Of a stretch of DNA of 64,000 bases, positions 1 to 64,000 are shown piece by piece. Each line of letters opens with the position of its first letter. Positions within the stretch are counted from its first letter, which is position 1. Below the pieces are notes generated by a model, which did not search any database, was not told where the DNA came from, and saw only the letters and a program-made list of their open reading frames with translations. Source of the DNA: Gordonia malaquae NBRC 108250 (GTDB lineage: Bacteria; Actinomycetota; Actinomycetes; Mycobacteriales; Mycobacteriaceae); NCBI RefSeq assembly GCF_000344135.1, contig NZ_BAOP01000004.1, positions 186,001 through 250,000 on the forward strand, written 5' to 3'. Made by a program: the position numbers and the translations under genes.

Positions 1-79
1 CGTGTGTGGAGCCCGGCGCGACGACGAGCGCGGCGGCCGTCGCGCTGATCGCTGTGATGATTGTCAGCCGTCGAGACAT
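1..79 (-). CDS. Secreted protein, N-terminal fragment (runs off window)
   Basis: Only the first 26 codons are visible. The ATG at 77-79 opens a frame reading M-S-R-R-L-T-I-I-T followed by an Ala/Val-rich stretch, which is a typical Sec signal peptide: two arginines, a hydrophobic core and small residues. A good ribosome-binding site (AGGTGA, 5 nt spacing) precedes it and overlaps the stop of the secreted-protein gene upstream, only 4 nt away, so the two are probably one transcript. The frame has no stop before the window edge. The function cannot be told from the fragment. Confidence 0.55.
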   Translation of the reverse strand, partial: MSRRLTIITAISATAAALVVAPGSTH

Positions 80-83
80 GTGG

Positions 84-728
84 TCACCTGAGCATTCCGA
101 ACAATCCGCCTCCGAGGCTGCCGAACGTGTTGTCAGCCGACCCGGACGAGCCAGTGGTGGCACCGCACCCGGTGACGGTGATGTGCCGCCATGCACGGTC
201 GCCGAGCCATTCCGGCTTCTCGTCGGGCGTCTGTCCGTTGTTTCCGGGAGGGCCGAGCACGATTCGGTAGTCCACGCGGTGTGATCGGGCATCTGGATTG
301 GGCAGCGGCGGGTTCCACCCCGCGACGATGTTCTTGAGGTCCTGGACGTAGGTCGCGGTCACCGGTTCGCGGTTCGACACCATCGTGCGATTCTCGACGG
401 TGTTCTCACCCGCGCCGCCGTCCGGCCAACTCGGCAGTGCGGCCTTGGACGCCATGTTCGGTGTGCCGGTGCGCCACACGTCGAAACCGACTCCGATGTC
501 GCGTCCGGGCTCGTCGTCGATCCGCCAGTCGATCGTGTACGTCGTCACGTTCGTCTTGTTGACGATCGTGAACTCGGCCTTGCACGCACCCAGGTTCTTC
601 GCCGAGAACGTGACAGCGCCCTCAGGAGAGCCCGGTGCGGGAACCGCGTCAGCCGGCCCGGTCGCGACCGCGGTCAGCGCGCCCGCGGCGAGCACGGTCG
701 ACGTCAGAGTTCTGATGAGTACACCCAT
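84..728 (-). CDS. Secreted protein of unknown function (214 aa)
   Basis: I do not recognise the family. The protein begins with a signal peptide (MGVLIRTLTS, then an Ala/Thr-rich core and a likely cleavage near ATGPADA), so it is exported. The mature part has two cysteines, one in GACKAEF and one in TVTGCG, which could form a disulfide, and ends in a Gly/Ser-rich tail. It is rich in beta-prone residues and has a WRIDDEPG segment typical of immunoglobulin-like or cell-surface folds; that is only an impression. I chose the ATG at 728 rather than the longer frame starting at 827 because it has AAGGA upstream at good spacing and puts the signal peptide at the N-terminus. It is followed after 4 nt by another secreted-protein gene. 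Confidence 0.7.
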   Translation of the reverse strand: MGVLIRTLTSTVLAAGALTAVATGPADAVPAPGSPEGAVTFSAKNLGACKAEFTIVNKTNVTTYTIDWRIDDEPGRDIGVGFDVWRTGTPNMASKAALPSWPDGGAGENTVENRTMVSNREPVTATYVQDLKNIVAGWNPPLPNPDARSHRVDYRIVLGPPGNNGQTPDEKPEWLGDRAWRHITVTGCGATTGSSGSADNTFGSLGGGLFGMLR

Positions 729-801
729 GGGACATCCTTCGTCATCGAGACGTGAAGACTTCTTCCCGGAATGTACTGAGCGTCCGGCAGCCCAGCAGAG
801 T

Positions 802-838
802 ACCGGCCAGTAGTAACCCGTTGGCACTACTGGCCGGT
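802..838. terminator. Terminator hairpin downstream of ohr
   Basis: A perfect 13-bp inverted repeat (ACCGGCCAGTAGT / ACTACTGGCCGGT) with an 11-nt loop lies directly after the ohr stop codon and before the secreted-protein gene. It is a strong stem without a clear U-tract, as is common in actinobacteria. Confidence 0.7.
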
Positions 839-845
839 CGGCACG

Positions 846-1268
846 TCAGTCGTCGGAGACGGTGATCGTGACCGGGATGTTCCCGCGAGTCGCGTTCGAG
901 TACGGGCACACCTGGTGAGCCTTGTCGGCCAGCGCCTGCGCCTGCGCCTGATCGAGGTTGGGAATCGTCACTTCGAGGGTCACCTCGAGCGCGAAGCCAC
1001 CGTCGTCGTTCGGCCCGATGCCGACGCGCGCCCCAACGGACGAATCAGTGACGTCTGCCTTCTCCTGGCGCGCGACCAACTGGAGTGCGGAATGGAAGCA
1101 GGCCGCGTAGCCGACGGCGAACAACTGCTCGGGATTGGTCCCCTGACCACTGCCGCCCATTGCAGTCGGGATGGCGAGGTCGACGTCGAGACGACCGTCG
1201 GACGAGCGGCCGTGGCCGTTACGTCCTTCGCCGGTGGCCAGGGCTTCTGCGGTGTAGATGGTGCTCAT
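846..1268 (-). CDS. ohr: Organic hydroperoxide resistance protein Ohr
   Basis: Ohr is a cytoplasmic thiol peroxidase that reduces organic and lipid hydroperoxides using a redox cysteine pair and lipoylated partners. The 140-aa protein has the family length. Both family cysteines are present: Cys57 in YAACFHSAL and Cys121 in QVCPYSNATRGN, with the conserved N-terminal YTAEALATGEGRNGH stretch. The ATG at 1268 was chosen over the longer frame from 1301 because family members start at this point. It lies 29 nt downstream of ohrR on the same strand and is presumably co-transcribed and repressed by OhrR. Confidence 0.95.
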   Translation of the reverse strand: MSTIYTAEALATGEGRNGHGRSSDGRLDVDLAIPTAMGGSGQGTNPEQLFAVGYAACFHSALQLVARQEKADVTDSSVGARVGIGPNDDGGFALEVTLEVTIPNLDQAQAQALADKAHQVCPYSNATRGNIPVTITVSDD

Positions 1269-1297
1269 GAGCGTTCCGTTTCTTCTCGATCGATCGG

Positions 1298-1744
1298 TCA
1301 CACGGCGTGTGCGCCGTGCGCATGGAGTGCTGCAGTGAGTTCAACGAGTCGGTCGCGGAGTGCAGCGGCGGACTCACGGTCGAGCCCGGTCGCGGACGCG
1401 ATGCAGCGAGGAATCTTCTCGGCATCGGCGCGCAGAGCGCGGCCGGCGTCGGTGAGGTGAACGTCCACCCGCCGCTCGTCGTCGCGTTGGCGACGGCGCT
1501 CGACGAACCCGAGGGCTTCAAGGCGCCGCAGCAGCGGCGACAGGGTCCCGGTGTCGAGATCGAGCTCGGCGCCGATCTCCCGGACTCCCCTGCCGTCACG
1601 CTCCCACAGCACCAAGAGCACGAGGTATTGCGGGTACGTCACACCGAGCTCGTCCAGCAACGGCCGGTACACCGCAGTGGTCGCCCGAGAGGCGGCGTAC
1701 AGAGCGAAGCAGAGTTGCTGGTCGAGCGCGAGGTCGTCGTTCAC
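1298..1744 (-). CDS. ohrR: MarR-family organic peroxide sensor OhrR
   Basis: OhrR is a dimeric winged-helix repressor that releases ohr when organic peroxides oxidise an N-terminal cysteine. The protein (148 aa) has the diagnostic N-terminal motif LDQQLCFALYAAS with the reactive Cys12, then a MarR winged helix (VREIGAELDLDTGTLSPLLRRLEALGFVERR). The GTG at 1744 is preferred because OhrR proteins begin just before this motif. An upstream ATG at 1765 would lie almost on top of the operator. It is the first gene of an ohrR-ohr operon, and the operator at 1770-1796 implies autoregulation. Confidence 0.93.
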   Translation of the reverse strand: MNDDLALDQQLCFALYAASRATTAVYRPLLDELGVTYPQYLVLLVLWERDGRGVREIGAELDLDTGTLSPLLRRLEALGFVERRRQRDDERRVDVHLTDAGRALRADAEKIPRCIASATGLDRESAAALRDRLVELTAALHAHGAHAV

Positions 1745-1769
1745 ACCGGTAAGAGTAGTCCACATTTAA

Positions 1770-1796
1770 GTTGTCTACAACCTAGTTGCTGACAAC
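1770..1796. promoter_or_regulatory. Double OhrR-type operator
   Basis: Two 12-bp palindromes, GTTGTCTACAAC (1770-1781) and GTTGCTGACAAC (1785-1796), lie 15 bp apart just upstream of ohrR. The sequence shows the palindromes. That OhrR binds TACAA/TTGTA-type dyads at its own promoter is known for the family; assignment to this OhrR is inference from position. Confidence 0.75.
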
Positions 1797-1824
1797 ACTG
1801 CCCCTTGCGTGGTTTCGCTGCAGG

Positions 1825-2733
1825 TCAGCGACGTCGACGGAACTGCGCAGCGACTGCCAGCGCGGCGCTCAGTCGTTGCACACGACGAGAGAGCCGGACC
1901 GCAGCGCGGAGGTCTGCCGCCAGGGGCGCGGGCCCGTCACCCAGCGTCGGACGATCCTCAGTTCCATGCGCGTACACGGTGCGCCCGCCGAGCGTCACCC
2001 CCAGCGCTCCGGCGAACGCCGCCTCGACCACACCCGCATTCGGACTGGGATGCAGCCGCGCGTCGCGTCGGACGCTGCGCCACACCGCCGCCGGCTGGGC
2101 TGCCGCCACGCCGACCAACGTCGCGGTGAGGCGTGCCGGAGCAAGGTTCGCCACGTCGTCGAGCCGTGCCGCGGCCCATCCGAATCGCTGGTAGCGCGGT
2201 GATCGGTAGCCGACCATCGCGTCGAGAGTGTTCGCCGCCCGGTACCCGAGCATGCCAGGCGCACCGGCGACCGCACCCCAGAACAGGGGCGCGACGGTCG
2301 CATCGGAGGTGTTCTCGGCGATCGACTCGACCGCCGCCCGACAGATCCCCGCTTCATCGAGCCGAGTGGTGTCCCGTCCCACCAGGCCTGCGACGAGTGT
2401 TCTCGCGCCGTCGATGTCGCCTGCGTCGAGTGCATCGGCGATCCGGTCGCCGATCGCGGCGAGCGATGTGCCGCCCAAGGCGGTGAACGTAGCCGCCGCG
2501 GCGCCGACGGCGCCTGCGCGTCGCGCGATCAGTCCTGCCGCGGTCCCGACTCCGATCCAGCCGACGGCGAACGCCGCGCCCCGCGGCCGCGAGTCGTCGT
2601 ACATCCACTTCTCAACGGCGGAGACACCCGATCCGAACACGGCGACGGGGTGTCCGCGTCGCGGATCACCGAACACGACGTCGGCCACCGATCCGAGGCC
2701 GATCCCGAGTGCATCGTCGGTGGGCAGTCGCAT
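1825..2733 (-). CDS. cobD: Cobalamin biosynthesis protein CobD/CbiB
   Basis: CobD (CbiB in the anaerobic pathway) is an inner-membrane protein that attaches aminopropanol or its phosphate to cobyrinic acid, giving cobinamide. The 302-aa product starts MRLPTDDALGIGLGSVADVVFGDPRRGHPVAVFGS, where the DxxFGDPRRxHPV motif is the family hallmark. It then shows the SIAENTSDATVAPLFWGAVAGAPG segment and several hydrophobic helices. The frame stays open to 3171, but the ATG at 2733 matches where homologues begin and avoids running through the divergent methyltransferase gene. In M. tuberculosis the orthologue Rv2236c is close to ahpE; here they are 31 kb apart. No other cobalamin gene is visible. Confidence 0.93.
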   Translation of the reverse strand: MRLPTDDALGIGLGSVADVVFGDPRRGHPVAVFGSGVSAVEKWMYDDSRPRGAAFAVGWIGVGTAAGLIARRAGAVGAAAATFTALGGTSLAAIGDRIADALDAGDIDGARTLVAGLVGRDTTRLDEAGICRAAVESIAENTSDATVAPLFWGAVAGAPGMLGYRAANTLDAMVGYRSPRYQRFGWAAARLDDVANLAPARLTATLVGVAAAQPAAVWRSVRRDARLHPSPNAGVVEAAFAGALGVTLGGRTVYAHGTEDRPTLGDGPAPLAADLRAAVRLSRRVQRLSAALAVAAQFRRRR

Positions 2734-2740
2734 CGGACGA

Positions 2741-2761
2741 TCGTATCGGCCGACGATACGA
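2741..2761. promoter_or_regulatory. Inverted repeat between divergent genes
   Basis: TCGTATCG (2741-2748) and CGATACGA (2754-2761) form a perfect 8-bp dyad with a 5-nt spacer in the 37-bp gap between cobD and the divergent methyltransferase gene. It could be an operator for either. No regulator is identified. Confidence 0.4.
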
Positions 2762-2770
2762 TGGTCAGTC

Positions 2771-3577
2771 ATGGCCGCCTCCAGACCCGCTCCCACCGCC
2801 GGAGTCTTCGACATCTCCACCGGCACCGCGGAACTCGTCCACAGCATCGACGGCGGCTGGCTCCTGTCGATCAACGGCGCACAGTCGAGCCACATCGACC
2901 CGGACCGACCCGAACAACTCGACTTCGAGTACATGCGCCAAGCGGCCGCGGCGATCGCGGATCGGTATCGCGAGCCGTCGACGCCGCTTCGAGTGCTCCA
3001 CCTCGGTGGCGCGGCATGCGCTCTCCCCCGGTCCCTCGCCCAGCGGTACCCGCAGTCGCGACACGTCGCCGTCGAGATCGATGCCGAGCTCGCGCGGCTC
3101 GCGCGCGAGTGGTTCGACCTCCCGCGCGCACCGCGCCTCCGCATCCGTGTCGGCGACGCACGAGACGTCACCGAGAGCCTGCTTCCTCAGACGCGCGATG
3201 TCGTGATGCGCGACGCGTTCAGCGGCAGCCTGACGCCCGAGCACTTGACGACCGTCGAATTCACTCAGGCGGTTCAGAAGGTGTTGGTGCCAGGCGGGCT
3301 GTACATCGCGAACTGCGGGGACCGACGCGATCTGAACTCGGTCCGCTCGGAGGTCTCGACGATCGGCGAGGTCTTCGAGAACATCGCCCTGATCTCCGAC
3401 CCGGCGATGTTCAAGGGCCGACGCAGCGGGAACATCGTCGTTGTCGCCAGCGACGGCGCAGTCCCCGACTCCGCCGACCTCGAGCGAACACTGCGAAGCG
3501 ATCCCGAACCGGCCCGGTTGATGACGGAGAACGCGGCGCGCGCGTTCGGCTCCGGACGCGTGCGCCGCGACGCTTGA
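2771..3577 (+). CDS. Spermidine-synthase-like methyltransferase-fold protein
   Basis: This is a 268-aa Rossmann-fold protein of the spermidine synthase / class I methyltransferase superfamily. The nucleotide-binding motif is VLHLGGAACALPRSLA, followed by an acidic loop (VAVEIDAELARLAREW), a GDARD motif and a DAFSGSLTPEHLTTVEF segment that resembles spermidine synthases. Actinobacterial members of this type often lack proof of polyamine synthesis, so the substrate is open. The start at 2771 is the only ATG in frame near the divergent promoter; no clear Shine-Dalgarno sequence precedes it. The gene converges with the following minus-strand gene, with 13 bp between stops. Confidence 0.8.
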   Translation: MAASRPAPTAGVFDISTGTAELVHSIDGGWLLSINGAQSSHIDPDRPEQLDFEYMRQAAAAIADRYREPSTPLRVLHLGGAACALPRSLAQRYPQSRHVAVEIDAELARLAREWFDLPRAPRLRIRVGDARDVTESLLPQTRDVVMRDAFSGSLTPEHLTTVEFTQAVQKVLVPGGLYIANCGDRRDLNSVRSEVSTIGEVFENIALISDPAMFKGRRSGNIVVVASDGAVPDSADLERTLRSDPEPARLMTENAARAFGSGRVRRDA

Positions 3578-3590
3578 CCTGCCGAGACGG

Positions 3591-4403
3591 TCAGATGAGG
3601 TAGTGCAGATTGTCGGCGATCGAGTCACCGATCGCTTTGTCGCCTTCGATGACGACGGTGGCGGTCGCCGCTCCCGGACGCCCTCCCGCAAGTCGCGCGT
3701 AGTCGGCGACGCTCATTCGAAGTGTCACGTCAGCAGCACGGTCGAGCCCTGGAACGACCGCGGCTCGCTCTCCCACCGCAACGTGTGTCAGCGACGGCAC
3801 GAGACCGACGAACTCGAAGGTGACCGCGCTCCCCGCGGGCACGCGGGCCTTCTTCCCGACCACGTACGGGAGGTTGTGCGCGAACTCGGCGAGCGCGAAT
3901 CGGGCGGGTTCCGAGAGCGTCGGATCACCGAGGCCCAGGGCGTCACGGATGTCGATCTCATGCACCCAGCAGTCGAAGTTGCGCACCCGCATGAATCTGC
4001 CGTAGCTCTCGGGACCGACCGGAGTGACGGCGTCTGCGTTCCACGCGTCGTCGTCCAACGCGTGCAGGTCGGCCACCCGCTTGGCGGTGAGTGCGCGGTA
4101 GTCGGTCATCACGTCGTCACGCGTGCGCGCCCGGTAGTGATCGAGCCAGTTCTCGTTCAGGACACCGATCGGGTTCTTCACATGGTCGAGCGACTCGACG
4201 TCACGAATCGATTCGACGGTCCGGCCGTCGAGCATGCTCTCGGTGCCGATGACGTGGGCGACGACGTCGGCGACCGTCCACCCTGGAAGCCCGGTCGCGG
4301 TGGTCCACTGCTCGTCGGTCAGCGGGGTCACCAGATCGTCGATGCTCTGCCACTGTGCTTCGAGCGCGTCGATCAGCGCGGTCTTCTCAACGATGGTCTT
4401 CAC
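3591..4403 (-). CDS. Mycothiol-dependent maleylpyruvate-isomerase-family protein
   Basis: The 270-aa protein belongs to the actinobacterial DinB-like family that includes mycothiol-dependent maleylpyruvate isomerase. An N-terminal four-helix DinB-type domain carries the motif LPGWTVADVVAHVIGTE and the WVHEIDIRDALG segment, whose histidines and acidic residue form the metal site. A smaller C-terminal alpha/beta SCP2-like domain follows. Members use mycothiol as cofactor, or act as metal-dependent transferases on unknown small molecules. The start is a GTG with GGAGG about 10 nt upstream. The gene overlaps the start-proximal TfoX-like gene by 17 nt, which suggests one transcript. The exact substrate is unknown. 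Confidence 0.82.
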   Translation of the reverse strand: MKTIVEKTALIDALEAQWQSIDDLVTPLTDEQWTTATGLPGWTVADVVAHVIGTESMLDGRTVESIRDVESLDHVKNPIGVLNENWLDHYRARTRDDVMTDYRALTAKRVADLHALDDDAWNADAVTPVGPESYGRFMRVRNFDCWVHEIDIRDALGLGDPTLSEPARFALAEFAHNLPYVVGKKARVPAGSAVTFEFVGLVPSLTHVAVGERAAVVPGLDRAADVTLRMSVADYARLAGGRPGAATATVVIEGDKAIGDSIADNLHYLI

Positions 4404-4764
4404 GTTCTGCGGTCCTCCGGTCGGGTCGAACAGTGATGGATCGTACGAAGTCGTGGGCTTCGTTCATGACGCTTTCCCATTGGTCGGCGTGGTCGAGGTC
4501 GACGTGCATCCATTCGCGCAAGACACGGCCGCGCATCTCCATGCGCGAGCCGACACCGTCGTCGATGAGCGTGTCGATGCGGTCGGACGGCAACTTGACC
4601 ACCAGCTCGCCACGACCGGCGACGAACGCGAACACCTTGCCGAGGACTCGCACTCCCTCCGACCCGAACATCGGGCCGATGTCGACGTTCGGGCGCGCGA
4701 AGAGCTTGTCGCACAATGGATCGAACACGTCGTGTGCTCGACGCATCGCGTCCTCGTCCCTCAT
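4387..4764 (-). CDS. TfoX N-terminal-domain-like small protein
   Basis: This is a 125-aa cytoplasmic protein with the TfoX/YjhX-like signature: MFGSEGVRVLGKVFAFV (the MFGG..l.....f..v motif of the family), then strand and helix segments ending in VMNEAHDFVRSI. TfoX-domain proteins regulate competence in gammaproteobacteria, but the short actinobacterial ones have no established role. The start at 4764 is the first ATG after the last upstream stop that gives a family-like N-terminus; the longer frame to 5016 reads through the tRNA-Val gene and is rejected. Its end overlaps the start of the downstream isomerase-family gene, so they are probably co-translated. Confidence 0.72.
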   Translation of the reverse strand: MRDEDAMRRAHDVFDPLCDKLFARPNVDIGPMFGSEGVRVLGKVFAFVAGRGELVVKLPSDRIDTLIDDGVGSRMEMRGRVLREWMHVDLDHADQWESVMNEAHDFVRSITVRPDRRTAEREDHR

Positions 4765-4872
4765 GTCGTCGAGCCTAGCGGTGCCGCCCGTGCCACACTG
4801 CGCGACTGGAGTTTGGGCAACCGGCGTCCACCCGATAATGTGCCAGTGGACGTCATGCGCAACTGACGTCGC

Positions 4873-4944
4873 GCGCGAATAGCTCAGTGGTAGAGCTCTG
4901 GTTTTACACACCAGCGGTCGGGGGTTCGAAACCCTCTTCGCGCA
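4873..4944 (+). tRNA. tRNA-Val(TAC)
   Basis: A full cloverleaf is visible. The acceptor stem is GCGCGAA / TTCGCGC, the D arm AGCTCAGTGGTAGAGCT, the anticodon stem CTGGT / ACCAG with loop TTTACAC (anticodon TAC at 4905-4907), and the T loop GGTTCGAAACC. The 3' CCA is not encoded. It marks the left edge of the siderophore locus. Confidence 0.96.
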
Positions 4945-4955
4945 CCGCATACTCC

Positions 4956-4996
4956 GTCCGCCGGTTGTGACCACATACGTGACACAACTGGCGGAC
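4956..4996. terminator. Terminator hairpin after tRNA-Val
   Basis: GTCCGCCGGTTGTG (4956-4969) and CACAACTGGCGGAC (4983-4996) pair over 14 bp with one G-T wobble and a 13-nt loop. It lies between the tRNA and the convergent end of the ABC transporter operon, so it may serve both directions. Confidence 0.65.
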
Positions 4997-5049
4997 GTGA
5001 CGCTACATGCCGTCAATTCAGAAGAGGCCCCTCACGACGACGACATCCG

Positions 5050-5895
5050 TCAGCCGCGCGGTCTGGGCTTCGAATGCGACACGAGCGGAATCACCAGCGG
5101 CGTGTGTGATTCGGGGTCGTCGATGATCCGGCATGCCAGACCGAAGACGTTCTCGACGAGATCGGCAGTCACGACATCGGAGGGCACTCCCTCCGTGACG
5201 ATCCGGCCGTCTTTCATCACGATCAGATGATCGGCGTAGCGGCATGCGTGGTTGAGGTCGTGGAGCACCGCGACCATGGTGTGCCCCTGTTCGCGGTTCA
5301 GTCGCGCACACAGGTCGAGGAGATCGATTTGGTGGGCGATGTCCAGAAAGGTCGTGGGTTCGTCGAGAAGCACCAGCGGCGTCTGTTGCGCCAGGACCAT
5401 CGCCACCCACACGCGCTGCCGTTGTCCGCCGGACAGTTCGTCGACGAGCCGGCTGGACAGTTCGGTGACACCGGTCGCGGCCATCGCTTCGACGACGGCG
5501 GCCTCGTCCGCTGCAGACCACTGTCGGATGAGCTTCTGGTGCGGGTACCGGCCACGTGCGACGAGGTCGCCGACGCGGATCCCGTCAGGCGCGATCGACG
5601 ACTGCGGCAGCAGCCCGAGCCGTCGTGCGACCTCTTTCGCCGGGTACGAGGTGATGGCCTTTCCGTCGAGGAGCACCGTCCCCGCTGTAGGTGTCAACAG
5701 CCGCGACAGCGCCCTCAACAGGGTCGACTTGCCACACGCATTCGGCCCGACGATCACGGTGAACGCTCCGTCGGGAACGTCGACGCTCAACGACTCGCTG
5801 ATCACGCGACGGTCGTAGCCGATCGTGAGATCTCGAGCCTGCAGACGCGCAGCCGCCGACGGCCTCTTGATCATGTCGATGCTTGCTCCGGTCAT
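5050..5895 (-). CDS. Iron-siderophore ABC transporter ATPase (FecE/FepC type)
   Basis: This is the cytoplasmic ATPase that powers ferric-siderophore import through the two adjacent permeases. The 281-aa protein shows, in order, Walker A GPNACGKST, the Q-loop in LGLLPQSS, the signature LSGGQRQR, Walker B LVLLDEP and the H-loop histidine in VLHDLNHACRYADHL, all at FepC-like spacing. The ATG at 5895 overlaps the permease stop (ATGA), giving translational coupling. It is the last gene of the permease-permease-ATPase operon driven from the iron box at 8048-8066. The ferric siderophore is presumably the product of the adjacent NRPS genes; that is inference. Confidence 0.93.
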   Translation of the reverse strand: MTGASIDMIKRPSAAARLQARDLTIGYDRRVISESLSVDVPDGAFTVIVGPNACGKSTLLRALSRLLTPTAGTVLLDGKAITSYPAKEVARRLGLLPQSSIAPDGIRVGDLVARGRYPHQKLIRQWSAADEAAVVEAMAATGVTELSSRLVDELSGGQRQRVWVAMVLAQQTPLVLLDEPTTFLDIAHQIDLLDLCARLNREQGHTMVAVLHDLNHACRYADHLIVMKDGRIVTEGVPSDVVTADLVENVFGLACRIIDDPESHTPLVIPLVSHSKPRPRG

Positions 5896-6956
5896 TGCCG
5901 ACGCCCTTCCTTGAACAACAGCCACACAAGATAGATCCCGCCGACGGACACCGTCACCACACCGACGGGGAGAGGCGTCGGCGCGAACGCACGTTGCGCC
6001 ACCAGATCACTCGCCACGAGCAGCAACGCCCCCATGACGGCAGCCGGCGCGAGGCCTACTCCGGGCGCCCCGGTGAGACGTCGGGCGATCTGCGGCGCGG
6101 CCAGCGACACGAACGCGATCGGCCCCGCGGCTGCGGTCGCGATGGCGGTCAGCACCACGCCCACCAGGATGAGATAGAGCCTGGTCCCCTCCGCACGGAG
6201 ACCGACGGCCTTGGCCGCGTCGTCTCCGAGGTCGAGGATCGGCATCCGAACCGCCGCTACCACCAGCAGTGGGACACACAGGGCGGCGACGATCAGGACC
6301 GGTGTCGCGTTGTCCCAGCGGAGTCCGTTGAGGGAGCCCGCCCCCCAGACCGATGCCGACATCGCACGATCCAGGTCGGCTTTCACGAGGATCCAGGCGT
6401 TGATCGAGGTCAGCATCGCACTCACGGCGATACCGACGATGATCAGCCGGAACCCTTGAACCCCGCGTTTGTACGCGAGGAGATACACCGCCAGCGCAGT
6501 GGCGACGCCGCCGATCAAGGCGCCCGCCGCCGTCTCGTAGTATCCCTTCTGGCCGATCAGCAGAATCACGACGAGGGCGCCGGTGTACGCGCCGGTGTTG
6601 AATCCGATCACGTCGGGGCTGCCGAGCGGGTTCCGCGTCACGGACTGGAAGATCGCGCCGCTCGCGCCGAGCAACGCCCCCAGCACGAGGGCGAGGACGA
6701 CCCGCGGCATCCGCCACTTGAGAACGACCGTCGTCTCCATCCTGCTGCCGTCGCCCATGACGGCGGCGAGCACACGGTCCGGCGCGATCGGCAGGTCGCC
6801 GACGCAGAGTGTCACGACGCCGACGATGATCGCCGCCGCGGCGACGAGTGCGCACACGGACACCATCCGCAGGTCGACGCGCACCGACCAGCCACCGCCG
6901 AATCCGCGACCGACCGCCATCGGTCGACCGAAGTCGACCCGGGACTTGGAGATCAC
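5892..6956 (-). CDS. Iron-siderophore ABC transporter permease (FecD type)
   Basis: This 354-aa FecCD/BtuC-family membrane permease forms half of the importer channel. The family motifs are RMPRVVLALVLGALLGASGAIFQSVTRNPLGSPDVIGFNTGAY and the late GPIAFVSLAAPQIARRLTG loop that contacts the ATPase. About nine or ten hydrophobic segments follow an N-terminal arginine-rich tail. The start is a GTG at 6956 whose GTGA overlaps the stop of the upstream permease; the longer open frame reads through that permease in another frame. The gene is coupled at both ends by 4-nt overlaps. Confidence 0.93.
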   Translation of the reverse strand: MISKSRVDFGRPMAVGRGFGGGWSVRVDLRMVSVCALVAAAAIIVGVVTLCVGDLPIAPDRVLAAVMGDGSRMETTVVLKWRMPRVVLALVLGALLGASGAIFQSVTRNPLGSPDVIGFNTGAYTGALVVILLIGQKGYYETAAGALIGGVATALAVYLLAYKRGVQGFRLIIVGIAVSAMLTSINAWILVKADLDRAMSASVWGAGSLNGLRWDNATPVLIVAALCVPLLVVAAVRMPILDLGDDAAKAVGLRAEGTRLYLILVGVVLTAIATAAAGPIAFVSLAAPQIARRLTGAPGVGLAPAAVMGALLLVASDLVAQRAFAPTPLPVGVVTVSVGGIYLVWLLFKEGRRQ

Positions 6957-8017
6957 AGTCCACTGGCCTTTCCACGACGTACGAGCAGGATCAAGACCGG
7001 AGCGCCGATCAGGGCACTCACGATGCCGACCTGGAGCTCCCCGGGGCGCACGACGAGCCGACCCACGATGTCCGAGACCAGCAGCAGTGTCGGAGCGCCG
7101 ACCACCGTGTACGCCATGATCCACCGCTGGTCCGGTCCGACGATCCAACGCGCGACATGCGGAACCATCAGGCCGAGAAACACGATCGGTCCCGCCGCCG
7201 CCGTCGCTGCACCGCACAGGAGGGTGACCGCGACGACGCCGATCAGGCGAGTCCGGTTCACATCCGCGCCGAGTGATCGCGCGAGGTCGTCGCCGAGCGC
7301 CACCGCGTTCAGCGGCCGCGCGATCAGCACTGTCAGCACCAGACCGATCACGATGAACGGCAGAACCGAGTTCGTCACATCGAAGCCGCGCCCGGCGATC
7401 GACCCCGCGTTCCACGAACGCATCGTGGCGAACGCCGTGGGATCGAGAAGGACCAGGCCCGATGTGACGCCGGTCAGGACAGCGCCGACGGCGACACCCG
7501 ACAGGGTGAGCCGGATCGGCGTTGCGCCTCCCCGGCCCGACGAGCCGAGCGCATACACCAGCACCATCACGAGAATCGCTCCGATGAAGGCGAACCAGAC
7601 ATACACGCGGATGTCGGTGAACCCGAGCACCCCGACCGCCAACGCGACGAAGAACGCTGCGCCTGCGTTCACTCCGAGGATGCCCGGATCGGCCAGCGGA
7701 TTGCGTGTCATCGCCTGGATCAGGGCGCCGCCGACTCCCAATGCGGCGCCGACGACCAGCCCGAGGACCGTTCTGGGCAGACGCATGTCGCGGACGATGA
7801 TGTGCTCGTCTGAATGGTCGAACGACCATAGAGCCTGCCAGACGGTGGTGAAGGGGATGCTCGTCGAACCGACGCTCAAGCTGGCCAGGAACACCAGCCC
7901 GAGCAGCGCGACGGCGACCAGCCAGCCCACCGCGATCCGGCCGACCCGCCACCAGTCGACCGGCTTCCGGAGGTCGGGGGCCGGCCGTGCAAGCGGAGTG
8001 TCAGCATCCACCGTCAT
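6953..8017 (-). CDS. Iron-siderophore ABC transporter permease (FecC type)
   Basis: This is the second FecCD/BtuC-family permease, 354 aa, paired with the downstream one. It has RLPRTVLGLVVGAALGVGGALIQAMTRNPLADPGILGVNAGA, which is the family core motif, and GPIVFLGLMVPHVARWIVGPD, the coupling loop. The ATG at 8017 is the first start after the iron box; in-frame starts further upstream would lie inside the NRPS gene. It heads the importer operon. The 31-nt stretch between box and start leaves little room, so transcription must begin near or within the box, as expected for IdeR repression. Confidence 0.93.
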   Translation of the reverse strand: MTVDADTPLARPAPDLRKPVDWWRVGRIAVGWLVAVALLGLVFLASLSVGSTSIPFTTVWQALWSFDHSDEHIIVRDMRLPRTVLGLVVGAALGVGGALIQAMTRNPLADPGILGVNAGAAFFVALAVGVLGFTDIRVYVWFAFIGAILVMVLVYALGSSGRGGATPIRLTLSGVAVGAVLTGVTSGLVLLDPTAFATMRSWNAGSIAGRGFDVTNSVLPFIVIGLVLTVLIARPLNAVALGDDLARSLGADVNRTRLIGVVAVTLLCGAATAAAGPIVFLGLMVPHVARWIVGPDQRWIMAYTVVGAPTLLLVSDIVGRLVVRPGELQVGIVSALIGAPVLILLVRRGKASGL

Positions 8018-8047
8018 CCCGTTGCTCTCCCGCCCTGTCACGCCATT

Positions 8048-8066
8048 TTCGGTTACCCTCACCTTA
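8048..8066 (-). promoter_or_regulatory. IdeR/DtxR iron box upstream of the importer operon
   Basis: On the minus strand TAAGGTGAGGGTAACCGAA matches the consensus TTAGGTTAGGCTAACCTAA at 15 of 19 positions by eye. It overlaps the stop codon of the upstream NRPS and lies 31 nt before the permease start. It implies that the importer has its own iron-repressed promoter in addition to any read-through. Confidence 0.8.
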
Positions 8067-11000
8067 ACTGTCGTGGTCGGGGCGACTCCGCAGGGCGTCT
8101 GCCCAGACGTCCAACAGTTCTGGGCTCCCTCCCCCGGTCGCACTCAGGTGAACCGAGGTCTCGTCGACCCGATACCGGTACACGGCGGAATGGAATCGCT
8201 CATCGCCCTCGGCGACGCCGGGTCGCGCAGTCTCGGCGAACTGTCGGGTCACCAGGATCGGCGCTTCGCCGAAGCGTTTCGCCACGCGGCGGCCGTCCCT
8301 GCTGCCGTATCGGGCCAGCGTTGACCAGCCGCGGTCGGCCACGGGTGTGTCCACAGCAGCGTCGAACGCCGTCGTCGACGACAGCCATCCGACGGTGCCG
8401 CTGTCGACGCCGACGATCGGACGCAAGTCCGCGTCAACGGCGACCGGGTGGCTGGATTCGACCACGGACAGGAATGCCTTCTCCACGAGAGCCGGGTCGA
8501 ACGAGCCCACGACACGGTCGATCCGAGTCTCGCCGACACGACCATCAACCGGTGCACCGCCGGGATCACGCAGTCCGTCGACCCAAGTTTCGATCGCCTC
8601 GGACTGCACGGACATCGCGAGCCGATCGGCGACATCGGCCACCGCGGCTCCAGGACGCGGCGCTTCCGAGTCGACGAGCAGCGATGCGAGTGCCGTCAAC
8701 AGCGTGTGAACCGACCGACTGTCGGCGAGCGCCCCGTGGACGGCCACCACCAGGTGCACACCGCCGGCACTGGTCACCGCGGCGACCCGCACCCCGTCGC
8801 CGGATGACACGTCGACTCCGGAGACGAGCCGGTCGACGACGTCCGCCACGGCTCGTGTCCGCGGAAGGTCGGTCTGCTCGACGGCGACAGCGTCGACGAC
8901 CCGCCGAGCTGACGGCGGGAGAACTTCGGTGAGCCAGACGCGTCCACGCGGGGAGATCCGTTGTCGCAGTGCGTCGAAGGTCGTCATCGCCGTCAGCAGT
9001 GCACCGTGGAGTTCGGTGAGCTCAGGCGCCGACGGCAGGTCGACGACTCCGGTCCGGACGAACTCAGCGAGCGGGACGTCACTTGTTCGAAGCCGGTGCT
9101 GGTTCGCGGTCGGCGGCACCGCGATCGAGTCTGCTGTCTCGGACCGTGAGTGCGTCACCGCTCCCGCCGCGATCACCGACACGGCGGCCTCCCATCGGGC
9201 GGCGAGGTCGTCGAGAGCCTCCGCGTACATCCGCCGGTCGGATTCGATGGCGAAGTCGAAGAGCACGGAGTCGCCGACGCGTCGACCCGTCACGTTGACG
9301 ACAAGAGGATGCGCAGGTTCGGCGGGGTCGGTTGCCAGGAGTCGCGGCAGTTCGTCGGGCGTGGACCAAGCGGTGTCGGCTGCAGTGCGCCCTCCGATCA
9401 CCCCGCCGAAATTGAACTGGACATCGGCGCGGGCGAATGACTCGAGCCTCGCTCGGTTCTCGGCGTCCAGGTAACGCAGCACTCCGTAGCCGAAGCCGCC
9501 GTCCGGCACCTCGTCGACGGATCGACGCGTCTGCTCCACGAGGTCGACCGCAAGGATCGGTGCGGTGGTCAGCGCGGCGGCGGTATGCGCGTCGACCTTC
9601 ACCGGGGTCGGTGCGACGACTGTGAACCAGCCCACCGTGGAGTCGACGGGCGGCGCGCCTGCGGGTGAGGTCCGACCGTGCCCTTCGAGGTCGACGAGGA
9701 CCGCGTCACCGCCTGCGGTCCCCCGCCAGGATTGCAACGCGACGGCGAAGCCGGCGAGCAGTACCGATTGAGCGAAACCGTCGTGGACGGCCGCGCCCGC
9801 GGCCACCGCCGCCCCGGTCTCGGCACCGAACACGCCGACGGCCCTGGTCGGTTCGCCTCGCTCGAGATCCGGACCGACGGGAATCGATCCGAGTCGCTCC
9901 GCCCAGAAGTCGACCTCGCCGCGCGCATGGTCGACGGCATCGGTGTTGAGATACTCCATCCACTGGAGGAACGAGTCGTCGAGCTCCGCGGTCGATCGAT
10001 TGGCGGGCGAGTCATACAAATCGGCGAGGTCCGCGACGAGGACGTCCCAGGACACGAAGTCGACGCCGAAATGGTTGACCGTCCAGACGATCACGTCGTC
10101 CTCGTCGCCTCGGTCCACGACGGCGATCGCGGTGAGATGCCCGGCCGCCGCGTCGAGCTTCTCAGCGAGACGACGATCGACGTCTGCGACGATCGATTCG
10201 AGATCGGCGCCGCTGCGGCCGACGCCGTTGATCGTCTCGATGGTCCCCGGTGTACGAGCCGTGTCTCCGAGCCGGACACCGGCCTGATCGATGCACAACG
10301 ACAGCGCGGCGTGTCGACCGACGACTGCCGTCAAGGCGACGTGCAGGCGTTTCACATCGAGGTCGGCGGGTGCGGTCAACAGCACCGTCTGTCGGAAGGA
10401 CGAGAGATCTCCGCCCGCCGCCAGTTGGCGATGCATGATCGGAGTCAGCGATGTCGCTCGATGTGTCAGCCGACGTCGCGAACGCGTGTCCTCGTCGACA
10501 GGTCTGGACGCAGAAGCGATGGCGTCCACCCGCCGGTGGTCGAAGACGTCCTTGAGCGTGATCACGACACCGTTCGCGCGTGCCTGCCGCACGACGGAGA
10601 GCGCGGAGATGCTGTCTCCTCCCAGGTGGAAGAAGTCGGCGTCGACGCCCACCTCATCGATTCCGAGAACCGAGGTGACGGCAGCGTGGACCGCGACCTC
10701 CGCCGGGCCTTCGATGGGGCGAGACTCCGGCGACGCGTCTGCGGTCGAAGGCTCGGGCAGCGCGCGTCGATCGAGTTTTCCGTTGCCGGTGAGCGGCATC
10801 GCGTCGATGCGGGTGATCGCGGCGGGAACCATGTGGACGGGCAGCGACTGCTCCAAGTGTGCGCGGATCGCGGTGGTCTCGGCGGGCGATCCGACCCAGT
10901 AGGCACTCAGATAGGCGTCGCCACTCGGTCTGCGTCCGACGACGACACGCGCGGTGTCGACCGCCGGATGAGCCTCAAGAGCCTCGACGATCTCGTGGAG

Positions 11001-14000
11001 TTCGATGCGGAACCCGCGGATCTTGACCTGCTCGTCCGCACGGGAGGCGTACTCCAGCAGGCCGTCGCTGTTCCACCGCATGAGATCGCCGGTGCGGTAC
11101 AGCCGGTCGCCGGGGGAACCGAACGGATTCGCGACGAAACGACTCGATGTGAGTCCGCCTCGATGCCAGTACCCGTCGGCGACCTGACCGCCCGCGACGT
11201 AGAGCTCGCCCACCACACCGATCGGAACCGGCCGCAATCGGTGGTCGAGGACGTACGTCGACAGACCGCGCAGCGGCCGCCCGATCACGCTCGCTCCGGA
11301 CGCCTCGTCGCCGGTGACCACGTGCACTGTGGTGTGCACTGTGGTCTCGGTGATCCCGAACATGTTGACGAGCGTGGTCTGATCCGACGGATGCGCCTCC
11401 CGCCATCGGCCGAGGCGATGAAGATCGAGCGCCTCGCCACCGAACACGACCGTGCGCAATGCGAGACCGGAGGTGTCGTCACGGTCACGTTCGGCGTCGG
11501 TCAACGCGTAGAACGCCGACGGCGTCTGATTGAGCACGGTGACCTGCTCGTCGCGGAGCAGATCGCCGAACGCTTTCGGGTCCCGCGACGTGGGGTGATC
11601 GACGACGACCACACGACCGCCGCTGCACAGCGGCGCCCACATCTCCCAGACAGAGAAGTCGAACGAGTACGAGTGGAACAGCGTCCACACGTCGTCGGGA
11701 CCGAACCCCATGTCGGAGGTCGCGTCCAGCAATGCCACCACGTTCCGGTGCGGAACCATGACGCCCTTCGGCACCCCCGTCGATCCGGACGTGTAGATCA
11801 TGTACGCCGAATCTCCGGGGCCCGGCGCACCGGACTTCTCGGCCTCCGTCAGAGGTCCGCCCGACAGCCGAGAGAGGTCGGCCGCCGTCTCCGGCGAGTT
11901 CAGGACGATGGTCGACGCGGTGGACACGGCTGCGTCGAGAACACGAAGGTCGAGGACGTCGGGGTCACTCACCAGCAGGGCCGACGGCTCGCTGTCCGCG
12001 AGCAGGTAGGTGATCCGAGCCTCCGGGTACGTCGGGTCCACCGGGACGTAGGTGGCTCCGGCAGTGAGCACGCCGAGGATCATCACGACCAGGTCGAGGC
12101 TGCGCGGCGACAGGATCGCGACCCGGTCGCCGCTCCGCACGCCCGCGTCGCCGAGGAGTCGGGCCACCCGGTTGGCTGCGCTGACGAGGTCGGCGTACGT
12201 TCGGCGGTCCTCCCCCATCGCGAGCGCGACCCGGTTCGGCGCCGCCAGGGCGATCCGGGCGACGAGTTGCTCGATCCGCGCCTCACGGGGTGAGGTGATC
12301 ACTCCGTCGGAGGGCTCCGCTGCGCTGCCTTCGATGTCGAGAGTGGAGAGTCGACGTTCGTTCCCGACTGCGAGTTCGTGGAGGCTCTGCGCCAACGCGT
12401 CGACGTATCGGCGGGCGGTCTGCTCATCGAAGAGGTCGGCGGCGAACACGACGTCGAGCGACATGCTCCCCGAGTCGAGCTCGACGATCTCGAACTCCAT
12501 GTCGAACTTCGCCCAGCCCGCGGGCGTCGGAACGAACTCCGCTGCGGCCTCCCCGATGGTCGCAGGCAGGCCGCGGCTGTTGCGGTAGACGACCATCGTC
12601 TGAAACAACGGGTGCCGCGATGTGATCCGTTCTGGATTCACGTGATCGACCACCTGCTCGAACGGCACGTCCTGGTGATCGAACGCGTCGAGAACTCGGC
12701 CGCGAGTCCGGGCGAGCAGTTCACCGCCCGTGGGGTCGCCCGACAGGTCGTTGCGGATGACGACGGTGTTGACGAAGAATCCGATGGTGTCTGCCACGGC
12801 CGGGTCGCTGCGCCCGGAGACCGGTGTTCCCACAGGCACATCCGGTCCCGCGCCGAAGCGGTCCAGAACCAGCGCCACGGCGGCCTGCGCGAACATGAAC
12901 TCGGTGACCCGGTGGGCTCGGCACGCGCCCTTGATCGCGGTGACCGTCGAAGCGTCGATCGCTCGGCTCACCGTGAACCCTCGACGGCCGGTGTCGGCGG
13001 GTCGGGCCCGGTCGGTCAACACGGGCAACTCGTCGGGCAGGTCCTGCAGCGTCTCGCCCCAGTAGTCGAGGCCGGACACACCGCGAACGTCTCGCGTGCG
13101 TTCCTGCCACGCCGCGTAGTCGGCGTACTGCACGGGCAGATCACCGAGGTCAGCCACCCTTCCGGCGGCCGCGGCACAGTACGCGGTGTCCAACTCCCGG
13201 AACAGGATCGGCAGAGACCACTGATCGAAAGCGCTGTGATGAACTACGACACACAAGACCGACTCTCCGTGGCCTGCCAGGATCGACACCCGGATCGGCG
13301 CCTGGAACTCCAGATCGAACGGGCGATCTCGACGGTCGGCGATGAAGTCGGCGATCGTCGAGTCGTCGAACACTTCGGCGGTCTGAACATCGATGTGCGG
13401 GTCGGTCACCTCCAGGACGCGTTGGACAGGTCCGTCGACACCGTCGGAGAAGACGGTTCGAAGCGACTCGTGTCGGGCGACCACGACCCGCACGGCCCGT
13501 GTGAGGGCCGCAGCGTCCAACAGTCCCCGAACGCGGAGTGGAATCACGATGTTGTAGACGGCGTTCGGGCCGTCGAGGCGATGCTGGAACCAGAGCCGCC
13601 TCTGCGCCGTCGACAGCGGCGCCTGCGTGCCGCGATCGGGTCGAACGGCGAACGCGTCGACGTCGGACTCGAGGTCGCTGTGGTCTGCTGCAAGTACGGC
13701 GGCGTCGATCCGGGCGGCGAGGGCGCCGATCGTCGGATGCTCGAACACCTCACGCAAAGCGAGAGTGACATCCCATGTCGAACTGATCGCCACCAGGAGC
13801 CTGGTCGCCGACAACGAGTGCCCGCCGAGAGCGAAGAAGTCGTCCGCCGGGCCGATGCCTGCGACACCGAGAGTCTCGCCGACGAGTTCAGCGAGACGCG
13901 CCTGGGTCGCGGTCGCCGGAGCCGCCGCCTCGGATGAGGCCATCCGCGGCTCACGCGCGGTCAGCGCCGCACGATCGATCTTCCCCGACGGCGTGGTCGG

Positions 14001-16790
14001 CAGCTCGTCGACGACGACGATCGTCGACGGCACCAGGTACGACGGCAGCGTGCGTGCCAGCCGGGCCGTCATCGCAGCCGAGTCGAGCACCGTCCTCCCG
14101 GTGACGTACGCGACGATCGTGCGATCGCCGGACGGCCCGACCGGCGCGACGACGGCAGAGTCGACCACCCCGTCGAGGGCGGACACCGCCGCTTCGATCT
14201 CTCCTAGTTCCACCCGGAATCCGCGAACCGCGACCTGGTGGTCGGTGCGACCGTGATAAATCAGCGATCCGTCGAACGACCACGTCACCAGGTCACCGGT
14301 CCGGTACAGGCGGGTCCCCGACCCGCTGGGGTCGGCGACGAACCGTTCGGAAGTGAGTGCCGGGCGGCGGTGATACCCGCGGGCCACCTGCGACCCGCCG
14401 ACGTAGAGCTCGCCGAGCATTCCCGGCGGCACCGGCGTCAACCACCGGTCGAGGACCGCGAGCCGGACACCGGGTGCGGGCGTACCGATCGTCACATGGT
14501 CGGTGACGTCGGTGAAGGTGACGTCGCCTGCCACTTCCGACGACCCGTAGGAGTTCGTGACCGTCACTGACGGATCGGCCGCGTGCAGATCGTGCACGAG
14601 ACCGGACGGCAGGTCCTCGCCGCTGGCGATCCAGCGGCGTACCGACTGCACGCGGGCGCCGCCGATGTCGATCATCGCGCGCAGCAGTGACGGCACGGCA
14701 GTCACCTGAGTGGCCGAACGAGCGTCGATGGTGTCGATGAGCCCTCGAGCGTCCTGGGCAGTGTCCTCGTCCACGAGGATCGTCGACGCTCCGGCGACGA
14801 GAGCGCCGAGGAGTTCGGTGGTTCCGTCGATGAAGCTCACCGAGCTCTTCGCCAGGCGCACATCCGGGCCGTCGACCCTCCAGCGGTCGACGGCCCACGC
14901 GACACGATCGGCGAGCGCACCGTGGGTTCCCGCCACGCCTTTCGGTACACCGGTCGAGCCGGACGTGTAGACCAGATACGCCTGATCGTCGCGCCGGGGA
15001 CTCGCCGGGCGATCCCAGTGCGGGGGCGGCCCCACCGGCCGGTCGAGCACACTGACCGGCGCGCGTGACGATCCGAGAACGCCCTCCCACTCCGCGCGCA
15101 GGGAACTCGACGTGAGAATCATGTCCGGGCTCGAATCGTCGAGCATGTACGCGACGCGCGCCGCGGGGTACGACGAGTCGATCGGCACCACGCAGGCGCC
15201 TGCCATCAGGGTCGCGAGGGTCGCCACCACATGATCGACGGTGCGGGGAAGCAGCAACGCCACCCGACTGTCCGCCCCGACCCCGCTCGAGACCAGACGT
15301 GCGGCGAGGCCGTCGGCCTGTCGGAGGAGATCGATGTACGACGTCTCGCCGCCTGCGTCGACGACGGCGACGCGATCGGCGGCACGCACTGCCGTGGCGC
15401 GGAACATCGCTCCCACCGCGGCAGACTCCGCGTGGATCGCACCGATCGACCAGTCGTCGACGAGTTCCAGTTCAGTGGCCGTCGCGACGGGGACCGTTCC
15501 TCGGGCGGTAGCCGGTTCGGCCCCGACCAGGCCTGACAGATGAGCGCACAGTCGGTCCGCGAGGACCTCCAGTTGATCGGTCGAGTAGAGGTCGGGATTG
15601 GCGTCGAGTGCAACGCTGAAGCCGTGTGTCGCATCGCGGTACACCGACAGCGCGACGTCGGTCACGGGCCCCGTGGCCAGACTCTCCTGTATTGCCCCGA
15701 TCCCCGCGAAGTCGAGCCGGTAGTCGAAGACCTTGATGTTGATCAACGACCCGACGAGATGCCGTCGCGTCCCGACCAGACCCGCGTCACGAGCGATGTC
15801 CTCCGCCCGGTACGCCTGGTGGCGACGGAGCTCGCGGAGTCCGTCGGTCACGACCCGAAGCGAGTCGACGATCGACGTCGACCCCGGCAGGTCGATGTGG
15901 AACGGCAGAACGTTGGCGGCCAGCATGGGTGTGCGGATCGCAGGGCGCCCGGCACGTCCCATCATCGGCATTCCGACGACGACGTGGTCGTCACCGCTCG
16001 TTGCACTCTGGAGCGACGCCCACGCCAGCACCGCGACATCGGCCCAGGTACTCCGAGTCGACGCGGCCAGGGAGTCGATGCGATCAGCGAGCTCGGCGTC
16101 GATCACGCGCCGGCTCTGAATCGGCGTGCGCGGGCTGACCTGGGCGAGCTCACCCTCGCCTGACAGCGGTCGGACCACTCCGCGGCCGTCGACCGTCCGC
16201 GTCCAGTATTCGCGGTCCGCGGCGATCGCATCGTCGTCGCGAGCAGACGCCTCGATCACCTCGACGAGCGACGCGAAGTTCGACTCGGGGCACACGAACC
16301 CCGTGATCGACGCCGTGTACACAGCAGCGACGCGTTTCGACACCAGGGACAATCCGTATGCGTCGATGAGGATGTGGTGGATCCGCAGGTGCCACACCCA
16401 CCGGTCCGGGCCGAGCCTGAACAGGGTCGATCCGACAAGATCATCTCCTGTCAGGCTCTGCGGAACGTCCAGCTCAGTGCGCATGGCGGCACGCGCGCCG
16501 GCCTCCGGGTCGGGCTGCCCCGACAGATCGACGACGTCCCACGGCGCGGACCGGTCCGGCGTCGTGACCGTCACCTCGCCGTCCCGATCGTCGAAACACG
16601 AGCGGAGCACGTGAGCGTCAGACCACGTCTGCGCCCAGGCTGCGGCGAACGCGTCGGGATCAACGGCCGCGTCGAACCACAGGGCCTGTCCGATGTTGAA
16701 CACCGGGCTGTCCGGCATCAGCTGCTGCGCGAACCAGACTCCCTCCTGAGCGGGCAGCAGTGTGGTTCGAGCGAGTGCGGGGGCAGACAT
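8064..16790 (-). CDS. Siderophore NRPS, starter protein: C-A-T-C-A(Thr)-T-E-E*
   Basis: This 2908-aa nonribosomal peptide synthetase has these approximate domains: C1 1-430, A1 450-945, T1 near 988 (GGHSL), C2 1050-1490 (HHSAFDQWS), A2 1510-2015, T2 near 2058 (LGGDS), E 2110-2540 ([19 protein letters not shown]), and a degenerate E-like tail 2560-2908. C1 resembles EntF ([23 protein letters not shown]), which condenses an aryl acid, so this is probably the chain-starting protein. The A2 pocket read by eye is D-F-W-N-V-G-M-V-H, the threonine code; with the E domain this gives D-Thr. A1 has Ile at the usual Asp235 position ([10 protein letters not shown]), so its substrate is uncertain. The start is the ATG 1 nt after the other NRPS's stop, implying co-translation. 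No MbtH or aryl-acid gene is in the window. Confidence 0.93.
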
Positions 16791-16791
16791 C

Positions 16792-19700
16792 TCAGTCCTC
16801 TCCAGGTGTCTGATGCAGGTGGTTCGCCCACCACGGCGACCACGCGGGCACACCCGACGTGGTGAGAAGGTCTTCGTGTCCGGCGTCGACACGCCTGACG
16901 TCGATCTCGTCGACGAAGTGTGCACTCCACCCCGCGGCCATGTCGTCGGCGGTCTCCTCGTGATCGCTTCCGATGACGAGCAGGCCCCGTGCCCGGAGCA
17001 CTCCGTGCGTCGGTGTGGACTCCTGCAGTCGAAGGCAGCGGTCGAAGGAGTCCATGAACGCCATCGATTCACTGATCGACAGCGATGCCAGAGGGCCGTC
17101 CGAGGTGGAGTTGAGCGCTGCGAGTTCGCCGCGTTCCGGCAGGCGGTCGTGCGGCGGTTTCGCATGCGGAAGACCCGCGAACTGCGCGAACGACGTGCGA
17201 ACCCGGTCGTCGCGCTCGGCGTCCGACCACGTGACGACCGTCTCCTGAGTCACTGCCGGAGTGTCGAGGATCGTCACCGTCTCCACTGCGATCCCCTGCT
17301 CTTCCAGTCGCCTGGCGACCCCGAACGCGAGGTGCCCGCCGTACGACCAGCCAAGCAGGTTGTACGGCCGGGCCGCACCCGAGTCGAGGACGGCGTCCGC
17401 ATACACGTCGACCAGTTCGTCCAGGGTGTCGACGTCCCTGGGTTCACCCGCGTGTGCTGGATCCTGGAGCGCGATCAGTCCGGCCCCCGTCGGCAGGTTC
17501 GACCGGAGGGTCGAGTAGACGGTTCCGAAGCCGGAGCTGGCGTGGATCGCGAACACCGTTCCCGCGTTCCCCGAGTCGGCGAGTGGAAGGAGGATCGGAT
17601 GGTCGACGGTCCGACCTTCGTCGATGGCGGACGCGAGTCCTCCGACAGTCGGACGAGTGAACACGGACTTCAGCGTCAACCCGCCGCCGAGGCGACCGAC
17701 GAGACGAGCCGCGAGCAGCGAATGGCCACCGAGCCGGAAGAAGTCGTCGTCGACAGTGACACGCGTGGACTCGTCGAGACCGAGGACGTCACGGATCGCG
17801 GCGACCACGTCGATCTCCGTCCGTGTGGTGGGCTCACGTCCGCCGGCCGACACGTGAACGGGCTCCGGGAGGGCGCGGGTGTCTAGCTTGCCGTTCGAGG
17901 TCACCGGGATCGAGCCGATGCGCATCCACGACGACGGCGTCATGTAGTCGGGCAGGGTTGCAGCGACATGAGCGATGATCGACTGCTCCACCGTGTCGTC
18001 GACGTCGTCGTCGGCGGCGGTGTAATACGCCACGAGGACTCGGTCGCCGTCACCACGACGGTTCTTGGCGACGACTGCCGCCGACCCCACCGCGGGGTGC
18101 TGTTCGACCACTGTGCGGATCTCGTCGATCTCGATGCGGAACCCGCGGATCTTGATCTGGTCGTCCGCGCGACCCAGGTACTCCAGGTCACCGCCGGAGT
18201 TCCATCGCACGAGGTCGCCGGTCCGGTACATTCGCTCGCCCGCACGGAAGGGATCGGCCACGAATGCCGCAGCGGTGAGATCCGGGCGGCCCGAGTAGCC
18301 CTGCGCCAGTTGGACACCGTCGAGGTACAACTCGCCGACCACTCCGATCGGGGTCGGCGCGAGAGCAGCGTCGAGGACCCTGGCACCGCTGTTGTAGGCC
18401 GGGACACCGATCGGCAGGCCGCCGCCGAACTTAGCACCGGACGCCAGCAGGGCAGCGGTCACGTGCTTTCCGGCTATGCCGACGGTCGTCTCGGTGGGCC
18501 CGTACAGGTTGTGGACGATGTCGCCGAACCGCTCGAGGGCCGCTGCCGCGGTCGCGACCGACAGCGCTTCGCCACCGCAGAACACCCGTCGCACGCTCGA
18601 GAGGTCGACGCCGTCCAGTCCGTGTTCGAGCAACGCGTCGAGCATCGACGGGACGAACTCGACGGTCGTCAGTCGCTCTTCGGCGATCACCCTCGTCAGA
18701 TAGTCCGGATCGCGGTGGCCCCCGGGTTCTGCCATGACGACGGTGGCGCCGACCATCAGCGGGACGAAGAACTCCCATAGTGACGCGTCGAAGGAGATCG
18801 GAGTCTTCTGCAAAATCCGATCGTCGATGTCGATTCCAGTGGTCTCCTGCTTCCATCGCAAGAAATTGACGAAGCCCCGATGTTCGACGACGACGCCCTT
18901 CGGCCGTCCCGTGGATCCGGACGTGTAGATGACGTACGCGACGTCGCGGCCGCGGATCGGCCCTCCGCGTTCGGCATCGCTCACCGGTTCCGGGGAACAG
19001 CGCGACACCGTCGAGCGCACGCGATCGTCGCCGAGGTCGAGCACGGTCGGCACGGTCGTGAGCGCGGAGAGGACATCACGGGTGGAGTCGTCGACGATCA
19101 CGATCCGTGCGCCGCTCTGGCTGAGCACGTAGTCGATTCGGTCCGCCGGGTTGGACGGGTCGATCGGCACGAAAGCGGCGCCCGACCGGAGAACTCCGGC
19201 CAGTACGGACGGCAGGCCGACACTCCGGTTCGCGATCACGGCGACACGATCGCCGGGTGTGACTCCGGTCGCGACCAGCGCGCGGGCCAGTCGGTTCACT
19301 GAGGCGTCGAACTCCGCGTAGTCGAGGCCTTCGCCGCCGGCCCGCACCGCGATCCGGTCCGGGTTCGATCGGGCGACCTCCGCGAGGAGTTCGTCGATCG
19401 AGGCCTCGTCGTCGAGCGGCTCCCGAGGCCCGGCCGACCACGCGTCGATGCACGCACGCTGCACGTCATCGATCACTGACACCTCCGACAACGGCCGGTC
19501 GGCATCGGCGGCGAACGCTGCGAGCACCGTGCGCATACCTGCAGCGAGCCGTCGGCCCGTCGCTTCGTCGAACAGCGACGAGGCGCACGAGACCGTCCCG
19601 GCGAGGCCCCCGCCCGCTAGCTGTTCGCCTAGATCGATCTCGAGGTCGCTCTTCACCGATCCGATCCCGATGCGTCGGCGGACAGGTTCCAGACCCGCAT

Positions 19701-22700
19701 CGGCGAGGCTGTCGACCGTGCTCCCCATGACGTCGGCGACACGATAGGTGACGAGCGTCTGAAACAGCGGGTTGTGAGCGCTGCTGCGAGGCGCCCCGAC
19801 GTGACCGACGATGCGCTCGAACGGCACGTCTTGGTTGGCGAATCCGTCCAGCACCGTCTCCCGCGCCTGCACCAGTACGTCGGCGAGAGTCGGATCGCCG
19901 TCCAACCGATGTCGCAGTGGAAGCGTGTTCACGAAGTACCCGACGACGGCGTCGAGGTCTGAGTCTCCGCGCCCGCCGACGGGCGAACCGAGAACGATGT
20001 CGTCCCCTGCCCCGTATCCGCGCATCATGACGGCGACCGCCGCCTGGACCAGCATGTACATGGTGGTGTCGGTCCGCTCGCACAGGTCTCGCAACGCCCG
20101 CGTGACATCTGCGTCGACCTCGAAGTCGACGGTGAAGCCGTCGTACTCGGCCACGGCCGGACGTGGGCGATCCACCGCCACCATCGACACCTCGGGTGCA
20201 CCGTCGACGTGCCCCCGCCAGTAGTCCAGCCGTTCTCTGCAGAGCGGGGTGGGGTCCCCGACGTTTCCGAACATCTGCCGTTGCCAGATCGAGTACTGCG
20301 CATACGTCGCGGTCGGAGCGTCGAACGTCGGAACACCGCCGGACCGCCGGACACGATAGGCGTCGCCGAGATCACGCAACAGCGGCGGCAACGACCACTC
20401 GTCCACCGCGACGTGATCGATGGCGAGCGCGACGACCGTCCCGGACCTCGACAACTCCACGTCGACGCCGCGGAAGACGGCAGACCGAACCGGGAAGTCG
20501 ACGCCGGACGTCACCGGACGTTGGACCCATTCCTCGATTCGAGCGTGGGCGTCGTCCTCGGCGTCCAGAACGAACCGGTCCGGTGCAAAGTGGTCTGCGA
20601 CCTCGTCAGCGGGCACGACGACCTGCACCAGCTCGTCGTCCGACTCGATGAGAGTGGTGCGGAGAACGCCGTGATGCACGATCACGTCGGCGAGCGCCGC
20701 GAACCAGGCGTCCTCGTCGAACTGCGCGTCCACGGTCAGGACGACGGGGATCGTGTACACCGAGCCGGGGCCCGTCACCTGCCCGATCAACCACAGGGCC
20801 TGCTGGCCGAACGATGCCGGGACGACGGCTCCGACGACGACGTCGGCGACGTGGAGTTCGTCACCCTCGCCTGTCGCGGCGCTCGCCACAGCGGTGGCGA
20901 GCGCGGCGACCGTCGGGCTGTCGAACACGTCTCGCAGGGAGAGGTTCGTGCCCAGACCGGCGTTGAGTCGGGACACGACCCGCATGGCGAGCAGCGAGTG
21001 CCCGCCGAGGCGGAAGAAGTCTGCGTCCGCGTCCACCGCGTCAAGTCCGAGGATGTCGGCGAAGGCATCTGCGATCGCCGTCTCGATGTCACCCGAGGGT
21101 GCCCGTCCCGGCGTCGTCGAGTCCTCGAGCGCCTCGAGGGCGGAGACGTCGAGTTTGCCGTTCGGGGTGAGCGGCAAGGCGTCGACGGCGATGACTGCAG
21201 ACGGGACCATGTGGACGGGTAGACGGCGGCGCAGATCGCCGCGCAGTCGTTCGGTGTCGGGTGCGGGGACGCCATGAGCGCTCGGCGTCACGTAGGCGAC
21301 GAGATGTGCCGCCCCCTGGGATCGGGAGACTACAACCGCGCAGTGGCCCACGTCCGGTGCCGCGGAGACCGCCGCTTCGACGTCGCCCAGTTCCACGCGC
21401 GAGCCGTTGATCTTGACCTGGTGGTCTGATCGTCCGATGAAGACGAGCTGCCCGTCGTCGTTCCACCGGACGAGGTCGCCGGTCCGATAGAGGCGATCGC
21501 CCGCCGTCCCGAACGGGTCGGCGACGAACGACGCCGCGGTCAGGTCCACGCGATCGAGATACCCGCGAGCCAATTGTCTGCCGCCGATGTACAGGTCGCC
21601 GACGACTCCCGGAGCCACAGGCCGCAGGAGGTCGTCGAGGACTCGGACGACTGTGTCGGCGACCGGGACGCCGATCGGCACCGCTCCGCGGTCACCGACA
21701 TCGGCGCCGCCCGCGGCGAACGAGGTCACCTCGACGGCGGCCTCAGCCGGGCCGTAGGTGTTCCACACGTGCAGACCCCACCGATCGACGATCCGGTCCA
21801 GCAACGCTGCAGAGAGAGCTTCGCCACCGAGCGACAAGTACTTGAGCGCCGAACCGGCCAGGGTCACGCCGTCGTCGAGCATCGCCGCCGCGACCGATGG
21901 GACGAGCTCGGCGAACGTGACATCGCCCGAGCGCAACAGGTCCGCGAGATACCGCAGGTCACGGTCTCCCCCGTCGGCTGCGACGACGACTCTGGCTCCG
22001 TACAACAGCGGCCAGAGGATCTCCGGGATCGCCGGGTCGAAACCGAGCGACGTCTTCTGGAGCACACCGTCGCCGGGGTGCAGTTCGAACTCGCTCTGGC
22101 GCCAACGGATCAGATTCACGATCGCGGTGTGGTCGACGAGGATGCCCTTCGGGCGGCCGGTGGACCCGGACGTGTACACCGTGTAGGCCGCATTGCTGAC
22201 GCGCACCCGTGCGGGCACTGAGGTCCCGTCGATCGGCGTCGCGGAGTCGTCGATCTCGTCCACGTTGACCAGACGTGCGCCGATCGCCCCCGCCGACGCC
22301 GCGAATCGAGATTTCGTGCCCGCCGAGGTGAGCAGAACGGTCGGACACGCATCGGCGAGGATCGCTGCGATCCGGTCGTCGGGATACGACGTGTCGATCG
22401 GCAGGATCACACCGCCGGCCAGCGGGACCGCGACGAAACCCGCGATCATCGTCGCCGACCTCGGGATCAGCAACGCGACGCGATCCTCGGGCTCGAGCCC
22501 GATTGCACGGAGCGTTCGCGCGATCGCGCTTGCGGACCTGTTGAGCTCGTCGAAGGTCAGGCTCTCGCCGTCGGCGACGACTGCGACACGATCGGCGTGG
22601 CGGGAGAACGCATCGACGAGCAGATCCCCGAGCGGAGCTTCCGCCGCCGGGACGCGTCGCCCGCCGGTCGACCAGGCGGTGATCGCGGCCGCGTCCAGAT

Positions 22701-25700
22701 CACCGGCCACCACGACCTCAGACAGACGTCGTCCGGGCGCGTCCGCGAACGAGGTGAGCACCCTCACGAGTCCCTGGGCGAGTCGTTCGGCTGTTCCGGA
22801 GTCGAACAACGCACTCGCATACGCGATGACGCCGGTCAGCCCACCCGCCTGCTCGGCGAGGTCGATCTCCAGGTCCGCCTTGACGGTTCCCACCTCAACG
22901 CGTTCGGGGAACGGACCGAATCCGGCCTCGTCGAGGAGGTCGGCGTCATCACCGATCACTCGGTCGACCCGATACGTGACCAGAGTCTGGAACAGCGGGT
23001 TGTACGCGCTGCTCCGACTCACCCCGGACCGCCCGACGATCATGTCGAACGGCACGTCCTGATGAGCGAACCCGTCCAAGACCGTTTCTCTGGCTCGCGC
23101 GATCATCTCGCGCAGTGTCGGATTGCCGTCCAGTCGATGCCGCAGCGGGAGGGTGTTCACGAAGTAGCCGACGAGGTCGTCGAGCGCCGTGTCGCCTCGG
23201 CCGCCCACCGGGGAGCCCAGCACGATGTCGTCACCCGCACCGAGCCCGTGCATCGCCACCGCCACCGCGGCCTGCATCAGCATGTACATGCTCGCGTCTT
23301 CGCGCGCGCAGAGGTCACGGAGGCGGGTGGTCACGTCGGCGGGCACAGCGAGGTCGACACTGAGACCGGCCGAGTCCCACATCGCCGGGCGCGCGCGGTC
23401 GGTCGCGATCATGGAGACCTCCGGAGCACCGTCCAGACGCTCCGCCCAGTGGTCCAGCACGACTGCCGAGTCGGCCAGCATGTCGTGCTGCCACACCGAG
23501 TACTGGCTGTAGCTCGACGCGAGAGGTGTGAAGTCCGGGGCGTTCCCGGCGGCACGCGCCGTGTAGGCGACGCCGAGGTCGCGAAGCAGGACGGGAAGTG
23601 ACCACTCGTCGATCGACGCGTGGTGGATCGCGAGCGCGACGACCGGAGTACCCGTGTTCCCCGATCCGACTGCCGCCCGCACCGGGAAATCACCCGCCAG
23701 GACAGGGCGCGCGACCCATTCCCGAACGACGTCGAGTGGCCGGGCGTCGCCGAGATCGACGCGGTCGACCTGCAGAACCTCGTCGACGTCGTCGACGGGT
23801 GTCAGTTGCTGCACGAGTTCGCCGTCCGATTCGACGAGGACCGTGCGGAGGGCCTCCTGTCTGATCACGACGTCGCGCAGTGCCGCAGACCACGCGGTCG
23901 GATCGAAGTCGTCGGACGCCGTCATCACGACCGGGATGGTGTACATCGAACTCGCCCCGGACACCTGGTCGATGAGCCACAACGATCGCTGCCCCGCCGA
24001 GGCGGGGACGACCGGACCGACGACCGTGTCCACCACCGCGGCACGCGCACCCGCCGACGTGCGGACGGCCGCCGCGATGCCGACGACCGTGGGGGCGTCG
24101 AACACTTCGCGCATCGACAGGTCGGCGTCCAGGTCGCTGTTCACCCGGGCGACGACCCGCATCGCCAGCAGCGAATGACCGCCGATCGCGAAGAAATCGT
24201 CGACGACCGACACGCGGTCGACGCCGAGAGCGTCGGCCACGATGTCGGCCACTGCGGCTTCGAGGTCGTCATGCGGCGCCACGTACTCGTCGTGGTGGAC
24301 GTCGACGGCGGGCAAGGCTCTGACGTCCACCTTTCCATTGATCGTCAACGGGATCTCGTCGAGTTGCCCGAACGCAGACGGGACCATGTAGTCGGGAAGC
24401 CGGGATGCCGAATGTGCTCGGAGGCGATCAACGTCGAGATCGGCCGCATCGGATGCGACGACGTACGCCACGAGCGTCGGCCCGCTCGCGCCGTCACGCA
24501 CCACCACCGTGGCCTGCCCGACCAGGTCGGATTCGAGCAACACGTTGGCCACTTCGCCGAGCTCGATGCGGAAGCCGCGGATCTTCACCTGGTCGTCGGC
24601 ACGACCCAGGTATTCGATGCTGCCGTCTTCGCGCCACCGGGCCAGGTCACCGGTCCGATACATGCGCTCACCGTCACCCCACGGGCAGGCGACGAACCTG
24701 TCCGCGGTCAGTCCGGGCTGGTCCTGGTACCCGCGGGCCGTGCCGGCACCCGCCAGGTACAGTTCGCCGGCCACCTGAGGCAGGACCGGGTGCAGACTCG
24801 AGTCGAGGATGTGGGCGCGGGTGTTGAAGATCGGCCGGCCGACCGACGAGACCGTGCTGTCGGCGACGTCCGCCCCCAGCGCGTTGATCGTGTACTCGGT
24901 CGGGCCGTACAGGTTGTAGCCCTCGACACCGGGAGCGTCCCGAAGCGCGGTCCACAGGACGTCCGGCACCGCCTCCCCGCCGAGAGACACGAAGACGACA
25001 CCTTCCGCATCCGCGGCCACCGATCGCCCGCGTGGGCGGTCTCGATCGAGCAGCCCCTGCTCCACGAGGTGCGTCGCATAGGACGGAGTGACGTCGAATC
25101 CGTCGATCGACGCGGAGTCGTAGTATGCGAGCAGGGCTGCCGGGTCACGCCGCAGGTCTTCGTCGATCACGTGGACCTCGTGACCCGCGAGCATCCAGAA
25201 CAACTGCTCCCACGACGCGTCGAACGAGAACGACGTGGTGTGCGCGATCCGCATCCGCCGCCCGCCCTGGCTTCCGACGACGTGCTCGAAGATCCGTTCG
25301 AGATGATTGGCGTACATGTTGGTGAGGCCGCGGTACGGCACTGCGACGCCCTTCGGCCGCCCCGTCGACCCCGACGTGAAGATGATGTAGGCGAGATTGT
25401 CGGCCGTCGCGTGCGTGCCGAGTTCGACTCGGGTGAGCGGACCCGAGTCGAGTGCGGCGATCTGTTCGGCATCGGCATCGAGATCGAGAACCGGGCACTC
25501 GGTCGCGGCGAACGTCTCCCGGTAACCCGGGCGGTCGCGCAGCGCGCCAACGGTGACGATCAGCGTCGGCCGTGCCGCGTCGACCATGTATCCGATGCGG
25601 TCCGCCGGGTAATCCGCATCGACGGGTACATACGCTGCTCCCGTCGCGAAGGTCGCGAACATCGCCACGATCATCCGATGATCGCGCGGCAGCATGAGAA

Positions 25701-28443
25701 GCACTCGCGCTTCTGGCGCCGCACCCAACTGCGCGAACATGCGCGCATGCCTGTTCACCTCGTCCCCCAGCGCAGTGAACGAGAGACGGCGGGGGCCGGC
25801 GACCAGCGCGACGTCGTCGCCGCCGCGAGCGACGCACTCGTCGAACAGGGTTGCGACGGTGACGTCGCGGACGGCCCGATCGCCGCCGTTCCACTCCTCG
25901 GCCGCCTCGGCGAGTTCGGCCGCAGTCGCGATCGACATGCTCCCCACGGGGGCGGTGAGATCAGTCGACATCGATTCGAGGACTGCCGTCAGCCGCCCGG
26001 TGAGATCGGCGATCTGCGCAGCGCTGTACAGATCACCGCGATACGCGCACCGAATGTGAATGGTCTCTCCGGGATGAACCGCGAACGAGATCGGGTAGTG
26101 CGTCGAGTCGGTCAGATCCGCCTGAGTGACTCGTACACGGCCATCGGGTCCATACGTCCGACTCTCGTCTCGTCCCGGATGGTTCTGAATGATGAACAGT
26201 GTGTCGAACAACGCGCGCAGTCCGGCGGCGGCATGGATGTCACCGAGTCCGACGTAGGGGTGATCGAGGACAGCGACTGTCGACGTGTTGACGGCGGACA
26301 GGAGTTCGCCGATCGACTGCGACGGGTTCGTGCGAACGCGAACCGGCACCGTGTTGAACAGAAGACCGACGATGCGTTCGGATCCGGCCAGTTCGGGCGG
26401 TCGGCCCGACACCGTGGTCCCGAACACGACGTCGTCCGAGCCCACCAGCCGCGACAGGACCACTCCCCATGCGGTCTGGAGGAAGGTGCTGACGGTGACA
26501 CCGGCGCGCCCCGCGGAAGCGCGGACGCGCTCGCTCAGCTCTGCGTCCAGGTCGTGGTGGTAGTCGCGGGCCATCGCCGTCGATGCTGCCGACGCGTCGG
26601 CGTCTGGACGGACCAAGGTCGGCTGGTCGATGCCGGACATCTCGCGAGCCCACACTGCTCGGGCGAGGCCGAGGTCACGTCCGCTCAACCACTCGAGGTA
26701 GTCGCGGAAGGGCACGGGTGCAGGAAGATCACGCCCGGTCGGGTCGCTGTACAACTCCAGGAGCGTGTCCATCATCAGTCCGGCCGACCAGCCGTCGGCG
26801 ACGATGTGCTCGAAAGTCACGCACAGCACCGACTCGGTTGTGGACTCCTCGACGAGGAGGAATCGGATCAGGGGCGGCTTGACCGCGGAGAACGGCCGGG
26901 CCCGTTCCGCGGCGAAGAGGACGTCGAGCCCTGCCCGGTGATCCCACTCCGAACTGCGCACAACAGTGAAGTCCGGCTCGACGACGGCAGGGAGGACTGA
27001 CAGTGACCGATCACCGAAGGTGACGAAGCCCGCCGCCAGGTTGGGGTGACGTCGGAGCAGCGACGCCACGGCGTCACGCATCCGATCCGGATCGACGGGC
27101 CCGGCGAGCCGAAGGTGGAACTGCGAAGCGTACAGGTCCGTGGTGGCCGACGACTGCGCCGAGGACAGGTGATAGAGCAGCCCCTCCTGCAGCGTGGACA
27201 CCGGCAGGATGTCGCGAACCGCGCCGAAGGTCTGCTCGACGCCTGCCCGCGCCGCTGCACTCACTTCGACGAGGGGCGCCGGAACACCCACCCGATGCAC
27301 GTCGGCGGGTGGACGCACGCCGGAGCGGACAAGACCGTCGACGATCCCCGCACACAATCGATCGGCGTCCACGTCGACGTCCGGAGCGACGACGACGTCC
27401 ACCGCGACATCGCCGTCTCGACGCGGAATCCACACGGTCACAAGCACTCGATAGCGGCCGAAATCGGTGATCTCGCCCCTGCTGCTCGTCGGATCGGGCA
27501 GTGCGTCACCCGACCGCAGCGCCACCAGGACTTCTGCTTCGGCGAGATCGTCGAACAGTCCGTCGGCGAGTGGATTGTCGAATCGGAGAGCACCGTAGTC
27601 CGCGGCCGTCTGTGCATCGACATCAGTGACGACACCGTCCGATTCAAGGACCTCGGTCGACAGCAGGAGCGGGAACCGGCGTCGGATTCGACCCGGCACT
27701 GCCACCAGATCCGGTGTCCGAGCGGGCTCTTCAACGTCCACCAGCAGCCCGTCGCCGAGGTCGCCGGAGAGGCCTCGGATGACGACGAGTGATCGGCCCA
27801 CGAGTGCGGCGACGTCACCGTGCGACGACCCTGTCGCCCGCCTGGCCACCCGCGCCGATCGCACGGCGGTCTGTGCACCACGTCCGCCACCGCGGGCGAC
27901 CTGTGCGGGTTCGAGATCCTCCAGGTCGCCGGCGAATCGGTGCCAGTGGTCCCGATCGAACACGTCACTGGACTTGTTGTGGGCGGAGAGTCGAGCCGCT
28001 GCCGCGTCGACGTCGCCGACGACGGACTCCATCGGCCGTCCGCCGTAGTGCGCGTGGGCCAGGTCGGCGATCACGTCGGACGCGCCGTCTAGCCACACCT
28101 CGTCGACGTCCGCTGAGGTCACGGTGATCGAGAAGCCGGCGATGCGCCCGGCGGGATCGGTCACTCGCCGGACCGAGATCGACGCCCCCGCGTCGGACCG
28201 CACTCCGGAAGCGTTCTCGGCCCAGTGCGTGTACGCCTCCAGCACGACGTCGGCCGGCAGGCCGACGACGCCGGGCACCTCGACGACGAGGGAATCCGGG
28301 CCGAGCCCACACCCGGCGTCCACGTCCGCGTCGGCGAGGAGGTCGAGCGTCGCCCCGCGGTATGGGGCGACAGCGACGGCCGCGCCGTCGATGGACGTCT
28401 CGCCGCGATCGGAACCTGTCACCGTGCTGAACGTCTCGGTCAT
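16792..28443 (-). CDS. Siderophore NRPS, terminating protein: E*-(C-A-T)x3-TE
   Basis: This 3883-aa synthetase has these approximate domains: degenerate E-like head 1-405, C1 408-855 ([22 protein letters not shown]), A1 870-1385, T1 near 1421, C2 1480-1910 (HHASIDEWS), A2 1935-2440, T2 near 2480, C3 2540-2985 (DHVAVDEWS), A3 3000-3530, T3 near 3571, and TE 3625-3883 with the GWSYGG nucleophile motif near 3698. C1 looks like a type accepting D-residues, fitting the epimerase of the other protein. Pocket residues read by eye: A1 D-A-E-D-S-G-L-I-N, close to hydroxyornithine codes as I recall them; A2 D-P-P-E-S-G-T-V-E, unassigned; A3 D-A-W-E-F-G-L-V-G, perhaps Gln/Glu-like. The ATG at 28443 has GGAGGG 9 nt upstream and an iron box just before it. 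Substrates are inference. Confidence 0.94.
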
Positions 28444-28486
28444 ATGAGAAAGCCCTCCGTGCCACCATCGGCGAATCGCTGGAAAG

Positions 28487-28505
28487 TTAGCTTAGGCTAT
28501 CTTAA
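28487..28505. promoter_or_regulatory. IdeR/DtxR iron box upstream of the NRPS operon
   Basis: TTAGCTTAGGCTATCTTAA matches the consensus TTAGGTTAGGCTAACCTAA at 16 of 19 positions, 44 nt before the NRPS start. It indicates iron-dependent repression of both NRPS genes. Confidence 0.87.
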
Positions 28506-28547
28506 CTGACTGCGATCTGCCGGTGCGGCCCGGAGGGCTCCCACGCC

Positions 28548-28577
28548 GTGTGACACCGCGCGAGTGCGGTGTCACAC
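28548..28577 (-). terminator. Terminator hairpin after the FecB-type gene
   Basis: GTGTGACACCGC and GCGGTGTCACAC form a perfect 12-bp stem with a 6-nt loop, 10 nt past the stop of the substrate-binding protein gene. No U-tract follows. It insulates that gene from the NRPS promoter. Confidence 0.75.
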
Positions 28578-28587
28578 GATCTATGAA

Positions 28588-29589
28588 CTACTTGGACACG
28601 GCCTCGGAGAACTTCGGCGCCACCTGGCCGACGCCCCACTCAAGACTCTGCGGAGACGGGAAGCCGAGCGCGAACGGAACACCCTCCGACTTCGGGACCA
28701 CGGTGAACGCTCCGCGCTTGACCGCGGGCAGCTGCGGCCACAGCGGCTGCGCGTCGAGAACCGACATCTGGTCGGCGGTGTCGGGGATCACCCAGAGGAG
28801 ATCGGCGTCGAGCTTGGGCAGGTTCTCCCACGAGACCTCCCCCTTGCCGCCGTCGCACTCGACGGTCTTCGCGTAGTCGCTGAGTTCGAGGCCGAGACCC
28901 TTCATCGCACGTGCCATGTTGTCCTCTTCCGAGCACAGGACGTACACGCCGTCCTCCGACGGCGAGATGATGGCGTTGTACTTCTTGCCTGCGAGCTTCG
29001 GGTTCGCCTCGCGGACCGACGTCATCGACGCCTCGGCCGCGGTGATGCTCTCCTCCGCCTTCTCGGTGCCGCCGACCGCCTTGCCGACCTTGCGGACGTT
29101 GTCCTGCCACGCGTCGGCATTGGCCTCGGTGTCGAAGTGCACGACCGGCGCGATGTCCGAGAGCGCTCCGTAGACCTTCTCGTCCAGTCCCCAGAAACCG
29201 GTTGCGACGATCAAGTCCGGGTCGAGGGCGGCGACGGCTTCAACGCTGATGTCGGTTGCCGGCGCGTCGACCTTCGGGGTGTCGGCCGGGTAGAGCGACT
29301 TCTGCCACGGGTAGATTCCGGTGCCGCCTGTCGCAGCGTTCGACTGTTCGAGGATCGGCACCGCGATCGGCTTGGCGCCCGCCGCGAACACGAAGTCGGC
29401 GTCCGTCGTCGACAGCGCGACGATGCGCTGCGGCGCGCCCTCGATCGTGGCCTCGCCGAACGCACCGGAAACGGTGACAGCCGCATCCGCGGAGTCGCCG
29501 GAGTCGCTGGAGCACGCGACCGGCAGGACGAGAACGGCGGCTAGTGCCGCCGCCGCCCCGACAGAGCGGAATCGACTGGAGATGTGCAT
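28588..29589 (-). CDS. Iron-siderophore substrate-binding lipoprotein (FecB type)
   Basis: This is the extracytoplasmic receptor that captures ferric siderophore and delivers it to the FecCD-type permeases. The 333-aa protein has a lipoprotein signal (MHISSRFRSVG, hydrophobic core, lipobox LPVAC with Cys26). A periplasmic-binding-protein fold follows: RIVALSTTDADFVFAAGAKPIAVP, then DPDLIVATGFWGLDEKVYGALSDIAPVV, both typical of the FepB/FhuD class. The ATG at 29589 was chosen because it places the signal peptide correctly; the open frame further upstream crosses a tRNA gene. It has its own iron box 142 nt upstream and its own terminator, so it is a separate monocistronic iron-regulated unit. 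Confidence 0.93.
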   Translation of the reverse strand: MHISSRFRSVGAAAALAAVLVLPVACSSDSGDSADAAVTVSGAFGEATIEGAPQRIVALSTTDADFVFAAGAKPIAVPILEQSNAATGGTGIYPWQKSLYPADTPKVDAPATDISVEAVAALDPDLIVATGFWGLDEKVYGALSDIAPVVHFDTEANADAWQDNVRKVGKAVGGTEKAEESITAAEASMTSVREANPKLAGKKYNAIISPSEDGVYVLCSEEDNMARAMKGLGLELSDYAKTVECDGGKGEVSWENLPKLDADLLWVIPDTADQMSVLDAQPLWPQLPAVKRGAFTVVPKSEGVPFALGFPSPQSLEWGVGQVAPKFSEAVSK

Positions 29590-29730
29590 GGGACGAAGTT
29601 CCTTCGCTGACGGCGACGGCGACGTGCACCGTCGACTACGGGGCAGCCCCGCACGGGAAGGCGAGGCCGGGCCTCGATGAATCGGACACCGAAGACGGGC
29701 GTCCGCCACATCGAAGACTCGATGCGATAG

Positions 29731-29749
29731 TAAACTAAGCCTAAGCTGA
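29731..29749 (-). promoter_or_regulatory. IdeR/DtxR-like iron box upstream of the FecB-type gene
   Basis: On the minus strand TCAGCTTAGGCTTAGTTTA matches the consensus at 13 of 19 positions, including the TTAGGCT centre. It is weaker than the other two boxes in the locus. Its place between the tRNA and the lipoprotein gene makes it the likely operator, with a leader of about 130-140 nt. Confidence 0.68.
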
Positions 29750-29800
29750 TAAGTCAACGGAGCCCCATATACGACGACTCGACGGAGTCGCCCAAAACAG

Positions 29801-29871
29801 AGCGGATGACAGGACTCGAACCTGCGTAGACGGTTTTGCAGACCGCTGCTTGACCACTCAGCCACACCCGC
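29801..29871 (-). tRNA. tRNA-Cys(GCA)
   Basis: On the minus strand the acceptor stem GCGGGTG / CATCCGC pairs with one G-T wobble. The anticodon loop is CTGCAAA with anticodon GCA, and the T arm is CAGGTTCGAGTCCTG. The CCA end is not encoded. It forms the right border of the siderophore locus. Confidence 0.95.
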
Positions 29872-30071
29872 GAGCGACTCCGACGCTCCCAGGCAGACCC
29901 GTCCGAGTCGAGGGTTTTGCGCGGCGGTGATCGTAACGCCGCCCTACCCATCCCCTGCCTGTGAGCGCGAACGACAGGCAGCACACACAACTCCCTGCAG
30001 ACCATCGATACCCATCCGCAACCCTCCGAGGGTTGAAACGCGTGGGGCAGTTGAGTTCTACTGGGATTATT

Positions 30072-30944
30072 GTGACTAGAGATCAGACGTCCTCGCCCCG
30101 CACGCTCAAGCGTCGCCGCCTCCAACTGACCGCCGGAGTCGTCGGCGCGATCGCCGCGCTCTCGTTCGTTCCCGTCGCACCCGCCTCAGCGGAACCGTCG
30201 ATCGGCGAGCTGATGGACAGCGCGGGGCGGATCATCCAGGAACTGCCCATCGACCAGAACGGCAGCGGCGGATACGACCTCGAGTCCCTGTTCAATCTCC
30301 TCGTCCCGCAGGCCCCGGACGGAAAGGCTCCACCGCAGGTCACGCCGACGGGCGAGCGCCGGACGTCGTGCGCCCAGGTGACCCACATCGGTGATTCGAC
30401 CTCCGTCGGCATCGACAGCGCTGCGAAAGTCACCGATCCCGAGGATCGCCTGAGCGCCCAGTACAAGCGAGTCGGCGCCACCGACAGCGTCCTCGACGCC
30501 GCAGGCGGCCGGTCCATCGTCGAGAAGGTCGACGGCGAGCCGAACGCCGTGGACGCCATCACGTCGCAGCTCGCATCCGGCCGACGCGGCTGCTGGGTGA
30601 TCGCCATGGGCGTCAACGACGCCGCGAACGTCGCAGTCGGCAGCAGCGTGGACGCCGACGCCCGGATCGACCGCGTGATGTCGAAGTTGACCGGCCAGAA
30701 CGTCCTCTGGCCCACCGTGATGACGTCGAATCCGAGCAACAAGGCGTACGCCCCGGCCAACATGCGCACCTTCAACACCGCGCTGCAGAAGGCCACCGGC
30801 CGCTACCCGAACCTGAAGGTCTACGACTTCGCGTCGGAGACGCAGGACGACTGGTATGTCGACGGAATCCACTACAACGCCGCGGGCGTCGTCCAGCGCA
30901 ACCGCTTGTTCGCCACCGCGCTCGCGACGGCGTTTCCGGCCTGA
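30072..30944 (+). CDS. Secreted SGNH-hydrolase-family protein
   Basis: This 290-aa exported protein starts at a GTG at 30072. Its N-terminus TLKRRRLQLT, hydrophobic core and ASA cleavage site near residue 40 form a clear signal peptide, which argues for this start over the longer frame from 29961. The mature part is an SGNH/GDSL esterase fold. The nucleophile is Ser109 in HIGDSTSVG, the block III Asn182 is in MGVND, and the Asp264-His267 pair is in DGIHY. It closely resembles the C-terminal domain of the acyltransferase encoded next on the same strand (GCWVIAMGxND, LWPTVxT, RYPNLxVYD), so the two probably act on the same envelope substrate. A substrate cannot be named. Confidence 0.85.
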   Translation: MTRDQTSSPRTLKRRRLQLTAGVVGAIAALSFVPVAPASAEPSIGELMDSAGRIIQELPIDQNGSGGYDLESLFNLLVPQAPDGKAPPQVTPTGERRTSCAQVTHIGDSTSVGIDSAAKVTDPEDRLSAQYKRVGATDSVLDAAGGRSIVEKVDGEPNAVDAITSQLASGRRGCWVIAMGVNDAANVAVGSSVDADARIDRVMSKLTGQNVLWPTVMTSNPSNKAYAPANMRTFNTALQKATGRYPNLKVYDFASETQDDWYVDGIHYNAAGVVQRNRLFATALATAFPA

Positions 30945-30958
30945 ACATTCACACGACC

Positions 30959-30988
30959 GCCGGGACGTGACCGATCCCACGTCCCGGC
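30959..30988 (+). terminator. Terminator hairpin after the SGNH gene
   Basis: GCCGGGACGTG and CACGTCCCGGC pair over 11 bp with an 8-nt loop, 15 nt after the stop codon. It separates this gene from the acyltransferase gene. Confidence 0.65.
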
Positions 30989-31166
30989 AACCGAATTTCC
31001 ATGTCATCCAGTCACATGAATGACAAGGTTACCCCTGACGACGACCTATGATGGAACGTCGACGCCGCCGCCTGTGACGACGGGCGGACCGGCTCCGGCT
31101 CCACCAGTCGAGCGGAGAGCACGTCGTCGCACACTGTCTCACCGCATCAGGGGGTGCCGCCCGGAC

Positions 31167-33659
31167 ATGCCACGTCCCACGCACAACGAATCGTCCTATC
31201 TACCGGGCCTCGACGGCATCCGCGCCGTCGCGGTCACGGTGGTCCTGCTGTATCACCTGCAGGTCCCCGGGTTCAGGGGCGGACTACTCGGCGTCGGCGT
31301 GTTCTTCACCCTGAGCGGCTACCTCATCACCTCACTGCTGATCGCGACGCACCAGCGCACCGGCGGGCTCAATCTCAAGACGTTCTGGCTCCGACGGGCC
31401 AGACGGCTGCTGCCCGCCGTGGTCCTCGTCTTGATCGCCACGCTGGTCACGACGGCCGTGGTGATCCCCGACAAGCTCGGCACCTACTCCGGCCAAGCGC
31501 TCAGCGCGTTGTTCTACGTCAACAATTGGCACACCATCCTGTCGGACACCTCGTACTTCGAGCGGTTCGGCGGCCCGAGCCCGCTGAGCCACATGTGGTC
31601 GTTGTCGATCGAAGAGCAGTTCTACATCTTGTGGCCGCTCCTGCTCGGGCTCTTCTACCTGGTCCTGCGCAAGCGCTGGTTGATCAGCCTGGTGACGCTC
31701 GGCCTGGCTCTCGGCTCGTTCTTCCTGCTCACCACGCTCGCCGAAGCCGGCTTCGACAACACCCGCGCCTACGAGGGCACCGACACACGTGCGGGCGCAC
31801 TCCTGATGGGCGCGGCCCTCGCCTTCTGGTGGCCGGCACGCGCGCGTACGGTCACTCACAACCAACGGTGTGTGCTCGATGTCGCAGGCATCGCCGGACT
31901 CGCAGGCATCGTCTACCTGTGCATGACGACGGGCGACAACTCACTCGAGCTCTACGACTGGGGAATCGCGGTCCTCACCGTGGCGACGATGGGCGTCCTG
32001 ATGGCGGCGGTGACCCCGTCGACACTCGTCGCGACAGTCCTGAGCATGCAGCCGTTCCGGTGGATCGGCGAACGATCGTACGGCATCTACCTCTGGCACA
32101 TGCCACTGGTGGCGTTCCTGCCCGGCATCATCCGCGGCGGATCACCGCTGATCAGTTCCATCGTGGTGGTCATCGCGACTCTTGTCATCGCTTCCCTCTC
32201 GTGGCGCTACGTGGAGGACCCGATCCGGAAGTACGGGTTCCGTGCAGCGCTCACCACGCCCCGACGCCACGAGGACACCATGCGCGCCGCGCTGTGGGCC
32301 ACGGCCGTCGCCGCCTTCACCACCCTCGCGCGACCTTTCCGGTCGGCGACGCCCGACGACCTCCCCACTGAGGAGCCCCCGATGGCCGACGAACACCCCC
32401 AGGAACCCGTTCCCTCCGTCACCGGCTGGGACCCCGCGACAGCGGCTCCGTCGCAGCCCCGCCCACTGCTCGAGGAGCCGGTGGACGTGGTGCTTCGCGC
32501 GCCGATCGTCGAGGAGACCGTCGACATCAGCGCGCCGGCCGCCGACGACACGCCCGACGTCGAGCCGACCCCGGGAGGCTCTGCCGAGCCCTCGTCCGCC
32601 GAGACCGTGCGCTTCCGCGTGCCCACCGGCGTCACCGTGCTGTCCAAGGCCCCGAGCGTGTTGAACCTTCCGCCCAAGGCAGACGAGACGCCCACGGCGC
32701 CGACCGCTCCGATCGACGACACCGACGGCGACGTCACAGCGGCCGCTGCCCCGGATCCTGAGCCGATCCCCGCTCAGGCCTCCGAGCAGCCGGAACAGCG
32801 CCGCTCCCCCGCCCGCGCCGTTCTCGCGACGCTGGTGGTCCTCGGATTGGCAGTCGGGTCGATGGTCGCCGTGTCCAAGCTCAACCCCGACCTCCCGATC
32901 GTCTCGGCTCTCTACAAGTCGGACGACGGCAGCAGCGGCATCGATGAGGAGATCGATGAGGGCCCCGCGCCCGAACGCTACGGGCCCACGCTGCCCGCCG
33001 GGCAGCGCCGCACCAAGTGTTCAACGGTGATCCACGTCGGCGACTCGACGTCGATCGGCATGAGTGATCCGGGAATGCAACCGAACGTCGCGCTGCGCCT
33101 CGAAGGTCGCTATCGCGAGGTCGGCGCGAAGACGTACATCGAAGACGTCGTCGGAGGCCGCTCGAGCATGGAACGGGTGAACGATCAGCCCAACGCCACC
33201 GAGTCGATCGAAGGTGCCCTCAGGCGAGGCGTGCACGGCTGCTGGGTCATCGCGATGGGCATCAACGACACCGCCAACGTGGAGGTCGGCGGCGCCGGGC
33301 CCGTCGACATGCGCATCGACAACCTGCTCAAGCCGCTCGTCGGTCAGCCTGTTCTGTGGCCGACCGTCATCACCAATCGCCTCAACGAGAATCCCGCGTA
33401 CGACAACGGTGCGATGCGGAACTTCAACCGTGCGCTCGTCCGGGCGTGCAAGCGGTACCCGAACCTTCGGGTCTACGACTGGGCGGGCGAAACCGAGCAG
33501 AACTGGTTCCAAGACGGTGTTCACTACACCGAAGCGGGCTACGTCGAACGTGCTCGCCGCTTCGCAGTCGCATTGGCCACCATGTACCCGGCGACGGATC
33601 TGCCGCCCGCCGGCTGCGTCCTGAAGTCGACGAGCGAGGTCGTTCCGCCGCAGCCCTGA
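31167..33659 (+). CDS. Membrane acyltransferase-3 with C-terminal SGNH domain (OafA/YrhL type)
   Basis: This 830-aa envelope-modifying enzyme would transfer acyl groups to surface glycans or lipids. The N-terminal half is an acyltransferase-3 domain with about ten membrane segments: YLPGLDGIRAVAVTVVLLYHL carries the catalytic His, and later motifs are FFTLSGYLIT, LSHMWSLSIEEQFYILWP and SYGIYLWHMP. A long Pro/Glu/Thr-rich linker follows (about residues 390-560), then one membrane helix and an extracytoplasmic SGNH domain: HVGDSTSIGMS, MGINDTANV and DGVHYTEAG. The architecture matches the OafA/YrhL fusions known for O-acetylation of polysaccharides. The ATG at 31167 places the first motif about 10 residues in; the frame is open from 31020 and an earlier start is possible. 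Its SGNH domain is a paralogue of the preceding secreted protein. Confidence 0.88.
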   Translation: MPRPTHNESSYLPGLDGIRAVAVTVVLLYHLQVPGFRGGLLGVGVFFTLSGYLITSLLIATHQRTGGLNLKTFWLRRARRLLPAVVLVLIATLVTTAVVIPDKLGTYSGQALSALFYVNNWHTILSDTSYFERFGGPSPLSHMWSLSIEEQFYILWPLLLGLFYLVLRKRWLISLVTLGLALGSFFLLTTLAEAGFDNTRAYEGTDTRAGALLMGAALAFWWPARARTVTHNQRCVLDVAGIAGLAGIVYLCMTTGDNSLELYDWGIAVLTVATMGVLMAAVTPSTLVATVLSMQPFRWIGERSYGIYLWHMPLVAFLPGIIRGGSPLISSIVVVIATLVIASLSWRYVEDPIRKYGFRAALTTPRRHEDTMRAALWATAVAAFTTLARPFRSATPDDLPTEEPPMADEHPQEPVPSVTGWDPATAAPSQPRPLLEEPVDVVLRAPIVEETVDISAPAADDTPDVEPTPGGSAEPSSAETVRFRVPTGVTVLSKAPSVLNLPPKADETPTAPTAPIDDTDGDVTAAAAPDPEPIPAQASEQPEQRRSPARAVLATLVVLGLAVGSMVAVSKLNPDLPIVSALYKSDDGSSGIDEEIDEGPAPERYGPTLPAGQRRTKCSTVIHVGDSTSIGMSDPGMQPNVALRLEGRYREVGAKTYIEDVVGGRSSMERVNDQPNATESIEGALRRGVHGCWVIAMGINDTANVEVGGAGPVDMRIDNLLKPLVGQPVLWPTVITNRLNENPAYDNGAMRNFNRALVRACKRYPNLRVYDWAGETEQNWFQDGVHYTEAGYVERARRFAVALATMYPATDLPPAGCVLKSTSEVVPPQP

Positions 33660-33661
33660 GT

Positions 33662-33678
33662 CGCCTGCGCCACAGGCG
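33662..33678. terminator. Short hairpin between convergent genes
   Basis: CGCCTG and CAGGCG with a 5-nt loop fill the 21-bp gap between the acyltransferase stop and the ahpE stop. It is a short candidate bidirectional terminator. Confidence 0.4.
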
Positions 33679-33680
33679 GA

Positions 33681-34169
33681 TCAGGAGCGGAGCGAGAGCG
33701 CTTCGTCCCAGGTGTCGACCGTGCGGGCCTCACCGGGCCCGACCATGTCGGAGAAGCGGACCGTCCCGTCGCGTGCCACGAGGAAGGTTCCCCGGTTGGC
33801 GTACCCGCGGTCGGTGTCGAGGACTCCGTACTCGCTCGCCACTCCGCCATGCGGCCAGAAGTCCGAGAGAATCGGGAAGAGGTAGCCCTGCGCCGACGAC
33901 CACACCTTATGGGTCGGCGGCGGACCGACGGAGACCGCGACGGTCGTCAGAGTGGTGTCGTCGAACTTCGGCAGATTGTCACGGATGTACCCGAGCTCAC
34001 CTTCGCACGTGCCCGTGAAGGCGAGCGGAAAGAACACGATCAGCACATCGCCCTTCTCACGAAGGGTCGACAATGTCACTCGCCGGTTGTTCTGGTCGCG
34101 TAGCTCGAACTCGGGCGCAACCGATCCGACAGGGAGCGGGCCGACAGCAACGCTGTCCGGCTTCGTCAT
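33681..34169 (-). CDS. ahpE: One-cysteine peroxiredoxin AhpE
   Basis: AhpE is a cytoplasmic peroxidase that reduces organic peroxides and peroxynitrite. The 162-aa protein has the family motif P48-LAF-T52-GT-C55 (FFPLAFTGTCEGEL), where Cys55 is the peroxidatic residue. No second cysteine is present, so it is a true 1-Cys enzyme needing mycoredoxin or mycothiol for recycling. The ATG at 34169 overlaps the stop of the DUF3052 gene by 4 nt (ATGA), as in a coupled operon. The M. tuberculosis orthologue is Rv2238c, beside the same DUF3052 gene. Confidence 0.92.
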   Translation of the reverse strand: MTKPDSVAVGPLPVGSVAPEFELRDQNNRRVTLSTLREKGDVLIVFFPLAFTGTCEGELGYIRDNLPKFDDTTLTTVAVSVGPPPTHKVWSSAQGYLFPILSDFWPHGGVASEYGVLDTDRGYANRGTFLVARDGTVRFSDMVGPGEARTVDTWDEALSLRS

Positions 34170-34585
34170 GCTCGTTTGCCCGACCGAGCCTTCGGCGTCA
34201 CCAGACGTGCACCGGTCCAGTCGCCGAGGCTCGTCACCGATGTCTGAGTGAGTCCCGCGGTGGGCGCCGACTCCGCGATGACCGACGGGTCGACGTAACC
34301 GTCGCGACCGGTCTTCGGCGACAGCACCCAGATGAATCCGCCTTCGGCGAGGGGACCGATGGCGTCCATCAGCGCGTCGACGAGGTCACCGTCGTCGTCT
34401 CGCCACCACAGGACAACGGCGTCGACTACATCGATCGCGTCCTCGTCGAGCATCTCCGCATCGATCGCGTCTTCGATCTCGATGCGCAGATCGTCGTCGG
34501 TGTCCTCGTCCCAACCGCGCTCTTGGATCACCATTCCGTTGGTGAATCCGAGCTTGCTCGCCTTGTCGTCCGTGGCGGCTACCAC
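34166..34585 (-). CDS. DUF3052 family protein
   Basis: This small acidic cytoplasmic protein (139 aa) is conserved next to ahpE and aceE in mycobacteria (Rv2239c). It contains KLGFTNGMVIQERGWDEDTDDDLR, then an Asp/Glu-rich helix and a WVLSPKTGRDGYVDPSVIAESAPTAGLTQT segment that is the most conserved part of the family. The function is unknown. The start is a GTG at 34585 with GGAGG about 9 nt upstream. Coupling to ahpE suggests a role linked to peroxide or pyruvate metabolism, but that is guesswork. Confidence 0.85.
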   Translation of the reverse strand: MVAATDDKASKLGFTNGMVIQERGWDEDTDDDLRIEIEDAIDAEMLDEDAIDVVDAVVLWWRDDDGDLVDALMDAIGPLAEGGFIWVLSPKTGRDGYVDPSVIAESAPTAGLTQTSVTSLGDWTGARLVTPKARSGKRA

Positions 34586-34765
34586 CGCGTGTGTCCTCCC
34601 GTTTGTTTACAAGTGTCCTGTTCACCCGCGGTGCCGTTTGCCGTGCATTCACGGCTGTCGGGTCACTGTCGAGTGAAACTCAGTTCAAGACTAGAGGTTC
34701 AACGGACATCCCGACAGTGCACACCCGGTGTTTCCTCCGCCCGAACGTGTTCTGCGGGCACGGAT

Positions 34766-35293
34766 TCACTCGGCTGGAAGGAACTCCGAGCACTTGTTCA
34801 GAGCCGCGGTGCGGTCGGTGCCCCAGGTGTCCGATGCGGCGTTGAGGCCGCCGAGTTGCTTCTCGCCGATCCGCTCGGCCAGATCGTCGGAGCTGTCCAC
34901 GAAACGGTTGACCGCACCGAGGAGGTCCGACGGCGTGGCCGGCGCGATGGCCTTGCGCACCTGGTCGGCGCCCGCGGTGAGAGTGTCGGCGGCCCAGCGG
35001 TCCTCGGAGGACATCTTGGCGTACGACTGCACACTGTTGAGTTTGGTGATGAAGACGTTGTAGTCGCGGACCATCGCTCCCGCAGAGGTGATCACATTGC
35101 GGCACACCTGGACTGCGGCGATCTTCTCCAGTTCGGAGCGTTCTGCGGTCGGAACCGACGCAGCGCGACTGCTGCCGACCGACGACGGCGCCGCGGCGGT
35201 CGACGGCTCCGGCGGCGTCTCCTGCGAACACGAGACGACCAGTGCCGACAGCACGATCAGGGCCGTGACGCCTGCTCCAGCACGGACCACCAT
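34766..35293 (-). CDS. Putative lipoprotein, Rv2240c-like by position
   Basis: This 175-aa lipoprotein has a short signal (MVVRAGAGVTALIVLSALVVSC) and lipobox VVSC with Cys22. A Ser/Thr/Pro/Ala-rich linker is followed by a helical domain with two cysteines, in VQVCRNV and LNKCSEF. The family is not recognised from motifs. Its place between the DUF3052 gene and aceE matches Rv2240c in M. tuberculosis. GGAGG precedes the ATG at about 8 nt. It is transcribed away from aceE, with a shared 220-bp intergenic promoter region. About 180 bp without a gene separate it from the DUF3052 gene. Confidence 0.78.
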   Translation of the reverse strand: MVVRAGAGVTALIVLSALVVSCSQETPPEPSTAAAPSSVGSSRAASVPTAERSELEKIAAVQVCRNVITSAGAMVRDYNVFITKLNSVQSYAKMSSEDRWAADTLTAGADQVRKAIAPATPSDLLGAVNRFVDSSDDLAERIGEKQLGGLNAASDTWGTDRTAALNKCSEFLPAE

Positions 35294-35513
35294 CGGTTCG
35301 CCCTCCCACCCGTGAAATGAATCGAATCAGGTTACCGCAGAGTAGGACGTGTGACTGGGCACATCGACTGCCAGGAGCGGTGATTTACGGCACGATGGAA
35401 CAGTGGTCCACCAAGAATCCTTGTGGACCCTAATCGATCCGCCGTCACACCCCGACGGCCCCACAGCGAGCCCGCCGACCTGTCCCCGGCTCGCCGACGA
35501 GAATGGTGGATTT

Positions 35514-38294
<2,781 letters not shown>

Positions 38295-38309
38295 TCGGAC
38301 CGACCACTG

Positions 38310-38352
38310 AGGGTGCAGATCGTGACCACATGCTGGTCACGATCTGCACCCT
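38310..38352 (+). terminator. Strong terminator after aceE
   Basis: A perfect 19-bp stem (core GGGTGCAGATCGTGACCA / TGGTCACGATCTGCACCC) with a 5-nt loop begins 15 nt after the aceE stop and is followed by a short T run. Confidence 0.88.
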
Positions 38353-38414
38353 TCGCACAACCCGGCCGAGCGTACCCTGCTCACCGCCGACGACCTGCAC
38401 GTTAGATTGGTCGT

Positions 38415-39704
38415 GTGCCCGAAGAACAGCAACCAACCAGCGAAGCGCTCGCCGCGAGCGCCGCATCCGGTGTGCTCTACAACAGCCGCGGGGCTCACGT
38501 GCCCGCGCCCGCCACCGTGCACGATGCGCTGCCCGATGCACTGCTGCGACGCATGAAGCTGTACAGCGGACGACTCGCGACCGAGGCCGTCCACGCTATG
38601 TCAGAGCAACTCCCCTACTTCACCGAGTTGGACGCCGGGCAGAAGGCGAGCGTCCAACTCGTCGTGCAGACATCGGTCGTGAACTTCGTCGAGTGGATCC
38701 AGGATCCCGAGGGCAACGTGAAGTTCACCGTGCAGGCGTTTCAGGTGGTGCCCCAAGACCTGGCACGGCGAGTCACCCTCCTGCAGACCGTCGAGATGGT
38801 CCGCGTCGCCATGGAGTTCTTCGAGAAGTGGCTGCCGCTGCTGGCGAGGAACGACGTCCAACTGCGGGCACTGACCGAGTCCGTGCTGCGCTACGGCCGT
38901 GAGATCGGTTTCGCCGCAGCGGCGATCTACGCATCAGCCGCGGAGTCGCGCGGCGCATGGGATTCGCGAATGGAAGCCCTCGTCGTCGACGCCGTCGTCC
39001 GCGGCGACGGCAGCACCGAACTGTTGTCCCGCGCCGCTGCCCTCAACTGGCCGAGCGAAACACAGGCCACCGTCATCGTCGGGACGCCACCACCCGAGCA
39101 GAACGTTTCGGTCCCGCTCGCGATTCACAACACCGGCAAGCACCACGACCGGGCGACGCTGACCGTGGTCCAGGGCAGCACTCTGGTCGCCATCGTCGGC
39201 GGCCAGCTCAGCTCCACCGACAGATTCCTTACCGATCTGCTCGACAACTTCGCGGACGGCCCCGTCGTCATCGGACCGACGATGCCCAACCTGACCGTGG
39301 CCCACGCCTCGGCGGTCGAAGCGATGACCGCCGCAGACGCCGTCCGCGGGTGGCCCGGCGCCCCCAGACCGGTGCACAGCTCCGATCTGCTCCCCGAGCG
39401 CGCCTTGAACGGCGACCAGACCGCGGCACAGATGTTGATCGACTCACTGATCACGCCACTCGGGGGCGAGGGCCAGACTCTGCAGTCGACCCTCGAGGCG
39501 TACCTCGATGCGGGCGGGTCCATCGAATCCTGCGCGCGGGAGCTGTACATACATCCGAACACTGTGCGGTATCGACTAAAAAAGGTGACCGACATCACGG
39601 GACGTGACCCAGGTAACTCCCGGGACGCATATGTCCTCCGGGTGGCACTTACCGTCGCTCGACTGTCCCGAAATCAGCAACAAGCAACGACAATCGTAAC
39701 CTGA
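38415..39704 (+). CDS. mabR: FAS-II operon regulator MabR (PucR/CdaR-type)
   Basis: This 429-aa transcriptional regulator is orthologous by position and motifs to Rv2242 (MabR), which controls the fabD-acpM-kasA operon in mycobacteria. The C-terminal PucR-type helix-turn-helix is clear: LEAYLDAGGSIESCARELYIHPNTVRYRLKKVTDITG. The N-terminal 170 residues form a helical RsbRD-like sensory region (LPYFTELDAGQKASVQLVVQTSVVNFVEW) and the middle is a GGDEF-related CdaR domain. The start is a GTG. It lies between the aceE terminator and the fabD promoter. In mycobacteria its activity responds to long acyl-CoAs, as I recall. Confidence 0.9.
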   Translation: MPEEQQPTSEALAASAASGVLYNSRGAHVPAPATVHDALPDALLRRMKLYSGRLATEAVHAMSEQLPYFTELDAGQKASVQLVVQTSVVNFVEWIQDPEGNVKFTVQAFQVVPQDLARRVTLLQTVEMVRVAMEFFEKWLPLLARNDVQLRALTESVLRYGREIGFAAAAIYASAAESRGAWDSRMEALVVDAVVRGDGSTELLSRAAALNWPSETQATVIVGTPPPEQNVSVPLAIHNTGKHHDRATLTVVQGSTLVAIVGGQLSSTDRFLTDLLDNFADGPVVIGPTMPNLTVAHASAVEAMTAADAVRGWPGAPRPVHSSDLLPERALNGDQTAAQMLIDSLITPLGGEGQTLQSTLEAYLDAGGSIESCARELYIHPNTVRYRLKKVTDITGRDPGNSRDAYVLRVALTVARLSRNQQQATTIVT

Positions 39705-39726
39705 GTCACAGGCGTCACGGAGAATC

Positions 39727-39756
39727 TTGATATAGCGCCAGGTGTTGGAATATTTT
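39727..39756 (+). promoter_or_regulatory. Candidate fabD operon promoter
   Basis: TTGATA (39727-39732) and TATTTT (39751-39756) are separated by 18 nt in an AT-rich island otherwise rare in this genome. They resemble a housekeeping sigma promoter, about 140 bp before fabD. Assignment is by eye. Confidence 0.35.
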
Positions 39757-39812
39757 CTTCATATCGGTAACGGATCACGGCATGGTGACGATGCGGATGC
39801 CCTTCGGGATTC

Positions 39813-39833
39813 ATTTGTAGGGTTCCCACAAAT
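39813..39833. promoter_or_regulatory. Candidate MabR operator
   Basis: ATTTGT (39813-39818) and ACAAAT (39828-39833) form a perfect 6-bp dyad around a 9-nt centre, 65 bp before the fabD start. MabR of mycobacteria is reported to bind a TTTTGT/ACAAAA dyad in the fabD promoter (from memory, with a longer spacer), so this is a plausible equivalent. Confidence 0.45.
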
Positions 39834-39898
39834 TTCATTCTGCAGGTTCATACGACTCAACACCATCGGGCAGCCCGTCAAGGGTGTTGTCTTGTCAC

Positions 39899-40810
39899 GT
39901 GCTTTCGTTGCTTGCGCCCGGACAGGGCTCCCAGACACCCGGCATGCTCACCGAATGGTTGGAGCAGCCCGGTGCCCACGATCGTGTCGCGGCATGGTCG
40001 GAGACGGTCGGCCTCGACCTCGTGCGCCTCGGGACCGTCGCAACCGCAGACGAGATCACCGACACCGCGGTCACACAACCGCTCGTCGTCGTCTCCGCAC
40101 TCCTCGCTTTCGATGAGATCCGCAATCGCAAGGGCGAGCTCCCCGCCGACACGATCGTCTCGGGCCACTCGGTCGGCGAACTCGCGGCGGCGGCCATCAC
40201 CGGCGTCATCACCGCCGACGAAGCAGTCCGCCTCGCCGGCATCCGCGGCGCCGAGATGGCCAAAGCCTGCGCCCTCGAAGCAACGACCATGGCCGCAGTG
40301 CTGGGCGGCGACGAGACCGCCGTTCTCGCACGGCTGGCCGAACTCGACCTCATTCCCGCGAACCGCAACGCGGTGGGCCAGATCGTCGCTGCAGGATCTG
40401 TCGCGGCAATCGACGAACTGATCGCCAACCCGCCGGAGAAGGCACGCACTCGCAAGCTCGCAGTGGCCGGCGCATTCCACACCCACTACATGGCACCCGC
40501 ACGCGATGCCGTCGCCGCAGCCGCAGCCGACATCACTCCGAACGATCCGAACCGCACCCTGCTGTCGAACTCCGACGGCGCAGCGGTGACCGACGGCGCC
40601 GCCGCTCTGGCGAAGCTCGTCGACCAGGTCACCAGCCCGGTGCGGTGGGACCTGTGCTCGGCGACGATGCGCTCCGCAGGCGTCGACTCCATCATCGAAC
40701 TCACGCCGGCAGGTGCCCTGGTGGGCATCGCCAAACGTGAACTCAAGGGCGTGCCCTCGCGCGCCGTCAAGGTCCCCGCAGATCTGGAGGACCTCCCAGG
40801 ACTTGGATGA
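39899..40810 (+). CDS. fabD: Malonyl-CoA:ACP transacylase FabD
   Basis: FabD loads malonate from malonyl-CoA onto AcpM, feeding the FAS-II elongation of meromycolate chains. The 303-aa protein has the opening motif LLAPGQGSQTPGML, the nucleophile Ser91 in GHSVGEL and the catalytic His in AFHTHYM. The GTG at 39899 aligns with mycobacterial FabD; a second GTG at 39884 would add five residues and is less likely. It is the first gene of the fabD-acpM-kasA-accD6 operon, with a 194-bp upstream region that holds the presumed promoter and operator. Confidence 0.95.
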   Translation: MLSLLAPGQGSQTPGMLTEWLEQPGAHDRVAAWSETVGLDLVRLGTVATADEITDTAVTQPLVVVSALLAFDEIRNRKGELPADTIVSGHSVGELAAAAITGVITADEAVRLAGIRGAEMAKACALEATTMAAVLGGDETAVLARLAELDLIPANRNAVGQIVAAGSVAAIDELIANPPEKARTRKLAVAGAFHTHYMAPARDAVAAAAADITPNDPNRTLLSNSDGAAVTDGAAALAKLVDQVTSPVRWDLCSATMRSAGVDSIIELTPAGALVGIAKRELKGVPSRAVKVPADLEDLPGLG

Positions 40811-40922
40811 GGCCGGACACCCCCGGCCGTCGGAGGCCGCTCCACCCGAGCGGATGTCCAACAGCGAACCCGCTGACCTCCGAAACCCCCGCAAGCAACA
40901 CCCAGAAGAAGGGAGCCACATC

Positions 40923-41225
40923 GTGGCCGCCACTCAGGAACAGCTCGTCGCCGGCATCGCAGAGATCGTCGAAGAGGTCACCGGCATCGAGCCGTCAGAA
41001 GTGACCCTCGAGAAGTCGTTCGTCGACGACCTGGACATCGACTCGCTGTCGATGGTCGAGATCGCCGTGCAGGTCGAGGACAAGTACGGCGTCAAGGTCC
41101 CCGATGAGGATCTCGCCAGCCTGCGCACCGTCGGCGACACCGTCGCCTACGTCCAGAAGCTCGAGGCCGAGAACCCGGAGACCGCAGCAGCGATCGCCGC
41201 TCAGATCGAGGCGAGCCAGGCCTGA
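40923..41225 (+). CDS. acpM: Meromycolate extension acyl carrier protein AcpM
   Basis: This is the carrier protein that holds growing meromycolate chains during FAS-II. The 100-aa protein has the phosphopantetheine site Ser41 in [13 protein letters not shown] and the C-terminal extension ([21 protein letters not shown]) that distinguishes AcpM from shorter ACPs. The GTG at 40923 has GGGAG at 8 nt and gives the expected N-terminus. It lies 112 bp after fabD and one base before kasA. Confidence 0.95.
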
Positions 41226-41226
41226 T

Positions 41227-42492
41227 ATGACAGAACTGCGTGATTTTTCAACCAGGGGCGGAGAGTTCCCCAGCGTGGTGGTGACCTCCATGGTCGCCAG
41301 CACCAGCCTCGGCGGAGATCTCGACACCACCTGGGAGAATCTCGTCGCAGGGAAGTCCGGGATCCGCACGCTCACCGACGACTACATCGAGCAGTACAAG
41401 TTGCCGGTGAGCATCGGCGGCAAGTTCCTCGAAGACCCGTCTCTTGAGGTGACGCGCATCGAGGCACGCCGGATGGCGTACGTCGAGCGGATCTCGCACG
41501 TGCTGAGCAAGCGCCTCTGGGCGCAGGCAGGCACACCCGAGGTCGACCCGGATCGACTCGCCGTCGTGCTCGGCACCGGCATCGGCGGCGCCGAGGCCAT
41601 GATGGACGCCGACCGGGTGCTCCGCGAGACCGGCAACTACCGCAAGGTTTCGCCGCTCGCCGTCTCCATGACGATGCCCAACGGCCCCGCCGCCGTCGCC
41701 GGTCTGAACATCGGCGCACGCGCCGGCGTCATCACTCCGGTGTCGGCCTGCTCCTCGGGTGCTGAAGCCATCGCGCACGCCTGGCGGCACATCGTGTTCG
41801 GCGACGCCGACATGGTCGTCACCGGCGGCGTCGAAGGACACATCGACGCGGTGCCGATCGCGGCGTTCTCGATGATGCGTGCGATGAGCACCCGCAACGA
41901 CGATCCGGCGGCAGCGTCGCGTCCGTTCGACAAAGATCGTGACGGCTTCGTCTTCGGCGAAGCAGCAGCGATGCTGATCCTCGAGCGCGAGGACCACGCC
42001 AAGGCGCGCGGTGCTCACATCCACGCTCGACTGCTCGGCTCGGGAATCACGTCCGACGGCTTCCACCTCGTGGCGCCGGACCCGTCGGGCCAGGGCAACG
42101 CGCGTGCGATGACACGCGCACTGCAGACCGCAGGCCTGCAGAAGTCCGACATCACGCATGTCAACGCACATGCGACGTCGACGCCGATCGGCGACACCGC
42201 CGAATCGGAAGGCATTCAGGCGGCCGTGGGCAATCACGCGGCCATCTACGCGCCCAAGTCGGCTCTGGGCCACTCGATCGGCGCCGTCGGCGCCCTCGAA
42301 GCGGTCCTGACGATCAAGTCGGTGGAGGAGTCAGTCATTCCCCCGACGCTGAATCTCGACAACCAGGATCCGGAGTGCGGCGACATCGACGTCGTGCACG
42401 GTGAAGCTCGTCGCGGACAGATCGACTACGCGATCAGCAACTCGTTCGGGTTCGGTGGCCACAACGTCGCATTGGCGTTCGGCCGGTACTGA
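41227..42492 (+). CDS. kasA: Beta-ketoacyl-ACP synthase KasA
   Basis: KasA catalyses the decarboxylative condensation that elongates acyl-AcpM in mycolic acid synthesis. The 421-aa protein has the Cys-His-His triad: Cys175 in [10 protein letters not shown], His315 in [11 protein letters not shown] and His349 in [13 protein letters not shown]. The spacing is identical to that of mycobacterial KasA. The ATG at 41227 comes one base after the acpM stop. In mycobacteria a second synthase, kasB, follows; here accD6 follows directly, so this enzyme may do the whole elongation, which fits genera with shorter mycolates. Confidence 0.95.
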
Positions 42493-42519
42493 CACACCCT
42501 CCACGCATAGGAGAAACCG

Positions 42520-43971
42520 ATGACCACACTGGCACCCATCCCCGGCCGTGAGGAAGCGACGGATCCCCGAGACCCGCTGCTTCGGTTGACCACCTTCTTC
42601 GACGAAGGAACCGTCGAGCTCCTGCACCCCCGCGACAAATCGGGTGTGCTGGCAGCCGTCGGTGAGGTCGACGGTGTTCGCACCGTCTCCTATTGCACTG
42701 ATGGCACCGTGATGGGCGGTGCCATGGGGGTTGTCGGTTGCGCTCACATCGTGAACGCGATCGACACCGCCATCGCAGACCAGGCTCCGGTCGTGGGCAT
42801 CTGGCATTCCGGTGGTGCGCGCCTCGCTGAGGGCGTCGAAGGACTGCACGCGGTCGGCGGCGTGTTCGAAGCGATGGTGCGCGCCTCCGGCTACGTCCCG
42901 CAGATCTCCGTTGTCGTCGGATTCGCGGCAGGCGGAGCAGCGTACGGACCTGCACTGACCGACGTCGTGATCATGGCCCCGGACGGACGTGTGTTCGTGA
43001 CCGGCCCCGACGTGGTCAAGAGCGTCACCGGCGAGAGCGTCAGCATGGAGGAGCTCGGCGGACCTCACACGCACGGCAAGCGCTCCGGCGTCAGCCACAT
43101 CACCGCCGACTCCGAGCTCGACGCCTACTGGCGTGCTCGTCGACTGGTGACCACGTTCTCTCAGCAGGGCTCGATCGACATGACGCATGCGGCAGCCGAG
43201 GACAAAGACCTTCGCGCGCTGCTCCCTGAGTCGAATCGTCGCGCATACGACGTCCATCCGATCGTCGAGAACCTGCTCGACACCCAACTCGCGGCAGACG
43301 GTGCCACTGAGATCTCGACGTTCGAGGAGATCCAGGCCAAGTGGGCCCCGAACATCACGATCGGCTTCGGCAGGCTCGCCGGCCGGTCGGTCGGCGTGAT
43401 CGCCAACAACCCGCTGCGCATGGGCGGCTGCCTCAACTCCGAGGCCGCCGAGAAGGCCTCTCGTTTCGTGCGGCTCTGCGACGCGTTCGGCGTCCCGATC
43501 GTTGTGCTCACCGACGTCCCCGGTTACCTGCCCGGCGTCGGACAGGAGTGGAACGGCGTCGTGCGGCGCGGAGCCAAACTGCTCCACTCGTTCGCCGAGT
43601 GCACCGTCCCCCGAGTCACCCTCGTCACCCGCAAGATCTATGGCGGCGCATACATCGCGATGAACTCCCGCGCCCTCGGCGCGACCGCCGTGTTCGCCTG
43701 GCCCGGCTCCGAAGTCGCCGTGATGGGCGCCAAAGCCGCTGTCGGCATCCTGCACAAGAAGACGCTCGCCGCAGCTCCCGAGGACGAGCGCGAAGCCCTC
43801 CACGACCGTCTGGCAGTGGAGCACGAGCAGATTGCGGGCGGCGTCGGCCGCGCTCAGTCGATCGGTGTCGTCGACGAGATCATCGACCCCTCGGTGACCC
43901 GCAGTCGTCTCGCTGAGGCTCTCGCCGCAGCACCGTCGCGTCGCGGTCGCCACAAGAACATCCCACTCTGA
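42520..43971 (+). CDS. accD6: Acetyl/propionyl-CoA carboxylase carboxyltransferase AccD6
   Basis: AccD6 is the biotin-dependent carboxyltransferase beta subunit that makes malonyl-CoA for FAS-I and FAS-II together with an AccA subunit encoded elsewhere. The 483-aa protein has crotonase-fold oxyanion segments: GIWHSGGARLAEGVEGL in the N-domain, and DVPGYLPGVGQEWNGVVRRGAKLLHSF and YGGAYIAMNSRALGATAVFAWPGSEVAVMG in the C-domain. It lies 27 nt after kasA in the same operon. Confidence 0.94.
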   Translation: MTTLAPIPGREEATDPRDPLLRLTTFFDEGTVELLHPRDKSGVLAAVGEVDGVRTVSYCTDGTVMGGAMGVVGCAHIVNAIDTAIADQAPVVGIWHSGGARLAEGVEGLHAVGGVFEAMVRASGYVPQISVVVGFAAGGAAYGPALTDVVIMAPDGRVFVTGPDVVKSVTGESVSMEELGGPHTHGKRSGVSHITADSELDAYWRARRLVTTFSQQGSIDMTHAAAEDKDLRALLPESNRRAYDVHPIVENLLDTQLAADGATEISTFEEIQAKWAPNITIGFGRLAGRSVGVIANNPLRMGGCLNSEAAEKASRFVRLCDAFGVPIVVLTDVPGYLPGVGQEWNGVVRRGAKLLHSFAECTVPRVTLVTRKIYGGAYIAMNSRALGATAVFAWPGSEVAVMGAKAAVGILHKKTLAAAPEDEREALHDRLAVEHEQIAGGVGRAQSIGVVDEIIDPSVTRSRLAEALAAAPSRRGRHKNIPL

Positions 43972-44120
43972 CAGCTGTCGACCGCCCGACAGCACATCCA
44001 CACCAGATACACCTAGCGCAACACGCACCTCACAAGGCATACTCTGTATCAGTAGTGTGATATCCGATCTCGACGCGGTGCCTTGGGGAAGACGTTCCTC
44101 GTCGAATCGGAGGTGAAACA

Positions 44121-44639
44121 GTGCGCATTCTGAACCAGTTTGCGGACCTGACGACTGGCGTGGTGTACATCCACGCCTCTCCCGTCGCGCTGTGCCCGCA
44201 TGTGGAGTGGGCGCTGTCGTCGACGCTGAATGCGCGCGCAGATCTCAAGTGGTCGACGCAAGACGCCGAGCCTGGACGCATGCGCGCCACGGTGGACTGG
44301 ACCGGTCCCGTCAGCACTGGTGCGCGCCTGGCCAACGCACTGCGCGAGTGGCCCGGCTTGGCGTTCGAGGTGACTGAGAACGCCAGCGACGGCGTCGACG
44401 GCGAACGATTCAGCCATGTCCCCGGACTCGGCCTCTGGCGCGGATCCATCAGCGCCAACGGCGACGTGATCGTCGGTGAGATGCAACTTCGCGCCATGAT
44501 GGACGCCCAGCCCGACAGCGCAGGCCTGGCCGCCGAGCTCGACACCGCACTCGGAACCGCATGGGACGACGCCCTGGAGTCGTACCGCATGGGCGGAGCA
44601 GACGGCGAAGTGACCTGGCTGCACCAACGAGTCGGCTGA
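44121..44639 (+). CDS. DUF3145 family protein
   Basis: This 172-aa conserved actinobacterial protein has no known function. It begins MRILNQFADLTTGVVYIHASPVALCPHVEWALSS, the family's hallmark N-terminus, and ends in a tryptophan-rich helical region (AWDDALESYRMGGADGEVTWLHQRVG). The start is GTG with an excellent GGAGGTGA at 6 nt. It is monocistronic, with a hairpin terminator downstream and 149 bp of upstream DNA holding an AT-richer stretch that could be its promoter. Confidence 0.85.
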   Translation: MRILNQFADLTTGVVYIHASPVALCPHVEWALSSTLNARADLKWSTQDAEPGRMRATVDWTGPVSTGARLANALREWPGLAFEVTENASDGVDGERFSHVPGLGLWRGSISANGDVIVGEMQLRAMMDAQPDSAGLAAELDTALGTAWDDALESYRMGGADGEVTWLHQRVG

Positions 44640-44665
44640 CTCACTCCACAGACCATTTCCCACGG

Positions 44666-44698
44666 AACGCGCGCACGGCCATCGGCCGGGCGCGCGTT
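44666..44698 (+). terminator. Terminator hairpin after the DUF3145 gene
   Basis: AACGCGCGC and GCGCGCGTT form a 9-bp outer stem, with an inner CGGCC / GGCCG stem. It ends in TTTC and begins 27 nt past the stop codon. Confidence 0.8.
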
Positions 44699-44812
44699 TC
44701 TACTCTCGGACCTTGTTTCCTAGGATCCGTTCATTCATCGCGATCCGCTGGCACTATGCCGGCGTAATGCGATGAACGTGCCGATCTTGGGAGCATCGCC
44801 ACCGGACGTGCG

Positions 44813-45625
44813 TCAGCGACGAAGTTCGTTCACGACAGCGTTGTTGAATTCGCTCCACAGCGGTTTCGCCCACGCGCCGAAGGGCCGATCGGTCAGGACC
44901 ACGCACGCGGCGCCGAGCACCGGGTCCACCCACAGGAACGTGCCCGCCTGACCGAAGTGACCGAACGTGCTCGGCGAGTTCTCTGAGCCGGTCCAGTGCG
45001 GCGACTTCTCGCCCCGGATCTCGTAGCCGAGACCCCAGTCGCACGGCCGGTGTTTGCCGTACCCGGGGACGAAGCCGTCCAGCCCGGGAAACTGCACTGT
45101 GGCCGCCGCAGCGGCCGTCTCCGGGGCGAGCAGCCGCGGCGCCAACAGATCGCCCGCGAAACGCGCGAGGTCGTCGACGTTCGACCGAGCGCCATGTCCG
45201 GCCGGACCGGCGAGCACGGTCGACGTCATGCCGAGAGGTTCGCACACGGCCTCGCCGAGATAGTCCTCGAATGCGATGTCGGTGTGTGCGGTCACGAGTT
45301 CGGCGAGCGTTTCGAAACCCGCGCTGGAGTAGATGCGCTGCTCCCCCGGCCCCGCCTGCGGCTCACGCGAGTCGAACGCCATGCCCGACGCGTGGGACAG
45401 CAGATGTCGAACCGTCGCTCCCGGCAGGCCTACAGGCGTCGACAAGTCGATCGCCTCCTCGTCGACGGCCACCAAGACCGCCTGTGCCACGAGCAGCTTC
45501 GTCACCGACGCCAGTTCGTACACGCGGGAGGTGTCGCCGGCAGTCGAGACGACGCCCCCGGGGCCGATGATCGCCCCGGCGACGTTGTCGACCGGCCAGC
45601 GGGAGAGATCGTCCAGCACAGTCAC
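44813..45625 (-). CDS. Serine hydrolase of the beta-lactamase/esterase family
   Basis: This 270-aa penicillin-binding-fold hydrolase (class C beta-lactamase-like, Pfam Beta-lactamase) has the SxxK motif SVTK in YELASVTKLLVAQAVL. A tyrosine motif YSS (for YxN) lies in IYSSAGFETLAELV, and HFG replaces the KTG box in GHFGQAGTFLWVDP. Such proteins in mycolate genera are mostly esterases or lipases rather than resistance enzymes. No signal peptide is visible, so it is cytoplasmic. The start is GTG at 45625, only 11 nt after the upstream membrane-protein gene, so the two are likely co-transcribed. Confidence 0.82.
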   Translation of the reverse strand: MTVLDDLSRWPVDNVAGAIIGPGGVVSTAGDTSRVYELASVTKLLVAQAVLVAVDEEAIDLSTPVGLPGATVRHLLSHASGMAFDSREPQAGPGEQRIYSSAGFETLAELVTAHTDIAFEDYLGEAVCEPLGMTSTVLAGPAGHGARSNVDDLARFAGDLLAPRLLAPETAAAAATVQFPGLDGFVPGYGKHRPCDWGLGYEIRGEKSPHWTGSENSPSTFGHFGQAGTFLWVDPVLGAACVVLTDRPFGAWAKPLWSEFNNAVVNELRR

Positions 45626-45636
45626 TTTGTGGCCGC

Positions 45637-46536
45637 CTACGGCGTCGCCGGAACGGTCGACGACTGGGGCGCACCCTCGTGCACCTCGGAATCGCCCTTC
45701 TCAGCAGGCGACTTCACTTCCGGCGTGCCAGAGGTCTCAGTGAACTGATCCTCGTCTAGCGTGGACGTGACGTCGTCGACTCCGCCCAGCACGCGGTCGA
45801 CGTCGGCAGTGGTGTAGCCGCAGCTGTTGATCGCCTCCGACACCCATTTCTTGGTGAGTCGCGGGATGTTGGCCGCATGCGCGTCGGCGACCGAGGTGCG
45901 CTCCTTCGTCTTCGTCGAGCGACGCAAGTCCGGAACGTCCTCGCAGACGTGGAACGCCGAGCCGCCCTTGACCCACACGACCTCGTCCTTGCCGGTCAGT
46001 TCCTTCACCACGTTGGTCTCAACGCTGTACTGCTCGACCGACGGCGGATTCCAGTCGGCACTGGCCAGGCCGACCGCTGCGGCGATCACGATCGCGATAC
46101 CGCCGGCGATGCCCTTCTGCTTGCCGTCCATGTCCTTGTTCAGGAAGATCATCACGATCAGCGGCAGGAACGCGATCACCGTGATGATGACGCCGAGTTG
46201 ATTCTGAACGAAGAAGCGAACAGTGTCCTTGCGCGACGCCGGGTCGAGACGGTTCGCCTTCTTCCACAGCAGCGAACCGCCGAGGGCAAAAGCACCGATG
46301 ACGACGAGCATGACGATGAGCAGCCACATGAGGATCGGATCCTGGCGGAGGACCCAGAAAATGGTGAAGAGTTCACCGCCGATGGCGATCGCCCACAGCA
46401 CTGCGGCGATGATGCGGAAAGTCAGCGCCTTCGACTTCGCCTCTGGCGACGCCGACCACGAGCCACCGCTCGTCGTCTGCTGCTCCGCGACTTCGGCGCC
46501 CTTTTTCGCCCGTGAGCTCCGGCTGTTCTCGGCCAT
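45637..46536 (-). CDS. Conserved membrane protein of unknown function
   Basis: This 299-aa protein has an N-terminal charged tail, then four predicted membrane segments: about residues 39-62 (IIAAVLWAIAIGGELFTIFWVL), 70-90, 112-133 and 143-160. A C-terminal extracytoplasmic domain follows with two cysteines, in FHVCEDVPDLR and INSCGYTTADVD, ending in an acidic Pro/Thr-rich tail. I do not recognise a named family. The ATG at 46536 has GGGAGG at good spacing. It lies directly upstream of the serine hydrolase gene, and its own 5' flank contains the 104-bp palindromic repeat. Confidence 0.75.
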   Translation of the reverse strand: MAENSRSSRAKKGAEVAEQQTTSGGSWSASPEAKSKALTFRIIAAVLWAIAIGGELFTIFWVLRQDPILMWLLIVMLVVIGAFALGGSLLWKKANRLDPASRKDTVRFFVQNQLGVIITVIAFLPLIVMIFLNKDMDGKQKGIAGGIAIVIAAAVGLASADWNPPSVEQYSVETNVVKELTGKDEVVWVKGGSAFHVCEDVPDLRRSTKTKERTSVADAHAANIPRLTKKWVSEAINSCGYTTADVDRVLGGVDDVTSTLDEDQFTETSGTPEVKSPAEKGDSEVHEGAPQSSTVPATP

Positions 46537-46553
46537 GTGTTTCCTCCCAGTAG

Positions 46554-46657
46554 CTTCTCGACTGCGCTCGAAGAACGGAGATAAGTCCGCTCGAAAGAAC
46601 GGGTCGGGTTCCGCCCGACGAGCGCGTCATCTCCGCCCTTCGAGCGCAGTCGAGAAG
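46554..46657. repeat. 104-bp palindromic repeat element (MITE- or REP-like)
   Basis: The ends are perfect 20-bp inverted repeats, CTTCTCGACTGCGCTCGAAG (46554-46573) and its complement (46638-46657). Inside them CGGAGAT / ATCTCCG, CGCTC / GAGCG and GTCGGG / CCCGAC pair in nested order, so the whole element folds into one long hairpin. It encodes nothing and sits in the 5' flank of the membrane-protein gene. Such elements are usually multi-copy; no second copy was noticed in the window. Confidence 0.75.
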
Positions 46658-46690
46658 AACATTAATGCAGATCCGTCGAAGAAATGCAGA

Positions 46691-46719
46691 AGGCCCGCCG
46701 ACTCGAAGTCGGCGGGCCT
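46691..46719 (-). terminator. Terminator hairpin after the alcohol dehydrogenase gene
   Basis: AGGCCCGCCGACT and AGTCGGCGGGCCT form a perfect 13-bp stem with a CGA loop, 19 nt beyond the dehydrogenase stop codon. Confidence 0.85.
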
Positions 46720-46738
46720 CATGCGAGGTTCGCGAAGA

Positions 46739-47869
46739 TCAGTGATCGGCGTCCGTGTAGCGGATGACACCGCGGATGTTGCGGCCCTCGAGCATGTCGG
46801 TGTAGCCCTCGTTGATCTGGTCGAGGGTGTACTCGCGGGTGATCATGTCGGCGATGTTGAGCTTTCCGACCTTGTACATCGACAGCAGCAGCGGGATGTC
46901 GAGCTTCGGGTTCGCGCCACCGAAGATCGAGCCCTGCAGGTTCTTCTGCAGCAGTGTCAGCATCGCCAGGTTCAGGGTCACCTGGTTGTCCATCATGTTG
47001 CCCATGCCGGTCAGGACGCAGGTGCCGTTCTTCGCGGTGATCGACAGCCAGGTGTCGACGTCCTTGCCGAACACTTCACCGACGGTCACGATGACCTTCT
47101 GGCACATGCCCCACTCGGTGGCGTTGCCGATCTCGTTCATTGCCTCTTCGACGGTCGCGAACGCCTGGGTCGCGCCGAACTTGAGCGCCTGCTCGCGCTT
47201 CCACTCGACGGGGTCGATGGCGAACACGTTGCGTGCGCCCGCGATCACGGCGCCCTGGAGCGCTGCGGTGCCCACGCCGCCGACGCCGACGATCGCGACG
47301 TCTTCACCCGGGCGGACGTCGCCGCTGCGGGTGGACGAGCCGTAGCCGGTGGGGATGCCACAGCCGCAGAGTGCGGCGACCTCGAACGGGATGTCCTTGT
47401 CGATCTTCACCGCGGACGCCTCGTGAACCACCATGTAGGGCGAGAACGTGCCGAGCAGGGTCATCGGGTAGACCGGCTGACCGTCCGTCGTGTGGATCCG
47501 GAACGTGTGGTCCGAGACCGCTTCGCCCTGCAGCAGCATGGCGCCGAAGTCGCAGAGATTGGCGACGCCCGCCTTACAGGACTTGCACTTGCCACACGAC
47601 GGGATGAACGACAGGACGACGTGGTCGCCGACCTCGAAGTCGGTGACGCCTTCGCCGAGTGCTTCGACGACGCCCGCGCCTTCGTGCCCGCCGAGGATCG
47701 GGAATCCGCCCATCGGGATGCCGCCGGTCATCAGGTGATGGTCCGAGTGGCACATGCCCGCGGCTTCCATGCGGATCCTGATCTCGTGCGCCTTGGGGTC
47801 GCCGATCTCGATCTCTTCGATCTGCCACGGCTGGTTCAGCTCCCGCAGGAGTGCGCCCTTCGTCTTCAC
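46739..47869 (-). CDS. NDMA-dependent (mycofactocin-type) alcohol dehydrogenase
   Basis: This 376-aa medium-chain zinc dehydrogenase belongs to the group with tightly bound NAD that needs an artificial acceptor (NDMA) in vitro and is thought to use mycofactocin in vivo. The catalytic zinc ligands lie in MCHSDHHL and GGHEGAG, and the structural zinc site is SCGKCKSCKAGVANLC. The Rossmann motif is VGVGGVGTAALQGAVIAGA and the C-terminus is EGRNIRGVIRYTDADH. The GTG at 47869 is preferred: it has GAGG 8 nt upstream and gives the family N-terminus VKTKGALL. The frame is open further upstream to 47977. A KstR-like site lies about 100 bp upstream. Confidence 0.9.
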   Translation of the reverse strand: MKTKGALLRELNQPWQIEEIEIGDPKAHEIRIRMEAAGMCHSDHHLMTGGIPMGGFPILGGHEGAGVVEALGEGVTDFEVGDHVVLSFIPSCGKCKSCKAGVANLCDFGAMLLQGEAVSDHTFRIHTTDGQPVYPMTLLGTFSPYMVVHEASAVKIDKDIPFEVAALCGCGIPTGYGSSTRSGDVRPGEDVAIVGVGGVGTAALQGAVIAGARNVFAIDPVEWKREQALKFGATQAFATVEEAMNEIGNATEWGMCQKVIVTVGEVFGKDVDTWLSITAKNGTCVLTGMGNMMDNQVTLNLAMLTLLQKNLQGSIFGGANPKLDIPLLLSMYKVGKLNIADMITREYTLDQINEGYTDMLEGRNIRGVIRYTDADH

Positions 47870-47969
47870 CTTCACAACCTCACTTCGAACGGATGTCTTC
47901 TCGGGCCACGCGTTTCGCGTCGCGCGTGATCGTGCTTCGCTTGTGAGAGTAGTCACCTGAGACGGAAAT

Positions 47970-48002
47970 TGAAACACGTTCCAGTTTTGATTGTGGAACG
48001 TG
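47970..48002. promoter_or_regulatory. KstR-like site within a longer inverted repeat
   Basis: TGAAACACGTTCCA (47970-47983) fits the KstR consensus TnnAACnnGTTnnA exactly. Its right part CACGTTCCA is repeated inverted as TGGAACGTG at 47994-48002, giving a 9-bp dyad with a 10-nt spacer. It lies between the acyl-CoA ligase stop and the alcohol dehydrogenase start. Function as a steroid or lipid-catabolism operator is inference. Confidence 0.5.
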
Positions 48003-48043
48003 GTCCGATTCCGCTGCTCAGACGGCCATCTCGTGCGACACGA

Positions 48044-49642
48044 TCAGCTCTTGAGGCCCGCGTCCTTACTGCCGTATGCCTTCCGCAGACCCGGCTTCAC
48101 CACCTTGCCGCCCGCATTTCGCGGCAGTTCGTCCACGACGACTATGTCCTTGGGGTGCTTGAAACGGGCGAGGTTGTCGTTGAGGAACGGTTCAAGCTCC
48201 TCGATGGTCAACTCGTCGACACCCTCAGCGAGCACCACGACGCCGACGGGAACTTCGCCCCACTTGTCGTGGGCGCGACCGATCACCGCGGCTTCCAGAA
48301 TCTTCGGGTGCGAAAACAGAACATTCTCGACCTCGGCGCAGTAGATGTTCTCTCCGCCGGAGATGATCATGTCCTTGGCCCGGTCGACGACGAACAGGAA
48401 CCCCTCCTCGTCGGCGCGCACGAGGTCGCCCGAGTGGAACCAGCCGCCGCGGAACGCATCGGCAGTCCCCTGCGGGTTCTGCCAGTACCCGGCCATGAGG
48501 TTCGCGCCGCGATAGACGATCTCGCCCACCTCGCCCTGCGGCACGTCGTTCATCTCCGGATCGACGATGCGAGCGGTCACCGCGGGCACCACCTTTCCGA
48601 TGGAACCGATCTTGCGCTGCGCGTCCTTTCCTTCGAGCACACACGTGATCGGCGACATCTCGGTCTGCCCGAAGACCGCGATGTTCAACGCGTCCGGGAA
48701 CGTGTCGTTCATCGCCTGCAGCACGGTGTCCGACGCCGGTGCGGCGCCCCACGAGATCACGCGCAGCTTCACATCGCGCGGCTTGGCCTGCTGGGCCGCG
48801 CAGACGGCCTGCCACTGTGCCGGAACCAGGAAGATCGATGTGGTGCCTTCGCGCTCGAGAGTGTCGAGCATGTCGTTCGGATCGAACGCCCCGAGCGGAT
48901 GGATCACCGACAGCGCGCCGATGTAGATCAGGGCCGTCATCGCACCGAGCGCGGCGATGTGGAACATCGGAGCGACGCACGAACCGATGTCGTCGGCCGA
49001 CGTGTTGAGCGCCTGCAGCGTCGTCTGCGCCTGCGACTGCAGGTTCTGGTGAGTCAACATCGCACCCTTGGGCTTCCCCGTGGTGCCCGAGGTGTACATG
49101 ATCAGGGCGATCGTCTCCTCCGGGATGTCGATGTCCGGAAGCGGCTCCCCTTCTTCGGACACCAGAGCCTCGTAGTCGAGGTGACCGTCGTTCTGTGCCC
49201 CGCCGACGACGATCGTGTGCTCGATGGCGCCGGTGGCCGCCGACACCGCATCAGCCAACGGCGCGAGCATCGTCTCGGTCACGACGACCTTCGCTCCGGA
49301 GTCGGAGACGAGGTATCCGATCTCAGGCGGCGTCATGCGGAAGTTCACCGGGACCGGGATCGCGCCGATCAGGTTCGCCGCGAACACCAACTCGACGTAC
49401 TCCGTGCGGTTGAGCATGATCACGAGGATTCGATCGCCGAACGACACTCCGCGACGCAGGAGCGACGCAGCCAGCGAGTGCGTGCGCGCGTCGAGTTGCG
49501 ACCACGTCGTGGTGGCACCCATGAACCGCAGCGCCGGAGCGTCCGGTTTCATCTCCGCATGTCGACGGACCTGGTTGTTCCAATGGTGGCGGCGTGAACG
49601 CTGCGGCTCGGCGTTGAGGGCGAAGCCCAGTACGTCGGTCAT
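48044..49642 (-). CDS. Fatty-acyl-CoA ligase (FadD5-like)
   Basis: This 532-aa adenylate-forming ligase would activate a fatty or sterol-derived acid to its CoA thioester in the cytoplasm. The P-loop is MYTSGTTGKPKGAMLTH; A5 is the NIAVFGQTEMSP segment, followed by WFHSGDLVRADEEGFLFVVDRAKDMIISGGENIYCAEVE, and the terminal lysine lies in RNAGGKVVKPGLRK. The N-terminus HHWNNQVRRHAEMKPDAPALRF recalls mycobacterial FadD5. It lies 57 nt downstream of the enoyl-CoA hydratase gene in the same direction, so the pair is probably an activation plus beta-oxidation unit. The exact acid is unknown. Confidence 0.88.
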   Translation of the reverse strand: MTDVLGFALNAEPQRSRRHHWNNQVRRHAEMKPDAPALRFMGATTTWSQLDARTHSLAASLLRRGVSFGDRILVIMLNRTEYVELVFAANLIGAIPVPVNFRMTPPEIGYLVSDSGAKVVVTETMLAPLADAVSAATGAIEHTIVVGGAQNDGHLDYEALVSEEGEPLPDIDIPEETIALIMYTSGTTGKPKGAMLTHQNLQSQAQTTLQALNTSADDIGSCVAPMFHIAALGAMTALIYIGALSVIHPLGAFDPNDMLDTLEREGTTSIFLVPAQWQAVCAAQQAKPRDVKLRVISWGAAPASDTVLQAMNDTFPDALNIAVFGQTEMSPITCVLEGKDAQRKIGSIGKVVPAVTARIVDPEMNDVPQGEVGEIVYRGANLMAGYWQNPQGTADAFRGGWFHSGDLVRADEEGFLFVVDRAKDMIISGGENIYCAEVENVLFSHPKILEAAVIGRAHDKWGEVPVGVVVLAEGVDELTIEELEPFLNDNLARFKHPKDIVVVDELPRNAGGKVVKPGLRKAYGSKDAGLKS

Positions 49643-49699
49643 CTCTTCTAGCTCCTCGATCTCAGGTCGTGCGATGGGTTCGGGGTGGGTGGTGCGGGG

Positions 49700-50497
49700 T
49701 CATTTGCCGACGAACGCGGCGAGCGCTCGCCCGAAGGCCGGGGATTGCAGGAGCTGTGTCTGGCCGGCGATCTCGCGGTCGATCGCGTCGTCGTATCCGG
49801 CCAACGAGTGCGCGTCGAGGGCCGCCTTGGTCACGGCGAGTGCGTCGGGCGAGCTCTTGAGAAGCCTGCCGACGACGCGGTCGACCGTCGCGGTCAACGC
49901 GACGCCGTCGTCGACGACGGCGTTGATCAGACCGGCGTCGAGCGCCTCGGGTGCCCACAACTTCTCTCCCAGAAGCGCCAGCGCATTGGCGCGTGCTCGC
50001 CCGAGCGACGCGGTGAACAGCGCAGTCGCTCCACCGTCGGGCATCAGACCGATGTTGACGAAAGCGAGCAGGAAGTACGCACGACTCGTCGCATAGACGA
50101 GGTCGGCGGCGACTGCGAGTGACGCGCCGATCCCGACCGCGGCGCCGTCGACAGCCGCGACCACGGGCATCGGCAGCGACCGGATTGCCCCGATCAACCG
50201 CGAACCGTTCTCGATGATCGCGCGCGACGCCGACTCGTCGAACCCTCCGGTGGCCGCCGAGTCCGCAGCCATGCCCGCCACATCGGCGCCCGCACAGAAA
50301 GATCCGCCACGACCCGTGATCACAACAGCCCGAATGTCCGAGCGCGTCGCGAAGTCGCGGCAGAGTTCGATGATCCGCCCGGAGGCCGCACCGTCGAGCG
50401 CGTTCATCCGTTCCGGTCGATCGATCTCGATGCGTGCGACGCCCCGACCGTCGATCTCGTCCCAGACACCGCCCTCGAACCCGGCCTCGTCACTCAT
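49700..50497 (-). CDS. Enoyl-CoA hydratase/isomerase family protein
   Basis: This 265-aa crotonase-fold protein acts in beta-oxidation. The signature runs from ARIEIDRPERMNALDG through AVVITGRGGSFCAGADVAGM (first oxyanion NH) to AAVDGAAVGIGASLAVAADLVYA (second oxyanion glycine). The catalytic position of the second glutamate is occupied by Asp-Gly in NIGLMPDGGAT rather than the usual PExG, so it may be an isomerase or a divergent hydratase. The ATG at 50497 has AGGA at 5 nt; the longer frame is not favoured. It is divergent from the double-TetR gene, with a 180-bp shared promoter region. Confidence 0.88.
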   Translation of the reverse strand: MSDEAGFEGGVWDEIDGRGVARIEIDRPERMNALDGAASGRIIELCRDFATRSDIRAVVITGRGGSFCAGADVAGMAADSAATGGFDESASRAIIENGSRLIGAIRSLPMPVVAAVDGAAVGIGASLAVAADLVYATSRAYFLLAFVNIGLMPDGGATALFTASLGRARANALALLGEKLWAPEALDAGLINAVVDDGVALTATVDRVVGRLLKSSPDALAVTKAALDAHSLAGYDDAIDREIAGQTQLLQSPAFGRALAAFVGK

Positions 50498-50580
50498 CGT
50501 TCCTCGCATCACCGTCGGACTTGTCGTTGATATGCCACACACCGTAACAGGAAGAGTGACGGAAGTCATGCGAATAGTCA

Positions 50581-50596
50581 TTAACTTATAAGTCAA
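50581..50596. promoter_or_regulatory. AT-rich inverted repeat in a divergent promoter region
   Basis: TTAACTTATAAGTCAA is a 16-bp near-perfect dyad (one mismatch) between the enoyl-CoA hydratase and double-TetR genes. It is a candidate operator for the TetR-family product encoded 82 bp away. Confidence 0.5.
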
Positions 50597-50677
50597 CTTA
50601 CTGGGTGATGACCTGGGTTTATCCAACTTCAGATGATTCTCAGCATGTTTCTCCGGGCTTCGATACCATCACTACCC

Positions 50678-51823
50678 ATGACCATCCGGCCTGCCGATCG
50701 ACGCGAGAGGATTCTGTCGACCGCCGCGGCCGCGTTCAGCTCCGAGGGCTACGCCGCGACTCGCCTGTCAGACATCGCAGACGAGGTGGGGATCTCCACG
50801 CCCGCCCTCTATCGCCACTTCGACACGAAGTACCGACTGTTCTCCGCGACTGTCGAGCAGTTGTCCCGACGCGTGGACGAGGCCGTCTCGAGCGTTCGGA
50901 CCCATGACGATCCGAGGAGCGAGTTCGCCGCGGTCCTCACCGCATTCACCGACATGACGTTCGTCCACCGAGCCGGCGGCAATCTGTACCGATGGGAGGA
51001 CCGGGTGCTGCGCGCCGAGGATCGCAGCTACACACGTGATGTGCGGATCCGCCTGAACCGCAGACTCAGGGCGCTCGTCGAGGCCGCTCGACCCGACATC
51101 GACCGCACGACGGCACAAGCCGTGACCATCGCGTCCCTCTCCGTGGCGGCGAGCGCGACCACCCACCGCGCAGCCCTGGGCCGACGCGCCGCGGTCGACC
51201 TGTTGTCGAACGCCGCGGCCCGCATCGTCGAAGTGGAGGTGCCGCAGCCCACCGAAGCTCACGTCCCCGCCCCCGGGTTGGCGCCCACCGGCCGACGCGA
51301 GGCGATCCTTGCGGCGTCAGTACGCCTCTTCGCCGATCGCGGCTTCCACGAGGTGACGGTCGACCACATCGGCAACGCCGTCGGACTGCCCGCCTCCGGG
51401 GTCTACCGCCACTTCTCGTCCAAGAGCGCCATCCTCGCGGCCGCCCTCTGGCGAACGGCGGACCGCACCACAGACGCTGTCGCTGCGGCACTCGCCCAGG
51501 CACAGACCCCGAGCGAGGCGGTCGTCGCCCTCGCCGAGCGGTACAGCGAGCTCTGTGTCGACGCACCCGACATCATGACGGTCTACATGAACGGGATCGG
51601 CGCGGTGGACGAGAGCGAGCGTCGAGCCCTGCGCCGAAGTCAGCGTCTCAACGTCGACGAGTGGGCTGCGTGGGTCGTACGCGCCCGGCCGGAAGTGACC
51701 ACCGCTCAGGCGAGATTCCTGGTCCACGCGAGCCTGAATGTCGCGACCGATCTGGTCAACGGGCAACCAGGGATCGGGAAGCCTCTGGTGGCGGCGGCAT
51801 GCGCGAAGGCACTGACCGGCTGA
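50678..51823 (+). CDS. Tandem double TetR-family regulator
   Basis: This 381-aa protein is made of two TetR units in one chain. The first DNA-binding domain is RERILSTAAAAFSSEGYAATRLSDIADEVGISTPALYRHF (residues about 8-50) and the second is RREAILAASVRLFADRGFHEVTVDHIGNAVGLPASGVYRHF (about 207-248). Each is followed by a helical ligand or dimer domain. A single chain thus mimics a TetR dimer and could bind asymmetric operators. Divergent orientation from the hydratase-ligase pair suggests it controls fatty-acid or sterol catabolism. The ATG at 50678 begins the family-like N-terminus. Confidence 0.88.
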   Translation: MTIRPADRRERILSTAAAAFSSEGYAATRLSDIADEVGISTPALYRHFDTKYRLFSATVEQLSRRVDEAVSSVRTHDDPRSEFAAVLTAFTDMTFVHRAGGNLYRWEDRVLRAEDRSYTRDVRIRLNRRLRALVEAARPDIDRTTAQAVTIASLSVAASATTHRAALGRRAAVDLLSNAAARIVEVEVPQPTEAHVPAPGLAPTGRREAILAASVRLFADRGFHEVTVDHIGNAVGLPASGVYRHFSSKSAILAAALWRTADRTTDAVAAALAQAQTPSEAVVALAERYSELCVDAPDIMTVYMNGIGAVDESERRALRRSQRLNVDEWAAWVVRARPEVTTAQARFLVHASLNVATDLVNGQPGIGKPLVAAACAKALTG

Positions 51824-51841
51824 CGTCTACCGAGACGGGCC

Positions 51842-51862
51842 CGACCGAGAATCGTTCGGTCG
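51842..51862. terminator. Hairpin between convergent genes
   Basis: CGACCGA and TCGGTCG pair over 7 bp with a 7-nt loop in the 76-bp gap between the TetR stop and the convergent membrane-protein stop. It is a candidate shared terminator. Confidence 0.5.
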
Positions 51863-51899
51863 CAAACATCCGACACGAATGCCCCAAATCTCGCCGGCG

Positions 51900-52550
51900 C
51901 TAGACGACGTCCAACCCGGAGACCAGCCATCGACCGTCGGCCTTCACAAGTGCCAGTTCCACACGCGACTGCGACGGGTCCCCTTGGCCGAGGACCGGCG
52001 CATCCGGGCTGGTCACTGCCATGTCGAGAGCCACCAGAACCACGGCTCGATCAGGTTCGATGGACACGATGCCTGCACTGGTCGCCGAGCCCTTCGACGA
52101 CGCCTTCGCCTCGTCGTTCGCCTTCCGCGCGAGCTGGGACGACTTGATGTATTCATCGGCGAACTCGGGAGTCGAGATCGCCCGGATGCGTCGATCGAGG
52201 TCGTCGTACTTACCGAACCCGTAGGTGAACATCTCCGACGCGTACGTCTTCGCATCGCGGAGCGCACCCTCCTCGTCGGTGCCGCCGTCGTCGCCCGACG
52301 ACGCCGCGAGGAGCACACCGAGCACGATCACCGCCACCGCAAGGACGGCCACAGCCGCACCCAGCGCGACGACGACGTTGCGTCCGCCGGACGTCGACGG
52401 CTCAGCCGTGTCGCTCGACTTCGCGATGTCGACGGTCTCGCTAGCCTTCTCTGCTTCCTCCGCGCGGATGCGTTCGCGATTCGCCCTGTTCACGGCGAGG
52501 AAGTCGTCACCGTCGAGAGGTGTCGGGCTGTCGTCAGAACTGGAGGGCAT
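51900..52550 (-). CDS. Mce-associated-type membrane protein
   Basis: This 216-aa protein has an acidic cytoplasmic N-tail (about 60 residues), one membrane helix (VVVALGAAVAVLAVAVIVLGVLLAA) and an extracytoplasmic NTF2/SnoaL-like domain. The latter contains DAKTYASEMFTYGFGKYDDLDRRIRAISTPEFADEY, which is the pattern of Mce-associated (Mas) proteins that stabilise Mce lipid importers. No mce genes are in the window, so it is an orphan copy here. The ATG at 52550 is preferred over in-frame TTG and GTG codons slightly upstream. The frame is divergent from the acyl-CoA dehydrogenase gene. Confidence 0.75.
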   Translation of the reverse strand: MPSSSDDSPTPLDGDDFLAVNRANRERIRAEEAEKASETVDIAKSSDTAEPSTSGGRNVVVALGAAVAVLAVAVIVLGVLLAASSGDDGGTDEEGALRDAKTYASEMFTYGFGKYDDLDRRIRAISTPEFADEYIKSSQLARKANDEAKASSKGSATSAGIVSIEPDRAVVLVALDMAVTSPDAPVLGQGDPSQSRVELALVKADGRWLVSGLDVV

Positions 52551-52596
52551 GGGCACCAATGTAGCGGTATCTCCGTGTGCCCCTTGCCACAGCTCG

Positions 52597-52616
52597 TCTG
52601 ATCACATATATCTGAT
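52597..52616. promoter_or_regulatory. Direct repeat in the acyl-CoA dehydrogenase promoter region
   Basis: TCTGAT occurs twice (52597-52602 and 52611-52616) around CACATATA in an AT-rich patch, 55 bp before the acyl-CoA dehydrogenase start. It is a possible regulator site or promoter element; no regulator is assigned. Confidence 0.3.
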
Positions 52617-52671
52617 AACAGAGTGTCGCACATCGCGACGCAGGCACCTTCCAGCATCAGGAGACGTCCAC

Positions 52672-53811
52672 ATGGTCACTTTCACCCCAGAGCAGACTGC
52701 GTTCGCACAGGCAGTCACCGACTTCTGCCAGCGCGAGACCGGCACCCGCGAGCAGCGTGACAAGTGGACGAACAACGGCGAGGAGAATCACTCGCAGGAG
52801 TTGTACAAGAAGATGGCCGACCTCGGCTGGGCGGGCATCATCGTCCCGGAGGAGTTCGGTGGGGCCGGGGCGGGAAACGTGGAGCTCTGCATCTTCCTCG
52901 AAGAGGCCATTCGCAACCAAGCGCCGATCGGCGGAATCGGGCCGACACTGATCACCGCCGCGGCCTACGAGAAGTTCGCGAACGACGACCTCAAGCGCGA
53001 GGTGCTCGAAGGCGTCGTCGCGGGTGACGCGCTGTCGATCTCGATGTCCGAGCCCGAAGCCGGATCCGACGTCGGCGCCCTCACTTGCCGCGCAGAGAAG
53101 GTCGAGGGCGGCTGGGTCATCAACGGCCAGAAGACGTGGTGCTCGAACGCTCATTTCGCGAAGTCGATCCTGCTCATCGCCCGAACCGACCGCAGCGGAG
53201 GCAAGCACGAGGGTCTCACCCAGTTCCACATCCCCGCCGACACTCCCGGCCTGCAGATCTCGCAGATCGACACCCTCGGCGGCCGCGAGGTGAACGACCT
53301 CTACTTCACCGATTGCAAAGTGCCCGATTCCGCCGTCGTCGGCCAGGTCGGCAACGGCTGGAAGCAGCTGATGGCAGGCCTCAACACCGAACGTCTCATC
53401 CTCGCCGCGATGCAGCTCGGACTGGCGCAGCGCTCGTTCGACGACACGCTCGCGTTCATCACCGAGCGAAAGCAGTTCGGGCGGCCGATCGGCACGTTCC
53501 AGGCGTTGCGCCACCGGATGGCCGACCACGCCACGGAGATCGCGTGCACCAGGGAACTCGTCTACAGCGTGGCGAAGGCCGCCGACGCCAACCCCGACAA
53601 GCTGATGCCGCGCGAAGCGTCGATGGTCAAGCTCAAGGCCACCGAGACGAGCAAGGCGATGACGATCGACGGCATGCAGATGATGGGCGGCTACGGCTAC
53701 GCCAAGGAGTTCGACGCCGAGCGGCTGATGCGCGGCGCGATCATCTCGACGGTGTTCGGCGGCACCAACGAGATCCAGCGGGATGTCATCGGAAAGACGT
53801 ATGGACTCTGA
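52672..53811 (+). CDS. Acyl-CoA dehydrogenase (FadE family)
   Basis: This 379-aa FAD-dependent enzyme introduces the alpha-beta double bond in acyl-CoA catabolism. The FAD and substrate motifs are ISMSEPEAGSDVGALTCRAE and VINGQKTWCSNAHFAK. The C-terminal helical domain has ERKQFGRPIGTFQALRHRMAD and ends with MMGGYGYAKEFDAERLMRGAIISTVFGGTNEIQRDVIGK, which carries the catalytic glutamate. AGGAG lies 9 nt before the ATG at 52672; the longer frame reads antisense to the Mce-associated gene. Its end overlaps the next GntR gene by 11 nt, indicating co-transcription. Confidence 0.92.
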   Translation: MVTFTPEQTAFAQAVTDFCQRETGTREQRDKWTNNGEENHSQELYKKMADLGWAGIIVPEEFGGAGAGNVELCIFLEEAIRNQAPIGGIGPTLITAAAYEKFANDDLKREVLEGVVAGDALSISMSEPEAGSDVGALTCRAEKVEGGWVINGQKTWCSNAHFAKSILLIARTDRSGGKHEGLTQFHIPADTPGLQISQIDTLGGREVNDLYFTDCKVPDSAVVGQVGNGWKQLMAGLNTERLILAAMQLGLAQRSFDDTLAFITERKQFGRPIGTFQALRHRMADHATEIACTRELVYSVAKAADANPDKLMPREASMVKLKATETSKAMTIDGMQMMGGYGYAKEFDAERLMRGAIISTVFGGTNEIQRDVIGKTYGL

Positions 53812-54484
53812 CTCGGTCTCCAAGCCCGCACTGGGTCGGCGTCCGCAACTGTCGGAGGAGGTGGCGTCGGTCGTCCGACACAGGATCATGACGGCCGAGC
53901 TCCTCCCCGGCGAATGGGTCCGCCTCGACGAGACGGCCGCTGCGCTCGGGGTGAGCGTGACGCCGGTCCGAGAGGCACTGCTCACGCTGCGGGGCGAAGG
54001 CATGGTCGCCTTCGCCCCGCACCGCGGGTACACCGTGGCCGACCTGACCCGCACCGACGTCGCCGACCTGTTCTGGCTGCAGGGCGAAGCCGCAGCTCGC
54101 ATCGCCCGACGGACATGTGTACTCATCACTCCGTCGGAGATCGATCAACTCTCGTGGGCGAACGCGAACCTCAGGGGCGCGGTCATGTCAGGAGACGCCG
54201 CCGCGATCGTCGAGGCCGAGTTCGATTTCCATCGGACGCACAATCACATCAGCGGCAGCGGAAAGCTCGCATGGATCCTGCAGAACGCGACGCGGTACAC
54301 GCCGCACCAGCTGTACGCTCGCGACCCCGAGTGGGCGCGCGAGGCGCTCGAAGCCCACGAGGAGTTGATCAACGCGTATCGCGCAGGTGACGGCGAGGCC
54401 GCGGCCGGTGCCGTCCGTCGCCAGTTCGACGACGGCGCCGCCCGCCTCATCGGACACCTCGAATCCACTCCGATCTGGGACTGA
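53801..54484 (+). CDS. GntR-family regulator (FadR/FCD type)
   Basis: This 227-aa regulator has an N-terminal winged helix (LSEEVASVVRHRIMTAELLPGEWVRLDETAAALGVSVTPVREALLTLRGEGMVAFAPHRGYTV) and a C-terminal all-helical FCD ligand domain. The metal-binding histidines of the latter probably lie in FHRTHNHI and EAHEELINAYRAGD. FadR-type members sense acyl or organic acids and commonly control adjacent catabolic genes. The ATG at 53801 overlaps the acyl-CoA dehydrogenase stop, so it likely regulates that gene and itself. It is the last chromosomal gene before tRNA-Asn. Confidence 0.88.
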   Translation: MDSDSVSKPALGRRPQLSEEVASVVRHRIMTAELLPGEWVRLDETAAALGVSVTPVREALLTLRGEGMVAFAPHRGYTVADLTRTDVADLFWLQGEAAARIARRTCVLITPSEIDQLSWANANLRGAVMSGDAAAIVEAEFDFHRTHNHISGSGKLAWILQNATRYTPHQLYARDPEWAREALEAHEELINAYRAGDGEAAAGAVRRQFDDGAARLIGHLESTPIWD

Positions 54485-54547
54485 CCAGCCGTTTTGCACC
54501 GCACAGAATCCATGCGCTAGAGTTTGACCTCGGTTCGGAAAGAACAT

Positions 54548-54620
54548 TCCCCCATAGCTCAATTGGCAGAGCAGCCGACTGTTAATCGGCAGGTTACTGG
54601 TTCGAGTCCAGTTGGGGGAG
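54548..54620 (+). tRNA. tRNA-Asn(GTT)
   Basis: The acceptor stem is TCCCCCA / TGGGGGA, the D arm AGCTCAATTGGCAGAGCA, the anticodon stem CCGA / TCGG with loop CTGTTAA (anticodon GTT), and the T arm ACTGGTTCGAGTCCAGT. CCA is not encoded. The integrative element starts directly downstream, and the 3' half of this gene is the likely attachment site. Confidence 0.96.
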
Positions 54621-54624
54621 CTTC

Positions 54625-54660
54625 AAGAAACCCGCTGGTGACAGCGGGTTTCTTGCTTTT
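54625..54660 (+). terminator. Terminator after tRNA-Asn
   Basis: AAGAAACCCGCT and AGCGGGTTTCTT form a perfect 12-bp stem with a 6-nt loop followed by GCTTTT, starting 5 nt past the tRNA. Confidence 0.92.
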
Positions 54661-54904
54661 CTACCGACGAGTAAGTTTGCGGATGGGTACTTGGTGGGTA
54701 CCTCGGAATCCCTGATGCGCCGTAAGTTGCTTGCGTTTGTCTGCGGTTATTGCCTACGGTGTGGGCACCACTTCTTCGAGGGTTGGAAGACCCCAGCGGC
54801 CGCCCCGGCCGCGGCTGAAGCGCTTCGGGCACTGAGACGCCCGGCACCGGCGAGGCCGGCTGCAGGACTGGGCGTTCAGAGGCATTCAGACCTCTGGAGA
54901 AGAA

Positions 54905-55108
54905 GTGTCCGAAACGAACCTGCTCGATGATGATCTGCGGGCGTTCCGCGCGAGCACCGTCGCCGAAAGGCTCGACGTCTCCGTCGACACCGTCATCCGA
55001 CTTGTCGACTCCGGCGAGCTGCGCTCGATCCGGCCGCGTGAGCGCGGACGAGTGCTGCTGATCTCGGCAGCGTCACTGCGGCGGTACATCTACGGGGACA
55101 GCGAGTGA
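54905..55108 (+). CDS. Small excisionase-like helix-turn-helix protein
   Basis: This is a 67-aa DNA-binding protein of the excisionase/MerR-like HTH_17 type: STVAERLDVSVDTVIRLVDSGELRSIRPRERGRVLLISAASLRRYIYG. Such proteins act as recombination directionality factors or as replication and copy-control regulators in actinobacterial integrative elements. The GTG at 54905 has GGAG at about 5 nt. It is the first gene of the element after the tRNA. The 284 bp between the tRNA and this gene hold the tRNA terminator and no convincing gene. Confidence 0.72.
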   Translation: MSETNLLDDDLRAFRASTVAERLDVSVDTVIRLVDSGELRSIRPRERGRVLLISAASLRRYIYGDSE

Positions 55109-55311
55109 CGCAGGGATTGCGGCCACTCACGCCGGTACTCCCCCGGCGATGCTCGACGTAAGCAGCAGGAGCAGTAGCAACAGCGCCACCGCGGCCACCT
55201 CGGTGATGATCGACGACTCCACAACAGCAGCCGGCCACCGCGGCCACCCTCGGTTACACACGACTCCACGGCCGCAACACGCACCGCAGCGCCCCGGCGC
55301 TCCTCCCGAGG

Positions 55312-55491
55312 GTCGGTTGGGTCGGTTGGGTCGGTTCGAATTCCGCTACGCGCATGCGGAAATTTTTCCGTGCGCCTCGGTGAGTGTCACATTTACATCA
55401 CCTGTCACATGTGCCCCATTCCAGGGTGTCGCACGTTTTCATTTCGTGTATGTGGGAGCCAAAAGCAACCGACCCAACCGACCCAACCGAC
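55312..55491. repeat. 25-bp inverted repeat, each arm three GTCGGTTGG-type iterons
   Basis: The left arm (55312-55336) is three tandem copies of GTCGGTT joined by GG. The right arm (55467-55491) is its exact reverse complement, three copies of AACCGAC. The 130-bp spacer (55337-55466) is AT-richer than the surroundings and contains TGTCACAT twice and a GGAAATTTTTCC-like run. No gene spans it. The layout suggests an origin of replication, a copy-control site or a recombination site for the element. Confidence 0.75.
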
Positions 55492-55540
55492 TCTTGCCTC
55501 CGACGCAGCCCCGTAGGCGAGCGCTCCGTGATACTCTGGT

Positions 55541-55825
55541 CGTAGTTGTCAGGGGCCGCTACGCCAGGTTCCTGGCAAGGGATAACCCCGAGGATGGACG
55601 TCAGTCCACGGTGTAGCCACCGAACGGCCGAGCAGCCGGTACTCCTCCGACGTGACGCAGGATCTCGCCCGGCAGGCGAGGCGACATAAGAGGCTGGGTA
55701 GGGAGTTAGCGCTCCTGTAAAGCACCGGGCGGATTCGTTCCGCCAACGAGGCACGGAACGAATCCGCCCAGGTATCGCCGGGAAAGCACCCCTCTCCGGA
55801 CAGTTCAAGCTGTCTGGAGTTTTTC
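55541..55825 (+). ncRNA. Candidate structured leader RNA ending in an RBS-overlapping hairpin
   Basis: After a GATACT -10-like hexamer (55530-55535), about 285 nt without a gene contain a chain of stems. They are GCCAGG/CCTGGC, TGGAC/GTCCA, CTCGCC/GGCGAG, GGAG/CTCC, a perfect 15-bp stem GGGCGGATTCGTTCC/GGAACGAATCCGCCC (55727-55769), and CCGGACAG/CTGTCTGG followed by TTTTT. The last stem abuts GGAG, the Shine-Dalgarno sequence of the gene at 55826. A terminator-like hairpin therefore overlaps the ribosome-binding site, which suggests attenuation, a riboswitch-like leader or an antisense target. I do not recognise the RNA family. The exact 5' end is inferred. Confidence 0.45.
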
Positions 55826-56173
55826 ATGGGTTGCACCCTTGAGGTGGCCGCTCTCGCGGCCCCCGAAATGTGGACCACCGGCGACGCCGTCGCCGCTGGT
55901 TGGGGCTATTCCACCGTCCGTAAGTACATCACGGACGGTTTGATGCCGTCTGCGGAGAAGGTTCAGGGCCAGTGGCGGTTCGACCGCGCCGAACTCGAAG
56001 CGCTGCGCGAGCCCGTCCCGGCGGACATCGCGCCTGCCGTCGAAGTTCTGAGTGATCCGGTCCGGGAGTGGACGCTGGAGCAGGTGGCATCTGCTCCGCC
56101 GATGAATGCGCGTGAAGCGCGCGTTGTGGCCGCGATCTTCCGGCGCACCGCCAAGGCGGGTGTCGCGGGGTGA
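55826..56173 (+). CDS. Small winged-helix/MerR-like DNA-binding protein
   Basis: This 115-aa protein has an N-terminal helix-turn-helix (MWTTGDAVAAGWGYSTVRKYITDGLMPSAEKVQGQWRFDRAELEAL) and a helical C-terminal half. It resembles the first HTH protein of the element in design but not in sequence. The ATG at 55826 follows GGAG 7-8 nt upstream, which is part of the hairpin in the leader RNA. The GTGA overlap with the primase-helicase start implies coupled translation, so it may be a replication regulator or an origin-binding protein. Confidence 0.65.
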   Translation: MGCTLEVAALAAPEMWTTGDAVAAGWGYSTVRKYITDGLMPSAEKVQGQWRFDRAELEALREPVPADIAPAVEVLSDPVREWTLEQVASAPPMNAREARVVAAIFRRTAKAGVAG

Positions 56174-58695
56174 TCGCAGAAGAAAACCCCGGATGCCAGT
56201 CCGGGGTCTCCACGAATCCTGCGTCTCACGGCACGGAGTCTGTGTCTCACTATATGGGACATGCTGACGGGGCCGCAAGCGGTGCTGTGTCAATCGCGCC
56301 GGAGCATGTCGACGAACTCGCTGTGTCCGCCGTTCCGCTCGATGTGGCCAAGGAGCACGGCGTCTACACGGCGACGGATCGTGACGGGTTGCCCGGATGG
56401 GCGCAGTGGCTCGACGACAAGTTCGGCACCGTGATCTACCCGGTGCTCTGCTACCCGATGGTCGAGCCCGATGGGTCGATCACTGGCCAGGTCAAGCCGG
56501 CTGCGGGCTCTGTGGTCGACAACGACGGCAACGAGATGAAGTACGTCTCCCCTGCCGGGGCCGAGTCTCCGCAGTTCCCGGCCGTTCGCGTGGTCGACAC
56601 CCCTGCCGGGGTGATCATCGCCGAAGGCGTGAAGCAGGCACTGGCGCTGGCCGCGTACGCTCCAGCCGACTGGTCGATCTACCGGATCTGTGGGATCACC
56701 GGCTGGGTGCGCGATGGCGTGCCCACCAAGCACCTCCGCGTGGTCCGGGGTCACGGTGTCGTCATCGTGCCGGATGCGGATGCCTCCACCAAGCGCGCGG
56801 TGTACGACGGCGCCGCCGAGCTCGGAGCTGCGTGCGCGATGCGCCGAGCAGAATCTGTGCGGTTCGCCCGCGTGGCCGGGTTCGGCAACACCGGTATCGA
56901 CGACCTCCTGGGCGCGTGCGCTGATGACGACGAACGCCGTGAGATGGTCCTGGACCTGTTGGCAGCAGCATCGGACAAGCCTGCGAAGACCCCGCCGAAG
57001 GGTTTGACCGCCACACAACGCAAAGAGAACGAGGCCAGTCGCGCTGCCGCTCGACTGGCCGCTGAACGGCGCAACGATCCGCGGCCTGTCATCCATGTCG
57101 GCGAGGACCGCTTCCAGGTCATCCACCAGCTCGACACCTTATTGCACCGCTGGTTCGACGGCCGGGTGCTGTTCCGACACGGTGATGCCCTTGGACAGAT
57201 TGTGACTGAGGAGCGCGGGCCGGTGGTCAATGCGGTGACGCAGGGTGCCTTCGCCGACCTCGTGTCACAGGTGGCGATCACGGTCGACGGCGCTGTCCGC
57301 GACGACGGAAAGGGTTGCTCTCACCCCTTCGCCTGGCCCGACAAGAACACTCTCGCCGCCGTCGAGTCGCGTTTTCGCACCTACATGCCGCTTGATGGTG
57401 TTAGCGGTGTGCCGCTGGTGCGGGCAGATGGGTCCGTCGTCACAGCCGCTGGGTACGACGCCGAAACGCGGCACTACGTCCATCTCACCGACGACCTGAT
57501 CGGTCTGGATGTACCCGACAGTCCGACACGGCAGGACATCGGTGACGCCGTGCAACTTCTGGTGGTCGACCTGCTCGGGGACTTCGCGTTCAAGGACCGA
57601 TCCGACGTCGCGCATGCGATAGCGGCCATCCTGACCCCGCTTGTGCGCACGTTGTTGCCGACGAGCCCTGGCTTCGCCGTGAACGGCCTCCAGATGGGGA
57701 TCGGCAAGGGTTTGCTGCTGTTCGTGATCTCGACGGTGGTCTCCGGGCTCATGCCTCCGCTGGCGATGCTTCCCTCGAATGAGGATGAGATGCGCAAGTC
57801 GTTGACGGCGATCTTGCACAGCGGCCAGACGATCGTCTTCTTCGATGAGACGGCCGAACTCGATTCGGCGGTGCTCAACGGCTTTATGACCGCTGAGAGA
57901 TGGTCGGATCGACGTTTGGGTGTCACGGAGCGGATCGAGATGCCGAACACGGCCGTCGTTTTTTTCGCCGGCAATCAGATGGTCATCCTGGGTGATGCGG
58001 CGCGGCGCATTGTCCAGATCCGACTCCATACCGATGAGCCCAACCCGGAGAACCGCACTGGCTTCCGTCATTCGGACCTCAAGGGGTGGGTGGTCGAGAA
58101 CCGTGCGCGGCTCCTGCGAGCGTGCCTGGTGCTGATCCGTGCGTGGTTCGATGCCGGTCAGCCGGTCCCGGACCACAGCTTCCGCATGGGCTCCTTCGAG
58201 AGGTGGCAGGACATGATCGGCGGAATCCTGATGGTCGCCGGCATCGAGGGCTTCACCGAGGGTATGGCCGAGCAACGCGCGGACGCCGACTTCGAGGGTC
58301 AGCACTGGGCCGCTCATCTGGCCTGGTTGTCGGACAAGTACGGCGACGGCGAGTTCACCGCGCGAACCGCGGCCGACGACCTGCGCTATGACGACGAGGC
58401 TGAGTACCCGCCGGGCCTGGAGAACCTGGTCGAGAAGTCTTCGGCCGCCCGTGAGTTGGGCAAGGCGTGGTCCAAACAAACCGATCGTTGGCGTCCGAAC
58501 GGTCTGCGGATCGTCCGGTCGGTCGCCGGTCAGGGCGGCCGGATGAAGTGGCGGATCGAGCAGTTCGACGAAACAGCCGGGGGCCCCGTTGAATCTGCTG
58601 CGGCGACTTCTGCGCCTCCGCCTGCGCCGAAGATGCCCGCTGAGGGTGGTCGTCCGATGCCGGTCATCACCGATCTCGACGAAGGGGTGGCGTGA
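56170..58695 (+). CDS. TOPRIM (DUF3854) primase-helicase
   Basis: This 841-aa replication protein has an N-terminal DUF3854/TOPRIM region: the glutamate motif VIIAEGVKQAL near residue 150 and the DxD motif VIVPDADAS near 200, as in DnaG-type and phage primases. The C-terminal half is a P-loop helicase: Walker A-like GLQMGIGKGLLLF near 510, where the usual Ser/Thr after Lys is Gly, and Walker B IVFFDETAEL near 556. A FFAGNQMVILGDAARRIVQIRL sensor/arginine-finger-like region follows. It would prime and unwind at the element's origin. The start is GTG at 56170, overlapping the upstream stop; an ATG start further in is possible. It is followed by the polymerase gene with a TGATG overlap. Confidence 0.8.
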   Translation: MIAEENPGCQSGVSTNPASHGTESVSHYMGHADGAASGAVSIAPEHVDELAVSAVPLDVAKEHGVYTATDRDGLPGWAQWLDDKFGTVIYPVLCYPMVEPDGSITGQVKPAAGSVVDNDGNEMKYVSPAGAESPQFPAVRVVDTPAGVIIAEGVKQALALAAYAPADWSIYRICGITGWVRDGVPTKHLRVVRGHGVVIVPDADASTKRAVYDGAAELGAACAMRRAESVRFARVAGFGNTGIDDLLGACADDDERREMVLDLLAAASDKPAKTPPKGLTATQRKENEASRAAARLAAERRNDPRPVIHVGEDRFQVIHQLDTLLHRWFDGRVLFRHGDALGQIVTEERGPVVNAVTQGAFADLVSQVAITVDGAVRDDGKGCSHPFAWPDKNTLAAVESRFRTYMPLDGVSGVPLVRADGSVVTAAGYDAETRHYVHLTDDLIGLDVPDSPTRQDIGDAVQLLVVDLLGDFAFKDRSDVAHAIAAILTPLVRTLLPTSPGFAVNGLQMGIGKGLLLFVISTVVSGLMPPLAMLPSNEDEMRKSLTAILHSGQTIVFFDETAELDSAVLNGFMTAERWSDRRLGVTERIEMPNTAVVFFAGNQMVILGDAARRIVQIRLHTDEPNPENRTGFRHSDLKGWVVENRARLLRACLVLIRAWFDAGQPVPDHSFRMGSFERWQDMIGGILMVAGIEGFTEGMAEQRADADFEGQHWAAHLAWLSDKYGDGEFTARTAADDLRYDDEAEYPPGLENLVEKSSAARELGKAWSKQTDRWRPNGLRIVRSVAGQGGRMKWRIEQFDETAGGPVESAAATSAPPPAPKMPAEGGRPMPVITDLDEGVA

Positions 58696-60515
58696 TGAGC
58701 GCGATCTTCTTCGACATCGAGACCCCCGACGCCGACGAGCTGTACACCTACGGCCAGGGCTACTGCCGCCTGGCAGGGTACGCGGTCGACGATGGCCCGG
58801 TGGTCATCACCACGGACATGGACGAGTTGTGCGAGGTGATCGCGGCCGCCGACCGGATCTGGGCGCACAACGCGATCGGCTTCGATCTGGCGGCTCTGGA
58901 ACACTGGCACGGACTCGATGTGGCCGAACTGGTTGAGCAGGGCCGGGTGCGCGACTCGCTGATCCTGGCCCGGCTCAACGATCCCCCGCTGCCGGGCAAG
59001 GTTGACGCACGTCGCTACGGCCTCGATGCGCTGGGGCGCCGACTGCTCGGCGAGGGCAAGGTGGTCGACGACGGTGCGTCCGCGCTCAAGAAGCTGTCCG
59101 AACTGCACGGCGGTTACGACCGGATTCCGCTGGACGATCCGACGTATCGGGCGTACCTGGAGCAGGATGTGGAGCTGCTGCGGTCCGCGGCGAGCTTCCT
59201 GGCGTGCGACGCCTACGGCGTGCGGGAACACCAGGTCATGTACCGACTGTCACAGATCAGCCGCAACGGCTGGCGGGTCGACGTGGCTGAGGCTCGCCGT
59301 CGTGTCGCGGCGCAGGAGTCGCGGACAGTCGGTTTGCGCAAGGAGCTTTCCGACCGCTACGGCCTGCCGACAGATGGCAAGGCCCCGCACCGGACCAAGG
59401 CTGGGATCGCGGCGCTGGAACGCGCGTTCGAAGCCTGCGGCGTTGTCCCGCCCCGGACCGCCAAGGGCGCGCTGGCCACTGGCAAGGACACGATCATCGG
59501 CCTGCTGGACGAGCATCCTGAGAACCCGGTCTTGCGGGAGCTGTGCGCGCTGCTGCTGGCGCTCAACGGGCAGCGATCGGTGACGCAGACGGTCCTCGAC
59601 CACACCGGACCCGACGGTCGCGTGCACCCGTGCATCGACGCCGGGCAGAGCACTGGTCGGATCTCGGTGACCAAGCCCGGTCTGACCGTGATGGGTAAGA
59701 GGGACAGGGCCAATGCGCTGGAGCGGTCGCTACTGCTGCCCGATGAGGGTGGTGTCTTGATCGCGTTCGACCTTTCACAGGTCGACGCCCGAGCGGTGGC
59801 GGCGCACTGCCAGGACCCGGCCTACATCGACGCATTCGCCCCGGGCAAGGATTTCCACACCGAGATGGCCTTGGCCCTGTTCGGCGATCCGGCCCGGCGG
59901 TCCGACGCGAAGCCGGTCACCCACGCAACGACCTACGGCATGGGCCCTCGCGGGCTCGCGACGTCCGCGGGCATCCCGCAGGGCGAGGCGGAGAAACTCA
60001 TGCAGACTCTCGACCGCCGGTTCCCGGGGTTGGCGCGGTGGAAGCAGGAGATCCGGCGCGAGGCCGAGCGCGGGTTCGTCTATTCCGCGTGGGGTCGGCC
60101 GATGCGGATCGAGAGGGGCCGTGAGTACACCACCGCGCCGGCGTCGCTCGGCCAGGGAACCGCGCGCGACATCCTCGCCGAGGGGATCCTCCGGCTCCCC
60201 GAGTGGCTGATCCCCTGTCTGCGTGGGGTGGTTCACGACGAGATCGTGCTGTCGGTGCCTTCCGACCGGGCCGGCGAGGCTGAGCTGGCCGTGCTCAGTG
60301 CGATGCAGTTCCAGATGTGCCTCTCTCCGGATGCGATCCCGGTGCCGATTCTGGCCGACAAGTCCGACCGGGGTGCCGACTGGGCCGACTGTTATCGCAG
60401 CGAGAAGTCCGATTGGCCGGAGGTAGCCCGCGACCACCGCGAGCAGACCCGCTGCCACGACCCGGGGTGCGTGTGGCACACCGGCAACAACGAAGGAGGA
60501 CGTACGGATGGGTGA
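58695..60515 (+). CDS. Family A DNA polymerase with 3'-5' exonuclease
   Basis: This 606-aa replicative polymerase is of the phage type. The proofreading domain has Exo I FFDIETPD, Exo II AHNAIGFDLAALEHW and Exo III YRAYLEQDVELL. The polymerase motifs are A FDLSQVDARAVA (with D for the usual E), B RRSDAKPVTHATTYGMG and C VVHDEIVLSVP. There is no 5' nuclease domain. The short C-terminal tail has a Cys-His cluster (TRCHDPGCVWHTGNN) that could bind zinc. The ATG at 58695 overlaps the primase stop (TGATG); a GTG one codon earlier is also in frame. With the primase-helicase this is nearly a complete replisome. Confidence 0.93.
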   Translation: MSAIFFDIETPDADELYTYGQGYCRLAGYAVDDGPVVITTDMDELCEVIAAADRIWAHNAIGFDLAALEHWHGLDVAELVEQGRVRDSLILARLNDPPLPGKVDARRYGLDALGRRLLGEGKVVDDGASALKKLSELHGGYDRIPLDDPTYRAYLEQDVELLRSAASFLACDAYGVREHQVMYRLSQISRNGWRVDVAEARRRVAAQESRTVGLRKELSDRYGLPTDGKAPHRTKAGIAALERAFEACGVVPPRTAKGALATGKDTIIGLLDEHPENPVLRELCALLLALNGQRSVTQTVLDHTGPDGRVHPCIDAGQSTGRISVTKPGLTVMGKRDRANALERSLLLPDEGGVLIAFDLSQVDARAVAAHCQDPAYIDAFAPGKDFHTEMALALFGDPARRSDAKPVTHATTYGMGPRGLATSAGIPQGEAEKLMQTLDRRFPGLARWKQEIRREAERGFVYSAWGRPMRIERGREYTTAPASLGQGTARDILAEGILRLPEWLIPCLRGVVHDEIVLSVPSDRAGEAELAVLSAMQFQMCLSPDAIPVPILADKSDRGADWADCYRSEKSDWPEVARDHREQTRCHDPGCVWHTGNNEGGRTDG

Positions 60516-61095
60516 CGTGATGAAGCCGGGCCGCGGTCGCCCGGCACTGGTCGAAGCGGTGATCGCTTTGTCCGAATCGGATACATGGGACGAGGCACGG
60601 GGCGAGTGGGAGCCCTCCGGCGGCGAACATGCGAAGGGTGTCGGCTCGTATGACAACGAGTGCGTCTGCGGCCAGAAGGGGTTGGTGTACCTGTTCGAGA
60701 TCGCGAATCCGCTCACCGGCGCGGTGCTCGGACCGATCGGCTCCGAGTGCATCCACTACTTCGAGGACGCGGCGATGGACGCGAGTGTGGCCGCGCTCAA
60801 GGCGATATGGAATCTGGAGCAGGTCGTGGCGGCGCACATTCCGCTGGAGATGAAGCACTTGAGCCGTTTGAAGATCGCTGCGCTCTTCGAGTACGGGGCG
60901 ATTGAACAGAGGGAGTACAACTTCCTTCTCGACATGTTCAACAGTCGCCGTGCCCCGTCCGCGAAGCAGCGGGCCTGGGCGGTGGCGATCCTGCGTGCCG
61001 GACCCGGCTCGGTGCGGGCATTCCTGACCGATACCGCGGCAGGCAACCGGCCGCTCGTGCGGGTCCGAACCATTCCCGAGGCGGTGACCCGATGA
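60508..61095 (+). CDS. Unknown element protein with CxC...C motif
   Basis: This 195-aa protein belongs to no family I can name. A possible zinc-binding segment is NECVCGQKGLVYLFEIANPLTGAVLGPIGSECIHYF (CxC plus a late Cys), a pattern seen in phage-borne proteins. A helical C-terminal half follows. GGAGG lies 9 nt before the ATG, and the start overlaps the polymerase stop by 8 nt. The C-terminus overlaps the redoxin gene by 4 nt, so the whole block is co-translated. Confidence 0.65.
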   Translation: MGDVMKPGRGRPALVEAVIALSESDTWDEARGEWEPSGGEHAKGVGSYDNECVCGQKGLVYLFEIANPLTGAVLGPIGSECIHYFEDAAMDASVAALKAIWNLEQVVAAHIPLEMKHLSRLKIAALFEYGAIEQREYNFLLDMFNSRRAPSAKQRAWAVAILRAGPGSVRAFLTDTAAGNRPLVRVRTIPEAVTR

Positions 61096-61334
61096 GCACC
61101 ATCACCGTCTACACCAAGCCGTCATGTGGCCCGTGCGCCATGACGATCCGACGACTCGACGCGGCCGGCCTGACCTACAACACCGTCGACATCAGCCAGG
61201 ACGACGACGCCCGCGACTACGTCATGGCGCTGGGCTACCAGCAGGCGCCCGTCGTCGTGGCCGGCACCGAGCACTGGTCGGGGTTCCGGCCCGAGCGGAT
61301 CAAGGCACTCAGCATGGAAGGAGCGGTCGCATGA
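61092..61334 (+). CDS. nrdH: NrdH-type glutaredoxin-like redoxin
   Basis: This 80-aa thioredoxin-fold protein has the active site CGPC (VYTKPSCGPCAMTIRRLD) and the NrdH C-terminal motif APVVVAGTEHWSGFRPERIKAL. NrdH passes electrons from thioredoxin reductase to class Ib ribonucleotide reductase. Phages and plasmids carry it to boost dNTP supply, which fits its place beside the polymerase. It overlaps both neighbours by 4 nt. Confidence 0.93.
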   Translation: MSTITVYTKPSCGPCAMTIRRLDAAGLTYNTVDISQDDDARDYVMALGYQQAPVVVAGTEHWSGFRPERIKALSMEGAVA

Positions 61335-61867
61335 CCGACTACCCGGACTACCTCGCGGAAGACGTTCACCCTGAGGACTACGCGGCGGATCAAATCGCCC
61401 TCCGTCAACGGGTCTGCGAGGCGTACTTCGCGCCTGAGCGGGTGGCACGGCTCGCGGGCCTGGAGCCGTATGTGATCATGGGCGGACTGCTGGAGGCGAT
61501 CAACGAGGCGATCGCAGCCGAGCAGGCTCGGATCGACGATGGGACGGTCCGACCGTCGAGTCCGCTACGCCCGCTGCGCGCTGTGGGGTGGTTCGAAGCC
61601 CTCCACGCGATCCTGGCTCTGCACCCGGTGCGCGTCCTGTTTCTGTCCGGCGGGCAGCGCGTGCTGGGTCTGTACGACGACGATCCCACGTCGCCGACCT
61701 ACCGGACCTTCAGTCATCCGGATCGGTGGTTGCACGAGTTGGTCATCCGGTACGGCGGCAACCGGCGTGCGGCGGGCGTCGGGAACATCCGTCTCCATCT
61801 GAGGCTCAAGGCCCGCGCGTTGTCTGTCGACGACGTCGCTGACGACGAGAACGGAGCATCGGCATGA
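61331..61867 (+). CDS. Unknown element protein (178 aa)
   Basis: I do not recognise this protein. It has an acidic N-terminus, helical segments (IMGGLLEAINEAIAAEQARID), a central WFEALHAILALHPVRVLFLSGGQRVLGLYDDDP stretch and a basic C-terminal part. The family is not known to me, and it has no membrane segment or cysteine motif. The ATG overlaps the redoxin stop (ATGA) and its end overlaps the next start by 4 nt, so it is a bona fide member of the operon. Confidence 0.6.
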   Translation: MTDYPDYLAEDVHPEDYAADQIALRQRVCEAYFAPERVARLAGLEPYVIMGGLLEAINEAIAAEQARIDDGTVRPSSPLRPLRAVGWFEALHAILALHPVRVLFLSGGQRVLGLYDDDPTSPTYRTFSHPDRWLHELVIRYGGNRRAAGVGNIRLHLRLKARALSVDDVADDENGASA

Positions 61868-63120
61868 GCCGCACGGTGAAGGTGAACACCTACCACCGGG
61901 GCTTCGGCTGGACCTTGATCCTGAGCTTCACGATCATCTCGATGATGCTCAACGGCGTGCACGCGGTCCTGACCATGCGCGCCGACGGCGACGGCTGGGC
62001 AGCGTTCGCGATCGCTCTGATGGCCGTGATGGCGCCGCTGTCGATGCTGCTGACCACTCACCTGTTGGTGGGCCTGATCCAGGACTGGAGCCACCGGCGT
62101 ACCTGGCTGGTGCGCCTGCGGGGCGTCGTGGCTGCGGTGTCGGCTGCCATCGCCCTGGTGTCCTTCGTCCTGTCGTTCGCGGCGCTGCGGGACATGGCCG
62201 TCCTCTACGGCGAGATGAGCACGAGCCTGGCCTGGCTGGTGCCGCTGATCATCGACGCGGTGATCCTGGCCGCGACCCTGGCGGTTGTTGTCGCGGAGGC
62301 GGAGATGCGCCTGGATCGCGAGGAGATGGCCCGCGCCGCCGAGTTGGCTGAGGCGTCCGTGACGACGGACAGCGGTGTCACGGTGGCGGCTGTCCGGATG
62401 TCCGCCGGGCCGTCGATGACACCTGGACACGACCGGGCGGACAGCACCGGCGGACACCCTGTCGTCGGTGTCCGCCGGACTGTCACGGACACCGCGGATG
62501 ACACTGTCGTGGACACGCTGGACACTGCGGCTGACACTCCGGCTGCGGTTGTCCAGGACACCGTGATTCCGCTGTCACGGCCCGCTGACCAGCGTGTGGA
62601 CAGTCCGTCGGTGTCCGTCCAGGGCTCGGCTGACACTGCTGACACGGGTGTCCTGGACACCGCGGATGACATCTTCGATGACGATGTCCAGGATGAGGCT
62701 GACACCTTCGATTCCGCTGTCCAGGACATCGTTTCCGGGGGTGTCAAGGCTGCGAATGACACCGCCGTGGACACCGGTGAGACCGTGGCTGACACTGCGA
62801 CTGCCGGTGTCCAGGACACCGCGGATGACACCTTCGATGGCGGTGCCCGCGATGACGCGGACACCTCCGCGGACACGCTGGACCTGGCGTCGGTGACGGC
62901 GCGGGTCATCGCCGAGGTCGGCACCACCGCGGACACCGCGGTCGTCGAGCGTGTCCTGGAACTCGCGCTCGATGGCATGAGCGCCCGCAGGATCAGTGAC
63001 GCGCTGGCGCCCGAGGGACCGAGCCGGACCCCGATCGCGGCGTGGGTCAGGGCGGCCAAGGAGCAGCCGGTCTACAGCGCGGCCCTCGCGGGTCGCCGCC
63101 AGCTCGTCGCCGTCGACTGA
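61864..63120 (+). CDS. DUF2637 membrane protein with Asp/Thr repeat tract
   Basis: This 418-aa protein has four membrane helices in the first 150 residues (about 16-38, 46-70, 84-108 and 118-142). The pattern YHRGFGWTLILSFTIISMMLNGVHAVL and TSLAWLVPLIIDAVILAATLAVVVAEAE is that of DUF2637/SpdA-like proteins of actinobacterial plasmids and phages. Residues about 170-345 are a low-complexity tract of DTADDT and VQDT units. The C-terminal 75 residues look like a helix-turn-helix (VVERVLELALDGMSARRISDALAPEG). DUF2637 proteins are linked to plasmid spread in Streptomyces, but function here is unknown. The tract is also a DNA-level repeat array, listed separately. Confidence 0.8.
   Translation: MSRTVKVNTYHRGFGWTLILSFTIISMMLNGVHAVLTMRADGDGWAAFAIALMAVMAPLSMLLTTHLLVGLIQDWSHRRTWLVRLRGVVAAVSAAIALVSFVLSFAALRDMAVLYGEMSTSLAWLVPLIIDAVILAATLAVVVAEAEMRLDREEMARAAELAEASVTTDSGVTVAAVRMSAGPSMTPGHDRADSTGGHPVVGVRRTVTDTADDTVVDTLDTAADTPAAVVQDTVIPLSRPADQRVDSPSVSVQGSADTADTGVLDTADDIFDDDVQDEADTFDSAVQDIVSGGVKAANDTAVDTGETVADTATAGVQDTADDTFDGGARDDADTSADTLDLASVTARVIAEVGTTADTAVVERVLELALDGMSARRISDALAPEGPSRTPIAAWVRAAKEQPVYSAALAGRRQLVAVD
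62365..62940. repeat. Dense GACA/TGTC repeat tract inside the DUF2637 gene
   Basis: By hand count about 40 occurrences of GACA or its complement TGTC lie in roughly 575 bp, against about five expected at random. Common units are GGACACCGCGG, CTGACACTG and TGTCCAGGACACC; the last is itself palindromic (TGTCC-AG-GACA). They occur in both orientations and are not strictly periodic, and encode the DTADDT tract. Confidence 0.75.
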
Positions 63121-63133
63121 CCCGGTCGACGCC

Positions 63134-63170
63134 GAAGACCCCCGCCTGCCACTGGCCGGCGGGGGTCTTC
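63134..63170. terminator. Strong terminator after the DUF2637 gene
   Basis: GAAGACCCCCGCC and GGCGGGGGTCTTC form a perfect 13-bp stem with an 11-nt loop, 13 nt after the DUF2637 stop. A minus-strand frame stops at 63171, so the hairpin could serve both directions. Confidence 0.85.
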
Positions 63171-64000
63171 TCATGCCGCGGTCGAGGCCTTCCTGATGCC
63201 CATCTGCATATTCTGAAAGAACTCCGCGGCTACTGCACCGGATATTTCGTCGGCCCCATCGACGTACTCGCCGACCGGTCCGTGGTCTGCGCCAGGACAA
63301 CCCGACCGCCCGCCGACAGCACCCTGCACAGCCGTCCGCGACGGCCGCCGGTGTGCAGCGGCCCGGTGCGGGCGGAGCCCGCTCGGGACGATGCCGCTTC
63401 GACGTCGACCGTGCTGGCCAGGTGTCGGCCACCGCCAGAGCGGCCACCGCCGGCGACCACCGCAGATCCTCTTCACCGCTGCGGTCGACCATCACCGAGC
63501 TGCGGACAGGCCGCAGAAGAACATCCTGATGCCCGTTCCGGCCGCCTCATCACGCCGCTGCCGGCCCATCGGCCGGATCGGCACCACCGGGGCCATCCGG
63601 GGCCGAAATCGCCGCAGAAGGGCCGTTTTCGACCCCTGCGCCACCTGCGTCACGGGCATTAAAAAGGCGGCGCAGGGTCACGGGGTATCTGACCTGCGGA
63701 AACGGCAAGGCGCGAATAACCCTGCGCCGTAGAGAAACGGCACGGCGCAGGCCCCCCTGCGAAACCCCTGTTCTCGCAGGTAGACCCCTGCGCCATCGAC
63801 CCCGATTTCGGGGTCATTTCGGAGGGGTGCCCGAAAACCGTAACTGGCATAAGGGAGAGTGACGCACTTCGAGTTTCGGCGCTGGTCACCGAACCCCTGC
63901 CCGGACGCCGGTGGCCGCGAGCGAGCGAGTGGCCATCCGGTGCCGGGATCCAGGCAGGCCGGCACGGATGCGAGCGCGCGAGCATTCGGGTCTGCCGCCG
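63171..64000. other. Right-end region without a convincing gene
   Basis: About 830 bp to the window edge contain only short frames in several phases. One minus-strand frame ends at 63171 directly beside the terminator and has a protein-like end (EISGAVAAEFFQNMQMG), but its upstream part is low-complexity Arg/Gly and no start is convincing. A second minus-strand frame ending at 63230 is equally weak. The right part holds the CCTGCGCC repeat field. It may be the origin or attachment region of the element. Confidence 0.5.
63633..63794. repeat. CCTGCGCC-type iteron-like repeats
   Basis: The core CCTGCGCC or its complement GGCGCAGG occurs at 63635-63642, 63669-63676, 63721-63728, 63744-63751 and 63787-63794. 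Partial copies (CCTGCG or CGCAGG) lie at 63644, 63693, 63756 and 63775. They are in both orientations at irregular spacing in a non-coding region. Confidence 0.6.

What the first reader, a model, noticed from the sequence alone, without database searches (positions are those of the whole stretch)
8064..9113. Matching degenerate epimerization-like domains at the junction of the two NRPS proteins
The starter NRPS already has a full T-E ending (E about residues 2110-2540), yet another 350 residues follow. These look like a shrunken E domain: [25 protein letters not shown] in place of HHxxxDxxSW, and [14 protein letters not shown] in place of the SRTVGWFT motif. The other NRPS begins (27229-28443) with about 405 residues that also look like a decayed E domain: [20 protein letters not shown] for [10 protein letters not shown], and DYGALRF for GYGLLRY. 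Both lack the catalytic histidines. Their placement on the C-terminus of the predicted donor and the N-terminus of the predicted acceptor suggests a pair of inactive E folds repurposed as a docking device between synthetases.
Basis: partly seen in the sequence, partly recalled or inferred. Interest (0 to 1): 0.75.

Follow-up and report, generated by a model that had tools for sequence, protein, structure and literature searches.

The report
Paired dead epimerase domains joining synthetases
Two large enzymes that together seem to build an iron-scavenging peptide carry catalytically dead copies of an epimerase domain at their meeting ends; related bacteria keep the pair together with a special condensation module, which suggests that the dead domains hand the growing peptide from one enzyme to the other.

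Summary
The last 349 residues of the donor NRPS (TAIL, 8067-9113) and the first ~405 of the acceptor NRPS (HEAD, 27229-28443) are divergent epimerization-type (E) domains without the catalytic second histidine. TAIL is E-like over most of its length; HEAD demonstrably only over its C-terminal ~220 columns. Of 401 family genomes, 23 have a strong TAIL and 20 a HEAD, 17 both; a targeted re-search added HEAD in five more TAIL genomes. TAIL ends its protein in 23 of 23. HEAD follows neither T nor E in 24 of 24. It precedes a condensation domain with EHxxxDGWS instead of HHxxxDGWS (21 of 21 scored) and an adenylation domain coded DAEDSGLINK (23 of 23). Against: three HEAD genomes lack a strong TAIL, and one of them has a single multi-domain NRPS, so HEAD is not only a TAIL receptor. 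In most relatives HEAD is internal, behind an intact second C domain or a formyltransferase. Best reading: HEAD-C(EH)-A-T is an entry port for a chain delivered in trans, docked by TAIL; in many relatives the port residue may be acylated twice. Docking is inferred; structure prediction never ran.

The parts
8067..9113 (-). TAIL: C-terminal inactive E-type domain of the donor NRPS (signature H-G-A-L-A-D-S: first His and Asp kept, second His lost)
   Evidence: hhalign to E prob 97.9; E domains are the best PDB hits; motif alignment; Pfam Condensation 20 bits, below cut-off
9120..10490 (-). E domain with the second His kept ([10 protein letters not shown]) directly before TAIL
   Evidence: custom HMM 440 bits; motif
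8064..16790 (-). Donor NRPS, 2908 aa: Cst-A-T-C-A-T-E-TAIL
   Evidence: start codon context
27229..28443 (-). HEAD: N-terminal inactive E-type domain of the acceptor NRPS (both His absent; VDVEEPAR in place of [14 protein letters not shown])
   Evidence: hhalign to E prob 97.1, E 5.4e-11 over 219 columns; no Pfam/NCBIfam/PDB match
25906..27210 (-). C(EH): condensation domain after HEAD, motif EHIVADGWS (first His replaced by Glu)
24307..25848 (-). Adenylation domain of the port module, code DAEDSGLINK (N5-hydroxyornithine-like; label recalled)
16792..28443 (-). Acceptor NRPS, 3883 aa: HEAD-C(EH)-A-T-C-A-T-C-A-T-TE; its gene lies upstream of the donor gene
28588..29865 (-). Periplasmic (siderophore-type) binding protein
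   Evidence: PF01497 89.6 bits
5892..7952 (-). FecCD-family iron-siderophore permease
   Evidence: PF01032 268.6 bits

Best explanation
HEAD-C(EH)-A-T is an acceptor port for a peptide chain that arrives on another protein. TAIL, fixed to the end of the donor, docks on or beside HEAD and so places the donor's last carrier domain at the donor site of C(EH), which joins the chain to the port residue. Both modules derive from E domains that lost catalysis and kept a binding role. In this window the hand-over is linear: donor Cst-A-T-C-A-T-E-TAIL to acceptor HEAD-C(EH)-A-T-C-A-T-C-A-T-TE. In relatives an additional acylating domain sits in front of HEAD (a C domain fed in cis, or a formyltransferase), so the port residue, a hydroxyornithine-like diamino acid by its code, may receive two acyl groups. 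Shown: E relationship, loss of the second His, positions, co-occurrence, the EH and DAEDSGLINK signatures, purifying selection. Inferred: physical docking, carrier placement, donor-to-acceptor direction, substrate identity, double acylation.
For: TAIL ends its protein in 23 of 23, 0-26 residues before the stop. None of 24 HEADs follows T or E: 2 are N-terminal, 6 follow a formyltransferase, 16 follow a full C, and that C has an intact HHxxxD in 16 of 16; so the C after HEAD lacks a directly preceding carrier in cis. First-pass overlap 17 of 23 TAIL and 20 HEAD genomes among 401, p = 3e-22; 22 of 23 TAIL genomes after the targeted re-search. TAIL and HEAD lie on one contig within about 33 kb in 17 of those 22, on separate contigs of draft assemblies in 5 (coordinates). 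C after HEAD: Glu at the first motif position in 21 of 21 scored, against 0 of 87 T-preceded and 0 of 18 E-preceded. A after HEAD-C: DAEDSGLINK in 23 of 23, in no other of the 173 A domains. A second family: G533 has C-HEAD-C(EHILLDGWS) and T-TAIL. TAIL signature H-x4-D in 22 of 22. dN/dS below 1 for TAIL and HEAD in every pair compared. Precedent for a non-catalytic adaptor before a C domain that recruits the donor carrier: TomB BN, a PCP-like domain (PMC11186497, passages seen).
Against: HEAD without a strong TAIL in G178, G191 and G320; G320 has only one multi-domain NRPS locus by a C-domain search, so there HEAD-C(EH) has no evident trans donor. TAIL without HEAD in G209 (draft fragment). 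G453 and G661 have TAIL, but no HEAD was found at 1e-6. The re-search that raised the overlap was run only in TAIL genomes. Mirror-tree test null: partial r 0.11 and 0.20, p 0.29 and 0.13, 11 genomes. No structure or interface model. Relatedness inflates the co-occurrence statistics.
Confidence: 0.5

Rival explanations
1. HEAD is a structural or substrate-positioning part of the C(EH)-A module (the remnant of an E-DCL didomain needed for the fold or acceptor geometry of C(EH)), and does not dock TAIL. TAIL is a separate remnant.
For: HEAD is linked without exception to C(EH) and to DAEDSGLINK but not to TAIL (3 of 25 HEAD genomes lack it). C(EH) falls in the clade of E-preceded C domains, support 0.998 (the clade also holds 7 T-preceded and 3 N-terminal C domains). 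G320 has HEAD with no evident donor protein.
Against: Does not explain why TAIL is confined to clusters with HEAD (22 of 23) or why HEAD never follows a carrier or E in cis. HEAD has higher dN/dS than C(EH) and its A domain in the four pairs compared.
Confidence: 0.25
2. TAIL and/or HEAD recruit a tailoring enzyme, as X domains recruit P450s in glycopeptide synthetases or interface domains serve beta-hydroxylases.
For: X domains are C/E folds with HRxxxDD instead of HHxxxDG (PMC11546977, passages), like TAIL's kept first His and Asp. Interface domains are a known siderophore-NRPS type (PMC12230676, passages).
Against: No P450 or oxygenase among the 30 window ORFs scanned with Pfam (not every ORF was scanned). 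The Orn N-oxygenase and a formyltransferase lie on another contig. TAIL sits after T at a protein end, not between T and TE, and no X-domain structure was among its PDB matches.
Confidence: 0.12
3. Both are decaying relics of split or duplicated E domains without present function.
For: Catalytic residues lost; TAIL or HEAD often has the highest dN/dS of its cluster.
Against: dN/dS 0.20-0.52, all below 1; conserved H-x4-D signature in 22 of 22 with the second His gone in all; full-length frames across several genera and a second family.
Confidence: 0.08

Closest known systems
NRPS epimerization (E) domains
   Same: Same superfamily; TAIL keeps first His and Asp of HHxxxDG; HEAD keeps VDxE..R, YxxLR-like motifs and an E-to-C linker
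   Different: Second His absent in both; HEAD does not follow a carrier domain; TAIL is about 100 residues shorter than E (349 against 463 aa as cut)
COM and other NRPS docking domains (passages in PMC11186497 and PMC11546977; details partly recalled)
   Same: Lie at a protein junction, pairwise, non-catalytic
   Different: Known docking elements are small; these are 350-400 aa E-derived domains, and HEAD is mostly internal in relatives
PCP-like adaptor BN of TomB (PMC11186497, passages)
   Same: Folded non-catalytic domain directly in front of a C domain fed by another protein
   Different: BN is PCP-like and binds the carrier itself; HEAD is E-like and has a C-terminal partner on most donors
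X domain of glycopeptide synthetases (PMC11546977, passages)
   Same: Inactive C/E fold with altered HHxxxDG, recruits a partner protein
   Different: Recruits P450s at the last module; no P450 seen here, different position
Interface domains of siderophore NRPSs (PMC12230676, passages; primary paper PMC6778253 not held, recalled)
   Same: Condensation-superfamily domain without peptide-bond role in siderophore synthetases
   Different: Serve beta-hydroxylases; no such enzyme among the window ORFs scanned; not compared by sequence

Membership tests
E domain | Sequence homology to E domains | tested here: met
   TAIL-E prob 97.9; HEAD-E prob 97.1 but only 219 columns; reversed controls <= 0.2
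E domain | HHxxxDG with the second (catalytic) His | tested here: not met
   TAIL: second His lost in 22 of 22. HEAD: no such motif in 24 of 24, N-lobe alignment uncertain
E domain | Directly follows the carrier whose residue it epimerizes | tested here: not met
   HEAD follows T in 0 of 24; TAIL follows T directly in 17 of 23, an E or E-like domain in 5, a fragment in 1
NRPS docking pair | Located at the facing ends of partner proteins | tested here: inconclusive
   TAIL C-terminal in 23 of 23; HEAD N-terminal in 2 of 24, internal or behind a formyltransferase in 22
NRPS docking pair | Partners co-occur | tested here: inconclusive
   22 of 23 TAIL genomes have HEAD, 22 of 25 HEAD genomes have a strong TAIL, after a re-search done in TAIL genomes only
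NRPS docking pair | Physical interaction | not testable with these tools
   Structure prediction was busy and then switched off; complexes could not be submitted
Small docking domain (COM type) | Short terminal element | tested here: not met
   349 and about 405 aa
X domain | HRxxxDD, between last T and TE, recruits P450 | tested here: not met
   Motif H-x4-D-[RS]; position differs; no P450 among ORFs scanned
Interface domain | Partner beta-hydroxylase near or fused | tested here: inconclusive
   None among the window ORFs scanned with Pfam; no interface-domain profile was compared

The most novel reading that the evidence does not exclude
A two-input port in NRPS assembly lines. [C or formyltransferase]-HEAD-C(EH)-A-T acylates both nitrogens of one hydroxyornithine-like residue, one from the domain in front of HEAD and one by C(EH) from a chain delivered in trans by TAIL. 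An inactive E pair thereby turns a linear synthetase into a convergent, branched one, with the H-to-E change marking C domains that act at the port. This window would be the form that has lost the upstream acylator.
Probability: 0.33. Interest if true: 0.82.

Novelty: new variant of a known kind. Interest (0 to 1): 0.6.

Why it matters
How separately encoded NRPSs find each other limits prediction and engineering of peptides. A large E-derived docking pair, recognisable by H-x4-D-R at donor ends and EHxxxDGWS in the C domain after HEAD, would allow the order of proteins to be read from sequence and could be used as a connector. The C-HEAD-C and formyltransferase-HEAD-C forms point to siderophores with branched residues that linear rules would predict wrongly, and the EH-type C domain is a testable subtype.

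Tried and rejected
Mirror-tree: HEAD-TAIL distances correlate (r 0.80) but not beyond the C(EH) or A distances (partial r 0.11 and 0.20; p 0.29 and 0.13; 11 genomes); no support for coevolution. HEAD against Pfam: 0 matches in the window HEAD and in 5 of 5 relatives; against PDB only a DNA ligase at E 1.8. Plasmid tblastn with TAIL: none. The search for related loci with A3 failed for lack of conserved stretches; with A4 it gave 8 loci, which named genus g10 as Williamsia. The idea that the Williamsia donor is only a linear dimodule inserted in trans (it starts with A, no C) was not kept as the general rule, because donors in G152, G305, G396 and G400 bring their own starter-type C. A chance explanation was rejected by reversed-sequence controls. 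TAIL hits below 100 bits (73 of the 96 genomes at E <= 1e-8) were set aside before counting as probable cross-hits to ordinary E domains or to the related aT2 class; this threshold was chosen after seeing the list. Papers: eight searches listed none that by title or abstract start describes an inactive E pair as docking device; the library is open-access only and abstracts were seen as listings.

Full report
What is there. Two NRPS genes run head to tail on the minus strand. The upstream gene (28443..16792) encodes HEAD-C-A-T-C-A-T-C-A-T-TE and ends with a TGA at 16794-16792; the downstream gene starts at ATG 16790 and encodes Cst-A-T-C-A-T-E-TAIL. The starter-type C and the TE suggest that the downstream gene's product is the donor and the upstream one's the acceptor. 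A FecCD permease and a periplasmic binding protein flank them, and the genome has an Orn/Lys N-monooxygenase, a formyltransferase and two ABC exporters on contig C70, so a hydroxamate-containing siderophore is likely (inference).

Nature of TAIL and HEAD. TAIL has a Pfam Condensation match below cut-off (20 bits). A profile of ten TAILs hits solved E domains first (6ta8 1.6e-8, 2xhg 1.1e-6). HEAD alone matches no library. With 24 HEAD, 22 TAIL and 27 E sequences, hhalign gives TAIL-E 97.9, HEAD-E 97.1 over 219 columns (VDVEEPAR over VDLEGHGR, the PGR..RYPV stretch, YxxLR and the E-to-C linker), HEAD-TAIL 90.5, HEAD-C 0.17, HEAD-A 0.17, and 0.04-0.12 for the reversed-sequence controls. The first half of HEAD aligns to nothing. 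TAIL keeps the first His and the Asp in 22 of 22, has G, A, Q, P, R or S for the second His in 22 of 22, and R (20) or S (2) after the Asp. By review the second His is the one long held catalytic, although its role is debated (PMC11546977, passages).

Selection. Between the window and its closest relative G315, dN/dS is 0.254 for HEAD and 0.199 for TAIL, against 0.068-0.248 for the other twelve domains. In three Williamsia pairs TAIL has 0.28-0.52 and HEAD 0.29-0.41; in two further donor comparisons TAIL has 0.31 and 0.42. TAIL or HEAD is the fastest domain in all six comparisons, but every value is below 1. In the last two pairs the acceptor proteins were not compared because the script could not match their domain order. 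This fits a binding or structural role better than catalysis or free decay.

Distribution. In 401 genomes of the family, 96 match the TAIL profile at E <= 1e-8, of which 23 reach 100 bits; the rest are mostly weak and were set aside. HEAD matches in 20. Seventeen have both; Fisher p = 3e-22, uncorrected for relatedness. The first look scores only about four candidates per genome, so misses are possible. TAIL genomes without HEAD were G209, G256, G263, G293, G299 and G334. In G293 and G299 a neighbouring protein has two C domains around an unassigned ~370-aa segment, and this matches the HEAD profile at 42 and 36 bits. The G293 segment then found relatives in G334, G256 and G263, not in G209. 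So 22 of 23 TAIL genomes have HEAD; 22 of 25 HEAD genomes have a strong TAIL. This second step was aimed at TAIL genomes only. Among 374 genomes of the class, HEAD was found only in the own genome and G533, TAIL at 1e-15 in G000, G057 (80 bits, an ordinary E-like match by its architecture), G453, G533 and G661, the last three of another family. G533 shows T-C-HEAD-C(EHILLDGWS) and A-T-TAIL. Genus g10 is Williamsia by record titles; the window's own genus is unnamed.

Architectures. (I) Window and G315: Cst-A-T-C-A-T-E-TAIL and HEAD-C-A-T-C-A-T-C-A-T-TE. (II) G152, G305, G396, G400: donor Cst-A-T-C-A-T-TAIL (in G152 Cst lies in another frame of the draft), acceptor Cst-A-T-C-HEAD-C-A-T-TE; G066 has the same acceptor and a T-TAIL contig end. 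(III) Six Williamsia-group genomes: donor A-T-C-A-T-TAIL, acceptor ...C-A-T-C-HEAD-C-A-T-C-A-T (TE called in some). (IV) G352: donor A-T-E-C-A-T-TAIL, acceptor C-A-T-C-A-T-C-HEAD-C-A-T-TE. (V) G256, G293, G299: long donors ending T-TAIL (G256 and G299 in broken frames), acceptor A-T-C-HEAD-C-A-T-E-C-A-T. (VI) G059, G076 (two copies, one split by an in-frame stop), G151, G178, G191: formyltransferase, half C domain, HEAD, C. The formyltransferase is confirmed by Pfam in 4 of 4 tested, the half C by Pfam in 1 of 4, by the HMM in G059 and both G076 copies, and by hhalign of G059 plus G191 (prob 96.4). G320: Cst-A-T-E-C-A-T-C-HEAD-C-A-T with no TAIL.

The port module. The C after HEAD carries Glu in place of the first His of HHxxxDGWS in 21 of 21 scored, against 0 of 87 T-preceded and 0 of 18 E-preceded C domains; G256 and G533 agree. 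These C domains fall with the E-preceded ones in one clade (support 0.998, 53 leaves including 7 T-preceded and 3 N-terminal); the 17 HEAD-preceded ones plus three others form a sub-clade, while G293 and G299 lie outside it. The following A domain has code DAEDSGLINK in 23 of 23, seen in none of the other 150 of 173 A domains. It resembles DMENLGLINK, which I recall as N5-hydroxyornithine. Shared descent of one module explains part of this constancy.

Where HEAD sits. Of 24 HEADs, 2 are N-terminal, 6 follow a formyltransferase, 16 follow a full C domain, none follows T or E. The C in front of HEAD has an intact HHxxxD in 16 of 16. The C after HEAD therefore lacks a directly preceding carrier in cis, and a donor from another protein is the simplest supply; TAIL marks such donors in 22 of 25 HEAD genomes.

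A parallel case. In G068, G095 and G108 a different decayed E ends the donor (aT2) and another (X2: LLAPAxLVDExSW, both His gone, 3 of 3) sits between a starter-like C and a C in the acceptor; that C reads EFILWDGWS, so here the second His is gone too, and its A domain codes DMENLGLINK in 3 of 3. aT2 is related to both E and TAIL (prob 99.7 and 98.8). This may be an independent use of the same arrangement; that its C looks inactive warns that C(EH) activity is not proven.

Interpretation. The data support inactive E domains kept for a non-catalytic role at points where a chain enters from another protein. Docking of TAIL to HEAD is the simplest account but is not shown: three genomes have HEAD without a strong TAIL, the coevolution test was null, and no structure could be computed. 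A junction in the same G352 cluster, a protein ending in plain T-E, shows no TAIL, so not every NRPS end there carries one. The bolder reading is that the port residue is acylated twice, by the domain in front of HEAD and by C(EH). It explains the C-HEAD-C and formyltransferase-HEAD-C forms, and G320 if one chain is used twice, but it rests on recalled code labels and no known product.

Literature. Eight searches listed no paper that, by title or abstract start, describes such a pair. Passages were read in PMC5550956, PMC12230676, PMC11186497, PMC11546977 and PMC10212144. The closest precedent is the PCP-like adaptor of TomB. The primary paper on interface domains was not held.

Noticed in passing
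window 58692-63120: A DNA polymerase A-type protein (58692-60515) and a DUF2637 protein (61864-63120) suggest an integrated mobile element downstream.
   Followed up: no
L178, L177, L179, L069, L137, L160: NRPS N-termini in which a formyltransferase domain stands in front of the C-terminal half of a condensation domain, before HEAD.
   Followed up: partly
L076, L078, L086-L087 (G068, G108, G095): Separate class with decayed E domains on both sides of a protein junction and a C domain that lost the second His (EFILWDGWS).
   Followed up: partly
L201 (G000:C70:3000-22900): Orn/Lys N-monooxygenase, formyltransferase and two ABC exporters on another contig, probably tailoring and export genes for this siderophore.
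   Followed up: partly
L182: Record titled Kitasatospora arboriphila NRRL B-24581 carries the Williamsia-type locus and its genome (G106) is grouped in the same genus as Williamsia; probably a mislabelled record.
   Followed up: no
G000:C114:147334-187269: A 13,312-codon NRPS open frame in the same genome.
   Followed up: no
L067 (G059 C5): Williamsia limnetica NRPS that ends in two consecutive E-type domains, the second with SHLVVDAMSW.
   Followed up: no
L055, L058: In G059 and G151 the E-type domain before TAIL also lost its second His (IHQFVVDR, IHSAVVDS), so two inactive E domains stand in a row.
   Followed up: partly
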